Assembly: GCA_024398125.1 (NCBI GenBank)
Contig: JAKSJO010000020.1
Location: forward strand, 1-46,681
Direction: 5' to 3'
Length of the DNA: 46,681 nt
Source of the DNA: Bacteroidales bacterium
GTDB lineage: Bacteria > Bacteroidota > Bacteroidia > Bacteroidales > UBA932
In this document: positions 1 through 46,681 of the stretch, piece by piece
Numbering within the stretch: the stretch's first letter is position 1
How the letters are laid out: every line of letters begins with the position of its first letter
Position numbers and translations under genes: made by a program
The notes under the pieces: model-generated
What the model saw: the letters and a program-made list of their open reading frames with translations, nothing else
Told to the model about the DNA's origin: nothing
Databases searched by the model: none

Positions 1-117
1 CATAACGGAAACAAGTTTATTCCGGTTTATGTAACTGAGCAGATGGTAGGTCACAAGCTTGGTGAGTTCGCACCAACCAGAAACTTTAGAGGTCATTCAG
101 GTAACAATAAGAAGTAA
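1..117 (+). CDS. rpsS: 30S ribosomal protein S19, C-terminal part (partial at left edge)
   Basis: Only the last 38 codons and the TAA lie in the window; the start is off the left edge. The visible part has the S19 C-terminal signature ([12 protein letters not shown], then FRGH) and a short basic tail ending NNKK. S19 sits in the head of the 30S subunit. The rplV start codon follows 2 nt after the stop, as expected inside an S10 operon whose earlier genes would lie upstream. Confidence 0.95.
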
Positions 118-119
118 TT

Positions 120-533
120 ATGGGAAAGCGTAAGAAAGAAATGGCCGAGAGGCTCAAGGCAGCCAAGAAGGTCACAGCTGTTGCCAAGCTGAATGATGTT
201 CCTACTTCACCACGCAAGATGCGTCTCGTTGCAGACACTGTTCGTGGAGTTGAGGTTAACCGCGCACTTGACCTTTTGAAGTTCTCTAAGAGAGAGGCTT
301 CAATCCGTCTGGAGAAGCTCCTCCGCAGCGCGATCGCTAACTGGGAGGCTAAGAACCCTGAGAAGAGCAAGGAGCTCGACAACGGAAATGTATACGTTAA
401 GACCATCATGGTTGATGGCGGTCGTACTCTCAAGAGAATCCGCCCTTGCCCACAGGGTCGTGCAGGACGTATCCGCAAGCGTTCTAACCACGTTACCGTT
501 GTTCTTGATGTTAAACCAGCAGCAGCAGAGTAA
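120..533 (+). CDS. rplV: 50S ribosomal protein L22
   Basis: This 137-residue protein matches L22, which lines the 50S exit tunnel and helps fold 23S rRNA. The conserved core starts near [14 protein letters not shown] (about residues 30-43). The beta-hairpin that reaches into the tunnel is around [12 protein letters not shown] (about 114-125). A Lys/Arg-rich N-terminal stretch and a short Ala-rich tail flank the core. It lies between rpsS and rpsC with gaps of 2 and 6 nt, so it is co-transcribed with them. Confidence 0.97.
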
Positions 534-539
534 TCAATT

Positions 540-1292
540 ATGGGACAGAAAACAAATCCTATCAGCAATAGAATCGGTATCACCCGTGGTTGGGACTCTA
601 ACTGGTGTGGTGGTAACTATGCGGAGAAGATCGCAGAGGATTACGAGATCCGCAAATACCTGACTAGCCGTTGTGCAAAGGCTAGCCTTTCAAAGATCGT
701 CATCGAGAGAACTCTCAAGCTCATTACCGTGACTATCCACGCTGCACGCGTTGGTGTCATCATCGGTAAGGGTGGAAATGACATCGACAAGCTCAAGGAC
801 GAGCTCAAGAACGTAACCAAGAAGGACGTTCAGATCAACGTCATGGAGGTTAAGCGTCCTGAGATCGACGCACACATCGTAGCTGACAGCATCGCTCGTC
901 AGATCGAGGGTCGTGTTTCTTACAGAAGAGCTGTCAAGATGGCTGTTGCCAACGCTATCCGTGTTGGTGCAGAGGGTATCAAGATCCAGATCAGCGGTCG
1001 TATCGGTGGCGCCGAGATGGCACGCAGCGAGATGTACAAGGAGGGTCGTACCCCTCTTCACACCTTCCGCGCAGACATCGACTACGCTCTCGCAGTAGCA
1101 AACACAAAGGTAGGTTGCCTTGGTATCAAGGTTTGGATCTGCAACGGTGAACGCTACGGAAAGCAGGATCTCTCTCCTAACTCAGGAAACGCTGCAAACG
1201 CACAGGCTCCTGCACAGAATGGACGTGGTGGTCGTGATCGTGGCCCACGCCGCGGTGGTGACCGTCGTCCTCGCAGAGACAACCAGAAGTAA
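540..1292 (+). CDS. rpsC: 30S ribosomal protein S3
   Basis: S3 forms part of the mRNA entry site of the 30S subunit. The 250-residue product starts with the typical MGQKTNP, has a type II KH domain with its GKGG loop at about residues 75-78, and the S3 C-terminal domain around [12 protein letters not shown]. The last 30 residues are an Arg/Gly-rich extension ([13 protein letters not shown]) beyond the E. coli length. In the usual gene order rplP follows directly. Here rplP is about 10.3 kb away, so rpsC is the last ribosomal gene of this segment. Confidence 0.97.
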
Positions 1293-1314
1293 TTCCTCAA
1301 AGAGTTACAAGTCT

Positions 1315-1349
1315 ATAAAGGCCGGTTCCGGATACGGGATCGGCTTTAT
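1315..1349 (+). terminator. Hairpin after rpsC (possible terminator or attenuator)
   Basis: The outer arms ATAAAGGCCG and CGGCTTTAT pair with one bulged base, and an inner TTCCG/CGGGA stem closes a GATA loop. No clear T-run follows, so termination may be weak and read-through into the next gene is possible. It marks the point where the ribosomal operon is interrupted. No TAnnTTTG promoter was seen between it and the next gene. Confidence 0.5.
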
Positions 1350-1370
1350 AAGTTAAAAGGGAACTAAAAA

Positions 1371-2216
1371 ATGAAGAAGTTTTTTCTTTTCAGCGCAATT
1401 GCGCTTTTTGCAGCGGTAAGCTGCTCAAATGCGAAGCCTAGCCAGGCAGAACTTCTTGAGGCGTACCAGACCGAAACGGAGACCCTCATCACTGCATACC
1501 AGGATAACATGATGGCTACCCAGGCAGATTCGACCCTCACTGACGAGGAAAAGGCAGCGAAGATGCAGATCTTCAGCGACCAGATCGAGAATGACCTTGT
1601 CGGCCTTGCTGTCCTCACCATCACCAAGCATGGCTCGGATTCAGTTGCTCTCAACGCGCTCAAGGATGTCTACTACATGGTAGACGCAGATAAGCTTGAG
1701 CAGCTCCTCGACAACATCAAGGGTGACATCAAGAACGATGCTTTCGTACAGCAGGTATCAGGCAGCCTCCAGGCAAAGAAGTCTACCAAGGAAGGCCAGA
1801 TGTTCACTGATTTCACCATCGAGCAGTATCCTGAGAACGAGAACAAGGGTGTAGTCAAGTTCTCTGACTATATCGGCAAGGGCAAGTATGTCCTCGTTGA
1901 CTTTTGGGCTTCATGGTGCGGCCCATGCAAGGCTGAGCTTCCTAACATCAAGCATGTGTATGACACATATAAGGGTGAGAAGTTCAATGTCCTCAGCGTG
2001 GCTGTATGGGATGACCCTAAGGACACCGAGAGAGCGGCATACGAGCTCGGTATCGACTGGAGCCAGATTGTGAACGCCCAGAATATACCTACCGATATCT
2101 ACGGTATCGATGGTATTCCTCACATCATTCTTTTCGGTCCTGACGGAACCATCGTGAAGAGAGAGCTTCGCGGTGCTGCCATCGAGGCTGCAGTAAAGGA
2201 GGCACTTGGCCTCTAG
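1371..2216 (+). CDS. TlpA-like thioredoxin-fold lipoprotein
   Basis: The 281-residue product has a lipoprotein-type signal with the lipobox Cys at residue 18 (AVSC), so it is probably anchored facing the periplasm. An Ala/Glu-rich helical region covers about residues 25-140. The C-terminal thioredoxin fold has the active site WCGPC at 182-186 and a cis-proline segment GIPHI near 249-253. Such TlpA/ResA-like proteins exchange disulfides in the cell envelope; the partner cannot be told from sequence. The uvrC start lies 3 nt after its stop, so the two are probably co-transcribed. Confidence 0.88.
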   Translation: MKKFFLFSAIALFAAVSCSNAKPSQAELLEAYQTETETLITAYQDNMMATQADSTLTDEEKAAKMQIFSDQIENDLVGLAVLTITKHGSDSVALNALKDVYYMVDADKLEQLLDNIKGDIKNDAFVQQVSGSLQAKKSTKEGQMFTDFTIEQYPENENKGVVKFSDYIGKGKYVLVDFWASWCGPCKAELPNIKHVYDTYKGEKFNVLSVAVWDDPKDTERAAYELGIDWSQIVNAQNIPTDIYGIDGIPHIILFGPDGTIVKRELRGAAIEAAVKEALGL

Positions 2217-2219
2217 CCC

Positions 2220-4013
2220 GTGGACATCCGCGAAAAGATAAGTCTATTACCACATTCCCCCGGGGTCTATCGCTATTATGACTCCGCGGGGAATGTTATC
2301 TATGTAGGTAAGGCAAAGGACCTGAACAAGCGTGTCGCGCAGTATTTCGTGTCCGAAGACCGCCTCAACCTCAAGACAAGGATACTTGTCTCCAAGATTG
2401 CTGACGTCCAGTATGCTGTCGTCGACAGCGAGGCTGACGCCCTGCTTCTGGAGAACAACCTGATCAAGCAGTACAAGCCGCGCTACAACATACTGCTTAA
2501 GGATTCCAAGACCTATCCTTGGATATGCGTAACCGGTGAAACCTTCCCTCGCGTCTTTTTGACCAGGAAAGTGGTTCATAATGGTTCACGCTATTTCGGA
2601 CCATACAGTTCGGTCAAGCATGCACGTCATCTCCTGGACTTCATAAATGAGAACTATATGCTCCGTTCCTGCCGTCACAAGATTGACTCGGAGACAATCC
2701 TGCGCGGCAAGATAAGACCTTGCATCGACTACCAGATCCATCGCTGCTCAGGCTGTTGTGCCGGGGCGATATCCGTGAAGGAGTATAACGAGGGCATCGA
2801 GGAAATCGTTGCGATACTCAAAGGTGGTACTGGAGAGATTATCCGTGGGTACAAGGCTCGAATGATAGAGGCTGCCGAGGCGCTAGCCTTTGAGCAGGCC
2901 CAGATGTACAAGGAGAAGATTGAGTCTCTCCAGAATCATTATGCCCGAACCATCATTTCTACCGACAGGCATGTCGACTGCGACGTCTTCTCGCTGGATT
3001 TCGACGGGAACGAAGCTTTTGGAAACTTCCTCAGGGTACGTTCGGGGGCCATCGTCCAGTCTCTCAACCTCGGTTTCAGGATGAACATCGAAGAGGATCG
3101 TGAAACCGTTCTCAGTACATTCATCGGCGAGATTGAATCCAAGTTCGGCAGACTGTCTCATGAGATAGTTGTTCCCTTCCTGCCGGATGTCGAGCTGCCG
3201 AACATCGAATTCATAATTCCTGTCCGTGGAGACAAGCTCCAGATGCTCGGTCTCAGCCTCAAGAATGCGAAGGAGTTTCACCTCAATTCCCTCCTTCAGC
3301 GCGAGCATACTGATCCGGAGGCCTTCCACCAGAAGGTAATGGAGGACCTGAGGGACGCTCTCGGCATGAAGGTCCTGCCGGTGCATATGGAGTGTTTCGA
3401 TAACTCGAATACCCAGGGTACGGATCCGGTTGCGTCATGTGTGGTATTCCGCAACGTAGAGCCTTGCAAGAAGGATTATCGCAAGTTCAAGATTAAGACC
3501 GTCATAGGCGCGAACGACTTTGCTTCCATGAAGGAAGTGGTCAACAGGCGCTATTCAAGAATGCTGGAAGAGGCTCCGGACGATCTGCCCCAGCTCGTCG
3601 TCATCGATGGCGGCAAGGGTCAGCTTGATTTCGCCTTCCAGGCTCTGGCCGAGCTTGGCCTGACCGACAGGATAACTGTGATCGGCCTCGCAAAGCGTAT
3701 GGAGGAGGTGATCCGCGTAGGGGATCCTTATCCTCTGTTCATCGACAGGAATTCGCAGGCCCTGAAAGTTCTGCAGCATATCCGTGACGAGGCGCACCGC
3801 TTCGGTATCACGTTCCATCGCAGCCTGCGTGACAAGTCCGGCATGAGGTCAGCCCTCAGGGAGATAAAGGGCGTGGGCGAGAAGACTGAACAGCGTCTGT
3901 TGATGCATTTCGGCAGCGTAGCCCGCATCAGCGCGGCTCCGGTCGAAGACATTGCAAGGCTGGTAGGCCCTGCATTGGCTGATACGATAAAGAAAACACT
4001 TAACGAACAGTAG
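2220..4013 (+). CDS. uvrC: Excinuclease ABC subunit C
   Basis: UvrC makes both incisions during nucleotide excision repair after damage recognition by UvrA/UvrB. The 597-residue protein has an N-terminal GIY-YIG nuclease domain (GVYRYYD...IYVGKAKDLNKRV), a cysteine cluster (RPC, HRC, SGCC) at the position of the UvrC iron-sulfur site, a UVR helix pair around residues 200-245, the RNase H-like 5' nuclease domain (ECFDNSN, VIDGGKGQL, DEAHRF) and C-terminal HhH motifs (IKGVGEKT). Length is normal. Translation probably starts at GTG 2220, 3 nt after the previous stop; pnuC follows after 4 nt. Confidence 0.96.
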   Translation: MDIREKISLLPHSPGVYRYYDSAGNVIYVGKAKDLNKRVAQYFVSEDRLNLKTRILVSKIADVQYAVVDSEADALLLENNLIKQYKPRYNILLKDSKTYPWICVTGETFPRVFLTRKVVHNGSRYFGPYSSVKHARHLLDFINENYMLRSCRHKIDSETILRGKIRPCIDYQIHRCSGCCAGAISVKEYNEGIEEIVAILKGGTGEIIRGYKARMIEAAEALAFEQAQMYKEKIESLQNHYARTIISTDRHVDCDVFSLDFDGNEAFGNFLRVRSGAIVQSLNLGFRMNIEEDRETVLSTFIGEIESKFGRLSHEIVVPFLPDVELPNIEFIIPVRGDKLQMLGLSLKNAKEFHLNSLLQREHTDPEAFHQKVMEDLRDALGMKVLPVHMECFDNSNTQGTDPVASCVVFRNVEPCKKDYRKFKIKTVIGANDFASMKEVVNRRYSRMLEEAPDDLPQLVVIDGGKGQLDFAFQALAELGLTDRITVIGLAKRMEEVIRVGDPYPLFIDRNSQALKVLQHIRDEAHRFGITFHRSLRDKSGMRSALREIKGVGEKTEQRLLMHFGSVARISAAPVEDIARLVGPALADTIKKTLNEQ

Positions 4014-4017
4014 ACAA

Positions 4018-4755
4018 ATGGCATTCAACGAAAAGAAGTTCAACAAGATCTTCAATGTCTGCATCCTTGCCGGGATGACGATTATGACTGTGCTGCTTAC
4101 AGCATTCAAGCTCGTATCTGCCGATACAGGCAGGCTCTTGCTTCTTATTTCTGCTTTTGGTTCCATCATGGGCGTCTGCAGTACAGTTGCTTCGGCAAAT
4201 GGTAAGATATGGACGTTCTTCTTCGGCTTTTTTGATGTATCCATATATGCCGTTGCCTGCTTCATCGGGGCCAAGTATGGAAATGCCATCCTGCACGCGG
4301 TCTATTTTGTCCCTATGCAGTTCATCGGCTGGTACCAGTGGAACAAACGCGGCAATTCCGAGGAGAATCAGGTGAAGGCTCGCCGCTTCAGCCGCAGCCA
4401 GTGGCTGTTCTATTCACTCATCTTCCTGGTTGGCTCCATCATTTCCTACTTTATCCTTGCCCGTTTTGACAGGGAGTCGGCAGATGCTTTCATCAAGTGG
4501 GCGGTTGTCCTTGATGTAGTCCCTATGATGTGCAACATACTCGGACAGCTGCTTATGTCCATGGCTTATATGGAGCAGTGGGTGTTCTGGATCGGAGTGA
4601 ACATTTTCTCCATCCTCATGTGGATCACAACATACAGCAAGACCCAGGATTCGTATGCTTTGATCTATGTGGTAAAGTATTCTTTCTATCTCATCAATTC
4701 CCTTAATGGTCTTCGCATCTGGCTTAACCTCAGCCGCCCGGAAACCGCTAAGTAA
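4018..4755 (+). CDS. pnuC: PnuC-family nicotinamide mononucleoside (vitamin) transporter
   Basis: This is a 245-residue integral inner-membrane protein with about seven hydrophobic segments. The family-typical aromatic motifs PMQFIGWYQW (near residue 100), WVFWIGVN and a C-terminal KYSFYLINSLNGLRIW are visible. PnuC proteins move nicotinamide riboside, or in subfamilies thiamine or other vitamins, by facilitated diffusion. No riboswitch was seen upstream to hint at the substrate. It follows uvrC after 4 nt in the same transcription unit. Family is confident, substrate is not. Confidence 0.88.
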   Translation: MAFNEKKFNKIFNVCILAGMTIMTVLLTAFKLVSADTGRLLLLISAFGSIMGVCSTVASANGKIWTFFFGFFDVSIYAVACFIGAKYGNAILHAVYFVPMQFIGWYQWNKRGNSEENQVKARRFSRSQWLFYSLIFLVGSIISYFILARFDRESADAFIKWAVVLDVVPMMCNILGQLLMSMAYMEQWVFWIGVNIFSILMWITTYSKTQDSYALIYVVKYSFYLINSLNGLRIWLNLSRPETAK

Positions 4756-4773
4756 CTGAAAAGCCCCAAGTTT

Positions 4774-4803
4774 TTGGTTATTCCAGCTTTTTTGCTAAAT
4801 TTG
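4774..4803 (+). promoter_or_regulatory. Bacteroidota-type promoter for acpP
   Basis: TTG at 4774-4776 and TAAATTTG at 4796-4803 are separated by 19 nt, matching the TTG / TAnnTTTG consensus. This leaves a 5' UTR of roughly 45 nt before acpP. Confidence 0.7.
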
Positions 4804-4855
4804 TGGCGAAAACGTGACAGTGTATATTAAAACATAAACTTAATTTTTTACTATT

Positions 4856-5110
4856 ATGCAGCACGAGGAAATCGTAAAGAAGGTAAAGGACATCATCGTT
4901 GACAAGCTCGCTGTTGAGGCACAGCAGGTTACCGAGGAGGCAAACTTCACCAATGATCTTGGCGCAGACTCACTTGACACCGTAGAGCTTCTTATGGAGT
5001 TCGAGCGCGTGTTCGACATCAAGATTCCTGATGAGGAGGCTAGCAACATCGCTACCGTTAAGGACGCTGTTGACAGAGTTGAGGCTAAGCTCGTAGAGCT
5101 CGGAAAGTAA
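4856..5110 (+). CDS. acpP: Acyl carrier protein
   Basis: The 84-residue acidic helical protein has the phosphopantetheine attachment serine in [15 protein letters not shown] (Ser at about residue 39). It carries acyl chains through type II fatty-acid synthesis in the cytoplasm. It has its own promoter and a strong terminator, so it is monocistronic. In many Bacteroidota fabF follows acpP; here a convergent DUF4270 gene lies downstream instead. Confidence 0.96.
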
Positions 5111-5139
5111 TTCCGGACTTCAATTGAATTGAAACATCA

Positions 5140-5176
5140 AAGAACCCGACTGGAAACAGCCGGGTTCTTCTTTTTT
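5140..5176 (+). terminator. Intrinsic terminator after acpP
   Basis: The 9-bp stem AAGAACCCG/CGGGTTCTT (5140-5148 and 5161-5169) is followed by C and a T-run. It lies between convergent acpP and the DUF4270 gene. On the minus strand the arm is followed by a weaker T-rich stretch, so it may serve both genes. Confidence 0.88.
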
Positions 5177-5191
5177 GTATCTGTTTTGTAT

Positions 5192-6892
5192 CTAGTTCTT
5201 GCGAGGGATAGAGTAGACGAAGTGGAACATTGGCTTCCTCTCGCTATCCGATTCTGGGCCTATGAGCTTTCCTCTGTAGAAGCGGTCTCTGTCAAGCTCG
5301 ATAGACGAGAATGTTGAGTTGCCTGACATCATGGCTGCCATCATCGCCATGTTGTAGTAGTTGCTGCCGTAGCCATATCCGTAGCCACCGTAACCATAAC
5401 CGCCGTATCCCATTCCGTATCCGCCATAGCCCATGCCATAGCCGCCGTATCCCATACCGTATCCACCATAACCGCCATAGCCGCCGTATCCGTACATGTT
5501 GTTATAGTAGTTGGCCATGCTCATGGCACTCATGTAGTTCATCATTTCCGAACCGTCATCTTCGTTCTCGGTGATTTCCTTCTTCATGATCATGAACCAG
5601 ATGTCGTAGTTGCTGAGTTTTGCGCTTTCGCTGGCCTTCAGGACATGCTGGAGGTGGTATGTGGCGTCAGCCCTGTACTCAAGGAGTGATCGGTTGATCT
5701 TTCCCGGCTCCTCACTGGTCGATGTCGCATCGGTAAGGCTGCCGTAGCTTACGCCTTCCTTGAAGGAGATTCTTGCGGTAGGATTGAGGTACTCAGGATA
5801 GAAGTTGAGATCGGTCCACTCCTCGGGCATCTCGAATGGGAAGATGATTGAAGCCCTGTTGACAATGACCTCCTCGGGCTTGTCTGTATGCTTTGATACC
5901 TCTTCCTTCATGATTTTCTGGAGGTATTCTGCAGGAATGACAGGCTTGAGACCGCCGCCGCCCTCGATGGTGATAGTCTCTCCGGCCTTCATTGCGCGGT
6001 CACGGGTCTCGTGGGTCGCAACGTTGTATGCGTAGAGTGGGAAGGTCTCTCCGTTATTGGTATTTACGCTGGAGAGAAGGGAATCCACTCTGTATACTTT
6101 CTGTGGGCAGAGATAGAAAAGGAATGTGGTGTCTTTGCGCTTTCCTTCGTATTCCGAATTGAAATCCAGTCTTGCGTACTGGCCGCTTACGGTGTTGTAT
6201 GAGCTGCTGTAGCTGAGCTGGAGCTTGAAGATGTTGATTCTTCCGCCTATTGCCTTTGGTGCGTCCGAGGTAAGATAGATGCCCGGGAACTTCTTGAGGT
6301 ATGTATTGAGGTCCTTGAGGTCTTCCTGCTTGATGTTCATGTACCTCTTGCCATATTCCTCCGTGAAGTTGAATGAGAGCGAATCGGTGGTGCCGGAAAC
6401 CATAGGGATGCCTTTTGATATTCTTTTGTTTCCGTGTGCGAGGCTGGCGTTGATGTCGTTCTTGGTGAAGTCCAGGACCTCCTCGAGCTCATATACGTTG
6501 ATGTTCTGGAGCAGGTGCTCCTGATTCTCCTGGAATACGGAGGTGGTATCACGGGCTACGCTGAAGTAGAATCTCTTGTAAACAGGATTCTTTCCGTAGT
6601 CGAGGGTGTCGAGCAGCGGGAGAAGGGTTACGGCGCTTGACCTGGTGGTCAGTCCGAACTCTTTGTCACGGATGGCTCCGACTGTGATCTTGGTGTTGGA
6701 ATAGCCTGAAAGGCTGTCCGCCATCCTCAGCTCGATGTTCTCGATAGGGATGTCGGCATAGTAGGTATCGAACAGCTGGTCTGTAGGAACAGTGTTTGTT
6801 CCGAGCCTGTAGTCCGTTTCTATGCAGGAACTGACACCGAAGCACGCAGCGACTGCGAGAGCTGCGAATCCGGCTTTGTTGAAGATGTTCAT
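5192..6892 (-). CDS. DUF4270 lipoprotein with Gly/Tyr-rich tract
   Basis: This is a DUF4270-family lipoprotein with signal MNIFNKAGFAALAVAACFG and lipobox VSSC, followed by the family-typical start IETDYRLG. The body is a long beta-rich region without known catalytic motifs; function is unknown. Near the C terminus, between two regular segments, lies a low-complexity Gly/Tyr tract, after which the conserved-looking end (FSSIELDRDRFYRGKLIG) resumes, so the reading frame is intact. An ATG at 6907 would add five residues and overlap the upstream gene by 14 nt; the 6892 ATG leaves a 1-nt gap. It is co-transcribed with the GlgA-like gene. Confidence 0.85.
   Translation of the reverse strand: MNIFNKAGFAALAVAACFGVSSCIETDYRLGTNTVPTDQLFDTYYADIPIENIELRMADSLSGYSNTKITVGAIRDKEFGLTTRSSAVTLLPLLDTLDYGKNPVYKRFYFSVARDTTSVFQENQEHLLQNINVYELEEVLDFTKNDINASLAHGNKRISKGIPMVSGTTDSLSFNFTEEYGKRYMNIKQEDLKDLNTYLKKFPGIYLTSDAPKAIGGRINIFKLQLSYSSSYNTVSGQYARLDFNSEYEGKRKDTTFLFYLCPQKVYRVDSLLSSVNTNNGETFPLYAYNVATHETRDRAMKAGETITIEGGGGLKPVIPAEYLQKIMKEEVSKHTDKPEEVIVNRASIIFPFEMPEEWTDLNFYPEYLNPTARISFKEGVSYGSLTDATSTSEEPGKINRSLLEYRADATYHLQHVLKASESAKLSNYDIWFMIMKKEITENEDDGSEMMNYMSAMSMANYYNNMYGYGGYGGYGGYGMGYGGYGMGYGGYGMGYGGYGYGGYGYGYGSNYYNMAMMAAMMSGNSTFSSIELDRDRFYRGKLIGPESDSERKPMFHFVYSIPRKN
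5366..5494 (-). repeat. Tandem Gly-Tyr-Gly coding repeat inside the DUF4270 gene
   Basis: About 43 codons encode only Gly and Tyr plus occasional Met, in units such as GYGGYGMGYGGYGM. Units are 12-21 bp long with GGC/GGA/GGT and TAC/TAT codon variation, so the DNA repeat is imperfect and in frame throughout. The tract is flanked by Asn/Tyr/Met-rich segments (ANYYNNMY and SNYYNMAMMAAMM). Confidence 0.9.
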
Positions 6893-6893
6893 C

Positions 6894-7718
6894 TTAAAGA
6901 CTGTCATAAAAATTATCGTAGTCCTCCACGTACTTTCCGCTTTCGATGGCGGCTGCGTCGAATGGGAGAACAGGGATCTTCAGCTCGCTGCAGAAATCTC
7001 CGAGTCCGGCAGGGATGCCTTCCGAACCCATGATGACTCCGTCAGAGTAGCTGATGGCTGTTTTCGCAAGATTTATGCCATCGGCTTTCTCTGTGAGCCA
7101 AGGGATGTCGGCTGCGGTGATGTTGCCGAACAGGGCGGATTCGCCGGTGTTGGCTGCGAACTTTTCCGATGGGATGTCGTCATAGAGGGAAAGGACAACC
7201 TTGCTGTTGCTGAAGATAGGATCGTCCTTGTACGCTTTCTTGAGATAGAGAGGGAGAAGGTGCGAGATCCAGCCCTGGCAGTGGATGACGTCCGGAGCCC
7301 AGCGGAGCTTCTTGACTGTCTCGAGCACACCGCGGGCGAAGAAGATGGCTCTTTCCCCGTTGTCTTCAAAGAAGGTTCCGTTGTCATCGCGGAAGACCTG
7401 CTTGCGGCGGAAGTAGTCTTCGTTGTCGATGAAGTACACCTGGATCCTTGCTGAGGAGATGGATGCGACCTTGATGATCAGCGGTCTGTCGACGTCGCTG
7501 ATGATTATGTTCATTCCGGAGAGGCGGATCACCTCATGAAGCTGGTTCCTTCTCTCGTTGATACAGCCATATCGCGGCATGAAAGAACGGATTTCCTTGT
7601 GACGTTCCTGGATGCCCTGGGGAAGATAACGACCAATCTTTGAAATCTCTGTTTCAGGCAGGTAGGGATAGATTTCCGAGTTTACGAAAAGTATTCTTTT
7701 TACTGAGCCTTCAGCCAT
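6894..7718 (-). CDS. Glycogen/starch synthase N-terminal-domain protein (GT5-like, no GT-B C-terminal domain)
   Basis: The 274-residue product starts with KRILFVNSEIYPYLPETEISKIG, like the N-terminal Rossmann domain of glycogen synthase, and keeps PDVIHCQGWISHLLPLYLKK. The ADP-glucose-binding KTGGL motif is replaced by SKIGRY and the whole second domain is absent, so it is unlikely to make glycogen alone. Short proteins of this type recur in Bacteroidota with unclear function. ATG 7718 was chosen because the -7 motif at 7744-7751 would start transcription downstream of ATG 7742. The DUF4270 gene follows immediately. Confidence 0.8.
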   Translation of the reverse strand: MAEGSVKRILFVNSEIYPYLPETEISKIGRYLPQGIQERHKEIRSFMPRYGCINERRNQLHEVIRLSGMNIIISDVDRPLIIKVASISSARIQVYFIDNEDYFRRKQVFRDDNGTFFEDNGERAIFFARGVLETVKKLRWAPDVIHCQGWISHLLPLYLKKAYKDDPIFSNSKVVLSLYDDIPSEKFAANTGESALFGNITAADIPWLTEKADGINLAKTAISYSDGVIMGSEGIPAGLGDFCSELKIPVLPFDAAAIESGKYVEDYDNFYDSL

Positions 7719-7743
7719 CTTTGAAGCATTTTGGTTATTCATG

Positions 7744-7751
7744 CAAAGATA
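7744..7751 (-). promoter_or_regulatory. -7 element for the GlgA-like/DUF4270 operon
   Basis: The minus strand reads TATCTTTG, the commonest form of the Bacteroidota -7 motif. No good TTG element was found at the right distance. It is about 30 nt from the oppositely oriented -7 element of ftsX. Confidence 0.6.
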
Positions 7752-7781
7752 ACATTTTTTTTCCAAATCTACATATTTCAC

Positions 7782-7789
7782 TATCTTTG
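7782..7789 (+). promoter_or_regulatory. -7 element for the ftsX operon
   Basis: TATCTTTG lies 23 nt before the ftsX ATG. The -33 region is T-rich but lacks TTG. It is divergent from the GlgA-like promoter in the same short intergenic region. Confidence 0.6.
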
Positions 7790-7812
7790 GCGGTTGATAT
7801 ACTTTATCTTAT

Positions 7813-8691
7813 ATGTCTCGACAGGAAAACAGAATGATGCGCAGAAGGCTGCGCAACGCATATCTTTCGACTGTGGTCAGCATCAGTCTGGTGCTGCTTC
7901 TGGTCGGCGTTGCCGCCATGCTGCTTGTCAATGCGAAGAGCGTTTCCAACTATTTCAAGGAAAACATGCGCATTTCCGTTATGATGAAGACGGATGTTTC
8001 CGATGCCGAGACCATGGAGTATCAGGAGACCCTGGACGCAATGCATTTCGTCCGCAGCACGGAGTTCATCTCCAAGGCTCAGGGAACGGCCGAGCTGGAA
8101 CAGATGCTTGGCGAGGACTTCCTCAGCGTCTTCGAGACCTCTCCGGTGCCAGCCTCCATTGACGTAACCCTCCAGGCGGACTATGTCTCTTCGGACAGTC
8201 TTGCCATCGTCAAGGCCGCAATCGCGGAGTCGCCTCTTGTCGAGGAGGTCGAGTATCAGCAGTCGCTCATTGAGGCTCTCAATGCCAACCTGCGCAAGAT
8301 CTCGATAGTCCTGGCGGTCTTCATCGGACTGCTCCTGTTCATTTCCTATGTATTGATAAACAACACCGTGCGCCTCAGCATATTCTCCCGCCGCTTTACC
8401 ATCCATACCATGAAGCTTGTGGGAGCGACTCGCTCGTTCATACGCGCACCTTTCCTTGTAAGGGCTGTGTTCCAGGGAATCTTCTCGGCGTGCATCGCGG
8501 CACTGTGCCTTATTGGAATTCTTTTCTATCTCCGCGGCCAGTTCCAGCAGCTTTTCGAGATATTCTCCGCCCAGATGCTTCTGGCGGTGATCGGCATCGT
8601 ACTGGCAAGCGGCATGCTCATCTGCGTCGTCAGCACCTGGTTTGCAGTCAACAGGCTCGTCAGCCTGAGCAAGGACGACCTTTACTATTGA
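7813..8691 (+). CDS. ftsX: Cell division protein FtsX
   Basis: FtsX is the membrane half of the FtsEX ABC-type complex that activates peptidoglycan hydrolases at the septum. The 292-residue protein has an N-terminal TM helix (about 20-42), an extracytoplasmic domain (about 45-165) and three C-terminal TM helices. The conserved cytoplasmic segment RRFTIHTMKLVGATRSFIRAP is visible. ftsE is not in the window. It is followed after 6 nt by the DUF3098 gene and then uppP, an envelope-biogenesis operon order common in Bacteroidota. Confidence 0.93.
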   Translation: MSRQENRMMRRRLRNAYLSTVVSISLVLLLVGVAAMLLVNAKSVSNYFKENMRISVMMKTDVSDAETMEYQETLDAMHFVRSTEFISKAQGTAELEQMLGEDFLSVFETSPVPASIDVTLQADYVSSDSLAIVKAAIAESPLVEEVEYQQSLIEALNANLRKISIVLAVFIGLLLFISYVLINNTVRLSIFSRRFTIHTMKLVGATRSFIRAPFLVRAVFQGIFSACIAALCLIGILFYLRGQFQQLFEIFSAQMLLAVIGIVLASGMLICVVSTWFAVNRLVSLSKDDLYY

Positions 8692-8697
8692 TCGACT

Positions 8698-8928
8698 ATG
8701 GATAACAGAATGGCAATGACTCCGAAGGAGCTGAGGCTCCTTCTCGCCGGACTTCTGGTCATCGTGGCCGGCCTCATTCTTCTTGCGGGTGGAGGCAGCG
8801 ATGATCCGAATGTCTTTAACTATGCAATGTTTGACTTCCGCCGTCTTGTTGCGGCTCCTCTCGTGATCGTCTGCGGACTGGTCATCGAGGTGTGCGCCAT
8901 CATGGGCTCTAAAAGCAAGGAGGAATAG
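8698..8928 (+). CDS. DUF3098 small membrane protein
   Basis: The 76-residue product has two TM helices (about 13-30 and 50-68) joined by a short loop containing NVFNYAMFDFRR, the recognisable DUF3098 pattern. Function is unknown. Its fixed place between ftsX and uppP (6 and 2 nt gaps) suggests a role linked to division or envelope precursor recycling, but that is inference. Confidence 0.85.
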   Translation: MDNRMAMTPKELRLLLAGLLVIVAGLILLAGGGSDDPNVFNYAMFDFRRLVAAPLVIVCGLVIEVCAIMGSKSKEE

Positions 8929-8930
8929 CA

Positions 8931-9767
8931 ATGGGATGGTGGCAAGCTATACTGCTCGGTATCGTCCAGGGTCTTACCGAGTTCCTTCCGGTCAGCAGCA
9001 GCGGTCATCTGATGATCGCGCGCGAGCTGTTTGGTGTAGAGGCTGAGGGTTTCCTTGATTTTACTGTCATGGTGCATTTCGGCACTGTGCTGAGTACCGT
9101 CGTGGTGTTCTGGGGCGTGATTTCAAGCCTCCTTAAAGGATTTTTCAAGTTCAGATACAATGACGAGACAGACTATGTCTGCAAGATAATCGTTTCGATG
9201 ATCCCTGTCTTCGTTGTGGGAATGTTCCTGAAAGACAAGGTCGAGGCTCTCTTCGGCGACTCGCTGACGACTGTGGCGATCTGCCTGGTCGTGACCGCGG
9301 TTCTGCTCATGCTTTCCGACATGGATATCCCTGGTCAGATACGCCGCAAGAGCGGCAGGGTGGCAGAGTCAAGCCACAGGAACGGCATTTCGTATCTCCA
9401 GGCACTTGTTGTCGGCCTTGGCCAGGCAATCGCGGTAGCTCCTGGACTGTCCCGTTCGGGAACCACCATCGCAACCGGTCTTATAACTGGCGTGAAGCGC
9501 AGCGTGATGGCTGAGTTCTCCTTCCTCATGGTGCTTGTGCCTATTCTCGGCGAACAGCTTCTGGATATGCTGAAGCATGCCATTTCCGGCGAGGCTGGCA
9601 TGGCTACCGGTGTCGGTGTGCTCCCTCTTGCGCTTGGCTTCATTTCCGCTTTCATCTCGGGTCTCTTTGCCTGCAAGGTGATGGTCGCTCTCGTGAAAAA
9701 GTCGAAGCTCCGCTGGTTCGCTGTCTACTGTGCCGTGGTGGCAGCCGCAATATTCATTTTTGCATAA
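8931..9767 (+). CDS. uppP: Undecaprenyl-diphosphate phosphatase
   Basis: UppP (BacA family) removes a phosphate from undecaprenyl pyrophosphate to recycle the lipid carrier for peptidoglycan and other glycans; high dosage gives bacitracin resistance. The 278-residue membrane protein shows the two family motifs: QGLTEFLPVSSSGH at about residues 14-27 and PGLSRSGTTIATG at about 169-181. About eight hydrophobic segments are present. The last ftsX-DUF3098-uppP gene is followed 6 nt later by the LpxH-like gene. Confidence 0.95.
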   Translation: MGWWQAILLGIVQGLTEFLPVSSSGHLMIARELFGVEAEGFLDFTVMVHFGTVLSTVVVFWGVISSLLKGFFKFRYNDETDYVCKIIVSMIPVFVVGMFLKDKVEALFGDSLTTVAICLVVTAVLLMLSDMDIPGQIRRKSGRVAESSHRNGISYLQALVVGLGQAIAVAPGLSRSGTTIATGLITGVKRSVMAEFSFLMVLVPILGEQLLDMLKHAISGEAGMATGVGVLPLALGFISAFISGLFACKVMVALVKKSKLRWFAVYCAVVAAAIFIFA

Positions 9768-9773
9768 ACAACT

Positions 9774-10496
9774 GTGCGCAAGCGCGTATACTTCCTTTCG
9801 GATGTCCATCTGGGACTCAACGTGTGCGACCCTCGTGCACGGGAGGACAGGCTTGTGCGCTTTCTCGAATCTATTCCTGAAGAGGAAACCGAGGCTCTTT
9901 ACATGCTTGGCGATGTCTGGGATTTCTGGTATGAATACCGTGACGTCGTTCCTGCCGGCTATGCCCGCGTGTTCGCTGCGCTTCAGTCGCTGATCGCGCA
10001 GGGGGTCGAGGTGCATTTCTTCAGCGGCAACCATGACATATGGTGCTATCATTATTTCCAGAGCATGGGCATCAAGGTGCATCATGGCCCGGAGCGTGCC
10101 GTTCATTCCGGAAAGACGTTCGTGCTTGCCCATGGTGACGGCCTCGGCCCTGGGATGCGTCTGTATAAATGCATGAAGGCTGTTTTCCGCAGCCGCGTGA
10201 CCCAGTGGCTCTTCAGTACCTTTGTCCCTGTTCGTCTTGCTTTTGCGCTGGGAAACGGCTGGTCTCTGCATACCAGGCTTGCACATGGCGAGAGGTATGA
10301 GTTCAAGGGAGAACCGGAACCGCTGTATAAGTGGGCTGCCGCGATGGATCCGCAGCCTGATTTCTTCGTCTTCGGCCATCTGCACTGCGAGGTGGATATG
10401 AAAATGCCGTCCGGAGCGCGTCTCTTTGTGCTTCGAGACTGGCTGGACGGCAGCGATGTCATCTGTTTCGATGGCGAGACCATCGGTCGTATCTAG
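9774..10496 (+). CDS. lpxH: UDP-2,3-diacylglucosamine diphosphatase (LpxH-type metallophosphoesterase)
   Basis: LpxH cleaves UDP-2,3-diacylglucosamine to lipid X and UMP in lipid A synthesis at the inner face of the inner membrane. The 240-residue protein has the calcineurin-like metal motifs in order: SDVHLG (9-14), GDVWDFW (46-52), GNHD (85-88), AHGDG and GHLH. Size and motifs fit LpxH, though other Bacteroidota members of this family act on related substrates. The likely start is GTG 9774. Its last 4 nt overlap the end of the convergent DUF4294 gene. Confidence 0.82.
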   Translation: MRKRVYFLSDVHLGLNVCDPRAREDRLVRFLESIPEEETEALYMLGDVWDFWYEYRDVVPAGYARVFAALQSLIAQGVEVHFFSGNHDIWCYHYFQSMGIKVHHGPERAVHSGKTFVLAHGDGLGPGMRLYKCMKAVFRSRVTQWLFSTFVPVRLAFALGNGWSLHTRLAHGERYEFKGEPEPLYKWAAAMDPQPDFFVFGHLHCEVDMKMPSGARLFVLRDWLDGSDVICFDGETIGRI

Positions 10497-11278
10497 TCCC
10501 TGTATCTGTCGGGAATCGTGACCTTTTCCGGCATCTTTCCGAAGATGGAATAGTACAGCGTGTCGAATTCTCCGCGTTCCCACATCTTTATGAGTTCTTC
10601 GGTCGGGCGGTCTTCTCCGTCCGGATCGTAATGTGCCTTGAGGTCTCCGCTGAACAGTTTGGCAACGCCCTGCCACACCGATGCCGCCAGGCCGCTCTTG
10701 TAGTCTTTCACGATGTCATAAGAGGACTTGCCGATCTCGCGGTCTATGAGGCGGCATAGGAGCTTGCCCTGGGATATGGTCATCTGGCGGATTATCGGCT
10801 CGAAATCGGCCAGCAGGCGTTTCTGCCACTGATTGATGTATTTTTCTTTCTGGATGCGGCCGAATCCCTTCGTCTCCAGGTCGTGGTCGACTTCCTTTAC
10901 TATGCGTGAGCACATCTCGGCGTAAGGCCAGGCCTTGTTGAAATTGTATACCAGCCTGTAGTACTGTTTCCAGTCGCTTTTCTTCAGCATCGATTTCCCG
11001 AATATCCATACGGCCGGTACGGCGTCATAGTAGACTGTGTCTCCTCCTTCGATGAAGTATGGCATGAGGCCCCCGCTCGGTTTTTCGGCCTGGGTCTGCT
11101 GGATGTATTTCTGGTCGCGCTTGTTCAGTCTCTTTGCCTCCTTGGCGGCCGCCTTTGCCGCCTTTTCGGCTGCCTTTGCTTCCTTGCGGCTCATGGACTG
11201 TGCCCCGGCGGTCTGGCCGAGAGCCAGGACCGTCAGTAGGAAAAAGGTCAGGATTTTGGTTGCGCGTTTCATTTTCAT
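10493..11278 (-). CDS. DUF4294 family secreted protein
   Basis: The 261-residue product has a signal peptide (MKMKRATKILTFFLLTVLALG, then GAQS) and a Lys/Ala-rich helical stretch (SRKEAKAAEKAAK). The DUF4294 core includes GGDTVYYDAVPAVWIFG and YYRLVYNFNKAWPYAEM. Function is unknown; a periplasmic or surface location is inferred from the signal. Upstream ATG 11296 lies on the wrong side of the candidate promoter, so ATG 11278 was chosen (ATG 11272 is another option). It is transcribed toward lpxH and away from rplP. Confidence 0.82.
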   Translation of the reverse strand: MKMKRATKILTFFLLTVLALGQTAGAQSMSRKEAKAAEKAAKAAAKEAKRLNKRDQKYIQQTQAEKPSGGLMPYFIEGGDTVYYDAVPAVWIFGKSMLKKSDWKQYYRLVYNFNKAWPYAEMCSRIVKEVDHDLETKGFGRIQKEKYINQWQKRLLADFEPIIRQMTISQGKLLCRLIDREIGKSSYDIVKDYKSGLAASVWQGVAKLFSGDLKAHYDPDGEDRPTEELIKMWERGEFDTLYYSIFGKMPEKVTIPDRYRD

Positions 11279-11283
11279 CTTTG

Positions 11284-11315
11284 CAAAAGTAGTCAAAAAA
11301 CCGTTAAAGCATCAA
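11284..11315 (-). promoter_or_regulatory. Promoter for the DUF4294 gene
   Basis: On the minus strand TTG (11313-11315) and TACTTTTG (11284-11291) are separated by 21 nt. The predicted transcription start falls within a few bases of ATG 11278, which implies a leaderless or almost leaderless mRNA. Confidence 0.65.
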
Positions 11316-11482
11316 CTGTGCCGAGGCGATTTTTCCGGGTTTTCGACCATTGTCCAAAATGTGCGGGAATAATTTTTCTTCACTTTTGTAAGTCGTTGAA
11401 AAGGCAAGATTTAGGCTTCGAATTTTTGTGTCGAAAATGTGTGATTTTTAATGAAAATAATTCCGTTTTCGAAAATTTTTAC

Positions 11483-11490
11483 TATCTTTG
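11483..11490 (+). promoter_or_regulatory. -7 promoter element for the rplP-rplQ ribosomal operon
   Basis: TATCTTTG lies 87 nt upstream of the rplP ATG in an AT-rich intergenic region (11297-11577); the -33 region has no clear TTG. It gives the detached second half of the S10 operon a promoter of its own. The leader of about 80 nt shows no hairpin that I can assign. Nothing else was recognised in this 281-nt gap apart from the DUF4294 promoter. Confidence 0.65.
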
Positions 11491-11577
11491 CAATCCAAAA
11501 AATTGGCCAAGTTTTGCCCAACCAGCTGAGGGTCAATGGATTAGGAATTGAATAGTTATTTTTAAAGTTATACAGAA

Positions 11578-11997
11578 ATGTTAGCACCTAAGAGAACAAA
11601 ATTTAGAAGGGAGCAGAAAAACCGCATGAAGGGCATGGCCCAGAGAGGAAACCAGCTCGCATTTGGTTCTTTCGGAATCAAGACCCTTGAAAATTGTTGG
11701 CTTACTGCGCAGCAGATCGAGGCTGCACGTCAGGCTATCTCACGTTACATGAACCGTGAGGGCCAGATCTGGATCCGCGTCTTCCCTGTGAAGCCTGTAA
11801 CCAAGAAGCCTCTTTCAACCCGTATGGGTAAGGGTAAGGGTGATCCTTACGGATACGTTGCTCCTATCACTCCGGGCCGCATCCTTTTCGAGGCTGAGGG
11901 CGTTTCGCTTGCAGTTGCTAAGGAGGCTATGCGCCTCGCTGCAAACAAGCTTCCTGTTGACACCAAGTTCGTTGTCCGCAGAGATTATGTTGAATAA
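11578..11997 (+). CDS. rplP: 50S ribosomal protein L16
   Basis: L16 helps form the A-site tRNA and peptidyl-transferase region of the 50S subunit. The 139-residue protein starts [14 protein letters not shown] and contains RIFP-type segment [15 protein letters not shown] and [15 protein letters not shown]. Normally it directly follows rpsC. Here it is the first gene of a separate transcription unit running to rplQ. Confidence 0.97.
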
Positions 11998-12017
11998 TTA
12001 ATGGAGAAAAAGAGAAA

Positions 12018-12212
12018 ATGAAAATTTCTGAAGTACGCGAAATGTCTGTAGCAGATCTGCGCGACCGTATCGAGGCTGAGAAGGCTAATCTTGATACAAT
12101 GAAGATCAATCACGCTATCTCTCCATTAGAGGATACGTCAAAGTTTAAGAAAACCCGCCAGGATATCGCTCGCATGATCACTATCCTTGCCCAGAAAGAA
12201 AACCAGAACTAA
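12018..12212 (+). CDS. rpmC: 50S ribosomal protein L29
   Basis: This 64-residue all-helical protein sits near the tunnel exit and contributes to the docking site for SRP and trigger factor. It starts MKISEVREMS and has the L29 segment DTSKFKKTRQDIARM. An A-rich GGAGAAAAAGAG stretch precedes its ATG. It lies 20 nt after rplP. Confidence 0.95.
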   Translation: MKISEVREMSVADLRDRIEAEKANLDTMKINHAISPLEDTSKFKKTRQDIARMITILAQKENQN

Positions 12213-12226
12213 AGAGTTATTGACTT

Positions 12227-12481
12227 ATGGAAAGAAATCTTCGTAAGGAAAGAATAGGAATCGTGGTCAGCAACAAGATGGAGAAGACCATCGTCGTTGC
12301 AGTCGAGAGAAAGGAGAAGCATCCTCTCTATGGTAAGTTCGTAAAGAAGACCACCAAGTTTGTCGCTCAGGACGAGAAGAACGAGTGTGGTATCGGTGAT
12401 ACCGTCCGCATCATGGAGACCCGTCCTCTCAGCAAGACAAAGAACTGGAGATTAGTTGAAATTGTAGAAAAAGCTAAGTAA
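12227..12481 (+). CDS. rpsQ: 30S ribosomal protein S17
   Basis: S17 is a primary 16S rRNA-binding protein with an OB fold. The 84-residue product shows [23 protein letters not shown] and the C-terminal [16 protein letters not shown] motif, both diagnostic. Normal length, 14 nt after rpmC and 2 nt before rplN. Confidence 0.96.
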
Positions 12482-12483
12482 TT

Positions 12484-12849
12484 ATGATACAGCAGGAAAC
12501 ACGTTTACAGGTGGCTGACAACAGCGGTGCAAAGGAAGTACTCTGCATCCGCGTGCTTGGCGGTACCCACCATCGTTACGCTTCTGTTGGCGACAAGATT
12601 GTCGTAGCAGTGAAGAGTGCTATCCCTGGCACCGATACCAAGAAGGGAACCGTATCCAAGGCTGTGGTTGTCCGCACCAAGAAGGAGATCCGTCGCGCTG
12701 ATGGTTCATACATCCGTTTCGATGACAACGCATGCGTTCTTCTCAACAACGCAGGTGAGCTTCGCGGAACACGTATCTTCGGCCCTGTTGCACGAGAGCT
12801 GCGTGATGAGTATATGAAGATCGTTTCACTGGCACCAGAGGTCCTCTAA
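12484..12849 (+). CDS. rplN: 50S ribosomal protein L14
   Basis: L14 binds 23S rRNA at the subunit interface and forms intersubunit bridges. The 121-residue product starts [19 protein letters not shown] and has the signature [20 protein letters not shown] and [13 protein letters not shown]. Normal length and order in the spc gene set. Confidence 0.97.
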
Positions 12850-12862
12850 TAACTGAAGAATC

Positions 12863-13180
12863 ATGAAAAAACTGAAGATTAAGAAGGGTGACACCGTGTA
12901 TGTAAATGCCGGTAACGACAAGGGAAAGACCGGTAAGGTCCTCTCAGTAGACTACACCACCGATCGCGTAGTTGTAGAAGGTGTGAACATCATCAAGAAG
13001 CACACCAAGCCAAACGCACAGCAGCCTCAGGGCGGCATCGTAGAGCACGAGGCTGGTATTCATATTTCAAACCTCAACCTTATTGACCCTGTTTCAGGCA
13101 AGGCAACAAGAGTCGGCTACAAGATGGTTGACGACAAGAAGGTTCGTTACGCTAAGAAATCAGGAGAGGAGATCAAATAA
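12863..13180 (+). CDS. rplX: 50S ribosomal protein L24
   Basis: L24 is an early assembly initiator of the 50S subunit with a KOW motif. In this 105-residue protein the KOW segment is [19 protein letters not shown] (about residues 8-26), followed by [13 protein letters not shown]. Gap of 13 nt after rplN and 2 nt before rplE. Confidence 0.96.
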
Positions 13181-13182
13181 TT

Positions 13183-13782
13183 ATGGCAAAGAACGCAAAC
13201 AACGCTGCAGTAGCTAACGCATTGCCTGCAGGATATGTACCTACTCTCAAGAAGGTATACAAGGAGGAGATCGTTGACCGCCTGATGAAGCAGTTCTCTT
13301 ATTCTACTGTCATGCAGGTTCCAAAGCTCGTCAAGATTACTCTCAATGAGGGTGTCGGCGACGCTACCCAGGACAAGAAGATTGTAGAGGAGTCTGCAAA
13401 GGAGCTTACCGCAATCACCGGTCAGAAGGCTATCATCACCAACTCAACCAAGGACGTTTCTAACTTCAAGCTCCGTAAGGGCATGCCTATCGGTTGCAAG
13501 GTTACTCTCCGCGACGTCAAGATGTACGAGTTCCTCGAGAGACTCATCCGTGTGACTCTCCCTCGTATCCGTGACTTCAACGGTATCTCAGAGAAGCTTG
13601 ATGGTCAGGGTAACTACACCCTCGGTCTCAAGGAGCAGATCATCTTCCCAGAGATCGATATCGACAAGAACCCACGCATCCACGGTCTCGAGATCACTTT
13701 CGTGACCTCAGCAAAGACTGACGAGGAGGCTTATGCACTTCTCAAGGAGTTCGGTCTTCCTTTCAAGAAACATAATAAATAA
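13183..13782 (+). CDS. rplE: 50S ribosomal protein L5
   Basis: L5 binds 5S rRNA and contacts the P-site tRNA and the 30S head. The 199-residue product contains [33 protein letters not shown] and [12 protein letters not shown]. Compared with the E. coli protein it has about 19 extra N-terminal residues rich in Asn and Ala before the conserved [10 protein letters not shown] helix. Confidence 0.97.
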
Positions 13783-13790
13783 AGATACCT

Positions 13791-14060
13791 ATGGCAAAAG
13801 AATCAATGAAGGCCCGCGAGGTAAAGCGCGCTAAGTTAGTTGCTAAGTACGCTGAGAAGAGGAAGGCTCTCAAGGAGGCTGGTGACTGGGTAGCTCTCGA
13901 TAAGCTCCCTAAGAACTCTTCATCAGTACGTCTTCACAACCGTTGCTCCCTCACCGGACGTCCAAAGGGATATATCCGTGAGTTCGGAATCAGCCGTATC
14001 CAGTTCCGTGAGATGGCTTCCAACGGTCTCATCCCAGGCGTTAAGAAGGCTAGCTGGTAA
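13791..14060 (+). CDS. rpsN: 30S ribosomal protein S14
   Basis: S14 binds the 30S head. This is the 89-residue long form without the CxxC zinc site (only one Cys, in [13 protein letters not shown]). Segments [17 protein letters not shown] and [19 protein letters not shown] are diagnostic. An 81-nt AT-rich spacer with no recognised promoter motif separates it from rpsH, the longest gap in this part of the operon. Confidence 0.97.
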
Positions 14061-14141
14061 TAGATTTATAACATATATTATTAATAACAATCGGATATCG
14101 GGCGCGTAAAGCCGCGTCGGTTTCAAAAAATCAAGAAAAAA

Positions 14142-14537
14142 ATGACTGATCCAATTGCAGATTATCTCACCAGGGTCCGCAACGCTTACCTCGCAGGTAA
14201 GAAGGTTGTCGAGGTGCCAGCTTCAAAGATGAAGCTCGCTATCACCAAGATCCTTTGTGAAAAGGGCTACATCCTCAGCTACAAGGTTGTTGAGGCAGCT
14301 CCACAGGGCACCATCAAGATCGCTCTCAAGTACCACCCACAGACCAAGGCCGCTGCTATCAAGAAGATTGTTCGCGTGTCTTCTCCAGGTCTCCGTCAGT
14401 ACACCAACGTAGAGGATATGCCAAGAGTACTCAACGGTCTCGGTATCGCTATCCTTTCTACCTCTAAGGGCGTTATCACCGACAAGGAGGCAAAGGACCT
14501 CAACGTAGGTGGTGAGGTTATATGTTATGTATATTAA
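14142..14537 (+). CDS. rpsH: 30S ribosomal protein S8
   Basis: S8 is a primary 16S rRNA binder; in E. coli it also represses the spc operon by binding an mRNA site near rplE. The 131-residue product starts MTDPIADYLTRVRNAY and ends with the S8 segment GLGIAILSTSKGVITDKEAK. No E. coli-like S8 operator structure was identified here. Confidence 0.97.
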   Translation: MTDPIADYLTRVRNAYLAGKKVVEVPASKMKLAITKILCEKGYILSYKVVEAAPQGTIKIALKYHPQTKAAAIKKIVRVSSPGLRQYTNVEDMPRVLNGLGIAILSTSKGVITDKEAKDLNVGGEVICYVY

Positions 14538-14555
14538 TTCCAAAAGTATCTTATA

Positions 14556-15116
14556 ATGTCAAGAATTGGTAAATTGCCTGTAAACCTTCCGGCCGGAGTA
14601 ACCGTTGAGGTTCTCTCTGGTAACGTTGTAAAGGTTAAAGGACCTCTCGGCGAGTTGACCCAGAAGGTTGACCCAGATATCACTGTCGCTGTAGAGGGCA
14701 ACGAAATCAAGTTCACCCGTCCAACCGACCAGCCACGTCACCGTTCAATGCACGGTCTTTACCGCGCACTCGTGAACAACATGGTTATCGGTGTTTCACA
14801 GGGCTTCTCTATCAAGCAGGAGTTCGTCGGTGTAGGTTACCGTGTTGAGGCTCAGGGCCAGATGATCACCATGTCAGTCGGCTACTCACACTCTATCCAG
14901 ATTCTCCTTCCTAAGGAGGTTACCGCTGAGACCCCACAGGTTAAGAAGGGTGAGAACCCTGTTCTTATCCTCAAGAGCTCTGACAAGCAGCTTGTTGGAC
15001 AGGTAGCAGCAAAGATCCGTTCATTCCGTAAGCCTGAGCCTTACAAGGGTAAGGGTATTAAGTACGCTGGTGAGCAGCTTCGTCGCAAGGCTGGTAAGAC
15101 TGCATCCGCTAAATAA
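14556..15116 (+). CDS. rplF: 50S ribosomal protein L6
   Basis: L6 lies near the factor-binding region of the 50S subunit. The 186-residue product starts MSRIGKLPVNLPAGV and has the C-terminal L6 signature KIRSFRKPEPYKGKGIKY. Normal length. Confidence 0.97.
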   Translation: MSRIGKLPVNLPAGVTVEVLSGNVVKVKGPLGELTQKVDPDITVAVEGNEIKFTRPTDQPRHRSMHGLYRALVNNMVIGVSQGFSIKQEFVGVGYRVEAQGQMITMSVGYSHSIQILLPKEVTAETPQVKKGENPVLILKSSDKQLVGQVAAKIRSFRKPEPYKGKGIKYAGEQLRRKAGKTASAK

Positions 15117-15130
15117 TAGGAGATTGAGTT

Positions 15131-15493
15131 ATGGCATTGAATAGAATTGAAAGAAGAAGAAGAATTCATTACCGTATACGCAAACACGTTAGTGGTACAG
15201 CTGAGAAGCCAAGAATGGTTGTATTCAGAAGTAACAAACAGATTTACGTACAGGTTATTGATGACGAGCAGGGCAAGACACTTGTTGCCGCTGCATCGAA
15301 CGACAAGCTCCTTGCTGCTGAGTGCAAAGGCAAGAGCGGAATCGAGGCTGCTGCTATCGTAGGTAAAGCTATCGCAGCACGTGCAATGGAGAAGGGTATC
15401 ACCACCATCGCTTTCGACCGTGGCGGTTATCTTTTCCATGGTAGAGTTAAAAGTTTGGCTGACGCTGCCCGTGAAGGTGGCCTTATATTCTAA
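15131..15493 (+). CDS. rplR: 50S ribosomal protein L18
   Basis: L18 binds 5S rRNA in the central protuberance. The 120-residue product has a basic start ([21 protein letters not shown]), [17 protein letters not shown] and the final [23 protein letters not shown]. Normal length, 14 nt after rplF. Confidence 0.97.
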
Positions 15494-15503
15494 TTGAAAG
15501 ACT

Positions 15504-16022
15504 ATGGCAAATACAAATGTTAAAAGAGTAAAGACATCTGAACTTGAGCTCAAGGACAGACTTGTTGCCATCCAGAGAGTTACCAAGGTAACTAAGGGTG
15601 GTCGTCACTTCCGCTTCGCAGCAATCGTTGTCGTAGGTGATGAGAACGGCGTTGTAGGCTATGGTCTCGGTAAGGCAAACGAGGTTTCTGCAGCTATCGC
15701 CAAGGGTGTTGAGGATGCAAAGAAGAACCTCGTAAAGGTTCCTATCATCAATACCACCATTCCTCACGAGCAGGAGTCAAAGTTCGGTGGATCAAAGGTA
15801 TTCATGAAGCCAGCTGCGCCTGGTACCGGTGTTAAGGCAGGTGGTGCTATGCGTGCAGTATTCGAGTCAGCCGGCGTACAGAACGTGCTCGCTAAGTCAA
15901 AGGGCTCTTCAAACCCTCACAACCTTGTTAAGGCTACCATCACCGCTCTCACCGAGATGCGTGACGCCTACACTGTTGCAGGTCTTCGTGGAGTTCCTAT
16001 GTCAAAGGTGTTTAACGGCTAA
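15504..16022 (+). CDS. rpsE: 30S ribosomal protein S5
   Basis: S5 lines the mRNA entry channel and affects decoding accuracy. The 172-residue product contains the S5 N-terminal dsRBD-like domain ([21 protein letters not shown]) and the C-terminal [19 protein letters not shown] and [12 protein letters not shown] segments. Normal length. Confidence 0.97.
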
Positions 16023-16039
16023 CAGAGGAGGACACGATT

Positions 16040-16222
16040 ATGGCAAAACTCAGAATTACCCAGGTAATCAGCAAGAACGGCGAGACCAAGAGACAGATTG
16101 CAAATCTTCGTTGCCTTGGTATCCGCAAGATGCATCAGACCGTAGAGATCGAGAAGAATCCTGTATCTCTCGGTATGCTTGAAAAGGTTCGTCACCTTGT
16201 TAAGGTGGAAGAAATAGACTAA
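16040..16222 (+). CDS. rpmD: 50S ribosomal protein L30
   Basis: The 60-residue product (AKLRITQVISKNGETKRQIANL, then LGIRKMHQTVE) has the short bacterial L30 form with its ferredoxin-like fold. It is preceded by an AGAGGAGG stretch, a relatively strong Shine-Dalgarno for this window. Confidence 0.95.
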   Translation: MAKLRITQVISKNGETKRQIANLRCLGIRKMHQTVEIEKNPVSLGMLEKVRHLVKVEEID

Positions 16223-16237
16223 GGAGGAAACTATCTT

Positions 16238-16687
16238 ATGAAACTTGAAAATCTCGCACCAGCTAAAGGTGCTGTAAAGAACAGCAAAAGAGTAGGCCGT
16301 GGACAGGGCTCAGGCAAGGGCGGTACCGCTACCCGTGGTACCAAGGGTGCTCAGGCTCGCGCAGGTTACGAACATAAGATCGGCTTCGAGGGTGGCCAGA
16401 TGCCTATCCAGCGCCGTCTTCCTAAGTTCGGCTTCACCAACCCTACACGTGTAGAGTACAAGGCTGTAAACCTTCCTGAAATCCAGGCTCTCTCAGAGGC
16501 TCTCGGCAAGGCTGAGATCAACATCGAGGATCTCAGAAGCGCTGGCCTCGCAGGTAGAAGCGAGCTCGTTAAGGTTCTCGGTAGAGGTGAGATCACCGCT
16601 GCTGTGAACGTAACAGCTGACGCATTCTCAAAGTCTGCTATCGAGAAGATCGAGAAGGCAGGCGGTAAGGCTACTGTAATCGAATAA
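16238..16687 (+). CDS. rplO: 50S ribosomal protein L15
   Basis: L15 is a late 50S assembly protein that threads a long basic N-terminal tail through 23S rRNA. The 149-residue product has the Gly-rich tail (KRVGRGQGSGKGGTATRG, about residues 17-34), FEGGQMPIQRRLPKFGF, and a C-terminal domain. AAGGAGG precedes the start. secY follows after 9 nt. Confidence 0.97.
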   Translation: MKLENLAPAKGAVKNSKRVGRGQGSGKGGTATRGTKGAQARAGYEHKIGFEGGQMPIQRRLPKFGFTNPTRVEYKAVNLPEIQALSEALGKAEINIEDLRSAGLAGRSELVKVLGRGEITAAVNVTADAFSKSAIEKIEKAGGKATVIE

Positions 16688-16696
16688 TAATCGACG

Positions 16697-18034
16697 ATGA
16701 AGAAATTTATTGATACAATCAAGAATATCTTCAAGATCGAAGAGCTGCGCAAGAGGATAGTTTATACTCTCCTTCTTGTGCTGCTTTACCGTTTCGGTTG
16801 CTTCGTTGTCCTTCCAGGTATCGACGCAACTCTTCTTGCAACACTCCAGAACAAGGCTTCAACCGGTCTCGTAGGCCTCTTGAACATGTTCTCAGGTGGT
16901 GCATTCGGTAACGCTTCGATCTTTGCACTGGGCGTGATGCCGTACATCTCGGCATCCATCATCGTCCAGCTGCTCGGCGTTTTCGTCCCTTACTTCAGGA
17001 AGCTCCAGATGGAGGGCGAAAGCGGTCGTAAGAAGATGAACCAGCTGACCAGATATCTGACCATCTTGGTTCTCTGCATCCAGGGCCCTGCTTACATGGC
17101 TACCATTCACAACCAGATTCCTGGACAGGCATTCGTTGCTGTCAACCAGCTTGGCTGGAGCAACTTCATGTTCAACCTGGTTTCAACAGTCATCCTTATG
17201 GCTGGTTCTATCTTCGTGATGTGGCTCGGCGAGCGTATCACTGACCGCGGTATCGGTAACGGTATCTCACTCATCATCATGGTCGGTATCGTAGCTCGTT
17301 TCCCTCACGCAGTGATCGCTGAATTCGGTGAGAAGTTCACCACCACCAACGGTGGTCCGCTTCTCCTTATCGTGGAAGTCGTTGTATGGTTCTTCGTACT
17401 CATGGCAGCAATCGCTATCGTACAGGCCGTAAGACGCGTTCCAGTACAGTACGCAAAGAGAGTTATCGGCAACAGACAGTACGGCGGTGTACGTCAGTAC
17501 ATCCCTCTGAAGATCAACGCAGCCGGCGTTATGCCTATCATCTTCGCCCAGGCTCTGATGCTCTTCCCAATGATCTTCTCTCGCTTCGATGCGACCAGAG
17601 GTCTCGCTGCAACTTTCAGCAACTACACCGGATTCTGGTATAATCTCGTATTCGGTCTCCTCGTTGTGATCTTCACCTATTTCTATACAGCCGTTACCGT
17701 AAATCCTACCATGATGGCTGAGGAAATGAAGAAGAACGGAGGTTTCATCCCTGGAGTAAAGCCTGGCAAGAAGACCATGGAGTACCTTGACTCAGTAATG
17801 TCAAAGGTTACCCTTCCTGGTTCAATCTTCCTCGCACTCATCGCTATCTTCCCTGCATTCGCAAGGATCTTCGGCGTGACTGACGCATTCGCAGGATTCT
17901 TCGGCGGCACCTCGCTGCTCATCCTCGTTGGCGTAGTTCTCGATACTCTCCAGCAGATTGAAAGCCATTTGCTGATGCGCCACTATGACGGTCTCATGAA
18001 GACTGGCCGTCTTACCGGACGCTCAGGAATGTAA
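16697..18034 (+). CDS. secY: Protein translocase subunit SecY
   Basis: SecY forms the protein-conducting channel of the Sec translocon in the inner membrane. The 445-residue protein has ten TM segments, the plug region near residues 50-75, and signatures LGVMPYISASIIVQLL and IGNGISLIIMVGI. Its location after rplO is the normal spc order. Its partner secG is also in this window on the other strand, about 12 kb away. Confidence 0.97.
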   Translation: MKKFIDTIKNIFKIEELRKRIVYTLLLVLLYRFGCFVVLPGIDATLLATLQNKASTGLVGLLNMFSGGAFGNASIFALGVMPYISASIIVQLLGVFVPYFRKLQMEGESGRKKMNQLTRYLTILVLCIQGPAYMATIHNQIPGQAFVAVNQLGWSNFMFNLVSTVILMAGSIFVMWLGERITDRGIGNGISLIIMVGIVARFPHAVIAEFGEKFTTTNGGPLLLIVEVVVWFFVLMAAIAIVQAVRRVPVQYAKRVIGNRQYGGVRQYIPLKINAAGVMPIIFAQALMLFPMIFSRFDATRGLAATFSNYTGFWYNLVFGLLVVIFTYFYTAVTVNPTMMAEEMKKNGGFIPGVKPGKKTMEYLDSVMSKVTLPGSIFLALIAIFPAFARIFGVTDAFAGFFGGTSLLILVGVVLDTLQQIESHLLMRHYDGLMKTGRLTGRSGM

Positions 18035-18055
18035 TTAGAATAAGAACAAAGGAAG

Positions 18056-18835
18056 ATGGTAAAGCCAAAGACAGAAGAGGAAATAGAGCTCCTTCGCGAA
18101 AATGCCATTCTGGTTTCAAAGACCTTGGCGGAAGTCGGTAAGGCAGTTGCCCCTGGTGTGACAACCAATGAGTTGAATAGGGTAGCTGAGACTTTCATTC
18201 GTGATCATGGCGCTATACCTAGCTTCTTGGGTTTTGAAGGCTTCCCTGCAGCTATCTGCGCTTCAGTAAACGATGTGGTCGTCCACGGATTCCCTTCGGA
18301 TTACGTATTGAAGGAAGGCGACATTGTAAGTGCGGATATCGGCACGCTCTGGAAAGGCTATAATGGTGATTCGGCTTACACTTTCCCTGTCGGGGAAGTG
18401 GATGCCGAAACCAGAAAGCTTCTGGATGTGACCAAAGCCTCCCTCTACAAGGGAATCGAGGCTGCTGTAGTGGGTAACAGGATTGGCGATATCGGATACG
18501 CGGTGCAATCGTACGTCGAGTCATTCGGTTTTACAGTGGTCCGCGAACTTGAAGGCCACGGACTGGGCAAGGAAATGCACGAAGAACCTGGAGTTCCGAA
18601 CTTCGGACGAAAGGGCAAGGGCACCAAGCTCGTCGACGGAATGGTTCTCTGTATCGAGCCGATGATCAATGCCGGATCAAGAGGTGTGTATTTAGCTAGA
18701 AATGGTTGGGCAGTACGCACATCTGATCACAGGAATTCGGCTCATTACGAACTTACGGTTGTTGTCCGTAACGGCAAGGCTGAACAGCTGTCAACCTTTG
18801 ATTTTATCGAGAAAGATGGAATGATTAAATTTTAA
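18056..18835 (+). CDS. map: Methionine aminopeptidase, type I
   Basis: MAP removes the initiator Met from nascent proteins. The 259-residue protein has the pita-bread metal ligands in order: DIGTLWKGYNGDSAYTF (Asp pair), ELEGHGLGKEMHEEPGVPNF (His), CIEPMINAG (Glu) and AHYELTVVV (Glu). secY-map-infA without adk is the usual Bacteroidota order. Confidence 0.97.
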   Translation: MVKPKTEEEIELLRENAILVSKTLAEVGKAVAPGVTTNELNRVAETFIRDHGAIPSFLGFEGFPAAICASVNDVVVHGFPSDYVLKEGDIVSADIGTLWKGYNGDSAYTFPVGEVDAETRKLLDVTKASLYKGIEAAVVGNRIGDIGYAVQSYVESFGFTVVRELEGHGLGKEMHEEPGVPNFGRKGKGTKLVDGMVLCIEPMINAGSRGVYLARNGWAVRTSDHRNSAHYELTVVVRNGKAEQLSTFDFIEKDGMIKF

Positions 18836-18847
18836 AGTGATTTTTTA

Positions 18848-19066
18848 ATGGCAAAACAGGTAGCAATAGAGCAGGATGGAACAGTAATCGAGACCCTTCC
18901 AAACGCGATGTTCAAGGTCGAGCTTGAAAACGGTCATGTTCTCCTCTGCAACATTTCAGGCAAGATGAGAATGAACTATATCCATATCCTTCTCGGCGAC
19001 AGGGTTAAAGTTGAAATCTCACCTTACGATTTGACCAAAGGCAGAATATCTTTCAGATACAAATAA
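18848..19066 (+). CDS. infA: Translation initiation factor IF-1
   Basis: This 72-residue OB-fold protein occupies the 30S A-site during initiation. It contains [20 protein letters not shown] and the terminal [15 protein letters not shown] motif. Standard length; 12 nt after map. Confidence 0.97.
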
Positions 19067-19079
19067 AATTTTTCGCAAT

Positions 19080-19196
19080 ATGAAAGTCAAGACATCCATC
19101 AAGAAGCGCAGCGAGGATTGCAAGATCGTAAGACGTAAAGGTCGTCTCTACGTTATCTGCAAGAAGAACCCTAAGTTCAAGATGCGCCAGGGATAA
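19080..19196 (+). CDS. rpmJ: 50S ribosomal protein L36
   Basis: This 38-codon gene starts at ATG 19080 and ends at TAA 19194-19196. It reads [19 protein letters not shown] and ends FKMRQG, the L36 pattern. Of the four zinc ligands of the classical form (Cys11, Cys14, Cys27, His33) only Cys14 and Cys27 remain; residues 11 and 33 are Ser and Phe, so zinc is probably not bound. It lies between infA and rpsM as expected. Confidence 0.95.
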
Positions 19197-19233
19197 TATT
19201 CAGTTGTATAACAAATAAAGTCAAGTATAAATT

Positions 19234-19611
19234 ATGGCAAGAATAGCCGGTGTTGATTTACCGAACAACAAAAGAGGAGAGATAGGTCTTACCTATATCT
19301 TCGGTATCGGTCGCAGCTCAGCTCAGAAGATCCTCGACAAGTGCGGTATCGACCGCAACATCAAGTGTGGAGAGTGGGATGATGCTCAGATCGCAGCTAT
19401 CCGTGGCGAAGTTGGCGAGAACTACACCATCGAGGGTGAGCTCCGTTCAATGGTCCAGATGAACATCAAGCGTCTCATGGATATCGGTTGCTATAGAGGA
19501 ATCCGTCATCGTAACGGTCTCCCTGTACGTGGCCAGAGCACCAAGAACAACGCTCGTACCAGAAAGGGTAAGAAGAAGACTGTTGCCAACAAGAAGAAGG
19601 CAACCAAGTAA
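19234..19611 (+). CDS. rpsM: 30S ribosomal protein S13
   Basis: S13 lies in the 30S head and contacts 50S (bridge B1) and tRNA. The 125-residue product starts [20 protein letters not shown] and has [22 protein letters not shown], both diagnostic, with a Lys-rich end. First gene of the classical alpha operon set. Confidence 0.97.
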
Positions 19612-19624
19612 AAATTGATGATTT

Positions 19625-20011
19625 ATGGCAAAGAAAACTACAACATCCAAGAGAGTAGTCAAGGTTGAAGCTTATGGCCAGGCCCATATTTCATCAACCT
19701 TCAACAACGTAATCGTTGCTCTCACCAATGCCCAGGGTCAGGTTATCAGCTGGTCATCAGCTGGTAAGTGTGGCTTCCGTGGCTCAAAGAAGAACACCCC
19801 TTACGCTGCACAGATGGCAGCTGAGGATGCTGCAAAGACCGCTTTCGACGCAGGTCTCCGCAAGGTAAAGGTTTACGTAAAGGGTCCTGGTGCAGGTCGT
19901 GAGTCTGCTATCAGAACCATCAACAACGCAGGTATCATCGTTACCGAGATCATCGACGTAACTCCAATGCCTCACAATGGTTGTAGACCTAAGGGCCGTC
20001 GTAAGGTTTAA
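19625..20011 (+). CDS. rpsK: 30S ribosomal protein S11
   Basis: S11 forms part of the platform near the E-site mRNA. The 128-residue protein has [30 protein letters not shown] and the C-terminal [18 protein letters not shown]. Normal length. Confidence 0.97.
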
Positions 20012-20037
20012 TTCATAACGTATAAAGGAAATATACT

Positions 20038-20640
20038 ATGGCAAGATATACAGGTCCTAGCACTAAGATTGCCCGTAAGTTCGGTGAGCCGATCTTCGGA
20101 GCAGACAAATATTTGGAGAAGAGAAACTTCCCTCCAGGACAGCACGGTCTCGCTAGCAAGCGTAAGAAGTCAAAGGAATACGGCCAGCAGCTCAAGGAGA
20201 AGCAGAAGGTAAAGTACATGTACGGTATTCTCGAGCGTCAGTTCCACAATACCTATGTAAAGGCTTCAAAGCTCTCAGGACAGAAGGGTGAGAACCTCCT
20301 CATCCTCCTCGAGTCTCGTCTTGACAATGTTGTTTACCGTATGGGTCTCGCTCCTACCAGAGCAGCAGCTCGTCAGCTCGTTTCTCATCACCACATCACC
20401 CTCAACGGTCAGGTATGCAGCATCCCTTCAGCTTTCGTAAAGGCTGGTGATGTAGTAGCTGTACGTGAGAGATCAAAGAGCCTCGAGGTTATCCAGAACG
20501 CAGTGGCTTCAGCTACCAAGTACTCATGGATCGAGTTCGACAGCAAGACTCTCGTCGGCAAGTTCCTCAACGTTCCTACCCGTCAGGACATCCCAGAGAA
20601 TATCAACGAGCAGCTTATCGTCGATCTCTACTCTAAGTAA
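20038..20640 (+). CDS. rpsD: 30S ribosomal protein S4
   Basis: S4 nucleates 30S assembly and in E. coli also represses the alpha operon. The 200-residue product has the conserved [20 protein letters not shown] stretch, an S4 RNA-binding domain ([21 protein letters not shown], then [11 protein letters not shown]). It lacks the zinc-type Cys cluster at the N terminus. Confidence 0.97.
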
Positions 20641-20662
20641 TAATCAACACCAATTATAGATC

Positions 20663-21673
20663 ATGGCAATCTTAGCATTTCAGAAACCGGATGAGGTAAT
20701 CATGCTCGAAGGCACTCAGACCGTAGGCCGTTTCGAATTCAGACCACTTGAGCCAGGATACGGACAGACTATCGGCAATGCTCTCCGCCGCATCCTTCTG
20801 GCTTCCCTTGAAGGCTTTGCTATCAGTCAGATCAAGATCAGCGGTGTCGATCACGAATTCGCTACCATCCCTGGCGTCATCGAGGGCATGCAGGATATCA
20901 TCCTCAACCTCAAGCAGGTCAGATTCAAGCGCGTGGTTGACAGTGTTGAGACTGAAAAGGCAAACATCGTCATCAGCGGAAAGCAGGAGTTCACCGCGGA
21001 GGATATTTCCAACGGATTGTCTTCTTTCCAGGTGTTGAACCCAGAACTGCACATCTGTTCAATCGAGCCTTCAGTAAAGCTCGAGATCGAGATCACCATC
21101 ACAAAGGGTCGCGGTTTCGTTCCTGCTGACGAGCTCAGAGAAGAGAATGCTCCTATCGGAACCATCGCCATCGATGCTATCTACACCCCTATCCGCAAGG
21201 TCAACTGGACTGTAGACAACTATCGTGTCGAGCAGAAGACCGACTATGAGAAGCTCAACCTCGAGATCATCACCGACGGCTCAATCGAGCCAAAGGAGGC
21301 TCTCCAGGATGCAGCAGGCATTCTCATCCAGCACTTCCTTCTTTTCACCAACGATGTGAACATCACTGCTCCTGGCAAGGAGAGCAGCACATCGGGATCA
21401 GACCTCAGCGAGGAGGCAATCAGAATGAGACATCTCCTTCTTACCAAGCTCTCTGACATGGGTCTTTCCGTACGTGCTTTCAACTGCCTCAAGGCAGCAG
21501 AGATCGACACATTCGCTGACCTCGTATCTTACTCGAGAGCCGAGCTCATGAAGTTCAGAAACTTCGGTCGCAAGTCTCTCAATGAGATCGACCAGCTCGT
21601 TGAGAAGTGGAATCTCACTTTTGGAATGGATGTGACTAAGTATAATATTGAACCTAAAAAAAGAAACGTATAA
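20663..21673 (+). CDS. rpoA: RNA polymerase subunit alpha
   Basis: The 336-residue protein has the alpha-NTD assembly domain ([20 protein letters not shown], about residues 34-53) and the alpha-CTD with HhH-type DNA-contact motif ([20 protein letters not shown], then [10 protein letters not shown]). The linker near residues 235-250 is Ser/Gly-rich. It lies between rpsD and rplQ as in most bacteria. Confidence 0.97.
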
Positions 21674-21676
21674 ACC

Positions 21677-22147
21677 ATGAGGCACAATAAAGCAATCAAT
21701 CACCTTGGTCGCAAGAGCGGACACCGCAAGGCCCTCCTTTCCAACATGGCTTCTTCTCTTATCCTCAATAAGAGAATCATCACCACCGTTGCAAAGGCAA
21801 AGGCTCTCAAGAGCTACGTAGAGCCTATCATCACCAAGAGCAAGGATGATTCAACTCACTCTCGCCGTATTGCATTCAGCTACCTCAAGAGCAAGGAGGC
21901 TACCGCAGAGCTCTTCCGCGTAGTAGCACCTAAGATCGCTGACCGTCCAGGTGGATACACCCGCGTACTCCACACCGGTTTCCGTCAGGGTGACGCAGCT
22001 GAGATGGCACTCATCGAGCTCGTAGACTTCAACGAGGCAGCTCTCGCATCAGCTCCTAAGAAGGAAGCTAAGAAGTCTACCCGTCGTGGTGGCGCAAAGA
22101 AGGCTGAGGCTGCTCCTGCAGCTGCCGAGGCTCCTGCTGAGGCATAA
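21677..22147 (+). CDS. rplQ: 50S ribosomal protein L17
   Basis: L17 binds near the tunnel exit. The 156-residue protein starts [20 protein letters not shown] and has [25 protein letters not shown] in the core. An Ala/Lys/Glu-rich tail of about 35 residues extends beyond the E. coli length. It is the last gene of the 10.6-kb ribosomal operon and starts 3 nt after rpoA. Confidence 0.97.
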
Positions 22148-22169
22148 GCTTAGCTGACACAGATAAAAG

Positions 22170-22200
22170 AAATCCTGCAATTACTTGCAGGATTTTTTTT
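22170..22200 (+). terminator. Intrinsic terminator after rplQ
   Basis: The arms AATCCTGCAA and TTGCAGGATT close a TTAC tetraloop and are followed by eight T residues, a textbook terminator that ends the rplP-rplQ operon. Confidence 0.95.
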
Positions 22201-22229
22201 GTTCAGTGATATTCATACAGTTTTTTTCC

Positions 22230-22237
22230 TATCTTTG
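22230..22237 (+). promoter_or_regulatory. -7 promoter element for the lacI-type/nagB-like operon
   Basis: TATCTTTG lies about 100 nt before the LacI-type ATG. The leader of roughly 90 nt contains no structure that I can name. Confidence 0.6.
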
Positions 22238-22335
22238 TAAAGATAAAATAGGCTTATTCGAGTCCGTAATCCTATGATGAAAATGGGGTAAAAAGCTTAT
22301 TTATAGATGGTTGTAAGGATTGAATTGATAGCAGG

Positions 22336-23358
22336 ATGAAAAAGATAACGATCAAGGATGTAGCACGTGAGGCAGGAGTATCCGTTACTCTCGTATCATT
22401 TGTAATGAATGCCAAGAGAGGCAAGGACGGCAGACTCGATTGTCCTGTCAATCCTGAAACAGCCGACAGGGTACTCAAGGTCGCAAAGGAACTTGGGTAT
22501 CGCCGAAACGCGGCAGCGGCTTCTCTTCGCAGCGGTCGTTCGAATACTGTTGCTGTCATTACAACCGACATCTCTAACAAGTACTTTGCGGGCATATCCC
22601 GTTATATCGAGGACAGATGTCATCAGTATGGCTATACCGTTCTCTTCGGTAGCTCTGACGAAAACCCTGACAAGCTCGGCAACATCATGGACACTGTCCT
22701 GGCGTACAACATCGACGGTGTGATCGTAGCTCCTGTCCCAGGCGGTGAGGATGCAATACGAAAGGCCGTTGACCAGAATGTCCCTGTAGTCCTCCTTGAC
22801 CGCGACATCGAATCTTTCACCGAGGTGGGAAAGGTGCTCCTCGACGATGTGGCCGCCGGCCGTATGGCGACCGACCTGCTTCTTTCAAAAGGCTTCCGCA
22901 AGATCGAGATGATCTCCTACACACTCGGTATCTCCAGCCTCAAGGAGCGCGAGGAAGGTTATCGCGAAAGCATGACCAAGGCAGGCCTTTCAACCAACAT
23001 CAGCGCTCATTACGTATCGTACGGAGTAGCCCGCGAGACTATCACTTCAGTCATCAAGGATGCTGTCAATCGTGGGGTAGAGGCTCTCTTCCTCCCGACC
23101 TACACCATCTCTGCGTCTGTTCTTGCCGCGATCCGCGACCTCAAACTTGACATCCCAAGTGACCTTGCAATCGTCGCATTCGACGAAAGCGATGTATACA
23201 ATCTCTACACGACTACTGTCGCTCATATCGTACAGCCACTCCGTTCTCTTGGAGAGCAGGCTGTCGAACTCCTTCACAACATGATCGAGAACAAGTCCTG
23301 CGACAAGAAGATCATTTTGAAGCCAGAACTCATTCCTGGCGGTTCAGTAGAAAAGTAA
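22336..23358 (+). CDS. LacI-family transcriptional regulator
   Basis: The 340-residue protein has the LacI helix-turn-helix at its N terminus (TIKDVAREAGVSVTLVSFVM, about residues 4-23) and the hinge/second-helix region ELGYRRNAAAASLRSGRS. A periplasmic-binding-protein-like effector domain follows (GRSNTVAVITTDISNKYFAG onward). The NagB-like gene starts 2 nt after its stop, so the regulator and the amino-sugar protein are one operon and it probably responds to an amino-sugar phosphate or related sugar; the effector is inference only. Confidence 0.92.
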   Translation: MKKITIKDVAREAGVSVTLVSFVMNAKRGKDGRLDCPVNPETADRVLKVAKELGYRRNAAAASLRSGRSNTVAVITTDISNKYFAGISRYIEDRCHQYGYTVLFGSSDENPDKLGNIMDTVLAYNIDGVIVAPVPGGEDAIRKAVDQNVPVVLLDRDIESFTEVGKVLLDDVAAGRMATDLLLSKGFRKIEMISYTLGISSLKEREEGYRESMTKAGLSTNISAHYVSYGVARETITSVIKDAVNRGVEALFLPTYTISASVLAAIRDLKLDIPSDLAIVAFDESDVYNLYTTTVAHIVQPLRSLGEQAVELLHNMIENKSCDKKIILKPELIPGGSVEK

Positions 23359-23360
23359 AC

Positions 23361-25289
23361 ATGGACAAACATTTCTCACTTCCCAAGGATGGAGGGCTCA
23401 TCGAGACCTCTCTCCCGAAAGACATTGTGCATGGCTATGAGAAGATAGCTACAGAAGTATTTGACACCCCGACCACGGCCAGCGATGCTGTATCAGAGAT
23501 TATCATCGACGCTATCAAGGCCGCCGAGTCGGAAGGAAGGACCTTCAAGCTTGGCCTCACCACCGGAGTCACACCGGTATCTCTCTACAAGCTCCTGACC
23601 AGCAAGTACCAAGAGGGCAGGGTATCCTTCAAGAACGTCGAGATATACTCGATAGACGAGTACTACCCTTACACGGCAAAGGAGCACCAGAGCCGAAACT
23701 ACCGACTTCATGTAGGTCTCCTCGACAACATCGACATACCTGCCGCCAATGTCCACATTCCTGACGGAACTGTTCCTATGGAAAAGGTATACGACTACTG
23801 TGCGGAGTATGACAAACTCGCCACGGGACTGGACATGCTTGTCATGGGAATAGGAGACCACGGCCAGGTAGGCTTCAACGAGGCAGGCTCGGCGGCAAAG
23901 TCCCGCACGCGTACCGTACAGCTATCGTACGTGTCCAGGAAGCGTCAGGCCCGTAACTTCAACGGCGCCATCGAGGACACTCCAAAGTCTGCGATCACCA
24001 TGGGCATCAGCACCATGATGTCGGCAAAGCGCATCATACTCATGGCATGGGGTGAGCCAAAGGCCAATGCGGTCCAGGCTGTAGTGGAGGGCGATCAGGA
24101 CGTGAATTGCCCGGCTTCGCTGCTCCAGAGCCACGGAAATATCAGTATCTATGTCGACGAGACAGCTGGAGAGCTTCTCACAAGACAGGTCGCTCCTTGG
24201 ATGATCGGACCATGCGAGTGGTCTCCGAAGTTTATCCGCAAGGCTGTCGTTTGGCTCTGCCAGAAGCTCCACAAGCCTATCCTCAAGCTTACCCAGAACG
24301 ATTATCTCCAGAATTCGCTCGACGAGCTCGTGGAAAAGTTCGGGCCGTACGACAAGATCAACATAGACGTATTCAACGATCTCCAGCACACCATCACCGG
24401 ATGGCCGGGCGGCAAACCAAACGCGGACGATTCTACCCGCCCGGTGTCATCTTCGCCGTATCCGAAGACGGTCCTCGTGCTCTCTCCACATCCCGATGAC
24501 GATGTGATTTCCATGGGTGGAACCCTTATCCGACTCACCCACCAGGGACATAACGTCCACGTCGCATACGAAACCAGCGGAGACCTCGCTGTCCATGACG
24601 ACGTGGTTCTCCAGCACATGGATGCCGCATGTCAGCTCGGTTTCGGAGACCACTTCGATGAGGTAAAGTCTATCATAGACACTAAGAGACCAGGAGCACC
24701 GGAGCCAAAGGAACTTCTGGCGATCAAGGCCGCCATTCGCCGTTCAGAGGCACGTGGTGCGTGCCGCTCATTTGGACTGAAGGAAGAGAATGTCCACTTC
24801 CTGAATCTCCCGTTCTATGAGTCCGGCGGTGTTGCCAAGCTCCCTCGTACCCAGGTGGACGTAGATATCATCAAGTCGCTGATGCAGGAACTGAAGCCGA
24901 ACCAGATCTATATGGCAGGAGACCTCGCCGACCCTCATGGAACTCACAGAGTCTGCACCGAGGCCGCACTGGAGGCAATCGACCAGCTCCGCGAAGAAGG
25001 GGCGGAGTGGCTTGACCAGTGCCATGTATGGCTGTACCGCGGAGCGTGGATGGAATGGGAACTCGGCCGCGTCGATATGGCAGTTCCGCTCAGCCCTGAC
25101 GAGGTTGTGGAAAAGCGTCATGCAATCTATCACCACCTGTCCCAGAAGGACATCGTACCGTTCCCGGGTGACGATCCTCGTGAGTTCTGGCAGCGCGCCG
25201 AGGACCGCACATCCAACACCGCCCGCCTTTATGACGAGCTTGGAATGGCGGAATACCAGGCGATAGAGGTATTCCTGAGACTGTTCTAA
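23361..25289 (+). CDS. NagB-like glucosamine-6-phosphate deaminase domain fused to PIG-L deacetylase domain
   Basis: The 642-residue protein is a two-domain fusion typical of Bacteroidota. Residues about 30-270 match glucosamine-6-phosphate isomerase/deaminase (GLTTGVTPVSLYKLL, SIDEYYPY). Residues about 370-600 match the LmbE/PIG-L zinc deacetylases, with the metal motif SPHPDDDVISMGG and the downstream DPHGTHR motif. In the deaminase half the usual DGH of GIGxDGHIAFNE reads HGQ (GIGDHGQVGFNE), so true deaminase activity is doubtful although the Asp of IDEYY and the Glu of FNE remain. The stop nearly touches that of convergent recO (1-nt gap). Confidence 0.88.
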   Translation: MDKHFSLPKDGGLIETSLPKDIVHGYEKIATEVFDTPTTASDAVSEIIIDAIKAAESEGRTFKLGLTTGVTPVSLYKLLTSKYQEGRVSFKNVEIYSIDEYYPYTAKEHQSRNYRLHVGLLDNIDIPAANVHIPDGTVPMEKVYDYCAEYDKLATGLDMLVMGIGDHGQVGFNEAGSAAKSRTRTVQLSYVSRKRQARNFNGAIEDTPKSAITMGISTMMSAKRIILMAWGEPKANAVQAVVEGDQDVNCPASLLQSHGNISIYVDETAGELLTRQVAPWMIGPCEWSPKFIRKAVVWLCQKLHKPILKLTQNDYLQNSLDELVEKFGPYDKINIDVFNDLQHTITGWPGGKPNADDSTRPVSSSPYPKTVLVLSPHPDDDVISMGGTLIRLTHQGHNVHVAYETSGDLAVHDDVVLQHMDAACQLGFGDHFDEVKSIIDTKRPGAPEPKELLAIKAAIRRSEARGACRSFGLKEENVHFLNLPFYESGGVAKLPRTQVDVDIIKSLMQELKPNQIYMAGDLADPHGTHRVCTEAALEAIDQLREEGAEWLDQCHVWLYRGAWMEWELGRVDMAVPLSPDEVVEKRHAIYHHLSQKDIVPFPGDDPREFWQRAEDRTSNTARLYDELGMAEYQAIEVFLRLF

Positions 25290-25290
25290 T

Positions 25291-25953
25291 CTATGAGAAT
25301 AATTCCCTGAGCACCTTGAGTGAACGCACTTCAATGCGGGACTCGGTGTGGTGGGACAGATACCTGAGCAGGATCTCCGCTATGGAGTTCCTGCTTTCTC
25401 CGTTCAAAGGGATAAGCATGAACTCGCTGAACTGAGCGCTGAGCATGGTCTCGAAGACGGATTCAAGCTCCGGTTCGCCGCTGCGGATAAAAGGGCGCAG
25501 ACTCTCCATGCTCGGACTGAAGCCAAGGGCGACACAGAATTCAAGAAGGAAACGAAGGTGGAAGTTCGAGAAATCGCAGTCCAGGGCATCCAGGGTCAGA
25601 ATCGCTTTCTCGCACCACTCATACAGTCCGCTTTCGATTGCTCCGTCATGTATAGTGCGGTAAAGGACCTCGCTCATGAACATTGTCATGGCATTTTTGC
25701 TGACACTGCCGCGAAGACCGAACAGCGGATGACGGGGGACTATGCTTCCAGCGCGCCACAGCGTTGTTTTCGGATTCTCTGTCACTGACGCTTCAAGAAT
25801 GCTCATGGGGGAGAGCAGGGACATGGTCGAACCCTTCCCGGCGTTCATGACGAAGCTGCGCCTTCCATACTCCTTGCTGAGAGTATGGATCACCACCGAC
25901 TTCTCCCCGATCTTTGTCAGGTTCAGTACGATTATCTCGATGTTTCTTGTCAT
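25291..25953 (-). CDS. recO: DNA repair protein RecO
   Basis: RecO works with RecR in RecF-pathway recombination, loading RecA on SSB-coated DNA. The 220-residue product starts MTRNIEIIVLNLTKIGEKSV, the N-terminal OB-fold, and continues with a helical domain; no zinc Cys cluster was seen. An open frame reaches upstream to 26037, but that part translates the terminator region and the edge of tRNA-Leu, so ATG 25953 was chosen. It is convergent with the NagB-like gene. Confidence 0.88.
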   Translation of the reverse strand: MTRNIEIIVLNLTKIGEKSVVIHTLSKEYGRRSFVMNAGKGSTMSLLSPMSILEASVTENPKTTLWRAGSIVPRHPLFGLRGSVSKNAMTMFMSEVLYRTIHDGAIESGLYEWCEKAILTLDALDCDFSNFHLRFLLEFCVALGFSPSMESLRPFIRSGEPELESVFETMLSAQFSEFMLIPLNGESRNSIAEILLRYLSHHTESRIEVRSLKVLRELFS

Positions 25954-25994
25954 GAAAAAGGAATCCGAAAACAGCGGGTTGCCCACAGGGTACA

Positions 25995-26026
25995 GGAAAA
26001 GGCGGCCGATTACGGTCGCCTTTCCT
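25995..26026 (-). terminator. Hairpin downstream of tRNA-Leu
   Basis: On the minus strand GGAAAGGCG pairs with CGCCTTTTCC (one bulge), with an inner CCG/CGG around TAAT. It starts 5 nt after the tRNA 3' end and the distal arm is T-rich, fitting a terminator for the tRNA gene located just before recO. Confidence 0.65.
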
Positions 26027-26030
26027 TTTG

Positions 26031-26114
26031 TGCCCAAAGCCGGGCTCGAACCGGCACGTCTTTGAGGACATTGGATTTTGAGTCCAACGCGTCTACCAAT
26101 TCCGCCATTCGGGC
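26031..26114 (-). tRNA. tRNA-Leu (anticodon CAA)
   Basis: The minus strand folds as a class II tRNA of 84 nt: acceptor GCCCGAA with TTTGGGC, anticodon stem TTGGA/TCCAA with loop CTCAAAA (CAA), a long variable arm with GTC/GAC stem, and T-arm GCCGG TTCGAGC CCGGC. Discriminator base is A; CCA is not encoded. Confidence 0.95.
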
Positions 26115-26141
26115 ATGTCTGCGGGACGCTACGTCAGCGTA

Positions 26142-26171
26142 CAAAGGTATGCTAATTTCTATAATAATCAA
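26142..26171 (-). promoter_or_regulatory. Promoter for tRNA-Leu
   Basis: On the minus strand TTG (26169-26171) is separated by 19 nt from TACCTTTG (26142-26149), a good consensus match. The predicted start lies about 20 nt before the tRNA. Confidence 0.75.
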
Positions 26172-26211
26172 AGAATTCTACCTATATTCGCCTATTGTAA
26201 CGAAACTTGAC

Positions 26212-27237
26212 ATGGTTAGAATCTATTCTGAGGATAACTTCAAACTCCTTGGCTCTCTGGTCGAGGAAAGGAAGTCAATCTATATGCTTTATGACAGAAA
26301 CGCCGAAACCTGGGCAAAGGAAGTAGTGGACGCTCTCCCTGAGGGCAAGCTCAAGGCCTCCAAGCCACTGGACGCCGGCGAGGATCTCAAGAATCTCGCA
26401 TACATCGAAGAAATAGCATCCTGGCTGCTCGACAACGAGGCGGGCCGCGACGCATTCGTTCTCGCTGTAGGAGGCGGCACCGTCACAGACATCGCGGGAT
26501 TCGCGTCAAGCATATTCAAGAGAGGCGTCGAGTTCGCATACATCCCAACCACGCTTCTGGCCCAGGTAGATGCTGCCATCGGCGGCAAGACCGGTGTCAA
26601 TTTCGGAGGCTACAAGAACATGCTCGGCACATTCTGCCAGCCACAGTTCACATATATCTGCCCCAAGGTGCTGTCAACCCTTCCGGAGAGGGAGTTCCTT
26701 TCTGGCTCAGCTGAACTTCTCAAGACCTTCCTCATCAGCGACGCCGCAATGTACGACCGTGCAGTGGCGTGTCTCTCCAATGGCATGAATGTCACAGATC
26801 CGGAGCTTAAGGAAATGATCGGCGCTGCCGCATCAGTCAAGGCCGGAGTCGTCGAGAGAGACTTTACCGAAAAGGGCGAAAGAAAGCATCTCAATCTTGG
26901 CCATACCTTCGGCCATGCCATCGAGTGGTATGAGCATAAGCAGAAGAGAGAAGGTGCGGATATTCTTCCGCTCACCCATGGTGCCGCAGTCACAGTCGGC
27001 ATGGTCATGGCTGCAAATCTCGGCGAGCGCCTCGGCATTTCGCCGGCAGGACTGGAGACCCGGCTTGCCAAGGATTTCGAGGCATGCCATCTTCCTGTAA
27101 GTACAGAGATTCCTCGCGAGATCATGCTGGAGGCTGTCCGTCAGGACAAAAAGGCAGCGGGCGGCAAGATCAGCTTCGTCCTTCTTGAGGAGATCGGCAA
27201 ACCTGTCGTCCGCGCTCTTTCACCAGAGGAACTCTAG
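26212..27237 (+). CDS. aroB: 3-dehydroquinate synthase
   Basis: AroB converts DAHP to 3-dehydroquinate in the shikimate pathway, using NAD and a divalent metal. From ATG 26212 the protein is 341 residues, normal for the family. Motifs seen: AVGGGTVTDIAGFAS (NAD), IPTTLLAQVDAAIGGKTGVN, KNMLGTFCQP, and metal-ligand segment LNLGHTFGHAIE. An in-frame extension upstream to 25885 crosses tRNA-Leu antisense and is not coding. It is convergent with clpB, with a 9-nt gap. No convincing promoter was seen in 26172-26211. Confidence 0.95.
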   Translation: MVRIYSEDNFKLLGSLVEERKSIYMLYDRNAETWAKEVVDALPEGKLKASKPLDAGEDLKNLAYIEEIASWLLDNEAGRDAFVLAVGGGTVTDIAGFASSIFKRGVEFAYIPTTLLAQVDAAIGGKTGVNFGGYKNMLGTFCQPQFTYICPKVLSTLPEREFLSGSAELLKTFLISDAAMYDRAVACLSNGMNVTDPELKEMIGAAASVKAGVVERDFTEKGERKHLNLGHTFGHAIEWYEHKQKREGADILPLTHGAAVTVGMVMAANLGERLGISPAGLETRLAKDFEACHLPVSTEIPREIMLEAVRQDKKAAGGKISFVLLEEIGKPVVRALSPEEL

Positions 27238-27246
27238 TCCTCCTGT

Positions 27247-29307
27247 TTACTTATTCTTCAGTACTACGTCACCGTCGGATGCATCCGCTACGATGACGCT
27301 GTCCTTCGTGATCGATCCGTCCAGAATCGCCTTTGCCAGCCTGTTGACCAGTTCGCGCTGGATGAGACGCTTCACTGGACGGGCTCCGAATTCTGAGTCA
27401 TATCCGTTCTCGACCATGAGGTCTTCGAAGGCTTCGGTGTAGCTCAGGCGTACATTCTCGGCATCCAGCTTTGCCCGAAGAATCTCCATCTGGATACGCA
27501 CAATCTCCCTGATGTTCTCCTTCGAAAGGGTGTCGAATGTAAGGATCTCATCGATTCTGTTAAGGAACTCTGGACGCATCGCAGCCCTGAGCTGGTCGCT
27601 CTTGAGGTTCGAGGTCATGATGAGAATGGTATTCTTGAAGTCCACGGTCCTGCCCTTGTTGTCGGTAAGACGGCCGTCGTCCAGTACCTGAAGCAGTATG
27701 TTGAAGACATCCGGGAGAGCCTTTTCGATCTCGTCCATGAGAACGACTGAATATGGCTTGCGCCTTACGGCTTCGGTCAGCTGACCGCCCTCATCGTATC
27801 CGACGTATCCCGGAGGCGCGCCGACAAGACGGCTGACGCTGTGCCTCTCCTGGTATTCGCTCATGTCTATTCGGGTGATCATGCTTTCGTCATCGAACAG
27901 GAACTCTGCGAGTGCCTTTGCCAGCTCCGTCTTGCCGACGCCCGTGCTGCCAAGGAACAGGAATGATCCTATAGGTCTCTTCTCATTTGACAATCCGGCA
28001 CGGCTGCGGCGGACTGAGTCGGAAACAGCCTGGATGGCCGCATCCTGACCTACCACACGCTTGTGAAGCTCGTCCTCCATGCGCAGCAGCTTGGTTTTCT
28101 CGCTCTCAAGCATCCTGTTTACAGGGATTCCGGTCCATCGTGCAACCACCTCGGCTATATCCTCGGCGGTGACGGCCTCGGTCATTATAGGATCCTTGAT
28201 GGCAGCCTGGTGTGCGCTGAGCTCGTCGATCTTCTTTTGGAGTTCCGCCATACGGCCATAGCGCAGTTCGGCTACCTTGCCGTAGTCGCCCGAGCGCTCT
28301 GCGATGTTGGCCTGGTTGCGGCAGTCCTCCATCTCCTGGCGTGCTGACTGAAGGCCCTTGAGGATGCCGCGTTCCTCTTCCCAGCGGGCGTTGAGGGCGT
28401 CTCGTTTCTCGCGCTGCTCCTTCAGCTCGTTCTCGATCTTCTCCATCTTGAGAGACACTCCTTCACGCTTGATGGCCTCGCGCTCGATCTCGAGCTGGCG
28501 TATGCTGCTGTTCAGGATATCGATAGGCTCAGGAACGGAGTTCATCTCAAGGCGGAGCTTCGAAGCGGCCTCGTCGACCAGGTCGATTGCCTTGTCGGGG
28601 AGGAATCGGCTGTTGATGTATCTGTGGGACAGGTTGACGGCTGCGATGAGTGCGTCGTCCTCGATGCTGACCCTGTGGTGGTTCTCGTATTTCTCCTTAA
28701 GGCCTCGAAGGATGGCGATGGACTCGGCAGGCGACGGCTCGTCAACCATGACCTTCTGGAAACGTCGCTCCAGTGCCTTGTCGGTCTCGAAATACTTCTG
28801 GTACTCGTCCAGGGTGGTTGAACCGATGGTGCGCAGCTCTCCGCGCGCAAGTGCGGGCTTGAGGATGTTCGAAGCGTCCATCGCTCCCGAGCTGCGTCCG
28901 GCTCCTACGAGGGTGTGGATCTCATCGATGAAAAGGATGATCTCACCGTCGCTGTCGGTCACTTCCTTCACTACGCCCTTGAGGCGTTCCTCGAATTCGC
29001 CCTGGTACTTCGCGCCCGCGATGAGCGCTCCCATGTCGAGTGCGTATACGGTCTTGGTCTTGAGGTTCTCAGGAACATGTCCGTTGACTATGTCCTGGGC
29101 GATACCTTCGGAAATCGCGGTCTTGCCGACTCCAGGCTCGCCGACCAGTATAGGGTTGTTCTTGGTCCTTCGGCTGAGGATCTGAAGGACTCTACGGATT
29201 TCGTCATCCCTTCCGATGACTGGGTCCAGCTTGCCCTTCGATGCCAGCTCGTTCAGGTTGCTGGCATACTTGCTCAAAAACTGAAAGTTCTCCATATTGC
29301 TTTCCAT
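27247..29307 (-). CDS. clpB: ClpB-type disaggregase lacking the N-terminal domain
   Basis: ClpB is an AAA+ disaggregase that works with DnaK. At 686 residues this one starts directly at the [20 protein letters not shown] segment, so the Clp_N substrate domain and linker (about 150-175 residues) are missing. NBD1 has GEPGVGKT (56-63) and LFIDEIHTL; a coiled-coil M-domain follows (about 265-370); NBD2 has GSTGVGKT and VLMDEIEKA, and pore loop GYVGY. Between sensor-1 MTSN and the arginine-finger segment RPEFLNRID only 10 residues remain, where about 33 are usual. The frame is otherwise open. ATG 29295 is an alternative start. Confidence 0.9.
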
Positions 29308-29348
29308 TTAAGTTCTTTTTAAGTTTAAAGACTCTTTGGTCTGGATAC

Positions 29349-29382
29349 AAAAAAGCGTCCGTCCCGTTGTGGGACAGACGCT
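29349..29382 (-). terminator. Intrinsic terminator after secG
   Basis: On the minus strand a 12-bp stem (AGCGTCTGTCCC with GGGACGGACGCT, one G-T wobble) closes a 5-nt loop and is followed by T residues. It separates the secG operon from clpB, so clpB should have its own promoter in 29308-29348, where no consensus match was found. Confidence 0.92.
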
Positions 29383-29431
29383 CAAGGTCAAAATATGTTC
29401 CGCAGCCTTGCGACTGACAGATTGTCAGTTT

Positions 29432-29779
29432 TTACTCAGCGGCCTCAGCTGCAGGATTCTCCTGCTGGATAGGCTGTGAAGGGAATGAAGGCTGAGCCTC
29501 TGCGTTCTCGATCTGGTCGGTGATGTCGATACCGCTGTTGCCGGCGGTAGAACCGAGGGTGAATGATGAGATGATAGAAACAACGAGGATGAAGGTAACG
29601 AGACCCCAGGTAACCTTCTCGAGGAGGTCAGCGGTCTGTCTCACACCGAAAGTCTGGTTGCCTGCAACGAAGTTGCTTGCGAGACCCTCGCCTTTGCCGT
29701 TCTGGAGCAGTACGACTGCAACGAGCAGGAGTGCTGCGATGATTACGAGAACGGTCAGGATTGTAAAGATTGCGTTCAT
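29432..29779 (-). CDS. secG: Preprotein translocase subunit SecG
   Basis: SecG is the small accessory subunit of the SecYEG channel. The 115-residue protein has two TM helices (about 5-25 and 55-75) with the conserved loop LLQNGKGEGLASNF and the segment QTFGVRQTADLLEKVTW. The C-terminal tail is Gln/Pro/Ala/Glu-rich. Its ATG overlaps the stop of the upstream TPR gene by 4 nt (ATGA type). Confidence 0.94.
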   Translation of the reverse strand: MNAIFTILTVLVIIAALLLVAVVLLQNGKGEGLASNFVAGNQTFGVRQTADLLEKVTWGLVTFILVVSIISSFTLGSTAGNSGIDITDQIENAEAQPSFPSQPIQQENPAAEAAE

Positions 29780-30357
29780 ATTCTGTCTATTTGATTATCG
29801 ATTTGTTCCAATTTTTCAATAAGGGATGCAAAGTAAGTGCTTTTTTCTGGATAACGCAATAGTAATTGCCTATAAATGAACAATGCCTGTTCATAATAGC
29901 CCTGTTCAATATAGATTCTTGCGAGTGTTTCGGTGCAGAATGCAGCGGTAAGCATCTCGTCTCCGCCCTTCTCCTTCTCGCTCCTGACGCTGCTTGCGAA
30001 ACGCGAGAAGACATTGTCCTCGATGCTGCGGACCTTGTCGTATTCATCCTGGGAGAAGAAGTCTCCTCCAGCGGCCCTGACTTTCTTTTCCGGTGCACTG
30101 GCCTCCTTGAGCAGCTTGCCGACCTCGCTGTCCGAAAGGTCATTCTTGCGGCGTCCCCTCAATGCGTCCGCGATGATGCGGCGCGAGCCTATGTACATTG
30201 CGGCTTCGGCGCATCGCTGTCCGGACTCTTCCTCTCCCTCAAGCTCCACCATGCGCAGGCAGAGTTCCTTTCGTGCCGAGCCGAACCAAGGATAAAGGTT
30301 GACGACACCGATGAGCTCGTCCAGGTTAAGTGACTTTATGTCTATGCAGTCTACCAT
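29776..30357 (-). CDS. TPR-like protein between lptE and secG
   Basis: The 193-residue protein has no signal peptide. The C-terminal part (about residues 140-190) looks like a TPR pair (AFCTETLARIYIEQGYYEQALFIYRQLLLRYPE). The N-terminal half is helical and has no known motif. It overlaps lptE by 7 nt and secG by 4 nt, so translation is probably coupled. The order lptE-TPR-secG recurs in Bacteroidota, which hints at an envelope-biogenesis role; the actual function is unknown. Confidence 0.75.
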   Translation of the reverse strand: MVDCIDIKSLNLDELIGVVNLYPWFGSARKELCLRMVELEGEEESGQRCAEAAMYIGSRRIIADALRGRRKNDLSDSEVGKLLKEASAPEKKVRAAGGDFFSQDEYDKVRSIEDNVFSRFASSVRSEKEKGGDEMLTAAFCTETLARIYIEQGYYEQALFIYRQLLLRYPEKSTYFASLIEKLEQIDNQIDRI

Positions 30358-30863
30358 TGTGCGACAGTTGCGTTAAATATATCGTCTATGAGCTTGTCCA
30401 AGATTTCCGAGCAGAGGCTGCTTTCGACAGCGTCCAGGGATTGGGTTGCGTCAAAGTCTGCGTATGCGGAGAAGTTCTTGTTCTCGAAGCTGTCCTCGGG
30501 AAAGAGTCTGTTCATGAAATTCACGCTGATGGAGACGGTGAGGCGGTTCTGGGCCGCGGTTTCGTTTGCGGTTACGGCGGTTGCGCGCACCTCGTATCCG
30601 GTGATCGTTCCTGATATCTCAAGGTCTCCGTCCATGTCTACCTGTTCCAGTCGGGTCATGCGGCGGAACTGGTTGCGGAGCTGCTCGGACATGTCGTTGG
30701 CAAGCGAAGGATTGACGCGGAGCGCCTTGTATTCGAACTCGGCGATGGTCACTGTCTTCACTTCGGCCTGGATCGATGTTCCTGAGAAAGAATAGGTGAC
30801 CTTGCATGCACTCAGGACGAGGCATGCGGCCATCATTGCTATCAGTCTTATGACATGCTTCAT
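30351..30863 (-). CDS. lptE: LptE-family outer-membrane lipoprotein
   Basis: LptE plugs the LptD channel that inserts lipopolysaccharide in the outer membrane. The 170-residue product has a lipoprotein signal with lipobox LSAC (Cys20), then the Bacteroidota LptE pattern VTYSFSGTSIQAEVKTVTI and a C-terminal helical region. It overlaps the sigma54 activator by 4 nt and the TPR gene by 7 nt. Confidence 0.85.
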   Translation of the reverse strand: MKHVIRLIAMMAACLVLSACKVTYSFSGTSIQAEVKTVTIAEFEYKALRVNPSLANDMSEQLRNQFRRMTRLEQVDMDGDLEISGTITGYEVRATAVTANETAAQNRLTVSISVNFMNRLFPEDSFENKNFSAYADFDATQSLDAVESSLCSEILDKLIDDIFNATVAQW

Positions 30864-32080
30864 GATTTCAGTCCGTATTTTTCCATCTTGCGATACAGAG
30901 TCCTCTCGGAGAATCCCAGTTCGGCGGCGGCACTCTTGCGATGGCCGTCATGCTTGCGCAGAGCCTTCTCGATAAGGCTTTTCTCGTTGTCCACTATGTC
31001 CAGGCTTTCCTCGACCTGCGGCTTCTCCTCAATGGTCTGGGGCTGTTCATCAACCTCGTCGATATGGGTCTGGGCATGATCTGCCGGTGCGGGAGGAAGC
31101 GACATCGTGTCATGCACGACAGCCGGCGCTGCACCTCCATAGACGGCACGCTTGAGCTCCTCGATGTCGCGGCTCATCTTCAGCATGGCGTTGAAGATCA
31201 TCTGGCGGTCATTGTCACTCATCCTTTCCTGCTGCTGAGGGTCTGTGACCGTGATGGCGGTTTCGCCTTCGACCGGCAGGTATTTCCTGAGCGTAAGCGC
31301 ATCAACCTCGCAGCGTCCGTCGGTCGGCCTGAAATTCTGGGTCTCAAGCGCTGTGACAGCCTCTGCAAAATTCTTCAGCTGGCGTATGTTGCCCGGCCAC
31401 CTGTATTCGGAAATGAGCCTGATGGCGTCGTGGGTGAGGTTTACCTTGTGCGTATGGTTGCGCTCCGAGAAGTCGGCCGAGAACTTGCGGAAAAGAAGAT
31501 GAATGTCCGTCGACCTTTCCCTGAGGGCCGGCATCTTTATGGTTATTCCGTTGAGCCTGTAGTACAGGTCGGAGCGGAACTTGCCCTGGCTTACCGCGTG
31601 GGCAAGATTGACGTTGCTGGCTGCGATCACCCTGACATTGGTCCTTTCAACCTTTGCCGATCCGACCTTCATGTATTCTCCGTTCTGGATGACTCGGAGA
31701 AGCATGGCCTGGGTCGCTGCCGGGAGCTCGCCTATCTCGTCGAGGAAAAGGGTGCCGCCGTCGGCCTCCTCGAAATATCCCTTGTGTTCGCGGTCCGCGC
31801 CTGTGAATGCGCCCTTTACATGTCCGAAAAGTTCGGAGTTTATCGTGCCTTCGGGGATGCCTCCGCAGTTCACTGCGAAATAGTTGCCTCCCTTGCGTCT
31901 GCTGTGCTGATGAATGATTCTTGGTATGATGTCCTTACCGGTTCCGCTCTCTCCATCGATGAGGACGGCTATGTCGGTAGGGGCTACGGCCACTGCAATC
32001 TCAAGCGCATTGTTCAGCCCGGCATCATTTCCTATGATGTCGTATCTGTTCTTAAGAGCCTGGAGTTCCTGTGAGTCCAT
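30860..32080 (-). CDS. Sigma54-dependent transcriptional activator (AAA+ and Fis-type HTH, no receiver domain)
   Basis: From ATG 32080 the protein has 406 residues. It starts almost at the AAA+ domain, with Walker A GESGTGKD, the sigma54-contact loop GAFTGA, Walker B GGTLFLDEIGE and the arginine-finger region FRSDLYYRLNG. A Pro/Glu-rich linker leads to a Fis-type HTH (AAAELGFSERTLYRKMEKYG). There is no N-terminal receiver or sensor domain, so activity must be controlled another way. It is the first gene of an operon with lptE, the TPR protein and secG. An upstream in-frame stretch to 32176 crosses the promoter and was excluded. Confidence 0.92.
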   Translation of the reverse strand: MDSQELQALKNRYDIIGNDAGLNNALEIAVAVAPTDIAVLIDGESGTGKDIIPRIIHQHSRRKGGNYFAVNCGGIPEGTINSELFGHVKGAFTGADREHKGYFEEADGGTLFLDEIGELPAATQAMLLRVIQNGEYMKVGSAKVERTNVRVIAASNVNLAHAVSQGKFRSDLYYRLNGITIKMPALRERSTDIHLLFRKFSADFSERNHTHKVNLTHDAIRLISEYRWPGNIRQLKNFAEAVTALETQNFRPTDGRCEVDALTLRKYLPVEGETAITVTDPQQQERMSDNDRQMIFNAMLKMSRDIEELKRAVYGGAAPAVVHDTMSLPPAPADHAQTHIDEVDEQPQTIEEKPQVEESLDIVDNEKSLIEKALRKHDGHRKSAAAELGFSERTLYRKMEKYGLKS

Positions 32081-32105
32081 TTTTATTTTTTCGAGCAAGT
32101 TTAGT

Positions 32106-32138
32106 TTGACAAAGTTACGAAATATTATGCTATCTTTG
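32106..32138 (+). promoter_or_regulatory. Promoter for the OmpA-like/TPR lipoprotein
   Basis: TATCTTTG is at 32131-32138 with TTG at 32106-32108 (22-nt spacer). The start is about 50 nt before the lipoprotein ATG. It overlaps the oppositely oriented promoter. Confidence 0.68.
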
Positions 32139-32141
32139 CAA
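32110..32141 (-). promoter_or_regulatory. Promoter for the sigma54 activator-lptE-secG operon
   Basis: On the minus strand TTG (32139-32141) and TAACTTTG (32110-32117) have a 21-nt spacer. Its spacer covers the -7 element of the divergent promoter for the 32196 lipoprotein, so the two cannot easily be occupied at once. Confidence 0.72.
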
Positions 32142-32195
32142 GGTATAATGTTTTCGCTGGAATAAAATAAATTCATTTATAACAACAGTATCATT

Positions 32196-33833
32196 ATGAA
32201 AAAATGCATTAAAGTTCTTGCTGCAGCGATCATCGGTTTCGCAGCAGTAGCTTGCTCTTCTGCAGAGAAGATGGCCGAGATGGCCCAGAATGTGCGCGTT
32301 GAGTGCAACCCTGCAGTGCTTGAGGCTGTAGCCGGCAACATCGACGCAGCCCTCACCGTTACCTACCCAGAGGGATATTTCCACCCAAAGGCAATCCTCG
32401 AGGTTACCCCTGTTCTCGTTTACGAAGGTGGTGAGCAGGCAGCTGCCAAGCTCATGTATCAGGGCGAGAAGGTAAAGGACAACTACAAGGTTGTCGCCAA
32501 GGACGGCGGCGTAGTGAAGGAGAATGTACACTTCACTTACGTTCCAGGAATGGAGAAGTCATATCTCGAGCTTCGCGGTGTGGCTAAGTATAAGAACAAG
32601 AAGGTCAACCTCCCTTCAAAGAAGGTAGCTGAGGGTGTCAACACCACCTATATGCTCGTTAAGTGCGAGGGCATGGTTCCTTACAAGGCTGACAACTACA
32701 TGGAGGTCATTCCTCAGACCGCCGAGGGTCAGATTCTCTATACCATCAACTCATCAGACGTTCGCGGCTCACAGCTCACCGGCGCATCCCTCAAGGATTT
32801 CCAGGCAGCTCTCGACGAGATCAAGGCTAACGAGCGCAAGACCCTCACCGGCACCGAGGTAGTAGCATACGCTTCACCAGACGGTAAGGAGGATGCAAAC
32901 AACAAGCTTTCTGACCGCCGTGCAGCTTCTGCAAACAAGGCTTGGTCAAAGGTTGTAAAGGGTCATGAGGCTACCGCTCCAGAGGTAAAGAGCGTTGGTG
33001 AGGACTGGGAAGGCTTCCAGGCACTCGTTAACGAGTCTAACATCCAGGACAAGGATCTCATCCTCCGCGTTCTTTCTATGTACAGCGACCCAGCTGTCCG
33101 CGAGAGCGAGATCAAGAACATGTCAGAGATCTACAAGGAGCTCAAGGGCGAGGTTCTTCCTGAACTCCGCCGTGCACGCTTCATCGCTAACGTAGAGTAC
33201 AAGAACTTCACCAAGGAGGAGCTTCTCCAGCTCATCAACGACAACAGTGACGTCCTCGACGAGGAGGCTCTTCTCCGCGTTGCTACCCTCGTTCCTGCAG
33301 AGCAGAAGCCAGCTGTATACCAGAAGGCTATCGACAAGTTCAACAGCGCACGCGCTGCATTCAACCTCGCAGTTGCTTACATGGAGCTTGGCCAGGATGA
33401 CAAGGCTGCTTCACAGCTCGCCAAGTGCGCAGTTGACGCCGACGTCCTCAACGCACAGGGTGTGATCGCTCTCCACAAGGGTGACCTCAAGGCTGCTGCC
33501 CAGAAGTTCGCTGCTTCAAACAGCGCTGCTGCAAAGGCAAACCAGGGTGTTGTAGATATCCTCAGCGGCAACTATGCTTCAGCTGTCGAGAATCTCAAGG
33601 ACGCTCCAGGATGCTGCCACAACGCAGTTCTCGCATACATCCTCAACGGTCAGCTTGACAAGGCTGCTGCCGCTGCAAAGTGCGAGGATGCTCCTGTACA
33701 GTATCTCAAGGCTATCATCGCTGCCCGCCAGGGCAAGGCAGGTGAGGCAAAGGCTTATCTCGACAAGGCTACCAAGGTAGAGAAGTACGCTGCACGCGTT
33801 GCAAAGGACATCGAGTTCGTGAACGTTAAGTAA
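32196..33833 (+). CDS. Lipoprotein with OmpA-like segment and TPR repeats
   Basis: The 545-residue product has a lipoprotein signal with lipobox AVAC (Cys20). A beta-rich N-terminal part (about 30-190) is followed by a segment resembling the OmpA peptidoglycan-binding motif (VAYASPDGKEDANNKLSDRRA, about 222-243 with a short break) and by a helical TPR-like C-terminal half (about 375-530, FNLAVAYMELGQDDKAASQL). Codon choice (AAG for Lys, CTC for Leu, GAG for Glu) is as biased as in the ribosomal genes, which suggests an abundant envelope protein. The role is unknown; peptidoglycan contact is inference. Confidence 0.8.
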   Translation: MKKCIKVLAAAIIGFAAVACSSAEKMAEMAQNVRVECNPAVLEAVAGNIDAALTVTYPEGYFHPKAILEVTPVLVYEGGEQAAAKLMYQGEKVKDNYKVVAKDGGVVKENVHFTYVPGMEKSYLELRGVAKYKNKKVNLPSKKVAEGVNTTYMLVKCEGMVPYKADNYMEVIPQTAEGQILYTINSSDVRGSQLTGASLKDFQAALDEIKANERKTLTGTEVVAYASPDGKEDANNKLSDRRAASANKAWSKVVKGHEATAPEVKSVGEDWEGFQALVNESNIQDKDLILRVLSMYSDPAVRESEIKNMSEIYKELKGEVLPELRRARFIANVEYKNFTKEELLQLINDNSDVLDEEALLRVATLVPAEQKPAVYQKAIDKFNSARAAFNLAVAYMELGQDDKAASQLAKCAVDADVLNAQGVIALHKGDLKAAAQKFAASNSAAAKANQGVVDILSGNYASAVENLKDAPGCCHNAVLAYILNGQLDKAAAAAKCEDAPVQYLKAIIAARQGKAGEAKAYLDKATKVEKYAARVAKDIEFVNVK

Positions 33834-33855
33834 GACTTACACAACACGTTATGAT

Positions 33856-33886
33856 ATGGCGGTCCGGTCTCCGGATCGCCATTTTT
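33856..33886 (+). terminator. Intrinsic terminator after the OmpA-like/TPR lipoprotein
   Basis: The arms ATGGCGGTCCGG and CCGGATCGCCAT (one G-T wobble) close a 3-nt loop and are followed by TTTTG. It isolates the lipoprotein gene from the str operon. Confidence 0.92.
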
Positions 33887-33899
33887 GTATGTTGATAAC

Positions 33900-33930
33900 T
33901 TGTTCATTTCGTATTTTATTCGTATCTTTG
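33900..33930 (+). promoter_or_regulatory. Promoter of the str operon
   Basis: TTG at 33900-33902 and TATCTTTG at 33923-33930 have a 20-nt spacer, one of the best promoter matches here. The leader before rpsL is about 45 nt. Confidence 0.8.
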
Positions 33931-33981
33931 CCGTCCCAAATTATGGGATAAAAAACATAAATTAAAGATTCACAATCATTT

Positions 33982-34365
33982 ATGCCAACAATTCAACAGT
34001 TAGTTCGCAAAGGACGCGAGGCTCTCGAAGTGCAGAGCAAGTCTCGTGCGTTGGATGCTTGTCCTCAGAAGAGGGGCGTATGTCTGCGTGTGTACACAAC
34101 CACACCTAAGAAGCCTAACTCAGCGATGAGAAAGGTTGCCCGTGTACGTCTTTCAAATTCAAAGGAGGTCAACGCATACATCCCTGGCGAGGGTCACAAC
34201 CTCCAGGAGCACTCAATCGTGCTCGTTCGCGGTGGTCGTGTCAAGGACCTCCCAGGTGTACGTTACCACATCCTTAGAGGAGCTCTTGATACCGCTGGTG
34301 TAGAGGGACGTACTCAGTCACGTTCACTTTACGGAGCCAAGAGACCAAAGGCCTCTAAGAAGTAA
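33982..34365 (+). CDS. rpsL: 30S ribosomal protein S12
   Basis: S12 controls decoding accuracy at the A-site. The 127-residue product contains [17 protein letters not shown] and [14 protein letters not shown]. Both lysines linked to streptomycin resistance when mutated (in PKKPNS and RVKDLPG) have the sensitive form. First gene of the str operon. Confidence 0.98.
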
Positions 34366-34393
34366 TTAAAACTTTTTTCACCTTTATTTCATT

Positions 34394-34870
34394 ATGAGAA
34401 AATCGAAGCCTAAGAAGAGGATTCTACTTCCTGATCCAAAGTTCAACGATATCGAGGTAACCCGTTTCGTGAACAATCTTATGTTGCAGGGAAAGAAGAG
34501 TATCGCGTATTCTATTTTTTACGATGCCATTGACATGGTAGGCGAGAAGATGAAAGATTCTGACAAGGCTCCTCTGGATATTTGGAGGAAGGCACTCGAG
34601 AACGTAACCCCTCAGATCGAGGTTAAGTCACGTCGTATCGGTGGTGCTAACTTCCAGGTGCCAACAGAGTTGAGACCGGAAAGAAAAGTTTCTCTCTCCA
34701 TGAAGAACCTGATCAACTACGCTCGCAAGCGTTCCGGCCGCTCTATGGCAGAAAAGCTGTGCGCAGAGATCATGGCCGCTTACAACAATGAGGGCGGCGC
34801 ATTCAAGAGAAAGGAGGATATGCACAAGATGGCAGAGGCCAACAAGGCATTTGCACACTTCCGTTTCTAA
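34394..34870 (+). CDS. rpsG: 30S ribosomal protein S7
   Basis: S7 nucleates the 30S head and contacts E-site tRNA. The 158-residue product starts [17 protein letters not shown] and contains [22 protein letters not shown] and a C-terminal AFAHFRF. It lies 28 nt after rpsL. Confidence 0.97.
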
Positions 34871-34882
34871 TCTTGTTTGCAG

Positions 34883-36997
34883 ATGGCAAAAAGAGATCTT
34901 AAGTTTACAAGAAACATCGGCATCATGGCGCACATTGATGCCGGTAAGACCACCACGTCAGAGCGTATTCTCTACTACACCGGCAAGACTCACAAGATCG
35001 GTGAAGTACATGAGGGTGCTGCCACCATGGACTGGATGGTACAGGAGCAGGAGCGTGGTATCACCATCACCTCTGCTGCTACTACCGCATTCTGGCACTA
35101 TGCTGGCGACACCTATCAGCTGAACCTTATCGATACTCCGGGACACGTTGACTTCACCGTTGAGGTGGAGCGTTCACTCCGAGTACTCGACGGTACTGTC
35201 GCTACTTTCTGCGCAGTAGGCCGTGTTCAGCCACAGTCAGAGACCGTTTGGCGTCAGGCAGACAAGTACGGCGTTCCAAAGATTGCGTACATCAACAAGA
35301 TGGACCGCGTGGGCGCTGACTTCCTTGCCGTAGTCGAGGAAATCAAGTCAAAGCTCGGTGCTACCGCAGTTCCTCTCTGTCTCCCTATCGGAGCTGAGGA
35401 CAAGTTCGAGGGTATCATCGACCTCCTCGCACGCAAGGCATACTACTACAATTCAAGCGACGACCTCGTCAACTACGAGATTCGTGAGATTCCAGCCAAC
35501 ATGGCTGATGAGGCTGAAAACTGGAGAAACAATCTCGTAGAGGCTGCTGCCGAGTGCGACGACGCACTCATGGACAAGTTCTTCGAGGATCCAGACAGCA
35601 TCTCTGACGAGGAGGTTATCGCTGCAATCAGAAAGGGTACCTGCGCAATGCAGATCGTTCCTGCATGCTGCGGCTCATCTTTCAAGAACAAGGGCGTTCA
35701 GTTCCTTCTTGACAGTGTAGCACGCTACCTCCCTTCACCTCTCGACAAGGGTGCTGTAAAGGGTGTCAACCCACAGACCCAGGAGGAGGAAGAGCGTCAG
35801 CCAAGCGCAAGCGAGCCTTTCTGCGCTCTCGCATTCAAGATTGCTACCGACCCATTCGTAGGTCGTCTCGCATTCCTCAGAGCTTACTCAGGACGTCTCG
35901 ACGCCGGTACTTATGTATACAACGTACGTTCAGGCAAGAAGGAGAGAATCGCACGTCTGTACCAGATGCACTCTAACCACCAGAACCCTATCGAGTTCGT
36001 CGAGGCTGGTGACATCTGCGCAGCTGTAGGTTTCAAGGATCTCCGCACCGGTGATACCATCTGTGTAGAGAGCAATCCTATCACCCTCGAGTCTATGGAG
36101 TTCCCAGATCCAGTTATCGGTATCGCAGTGGAGCCTAAGACCCAGAAGGATCTTGACAAGCTCGGAATCGCACTCGGCAAGCTCGCCGAGGAGGACCCTA
36201 CCTTCACTGTAAAGTCAGACCATGAGACCGGCCAGACCGTCATCAGCGGTATGGGTGAGCTCCACCTTGACATCATCATCGACCGTCTCCGCCGTGAGTT
36301 CAACGTCGAGATCAACCAGGGTGCACCTCAGGTTAATTACAAGGAGGCAATCACCGCTACTACCCAGCATCGTGAGGTATTCAAGAAGCAGTCAGGTGGT
36401 CGTGGTAAGTTCGCAGACATCGTCGTTGAGATCGGTCCTGCAGACGAGGGCGTTACCGGCCTTCAGTTCGACAACCAGGTCAAGGGTGGAAACGTGCCTA
36501 AGGAATTCGTTCCAGCTGTACAGAAGGGCTTCGAGTCCGCTATGGCTAACGGATGCCTCGCAGGCTACGAGGTGCCTTCAATCAAGGTTACCCTCCTCGA
36601 CGGTTCATTCCATCCAGTGGACTCAGACCAGCTCTCATTCGAGCTTGCAGCCCGCATGGCATTCCGTCACGCTTGTCCTAAGTGCCGTCCAGTCATCATG
36701 GAGCCTATCATGAACCTTGAGGTTGTTACCCCAGAGGATTACATGGGAGACATCGTTGGTGATATCAACAGACGTCGCGGTCAGGTTGTCGCAATGGATT
36801 CAACCGCTACTGGCGCACGTATCGTAAAGGCATTCGTTCCGCTCGCAGAGCAGTTCGGTTATGTAACCGTCCTCAGAACCCTTTCTTCAGGTCGTGCAAC
36901 CAGCACCATGTCTTTCGACCACTACTCAGAGGTTACCGCAGCAGCAGCTAAGGAAATCATCGAGAAGAGCGGTTACAAGGCTAGTGACGACGAATAG
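34883..36997 (+). CDS. fusA: Elongation factor G
   Basis: EF-G drives translocation on the ribosome with GTP hydrolysis. From ATG 34883 it has 704 residues. G-domain motifs: AHIDAGKTT, the switch region [19 protein letters not shown] and NKMDR; later domains include the domain IV loop region and the C-terminal RALTSGRA-like stretch [20 protein letters not shown] six nt upstream is open in frame but ATG 34883 fits the family start [14 protein letters not shown]. Normal length; str-operon position after rpsG. Confidence 0.97.
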
Positions 36998-37024
36998 TAG
37001 TATAACAATTCAACATTTACAGAT

Positions 37025-37330
37025 ATGAGTCAGAAAATCAGAATTAAGCTCAAATCTTTCGACCACATGCTCGTGGACAAGTCCGCAGCGAAGATCGTGG
37101 AGACTGTAAAGGCTACCAATGCACAGGTAAACGGTCCAATTCCGCTTCCTACCAACAAGAAGATCTTTACCGTTAACCGCTCTACCTTCGTTAACAAGAA
37201 GTCTCGTGAGCAGTTTGAACTCGATTCTTACCGCCGTCTTCTCGACATCGAGAACAGCAACGCAAAGACCGTTGACGCTCTCATGAAGCTCGAGCTCCCT
37301 TCAGGCGTTGAGGTTGAGATCAAGGTCTGA
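37025..37330 (+). CDS. rpsJ: 30S ribosomal protein S10
   Basis: S10 (NusE) lies in the 30S head and joins the NusB antitermination complex. The 101-residue product has [37 protein letters not shown] and the usual KSREQFE. fusA-rpsJ is the Bacteroidota order, but rplC should follow; here a terminator and an unrelated protease gene follow instead. Confidence 0.97.
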
Positions 37331-37370
37331 TCCCAAGCTAGGCATAACCCCACAGCGGGTTATCACAAAT

Positions 37371-37403
37371 AAAAGAGGACATGTCTATGACTGTCCTCTT
37401 TTC
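37371..37403 (+). terminator. Intrinsic terminator after rpsJ
   Basis: The 11-bp arms AAAAGAGGACA and TGTCCTCTTTT close a 10-nt loop and are followed by CT-rich sequence. It ends the str operon at rpsJ, where the S10 operon would normally continue. Confidence 0.88.
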
Positions 37404-37407
37404 TCAT

Positions 37408-37415
37408 TATATTTG
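37408..37415 (+). promoter_or_regulatory. -7 promoter element for the tricorn-like protease operon
   Basis: TATATTTG lies 25 nt before the ATG, directly after the rpsJ terminator. No TTG is found at the expected distance because the terminator arm occupies that place. Confidence 0.5.
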
Positions 37416-37440
37416 GATAGGAAAACAATAATATCAGGAT

Positions 37441-40400
37441 ATGAAAATCAGAACATTGCTTGCGGCAGCATCCCTTCTTGCCGCAGTTTCTCTCCAGGCT
37501 GCCGAAAAGGCATCCTGGATAAGAACCAACAGCATCTCGCCTGACGGCAAAACCATAGCCTTTGCCTATATGGGAGACATCTGGACTGTCTCTGCGAACG
37601 GAGGCGAAGCACGCCAGATTACATCTAACGCATCGTATGACAACGACCCACGCTGGACCGCTGACGGCAGCCAGATTGTGTTCTGTTCATATCGTGAAGG
37701 CAGCCGCGACATCTATGTAACCTCCGCAAACGGCGGCACCCCTAAGCGACTGACCACAGCGCCGGGCAACGAGACCCTGCTGGCCGTCCTTCCTGACGGA
37801 ACCATACTCTATGGCAGCTATAACCAGGACATGATGTCAGCCGGTTACGATGGATTCCCAGGCAGCGCCCAGCTCTATCGTACCGACCTGAACGGCAGCG
37901 CACCGAAGCTTGTCAGCTCTCTTCCTGTGATGAGCATGAGCGTGGCGGCGGACGGAACCATCCTCTATGAGGACTGGAAGGGCTACGAGGACGCTCTCCG
38001 CAAGCACCACACCTCTTCCGTTACCCGCGACATCTGGAAGTATGTCCCTGCAGTCAAGGGCGGCGTGAACATCGATGCAAACGGAACCTTCACCAAGATC
38101 AGTTCCTACATCGGCGAGGACCGCAACCCTGTGTTCGCTGCCGACGGCAAGACCTTCTACTACCTCAGTGAGCGCGATGGCAAGACCTCGAACATCTATC
38201 GCGGCAGTCTTGATGCCCCTGAGAAGCTTACCCAGCTCACCTTCGAGACCAAGAATCCTGTACGCTTCCTCTCTGTGGCAGCCGACGGAACACTCGCATA
38301 CTCACTGAACGGAGACCTCTATACCCTCCGCGAAGGCTCGTCTCCAAAAAAGCTTGACATTACTGTTCTCCGCGACGAGAACGAGAAGGCCGTGCAGCGT
38401 ATGAGCATGAGTAGCGGCGCTACCGCAGCGGCCGTGTCGCCTGACGGCAAGGAAGTCGCAATGATTCTCCGTGGCGATGTCTTCGTTACATCGATGGAGT
38501 ACCGCACAACCCGCCGCATCACCAACACAGCGGCTCAGGAGCGCAACGTGGACTTCTCCGAGGACGGCCGTACCATCTACTACTCAGCCGAGCGCAACGG
38601 CAACTGGGGCATCTGGAGAACCACTCTGACCCGCAAGGAGGACAAGTGCTTCACCTACGCGACCGACTTCAAGGAGGAACTCTTCTCGACTCCGGGCGAG
38701 ACCTGTTTCCAGCCTGACGTATCGCCTGACGGCAGATGGGTCGCATACTACCGCAACCGCACCGAGCTTGTGATCAAGAACGTCAAGGACGGCAAGGAGA
38801 AGTCGCTGTTCAAGGACGTCAACTATTCATATTCGGACGGTGACCAGGGATTCGAGTGGAGCCCTGACAGCCACTACATCCTCTGCAACTGGCAGGTTGA
38901 CGGCGGCTGGAACAACCAGGACGTGGCTCTCATCGACATCGAGACCGGCGAAATCACCAACCTGACCCGCAGCGGCTACTCTGACGGCGGCTTCCGTTGG
39001 GCTCTTGGCGGCAAGGCGATGACCTGGACTTCCGACAAGAACGGTTACCGCAGCCATGGTAGCTGGGGTGCCGAGGACGATGTCTATATCATGTTCTTCG
39101 ACGGCAAGGCGATGACTGAGATGTCACGCAGCAAGGAGGAGGCAGAGATCGCCAAGCTCATGATGAGCGAGAAGGAGGAGAAGGCCGAGAAGAAGGAGGA
39201 AAAGAAGGATTCCCTTGCAAAGGAGAAGAACAAGATGCCTAAGCTTCAGCTCGACCTCGCAAACCGCGATGAGCGCATCAAGCGTCTCACTCCGTTCAGC
39301 AACAGCATCGGCGACCACTATCTCAATTCCGACGGCACCAAGCTCTACTTCACCCAGCGTCTCGAGCGCGGCTATGACCTCTGTGTCCGCGATCTCCGCG
39401 AGGGTAACGTGACTGTCCTCGCAAAGGGTGTATCCGGCAGCTTCATCCCTTCTGCTGACGGCAGCAAGCTCTATGTGACCTCAAGCCGCGGCCTCACCAC
39501 CGTGACCCTCGCAAGCGGCAAGACCGAGACTGCCAGCTTCAGCGGCGACTATGAGTACAAGCCTGCTGAGGAGCGTGCATACATGTTCGAGCATATCTGG
39601 AAGCAGGTAAGCGAGAAGTTCTACGACCCAGAGATCCACGGTGTGGACTGGAAATACTACCATGACAACTATGAGGCATTCCTGCCTCACATCAACAACA
39701 ACTACGATTTCCAGGATATGCTGTCCGAGATGCTCGGCGAGCTCAACGGATCCCATACCGGAGCACGCTACAGACCTGCATCTCCTGTCAACCTTGGCTA
39801 TCTCGGAGTCATCTATGACGATAGCTATGCCGGTGACGGTCTCCGCATCCGCGAGATCCTCCCTGGCGGTGTTCTGTCCCTCGCAGACAGCGAGATCAAG
39901 GCAGGCGACGTCATCACCTCCATCGACGGCATCGCCCTCAAGGCAGGCGTCGACCCGATGATTCCTCTCCAGAATAAGGCAGGCAAGCGCATCCGCATCG
40001 TGGTCGGCGACAAGGAGGTCTTCGTAACCCCTGCATCTTCGGATGCAACCCCACTCTACCGCAGATGGGTGCGTCAGCGTGAGGATATGGTCGAGAAGCT
40101 TTCAGGCGGCCGTGTAGGCTATGTCCACATCAAGGGCATGGATTCGGAGAGCTTCCGCGAGCTCTATTCCAAGGCTCGTGGCCGCTACCGCGCATGCGAG
40201 GCCCTCATCGTCGACACCCGTCACAACGGCGGCGGTTGGCTGCATGACGATATCGTCACCTTCCTCGGCGGCAAGCTCTACAACCAGTACATCCCTCGTG
40301 GACAGTATATCGGCGACGAGCCGTTCAGCAAGTGGACCAAGCCTTCGTGCATGCTCGTTGGCGAGGACAATTATTCCGACGCATCAGGCACCCCATTCGC

Positions 40401-40668
40401 ATACCGCATGCTCGGTATCGGCAAGCTCATCGGAGCGCCTATCCCGGGAACCATGACAGCCGTATGGTGGGAGAACCAGATCGACAGCGACATCGTGTTC
40501 GGCATCCCTCAGGTCGGCACATGGTCTACTGACGAGGAGCACTTCATCGAGAACCACCAGATCGAGCCTGACATCCTTGTCTACAACGATCCTGCATCAG
40601 TCCTTTCCGGCCGCGACCTCCAGCTCGAGCGCGCAGTCGAGGAAATGCTGAAGACCATCTCAAAATAA
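37441..40668 (+). CDS. Tricorn-like S41 family protease with beta-propeller and PDZ domains
   Basis: The 1075-residue exported protein has a signal peptide (MKIRTLLAAASLLAAVSLQA). WD40/PD40-type beta-propeller repeats (ISPDGKTIAFA, VSPDGKEVAMI, VSPDGRWVAYY) fill about residues 25-560. A Lys/Glu-rich linker near 575-600 leads to the C1, PDZ-like (GVLSLADSEIKAGDVITSI) and S41 domains. The nucleophile is probably Ser979 in DNYSDASG, with VDTRHNGGG upstream. Tricorn-like proteases degrade peptides; a periplasmic or surface peptidase is inferred. Codon bias suggests strong expression. The BASS gene follows after 4 nt. Confidence 0.9.
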   Translation: MKIRTLLAAASLLAAVSLQAAEKASWIRTNSISPDGKTIAFAYMGDIWTVSANGGEARQITSNASYDNDPRWTADGSQIVFCSYREGSRDIYVTSANGGTPKRLTTAPGNETLLAVLPDGTILYGSYNQDMMSAGYDGFPGSAQLYRTDLNGSAPKLVSSLPVMSMSVAADGTILYEDWKGYEDALRKHHTSSVTRDIWKYVPAVKGGVNIDANGTFTKISSYIGEDRNPVFAADGKTFYYLSERDGKTSNIYRGSLDAPEKLTQLTFETKNPVRFLSVAADGTLAYSLNGDLYTLREGSSPKKLDITVLRDENEKAVQRMSMSSGATAAAVSPDGKEVAMILRGDVFVTSMEYRTTRRITNTAAQERNVDFSEDGRTIYYSAERNGNWGIWRTTLTRKEDKCFTYATDFKEELFSTPGETCFQPDVSPDGRWVAYYRNRTELVIKNVKDGKEKSLFKDVNYSYSDGDQGFEWSPDSHYILCNWQVDGGWNNQDVALIDIETGEITNLTRSGYSDGGFRWALGGKAMTWTSDKNGYRSHGSWGAEDDVYIMFFDGKAMTEMSRSKEEAEIAKLMMSEKEEKAEKKEEKKDSLAKEKNKMPKLQLDLANRDERIKRLTPFSNSIGDHYLNSDGTKLYFTQRLERGYDLCVRDLREGNVTVLAKGVSGSFIPSADGSKLYVTSSRGLTTVTLASGKTETASFSGDYEYKPAEERAYMFEHIWKQVSEKFYDPEIHGVDWKYYHDNYEAFLPHINNNYDFQDMLSEMLGELNGSHTGARYRPASPVNLGYLGVIYDDSYAGDGLRIREILPGGVLSLADSEIKAGDVITSIDGIALKAGVDPMIPLQNKAGKRIRIVVGDKEVFVTPASSDATPLYRRWVRQREDMVEKLSGGRVGYVHIKGMDSESFRELYSKARGRYRACEALIVDTRHNGGGWLHDDIVTFLGGKLYNQYIPRGQYIGDEPFSKWTKPSCMLVGEDNYSDASGTPFAYRMLGIGKLIGAPIPGTMTAVWWENQIDSDIVFGIPQVGTWSTDEEHFIENHQIEPDILVYNDPASVLSGRDLQLERAVEEMLKTISK

Positions 40669-40672
40669 CGCG

Positions 40673-41623
40673 ATGAAGAAGTTCTTTGGCTTCCTGACGT
40701 CCAATGCGTCGCTGGTAGTCGTTTCCGCGGCCATACTGGCCTTCATCTGGCCTGTCCTGACGTCTTGGGTGAGTGGATCTACCCAGACAGTCATCCTGGG
40801 CCTTATCATGCTCACAATGGGCCTTACGCTTACTCCTGCGGACCTGAAGATTCTTGTCTCCCGTCCGCTGGACATAGCGATAGGCGCCCTTGCGCAGTAC
40901 ACACTGATGCCTTTGATTGCTTGGACGCTGACACGCTGCTTCGGCCTGTCGCCGGCGCTCGCAATCGGTATCGTCCTTGTCGGATGCTGTCCTGGAGGCG
41001 TGAGCAGCAACATCATGTCCTATCTCTGCCGCGGTGATGTGGCTTTTTCCGTTGGAATGACGACTGTAAGTACGCTGATATCTCCTGTGGTTACACCCCT
41101 CCTGGTGCTGCTGCTCGTGGGAGAGACCGTCGATGTGGACGCCTGGGGCATGTTCAAGAGCATTCTTATCGTGACCTTGCTGCCTGTGTCGCTCGGCTTC
41201 GGACTTCGCTCGTGGTGCTCCAAGATCAAGGGTTTCGACAGCGTCATGGCCGTTATGCCTTCGCTCAGTGTCGTGTGTCTCGCGCTCATCGTAGGCGGCG
41301 TTGTAAGTACAGTCCATGACTCGCTGATGGCGGGCGGCTTCGGCCTTTTCCTGCTGACTTTTGCGGTCGTGCTCTGCCACAACAGTCTTGGCTATCTTCT
41401 GGGATTCCTGCTCGGCACAGTGCTGAAGTTCTCGCCGGCAAAGCGCAAGACCCTCAGTATCGAGGTGGGCATGCAGAATGCCGGACTTGCGACCAACCTG
41501 AGCTCGCAGTTCTTCATGGCTGTGCACCCGTTGGCAGTCGTGCCTTGCGCCATCAGCTGCGTATGGCATTCAATCAGCGGAACATTGCTGGCTTCGCTGT
41601 TCAATAAGCTTGAGAAGAAATAG
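40673..41623 (+). CDS. Bile acid:sodium symporter (BASS) family transporter
   Basis: The 316-residue membrane protein has about nine TM segments. Family motifs are GCCPGGVSSNIMSYL (about residues 103-117), around the first crossover, and EVGMQNAGLATNLSS (about 263-277) around the second. BASS proteins move organic anions such as bile acids, pantoate or pyruvate with sodium; the substrate cannot be told here. It is probably co-transcribed with the tricorn-like protease (4-nt gap). Its stop abuts that of the convergent carbonic anhydrase gene with no spacer. Confidence 0.9.
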   Translation: MKKFFGFLTSNASLVVVSAAILAFIWPVLTSWVSGSTQTVILGLIMLTMGLTLTPADLKILVSRPLDIAIGALAQYTLMPLIAWTLTRCFGLSPALAIGIVLVGCCPGGVSSNIMSYLCRGDVAFSVGMTTVSTLISPVVTPLLVLLLVGETVDVDAWGMFKSILIVTLLPVSLGFGLRSWCSKIKGFDSVMAVMPSLSVVCLALIVGGVVSTVHDSLMAGGFGLFLLTFAVVLCHNSLGYLLGFLLGTVLKFSPAKRKTLSIEVGMQNAGLATNLSSQFFMAVHPLAVVPCAISCVWHSISGTLLASLFNKLEKK

Positions 41624-42163
41624 CTATTCGCCTCCGTTTCCTGTTTCATTGTCGTCTTCGAGATACCAGGACTTGCACTCGAGATAGCTGCTCGCGTAGC
41701 CTGCGTTCATGCGGGCGATGGCCTGTGAGCCATCCTTGACCTTCTTGGCGGGGATCCCTGCCCATATGCCGGGTTCGAGTACTGTGTTTGCCAGCACGAC
41801 TGCGCCGGCGGCAACTATGGTGTTGTCTGGAACGACAGCGTTGTCCATGACTATGGCTCCCATGCCTATGAGCACGTTGTTGCCGATCTTTGCTCCGTGT
41901 ATGATTGCGTTGTGGCCTACCGAGACGTCGTCGCCCATTTCCACGGTAGAGATGTGCCCGGACGTGTGCAGGACTGCTCCGTCCTGGATATTGACGCGGT
42001 TCCCGATGCGGATCGGGTTCACGTCGCCGCGCAGCACGGCTCCGTACCAGATGCTGCAGTCATCGCCCATCCGGACGTCTCCGATTATTGCGGCATTCTC
42101 TGCGAAGAAGCAGTTCTTTCCATATCTGGGACTGATGTCCTTGAGTTTTCTTATGATCGGCAT
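41624..42163 (-). CDS. Gamma-class carbonic anhydrase family protein
   Basis: The 179-residue protein has left-handed beta-helix hexapeptide repeats (IIGDVRMGDDCSIWYGAVLRG and onward) and the zinc-ligand histidines in VLHTSG and VGHNAIIHG, with the conserved RGDVNPIRIG. This is the YrdA/PaaY-like gamma-carbonic anhydrase family; whether it hydrates CO2 or acts on another substrate is not clear. C-terminal residues are acidic (EDDNETGNGGE). Transcribed from a -7 motif near 42211, divergent from tRNA-Met. Confidence 0.88.
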   Translation of the reverse strand: MPIIRKLKDISPRYGKNCFFAENAAIIGDVRMGDDCSIWYGAVLRGDVNPIRIGNRVNIQDGAVLHTSGHISTVEMGDDVSVGHNAIIHGAKIGNNVLIGMGAIVMDNAVVPDNTIVAAGAVVLANTVLEPGIWAGIPAKKVKDGSQAIARMNAGYASSYLECKSWYLEDDNETGNGGE

Positions 42164-42210
42164 GGCTGGATTCTTTTTTATGAGGCTGGAAGCCCATATG
42201 TGACTGATTG

Positions 42211-42218
42211 CAAAGATA
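42211..42218 (-). promoter_or_regulatory. -7 element for the gamma-carbonic anhydrase gene
   Basis: The minus strand reads TATCTTTG, about 48 nt before the start codon. The region upstream is T-rich without a clear TTG at the right spacing. Confidence 0.6.
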
Positions 42219-42235
42219 GGTAATTAGACAAAAAA

Positions 42236-42266
42236 TTGGCGCATCATCGTTTTTTGCTTATCTTTG
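42236..42266 (+). promoter_or_regulatory. Promoter for tRNA-Met
   Basis: TTG at 42236-42238 and TATCTTTG at 42259-42266 have a 20-nt spacer. The predicted start lies only about 5 nt before the tRNA 5' end. Confidence 0.78.
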
Positions 42267-42278
42267 CTTTCCAATTCA

Positions 42279-42353
42279 GGTCCCATAGCTCAGTTGGTTA
42301 GTAGCAACTGACTCATAATCAGTGGGTCACAGGTTCAAGTCCTGTTGGGACCA
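42279..42353 (+). tRNA. tRNA-Met (anticodon CAT), elongator type, with an extra base in the D-arm
   Basis: The fold has acceptor GGTCCCA/TGGGACC, anticodon stem ACTGA/TCAGT with loop CTCATAA, and T-arm ACAGG TTCAAGT CCTGT; discriminator is A. G1-C72 is paired, so it is not the initiator. The GGGTCACAGG segment is like elongator Met rather than Ile2 (lysidine) tRNA, but the two share CAT. The D-arm 3' strand reads GTAGC where GAGC is usual, giving 75 nt and only a 3-bp D-stem. CCA is not encoded. Confidence 0.88.
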
Positions 42354-42400
42354 CACGATAAAGCCATCGCATAAGCGGTGGCTTTATTCGTGTGGTCCCA
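42346..42400 (+). terminator. Long hairpin that includes the tRNA-Met 3' end
   Basis: The left arm (42346-42369) begins with the tRNA acceptor 3' strand TGGGACCACA and continues CGATAAAGCCATCG. After a 6-nt loop the right arm (42376-42400) is its complement with one bulge and one wobble, ending TGTGGTCCCA. It may act as a terminator although no long T-run follows. Folding would compete with the tRNA acceptor stem. Confidence 0.7.
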
Positions 42401-42408
42401 TGGGCTTT

Positions 42409-42508
42409 TATCATAAGGGGCTCTGCCCCTAACACCCTCGGCCTTCGGCCGCGCCGCAGAAGCGGCGTCTGCGTGCCACCCTAGACCGTTGGATCGGCCT
42501 CTGAGAGA
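42409..42508. repeat. 100-bp GC-rich multi-hairpin module, copy 1
   Basis: Begins TATCATAAGGGGCTC and ends CTCTGAGAGA. It differs from copy 2 (44088-44187) at only three positions. Within it are small hairpins: GGGGC-TCT-GCCCC, CGGCC-TTCG-GCCG with a UUCG-type loop, CGCCGC-AGAA-GCGGCG, and a fourth weaker CCG/CGG stem. It sits 8 bp after the long hairpin. No ORF starts here. Confidence 0.9.
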
Positions 42509-42534
42509 TATTTTTCAGGATTTCTCTATCTTGC

Positions 42535-42882
42535 CTATTTCTTGTATTCCCTGGCTTTTTGTATCGCCATCTGAACATCCATGATAGCAGATTGAGGAAC
42601 ATCCGGATCAGTCTTTATTCCGAACGTGAAGAACTCATCTTGATCATCAATTTTAGCCTTTTCTCTCACCTTATAGAGTTTTCTTGGAAGTTTGTTCAGT
42701 GCTACCCTCTTCCCATTCAGCAGATAGATAACGCCTGAATCAGTGGATCTGATTTCAATTGTCGATGTCTCTATTGACTGCTGTCCGGTAACGGGAAGCG
42801 ATTTCTGGACACTGCAAGAGGATATGAGAACAAACACGGAGATGATTGCCAAACCACCCTTGATAGAACTTGAAGCACTCAT
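42535..42882 (-). CDS. Small lipoprotein with ExbD/TolR-like C-terminal region, copy 1
   Basis: The 115-residue product has a lipoprotein signal (GGLAIISVFVLISSC, Cys23) and a soluble part with GVIYLLNGKRVALNKLPRKL and FGIKTDPDVPQSAIMDVQMA. This spacing (a short strand-NG-strand, then D-x-x-V-P-x-x-x-I followed by a helix) resembles the periplasmic domain of ExbD/TolR. No TM helix remains apart from the signal. It is nearly identical to copy 2 (three residue differences). It follows the RhuM gene by 62 nt. The family and role are unknown; the resemblance is inference. Confidence 0.72.
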   Translation of the reverse strand: MSASSSIKGGLAIISVFVLISSCSVQKSLPVTGQQSIETSTIEIRSTDSGVIYLLNGKRVALNKLPRKLYKVREKAKIDDQDEFFTFGIKTDPDVPQSAIMDVQMAIQKAREYKK

Positions 42883-42944
42883 AAGAAAAGCAATAGATTT
42901 GTTTGTGGTTGGTAAGATAACGAATAAAATGAAATGTACTGCAA

Positions 42945-43850
42945 TTAGTCTTTAAGATGAGATATTAGGGATATAGGGTCAAAGTTCTCCATTTTCATTA
43001 TTGCAGTCCATTTCCTTCCAAGGTCTTTCACTGACGCTCCAATGTGATAGACATCGTAATCAACGATCATGAACCTGTCATGGGCTTTCTTGAGAATGTA
43101 GACCGGAATCGGTGTGTATTGTGCGTCATGTTTCGCAATATCCATGGCGAACTGCCTTGATATCTGCATCGTGTAAATCTCTGCTGTAACACCTGGAGTG
43201 CGCTTGTCAAGCAGAGTCAGGACTGAATCATCGACGTAATTGTCGATAAGTATTATCCTCTGCCGAGCGCTCTTTATGAGTTTTGAGATCAGCTCGTAGG
43301 CATCCCACATCTGCCCGTCGAAGAAGACACCTTCCACCGGTGGCAGTGATGTGCGCACGAAGAAATCTATCTGTGACTGCTGCTTCTCCTGAATCTCCTT
43401 TATCCTCTGGATCTCATCGTGCTGCGACTCCAGCCGGCGATCAATCCTGTCTTCCATCTGAATCAGCTGCTGGTTGATGCTGTATCCACGAAGAAGATAC
43501 TGTTTCAGGATGGTGGAAGCCCAGCGGCGGAATGCGGTAGCATTGACACTGTTAACTCGATAGCCAACAGATAGAATGGCGTCAAGGTTGTAAAAATGGG
43601 TCTTATAGGATTTTCCATCGGAGGCAGTATGTTCCAAAATGGAACTAACTGAATCTTCTTCAAGCTCGCCGCTGCGAAAAATATTAGCTAGGTGCTTTGT
43701 TATTGCTTGACGTTTCGTGCCAAACAAATCTGCAATCTGCTGCTGTGTCAGCCATACGGTCTCCTGTTCAAGTTTGACCTCCAGTCTGATGGTGTCGTTC
43801 GGCTGGTAAAGAACGACTTCGCCTTTATCTTTCTCCTCTTTCATAATCAC
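42945..43850 (-). CDS. RhuM-family protein with C-terminal PLD-like domain
   Basis: The 301-residue protein starts with the RhuM pattern: VWLTQQQIADLFGTKRQAITKHL (about 32-54, in the style of a DNA-binding HTH) then YNLDAILSVGYRVNSVNATAFRRWA. A coiled coil lies around 130-165. The C-terminal part (about 185-295) has RIILIDNYVDDSVL and HDRFMIVD with IGASVKDLG, similar to the HxK-type phospholipase D fold. RhuM genes often occur on genomic islands; the function is not established. The -7 element is at 43864-43871. Confidence 0.82.
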   Translation of the reverse strand: MIMKEEKDKGEVVLYQPNDTIRLEVKLEQETVWLTQQQIADLFGTKRQAITKHLANIFRSGELEEDSVSSILEHTASDGKSYKTHFYNLDAILSVGYRVNSVNATAFRRWASTILKQYLLRGYSINQQLIQMEDRIDRRLESQHDEIQRIKEIQEKQQSQIDFFVRTSLPPVEGVFFDGQMWDAYELISKLIKSARQRIILIDNYVDDSVLTLLDKRTPGVTAEIYTMQISRQFAMDIAKHDAQYTPIPVYILKKAHDRFMIVDYDVYHIGASVKDLGRKWTAIMKMENFDPISLISHLKD

Positions 43851-43863
43851 GCGTTCTTATTCG

Positions 43864-43871
43864 CAAAGATA
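43864..43871 (-). promoter_or_regulatory. -7 element for the RhuM gene
   Basis: The minus strand reads TATCTTTG about 15 nt before the start codon, so the mRNA leader would be very short. No TTG was seen at 19-21 nt. Confidence 0.6.
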
Positions 43872-44021
43872 TAAAAACTTTCGTCTCTTTCGGTAATGCG
43901 GGGTTATAAGCGGTAATACATACCCTTCATTTGTTTCACCTGCGTTACACCCACTTATCTCATCTATTTATATACTGCGCTGATATATAGTAAGTTATAC
44001 ACTGTTATTCTGCGCCCTGCA
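43872..44021. other. AT-rich non-coding stretch before the second hairpin
   Basis: No gene is seen. It has TTTCACC and TTACACC as a pair (43934-43940 and 43945-43951), a TA-rich stretch with TATATA motifs, and at its right end the perfect palindrome CCCTGCAGGG (44015-44024) that runs into GGGACCACA. It could be the end of an integrated element, but no recombinase is in the window. Confidence 0.4.
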
Positions 44022-44073
44022 GGGACCACAAAAATAAGGGCCCGCCTTTGGCGAGCTCTTATTTTGTGGTCCC
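44022..44073. repeat. Second long hairpin with tRNA-Met-like ends
   Basis: The left arm starts GGGACCACA (44022-44030) as at the tRNA-Met 3' end; the right arm ends TGTGGTCCC. The inner stem (AATAAGGG..CCGCC with GGCGAGC..TTATT) pairs with a bulged A, one wobble and one mismatch but its sequence is different from the inner stem of the hairpin at 42346-42400. No complete tRNA is attached. Confidence 0.8.
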
Positions 44074-44087
44074 AAGGGGGGATCTTC

Positions 44088-44187
44088 TATCATAAGGGGC
44101 TCCGCCCCTAACACCCTCGGCCTTCGGCCGCGCCGCAGAAGCGGCGTCTGCGTGCCACCCTAGGCCGTTGGCTCGGCCTCTGAGAGA
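44088..44187. repeat. 100-bp GC-rich multi-hairpin module, copy 2
   Basis: 97 of 100 bases match copy 1 at 42409-42508. The fourth hairpin is stronger here (GGCCG/CGGCC). The right end provides the last codons and the stop of the DUF2442-HTH gene (the minus-strand tail LSEAEPTA). It sits 14 bp after the second long hairpin. Confidence 0.92.
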
Positions 44188-44639
44188 AATTGTTTCTTGC
44201 CTGTGTTGTCGGGCTTATATCCTTCTGCAATACCGAAACTGCAGTACTCCATGCCCAATCTGTGTATTGCCTCGATTATCTCCTGTTCTCTGGCAAGGGA
44301 TGGTTTCTTGAAACCATTGATATAGTTTCTCAGGAGCGTGGCGTTGATGCCTATTTTTTTGGCGAATTCCGCGATGTTGATCTCTTTGTGCGCGAGAAAG
44401 AATTTCTGGATTCTTGATGGAATCGCATCCTCATATTCGAAACTCTCAAAGGAGATGTCCTCATCGAGGTCTCTCCAATGGAATCCGGTAAAACCGACAG
44501 TATAGTTGTTGCGTTCCTCGTCGCTGGCACTCAACAGAGCCGGATACCATAGGATTGACTGCTTCAGCTTTCTGCCAGTCTCGTCTTCGGCATAAATGTA
44601 TTCCGTGTCGAATGACAGGTTGCGTAGTGTCTTCATCAT
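44160..44639 (-). CDS. DUF2442 and helix-turn-helix protein (antitoxin-like)
   Basis: The 159-residue protein has a DUF2442-like region at about 45-65 (FTGFHWRDLDEDISFESF) and an XRE-type HTH at about 85-115 (NIAEFAKKIGINATLLRNYINGFKKPS). Its last residues and stop come from the 100-bp repeat module. Its start overlaps the stop of the DUF4160 gene by 4 nt (ATGA). DUF2442/DUF4160 pairs are often adjacent and look like toxin-antitoxin modules, with the HTH partner as antitoxin-repressor; this is not proved. Confidence 0.72.
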   Translation of the reverse strand: MMKTLRNLSFDTEYIYAEDETGRKLKQSILWYPALLSASDEERNNYTVGFTGFHWRDLDEDISFESFEYEDAIPSRIQKFFLAHKEINIAEFAKKIGINATLLRNYINGFKKPSLAREQEIIEAIHRLGMEYCSFGIAEGYKPDNTGKKQFLSEAEPTA

Positions 44640-44875
44640 CTTTCAAAGTGTTCCTTCCACCGCTTTATAATGATATCTTTATTCTCAGAGATCACGGATT
44701 CTATTTTCTTCTGATCTTTGGTTTTGATACCATGTGTTTCTCTTAAAACGAATCTCCCTTCCTCCCAATCGTAGATTGAATATCCATCATTTCCTTCCAC
44801 ATGTACGTGAATCGGCTCATGTTCGCGACTGTAGAAGAAGAAAGAGTATCCGAAGAATCTGAATATCTCAGGCAT
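44636..44875 (-). CDS. DUF4160 protein (toxin-like partner)
   Basis: The 79-residue product has the DUF4160 pattern GYSFFFYSREHEPIHVHVEGNDG and a short C-terminal helix with KRWKEHF. Histidines HVHV are conserved in the family. It is upstream of, and overlaps by 4 nt, the DUF2442-HTH gene, so the two are translated together. No biochemical role is known for certain. Confidence 0.8.
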   Translation of the reverse strand: MPEIFRFFGYSFFFYSREHEPIHVHVEGNDGYSIYDWEEGRFVLRETHGIKTKDQKKIESVISENKDIIIKRWKEHFER

Positions 44876-44924
44876 GGTTCAATACTTTCAGCAAAGATGG
44901 GTATTATATTTAATACCTGCAAGC

Positions 44925-45272
44925 CTATTTCTTGTATTCCCTGGCTTTTTGTATCGCCATCTGTGCCTCCATGATAGCAGATTGAGGAACATCCGGGTCA
45001 GTCTTTATTCCGAACGTGAAGAACTCATCTTGGTCATCAATTCTAGCCTTTTCTCTCACCTTATAGAGTTTTCTTGGAAGTTTGTTCAGTGCTACCCTCT
45101 TCCCATTCAGCAGATAGATAACGCCTGAATCAGTGGATCTGATTTCAATTGTCGATGTCTCTATTGACTGCTGTCCGGTAACGGGAAGCGATTTCTGGAC
45201 ACTGCAAGAGGATATGAGAACAAACACGGAGATGATTGCCAAACCACCCTTGATAGAACTTGAAGCACTCAT
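44925..45272 (-). CDS. Small lipoprotein with ExbD/TolR-like C-terminal region, copy 2
   Basis: This 115-residue paralogue is identical to copy 1 except IMEAQ for IMDVQ (two changes) and one K to R change. The duplicated DNA spans about 350 bp; the six base differences all lie in the last 120 bp of the gene, the signal peptide and middle being identical. It follows the LytTR gene by 37 nt. An upstream in-frame ATG at 45377 lies inside the LytTR gene and was rejected. The lipobox Cys is residue 23. Confidence 0.74.
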   Translation of the reverse strand: MSASSSIKGGLAIISVFVLISSCSVQKSLPVTGQQSIETSTIEIRSTDSGVIYLLNGKRVALNKLPRKLYKVREKARIDDQDEFFTFGIKTDPDVPQSAIMEAQMAIQKAREYKK

Positions 45273-45309
45273 AAGAAATATACTTGTTTGTGGTGTATTG
45301 AATCTATTT

Positions 45310-46008
45310 TTACTCTGGAATGTATTTCTTGGAACTCGAGAGACGCATTTCTCCCAAAGCAACGTATCCGGAGCCAATTTCAGTTATGTAGTCTCTGTTT
45401 ACAAGAAAAGAGCGACTGATTCTTGTGAATCCCTTGCCCAGGAGGTTCTCCCACTGACCGATAGGTGTCTTGTTCCTGAATTTCTCGCCATTAGAGGCAT
45501 GGATCCAGACCTCGGTGTCATTGGATTCAATGTAAAGAATTTCCGACTGCTTCATCTGGAGATGCTTGCGATTCGAGATAAAATCAATCAGTTGATCTTT
45601 TACTGGGAAGTGCTTGTCAAGGTAGAGTTCCGTGAAATAATCTCCTGCAAGCAGGACCAGCACCATGACAACAAGGAAGGCGGGGTTGGTAAGGACGGGA
45701 GGGGTGCCTAGATCCTGAACCTGGAATGTACCATCCATTAGGTATATCGTCCAGGAAACACTGAAAACCAATGCAAAGCATAGAGCCAGTAACATCAGGC
45801 TCACGAAAGCAATGCTCTTCAGGTCTATTGAAATATTTCCTATAGGTCGATTTGGGAAAATGATTTTAGCAATCAGGGCCGCTGGAACGAAAGCAAGCCC
45901 ATACATCAATGCATATATGAAGCTCAGACCAAGGCTGGTCAGGATGATTGATATCGTCAGTACCGCAATCATCCAGTAGCCAAGTATTATGACAATCCGT
46001 TTCCACAT
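45310..46008 (-). CDS. Membrane-anchored LytTR-type transcriptional regulator
   Basis: The 232-residue protein has four TM helices in residues 1-125 and a C-terminal LytTR DNA-binding domain (about 140-232, with the typical FTRISRSFLVNRDYI). There is no response-regulator domain. Such membrane LytTR proteins probably respond to a signal in or near the membrane and often control neighbouring genes. It starts an apparent minus-strand operon with the copy 2 lipoprotein, and is divergent from the ExbB-like gene. Confidence 0.88.
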   Translation of the reverse strand: MWKRIVIILGYWMIAVLTISIILTSLGLSFIYALMYGLAFVPAALIAKIIFPNRPIGNISIDLKSIAFVSLMLLALCFALVFSVSWTIYLMDGTFQVQDLGTPPVLTNPAFLVVMVLVLLAGDYFTELYLDKHFPVKDQLIDFISNRKHLQMKQSEILYIESNDTEVWIHASNGEKFRNKTPIGQWENLLGKGFTRISRSFLVNRDYITEIGSGYVALGEMRLSSSKKYIPE

Positions 46009-46015
46009 TTCAATT

Positions 46016-46023
46016 CAAAAGTA
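46016..46023 (-). promoter_or_regulatory. -7 element for the LytTR gene
   Basis: The minus strand reads TACTTTTG only 8 nt before the LytTR start codon, giving a very short or no leader. Confidence 0.55.
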
Positions 46024-46096
46024 CGAAAAAAATACACCATAAATGTCACAAAAGGCTTTACAAGGGGATAAAGTGGACTTCCAGAGGGATAATTCT

Positions 46097-46127
46097 TTGC
46101 TTGACTCTTCGGGTATGAATAGTTTTG
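46097..46127 (+). promoter_or_regulatory. Promoter for the ExbB-like gene
   Basis: TTG at 46097-46099 and TAGTTTTG at 46120-46127 have a 20-nt spacer. The start would fall about 10 nt before the ATG at 46144. It is divergent from the LytTR promoter, a usual place for autoregulation. Confidence 0.65.
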
Positions 46128-46143
46128 CAAAAACAAAAAAGAC

Positions 46144-46482
46144 ATGAATATGGTACTTTCAACTTCTATCTCACAATTGTTCTTCCTCGGTGGACCATTT
46201 CAAATGATTCTTCTCACAATTCTTTTGGCAACTGTGTTTTTTGCTGCATGGAAAGCTCCGCGCTGGGTGGATGATATCGGTGGCATTGCATTAGGATTCA
46301 GCGTCCTGTTCAGTGCGTTCAATTTTGCAAGAGCGGCGGGGGTCGTCATCGAATGTAATGGAGAGATTCACCCTTCCGTCGTCTGGGGAGGACTCAGATG
46401 TACGGCAATCCTTCTCGCGTACGGACTGATTATCTTCATCATATCGCGTTTTGTCTATATGATCCAAAAGCCAAGAATCTGA
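46144..46482 (+). CDS. Short membrane protein resembling MotA/TolQ/ExbB proton channels
   Basis: The 112-residue protein has three hydrophobic helices (about 15-35, 45-65, 85-105). The segments FFLGGPFQMILLTILL and GGIALGFSVLFSAFNFARA, then VVWGGLRCTAILLAYGLIIF, resemble the short MotA/TolQ/ExbB-like proteins seen in Bacteroidota, but it is about half the normal ExbB length. It is divergent from a LytTR gene. With the ExbD-like lipoprotein nearby a functional link is possible but speculative. Confidence 0.6.
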   Translation: MNMVLSTSISQLFFLGGPFQMILLTILLATVFFAAWKAPRWVDDIGGIALGFSVLFSAFNFARAAGVVIECNGEIHPSVVWGGLRCTAILLAYGLIIFIISRFVYMIQKPRI

Positions 46483-46681
46483 TTCATGATTCTACATTGT
46501 ACATCAAGCCTTGTCTGTATGTGCTTGCCGTGTCATTATTGATATCTTGTTCGGCAGGCACATCGGATTTATTGACATCAACTTCGAAAAAAGCCATTCT
46601 GAGGCATATGCACTGTATCTGATCGGCTTTAAGACTATTCATGAGATTTTGTGTGAATACCGTTACTATGGAAATGGCATC
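46483..46681 (+). other. Coding-like tail at the right edge, not resolved
   Basis: One frame has a lipoprotein-like signal (CLYVLAVSLLISCSAG) but stops at 46620-46622 and has no nearby ATG. Another frame is open to the window end with a plausible sequence (FEKSHSEAYALYLIGFKTI) and no ATG. It may be the start of a gene with a frameshift or unusual start, or only chance. Confidence 0.25.

Follow-up and report, generated by a model that had tools for sequence, protein, structure and literature searches.

In one branch of a Bacteroidales family that we take to be UBA932, the S10 ribosomal protein operon lies in three pieces; the most probable explanation (roughly 87%) is that an ancestral S10 operon was cut at two sites by rearrangement, giving three transcription units whose pieces were later shuffled. 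The two cuts are distributed over a single clade and are accompanied by promoter-like and terminator-like signatures, while their cause was probably rearrangement, whether by excision, transposition or inversions, and less likely a stepwise process of duplication and loss. The S10 cluster is a standard example of a gene order preserved by selection, for which co-transcription, co-translational assembly and stoichiometry are the usual reasons.

The window, by which we mean the whole 46,681-nucleotide stretch analysed, comes from a genome of Candidatus Cryptobacteroides and is an entire contig (C13) of a 49-contig draft, beginning within rpsS. Its features relevant here are:

1–117, + strand: 3′ end of a gene presumed to be rpsS (S19), at the start of C13, its frame open to the stop
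120–533, + strand: rplV (L22; PF00237), second last gene of the middle piece
540–1292, + strand: rpsC (S3; PF00189, PF07650), final gene of the middle piece rplC–rpsC
1318–1347, + strand: terminator-like hairpin 3′ of rpsC, without a T-run, from folding
1371–4755, + strand: genes for a TlpA-like thioredoxin, uvrC and an NMN transporter (pnuC)
4856–11296, mixed strands: block from acyl carrier protein to DUF4294
11483–11490, + strand: Bacteroidetes -7 motif TATCTTTG, putative promoter for the third piece
11578–22147, + strand: third piece, rplP rpmC rpsQ rplN rplX rplE rpsN rpsH rplF ... rpoA rplQ (the spc-alpha part)
33923–33930, + strand: -7 motif TATCTTTG upstream of rpsL
33982–37330, + strand: first piece, rpsL rpsG fusA rpsJ, ending at rpsJ with no rplC after it

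Pfam matches were found for S3, L16, L22, S10, S12, S7, EF-G, L29 and L3; within the third piece they identify rplP (11578–11997, L16) and rpmC, and the other gene names there are presumed from sequence and order. The name rpsS is likewise our assumption, and agrees with the gene order of relatives. The rplC gene of the same genome sits on another contig (C4:2014-2649), whose end overlaps the first bases of the window, inside rpsS, by exactly 55 bases, so that rplC to rpsC forms one run in this genome.

As the earlier note had described, rpsC (ending at 1292) and rplP (starting at 11578) are separated by ordinary genes. The gap holds 11 gene-sized ORFs, all of which were scanned against Pfam (a 77-aa ORF at 11318–11551 lies outside the scan), and 10 of the 11 fall into ordinary families; for the ORF of 571 aa at 5192–6907 Pfam gave no family, and its label DUF4270 is a guess. 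The block at 4856–11296 runs from acyl carrier protein through this ORF (− strand), a Glyco_transf_5 ORF (− strand), ftsX and DUF3098 and, further on, BacA/UppP, a calcineurin-like phosphoesterase and DUF4294 (− strand). We rejected a mobile gene in the gap, since Pfam found no transposase, integrase or phage gene among the 11 ORFs, in line with what had been claimed.

Because the window is one whole contig starting inside rpsS, and the contigs of many relatives likewise begin just upstream of rpsC, the break might be suspected to have arisen from faulty assembly or binning of a single draft genome. The earlier note had proposed comparing gene order with related Bacteroidales, and in the genus of the window, where 101 genomes were searched and both genes located in 75, rpsC and rplP are adjacent in none (0/75). 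Both genes share a contig in 43 of these genomes, with rplP 10.2–20.0 kb downstream on the same strand in 37 and the two on opposite strands in four; gaps within the genus range from 10.2 kb to about 506 kb. A survey of the family (119 genomes searched, 111 classified, 24 genera sampled) placed the genes apart in 92/111 genomes (18 genera) and side by side in the other 19 (six genera); the 92 comprise 18 cases on one contig and 74 on different contigs. Most of these genomes are multi-contig drafts, but loci were read from representatives of every split genus: in all 18, other sequence and not rplP directly follows rpsC (in g5 and g24 this sequence extends for only 1–2 kb). Elsewhere in the order, the genes are adjacent in 72 of 73 genomes, each from a different family; in the sole exception, G223, contigs end 97 nt from rpsC and 169 nt from rplP, and this genome was therefore not counted as split. 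An artefact has almost no chance of explaining a break that recurs in so many family members, among them the single-contig genomes G103, G110 and G166, that shows in loci of all 18 split genera, and that is tracked by promoter motifs and hairpins; chromosome rearrangement, the earlier reading, thus held against misassembly.

The break after rpsC is one of two, the earlier note having missed the one between rpsJ and rplC. These genes are adjacent in 9/9 unsplit genomes versus 0/53 split genomes (14 with both genes on one contig, 39 with them on different contigs), and rplC is preceded by other genes in loci from all 18 split genera. The operon of the split genera accordingly consists of rpsL-rpsG-fusA-rpsJ, rplC-rplD-rplW-rplB-rpsS-rplV-rpsC and rplP...rplQ.

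This second cut also bears on a simpler picture, in which this species alone recently received a 10 kb block between rpsC and rplP. Such an insertion would allow for the ordinary character of the genes in the gap and for the spacing of about 10 kb, in unchanged order, that many members of the genus show; nevertheless, we regard it as very improbable, because the separation predates the 10 kb arrangement. In the other split genera, rpsC and rplP on one contig lie 22–454 kb apart, some on opposite strands, and, among the loci read, tlpA-uvrC-pnuC comes after rpsC in the window's genus alone. The DUF4294 block adjoins or neighbours rplP in loci from 12/18 split genera; it is absent upstream of rplP in the early-branching g13 and g22, and in g24, which also branches early, the upstream part of the rplP contig is too short to judge, DUF4294 lying on another contig. 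In unsplit genera and outgroups the block was not found beside ribosomal genes in the 4–20 kb stretches read, so the original landing site was not found. The earlier picture, a single operon interrupted by some 10 kb of core genes, is hence not supported: the separation dates to the ancestor of 18 genera, and the 10 kb between the pieces reflects a later juxtaposition within one genus.

A tree of 54 genomes, including 32 of the 92 split ones and built from the same ribosomal proteins plus EF-G, places the split genomes in one clade (support 100/100), with one change in 100% of 200 bootstrap trees. Unsplit family members are paraphyletic around this clade, and uniting the 10 of them as a single clade was disfavoured, modestly (p-AU 0.028). 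The single clade among paraphyletic unsplit lineages indicates one origin, and the disfavoured unsplit clade that the split state is derived.

How the operon came apart could also be explained without cut-and-move rearrangement, if the S10 region had been duplicated and the copies had then lost complementary genes. Such a route would yield separate partial copies without a harmful intermediate. We consider it unlikely, since nearly all genomes have a single rpsC match and a single rplP match, and since, among the 18 split genomes carrying both rpsJ and rplP on one contig, eight have rplP 23–58 kb downstream on the strand of rpsJ, a spacing compatible with the middle block having been taken out from between the two. 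The position of the replication origin was not settled by GC skew (G110 and G166; 20 stretches each) together with the places of dnaA.

The new ends carry sequences resembling transcription signals. The -7-like element TATCTTTG lies 95 nt before rplP in the window, and a search for TTG at the -33 distance expected before rplP gave none in this genome. Counting the TAnnTTTG motif within 300 nt upstream of each gene, we found it before rplP in 28/28 split, 3/10 unsplit and 0/12 outgroup genomes, and before rplC in 24/24, 3/9 and 2/11, respectively; one relative with a complete upstream stretch (L043) has none before rplC. No motif lies inside the rpsJ-rplC or rpsC-rplP spacer of unsplit genomes. 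Before rpsL it is present in all three groups (19/19, 5/5 and 7/7), and near other genes it was counted at rpsJ in 4/8 and rplN in 3/10 unsplit genomes, and at rplN in 4/30 split genomes. The hairpin after rpsC has 13 pairs in the window (region 1290–1375 folds at -24.5 kcal/mol, z -3.7); it lacks a T-run and is absent from the list of a generic terminator scan. A stem follows rpsC in 21/29 split genomes, with at least four T directly after it in only 9 of the 21, and in 0/10 unsplit family members and 0/12 outgroups; a stem follows rpsJ in 9/20 split, 0/9 unsplit and 0/11 outgroup genomes. From these sequence signatures we infer that the motifs and stems at the new ends probably act as promoters and terminators, and the motifs suggest separate transcription units rather than a single co-transcribed S10 unit. 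The earlier claims that rplP has its own -7 element and that a hairpin follows rpsC are both borne out, and these two elements support its view that the break looks functional.

The leaders of these units were also compared. At gathering score, cmscan found no Rfam ribosomal-protein leader in 10 loci (eight split, two unsplit) or the window, its matches there being tRNAs and one cobalamin riboswitch only, and RNAalifold gave no consensus fold from MAFFT alignments of 63 rplC and 24 rplP leaders. Taken singly, the first 40 nt of rplC leaders fold at z < -1.5 in 51/64. A 5′ stem peculiar to the newly separated units was rejected, as rpsL and rplM leaders carry a stem too (rplM in 8/10 split loci, + orientation, with motif); in rplU leaders it is mostly absent (present in 5/21). 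A CCC start already occurs in unsplit leaders, in 3/3 read for rplM (whose starts were located in 4/26 loci for this comparison) and 2/4 for rpsL, and is thus older than the split. After the break, the ribosomal units of the split clade may have come to share one type of leader and start site (CAnCCC immediately behind the -7 motif, often with a 5′-terminal stem) as a common control that would balance the units, replacing co-transcription by a regulon, an idea we consider rather doubtful.

In the sequence of events that we favour, chromosomal rearrangement would have broken the S10 region at two points, rpsJ|rplC and rpsC|rplP, in the ancestor shared by 18 of the 24 sampled genera. At their new 5′ ends, the seven-gene middle unit (rplC–rpsC) and the rplP–rplQ unit would each have acquired a promoter, and in most lineages a terminator-like hairpin marks where the middle unit now ends; with these, we propose, each unit is transcribed alone. 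Later, the pieces would have travelled as ordinary chromosome blocks, the middle unit frequently coming to lie about 10 kb upstream of rplP in the window's genus, which gives the observed gap.

Compared with the intact S10-spc-alpha cluster, as the six unsplit genera and the order's other families have it, each piece keeps the same genes in the same order; the split genera differ by the two cuts, rpsJ|rplC and rpsC|rplP, and by the sequences at the new ends that resemble promoters and terminators. Breakage of the S10 cluster is a known kind of event. Aquifex aeolicus has its ribosomal operons at different genome places, mostly as whole operons with str in two parts, and Hydrogenobaculum and Sulfurihydrogenibium keep the compact order (PMC3879981); here the S10 operon itself is cut internally, throughout an 18-genus clade. 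Among spirochaetes, Leptospira keeps the S10-spc-alpha locus while some genes of it are translocated in Borrelia and Treponema, the genes named as dispersed (fus, adk, infA, rpsD) differing from those at rpsJ|rplC and rpsC|rplP (PMC2481283). The archaeal S10 arrangement has uL3-uL4-uL23-uL2 separate and uS10 with str genes, which resembles the first cut, but keeps uS19-uL22-uS3-uL29 with the spc part, whereas the cut here falls after uS3 (PMC10833476). Relocation of the S10 locus in Vibrio cholerae likewise puts ribosomal genes at new chromosomal positions; it was engineered, moved the entire locus in one piece and carried growth costs (PMC10127744), whereas the state described here is natural, fragmented and maintained. 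The three-piece split of these Bacteroidales was not found in full-text literature searches, in which subscription journals are thinly covered.

A clade of 18 sampled genera thus keeps S10 in three pieces, on a defined branch with unsplit sister genera; the public records examined for the genus of the window are mainly metagenome assemblies of animal-gut origin. The split order serves as a synteny marker for the clade, and why ribosomal operons stay together becomes testable by comparing expression ratios, growth-rate signatures and chromosome position between split genera and their unsplit sisters. If a regulon with a shared leader did replace co-transcription, the clade would offer a natural experiment for asking if stoichiometry requires ribosomal operons.

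The window, an entire contig (C13) from a 49-contig genome of 97.6% completeness, holds rpsC and rplP at the two sides of a 10.3 kb gap with eleven gene-sized ORFs, and the rpsL end of the same ribosomal cluster further along:

540–1292, rpsC
1318–1347, stem 3′ of rpsC, folding at z −3.7 and without a direct run of at least four T; this bears out the hairpin described in the earlier note
11578–11997, rplP
33982–37330, rpsL, rpsG, fusA and rpsJ (identified by Pfam), downstream of rplQ

A Pfam scan of all eleven gene-sized ORFs, which left out the small ORF at 11318–11551 (77 aa), gave matches to thioredoxin-like, UvrC, NMN transporter, acyl carrier protein, Glyco_transf_5, FtsX, DUF3098, BacA/UppP, calcineurin-like phosphoesterase and DUF4294 families and none for the ORF at 5192–6907; the earlier note's estimate of about 11 ordinary genes thus holds, with Pfam families for ten. 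Elsewhere in the window, two nearly identical small lipoprotein-like ORFs, at 42535–42882 and 44925–45377 (both −), flank one ORF, which we take to be RhuM-like, close to a tRNA-Met gene at 42279; this region may have arisen by duplication or integration.

A second cut, absent from the earlier note, severs rpsJ, namesake of the S10 operon, from rplC: rplC does not come next after the window's rpsJ and is found on another contig of this genome (C4:2014–2649). C4 ends, and C13 begins, with the same 55 bases inside rpsS, an exact overlap indicating that rplC-rplD-rplW-rplB-rpsS-rplV-rpsC is a single seven-gene run, severed at both ends in this genome. Using ‘split’ and ‘unsplit’ for the junctions rpsC|rplP and rpsJ|rplC only, we found rpsJ and rplC adjacent in 0/53 split genomes, in contrast to 9/9 unsplit (62 genomes searched); the split genomes had both genes on one contig in 14 cases (nearest 8.9 kb apart) and on different contigs in 39. 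Other genes precede rplC in loci of 18/18 split genera, and the two cuts occur together. Many relatives' contigs begin a few hundred bases 5′ of rpsC, near rpsS-rplV (for example in genomes G021, G050, G043, G054, G069 and G099); these are probably assembly breaks at conserved sequence, like the window's own with its 55-nt overlap.

The separation of rpsC from rplP recurs in relatives. Within the window's genus, both genes were located in 75 of 101 genomes and were adjacent in none of the 75; 43 genomes had them on one contig. In 37 of the 43, rplP lay 10.2–20.0 kb downstream in the same orientation; the remaining six showed distances of 26.8 to 506 kb, four of these on opposite strands. Among the public records matched to the genus are Candidatus Cryptobacteroides gallistercoris, C. 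fimicaballi and C. faecipullorum; by their titles, most records were assembled from metagenomes, many of ruminant or faecal origin. A search of 119 genomes from 24 genera of the family (g1–g24) classified 111: 19 adjacent (genera g7, g8, g9, g19, g20 and g23), 18 with the genes separated along a single contig and 74 with them on different contigs; among the other eight, one (G124) gave no match, four gave only rplP and three had rpsC outside the matches listed. Because different contigs alone are little proof, we read the DNA 3′ of rpsC in every split genus, and rplP directly followed rpsC in none of the 18 (at least one genome each; only 1–2 kb available in g5 and g24). In other families of the order, the genes were adjacent in 72/73 genomes (73 families), the exception (G223) having both at contig ends.

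All 32 split genomes placed in a 54-genome tree, alongside 10 unsplit members of the family and 12 outgroups, formed one clade (14 concatenated proteins, 13 ribosomal and EF-G; ultrafast bootstrap 100, SH-aLRT 100; 100% of 200 bootstrap trees), whose sister group in a first, quicker tree was unsplit g9 plus g23. Constraining the unsplit family members to one clade was disfavoured (p-AU 0.028), indicating that the split state is derived within the family. The protein tree points to a single origin of the split.

Upstream of rplP, 12/18 split genera have loci that carry DUF4294, mostly with its preceding genes (g1, g3, g4, g5, g6, g10, g11, g15, g16, g17, g18 and g21; intervening genes in some), and g12 has the block without DUF4294. 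The loci read from g2, g14 and the early-branching g13 and g22 showed no such block near rplP, and in g13 and g22 DUF4294 has another location; g24, with a short rplP contig upstream, stands outside the comparison. In the sequence examined from unsplit genera and outgroups, DUF4294 never adjoined ribosomal genes. Since the block is patchy, and since tlpA-uvrC was found 3′ of rpsC only in the window's genus among the loci read, the 10 kb gap is best explained by later juxtapositions, and the earlier note's picture of some 10 kb inserted into one operon is not supported. Several genera (loci L117, L121, L125 and L163–L165) have shikimate-pathway genes near rpsC, presumably aroC-like, aroA/aroE-fusion-like and aroB-like.

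Eighteen split genomes have rpsJ and rplP on one contig, on the same strand in 13/18 and with rplP 23–58 kb downstream of rpsJ in 8/18. Original removal of the seven-gene block from between rpsJ and rplP fits this arrangement, the 23–58 kb cases being compatible with it and no proof; sequence read around ribosomal genes and DUF4294 in unsplit genera and outgroups did not reveal the block's original target site. The rpsJ-rplC spacer measures −4 to 31 nt in outgroups (eight measured of 12) and 50–135 nt in nine unsplit family genomes, and the rpsC-rplP spacer 21–29 nt in 10/10 unsplit genomes. The rpsJ|rplC junction may have loosened before breaking; a long spacer there is not unique to the family, as a further outgroup (G262) has one of ~90 nt by eye. 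Some rpsJ-rplC spacers of unsplit loci L151–L160 contain, by eye, an inverted repeat, and in g9 the genes rplB, rpsS and rplV are set apart by additional spacers or small ORFs. The fusA|rpsJ junction is intact in split loci showing it; in unsplit g19, sequence other than fusA precedes rpsJ in both loci read (L154, L158), and one unsplit g9 locus (L160) has ~1.9 kb between fusA and rpsJ.

Excerpts of earlier papers describe ribosomal operons at separate locations in Aquifex (PMC3879981), translocated genes in Borrelia and Treponema (PMC2481283), archaeal uS10 lying apart from uL3 (PMC10833476), clear conservation of the alpha-spc-S10 region in most of 113 genomes surveyed (PMC2837039) and a growth cost of relocating the whole S10 locus in Vibrio cholerae (PMC10127744). 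Breakage of the S10 cluster is already known in kind; the present variant appears new to the literature searched, where no paper was recognisable as describing a three-piece S10 split.

At the new 5′ ends, we counted TAnnTTTG, the Bacteroidetes primary-sigma −7 consensus according to an excerpt of PMC7366714, within 300 nt upstream of each gene, with expectations from shuffles; at the new 3′ ends, we counted stems of at least seven pairs, at least four of them G-C, within 110 nt after the gene.

Occurrence of −7 motifs and stems (split; unsplit family; outgroup)
Motif before rplC: 24/24 (3.1 expected); 3/9; 2/11
Motif before rplP: 28/28 (5.0 expected); 3/10; 0/12
Motif before rpsL, the usual operon start: 19/19; 5/5; 7/7
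Motif before internal rplN: 4/30; 3/10; 1/12
Motif before internal rplB: 1/29; 0/10; 0/12
Motif before internal rpsJ: 0/20; 4/8; 0/11
Stem after rpsC: 21/29 (1.8 expected); 0/10; 0/12
Stem after rpsJ: 9/20 (1.6 expected); 0/9; 0/11

The rplC motif lies 66–72 nt 5′ of the start in 21/24 split genomes, and unsplit loci have no −7 motif inside the rpsJ-rplC (nine measured) or rpsC-rplP (10 measured) spacer. A larger set held 64 distinct rplC leaders, leaving out two too-short loci and one with an unrecognised start, and 38 distinct rplP leaders; one locus (L043) has a complete sequence upstream of rplC and no −7 motif.

In split loci, CCC follows the motif within nine bases before rplC (21/23), rplP (22/23) and rpsL (14/17), and before 4/68 non-ribosomal genes of the same loci; a 5′-terminal stem is present in 20/23, 5/23, 9/17 and 6/68, respectively. 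Leaders of rplM (split loci in + orientation) have the stem in 8/10 and CCC in 10/10, and those of rplU in 5/21 and 12/21; CCC also occurs in unsplit rplM (3/3) and rpsL (2/4) leaders, and in 0/7 outgroup rpsL leaders. Its presence in rpsL, rplM and unsplit leaders means that CCC is not peculiar to the new promoters, and a CCC start is a feature of several predicted ribosomal promoters of the family. Split-clade rpsL, rplC and rplP leaders begin CAnCCC, many with a 5′ fold (window ~11490–11577; loci L111–L230); none of the 10 rpsL leaders taken from unsplit genera or outgroups folded at z < −1.5, and no Rfam family matched the leaders. Four or more T directly follow the rpsC stem in 9/21. Judged by these motifs and stems, the new ends of the pieces look like transcription-unit ends.
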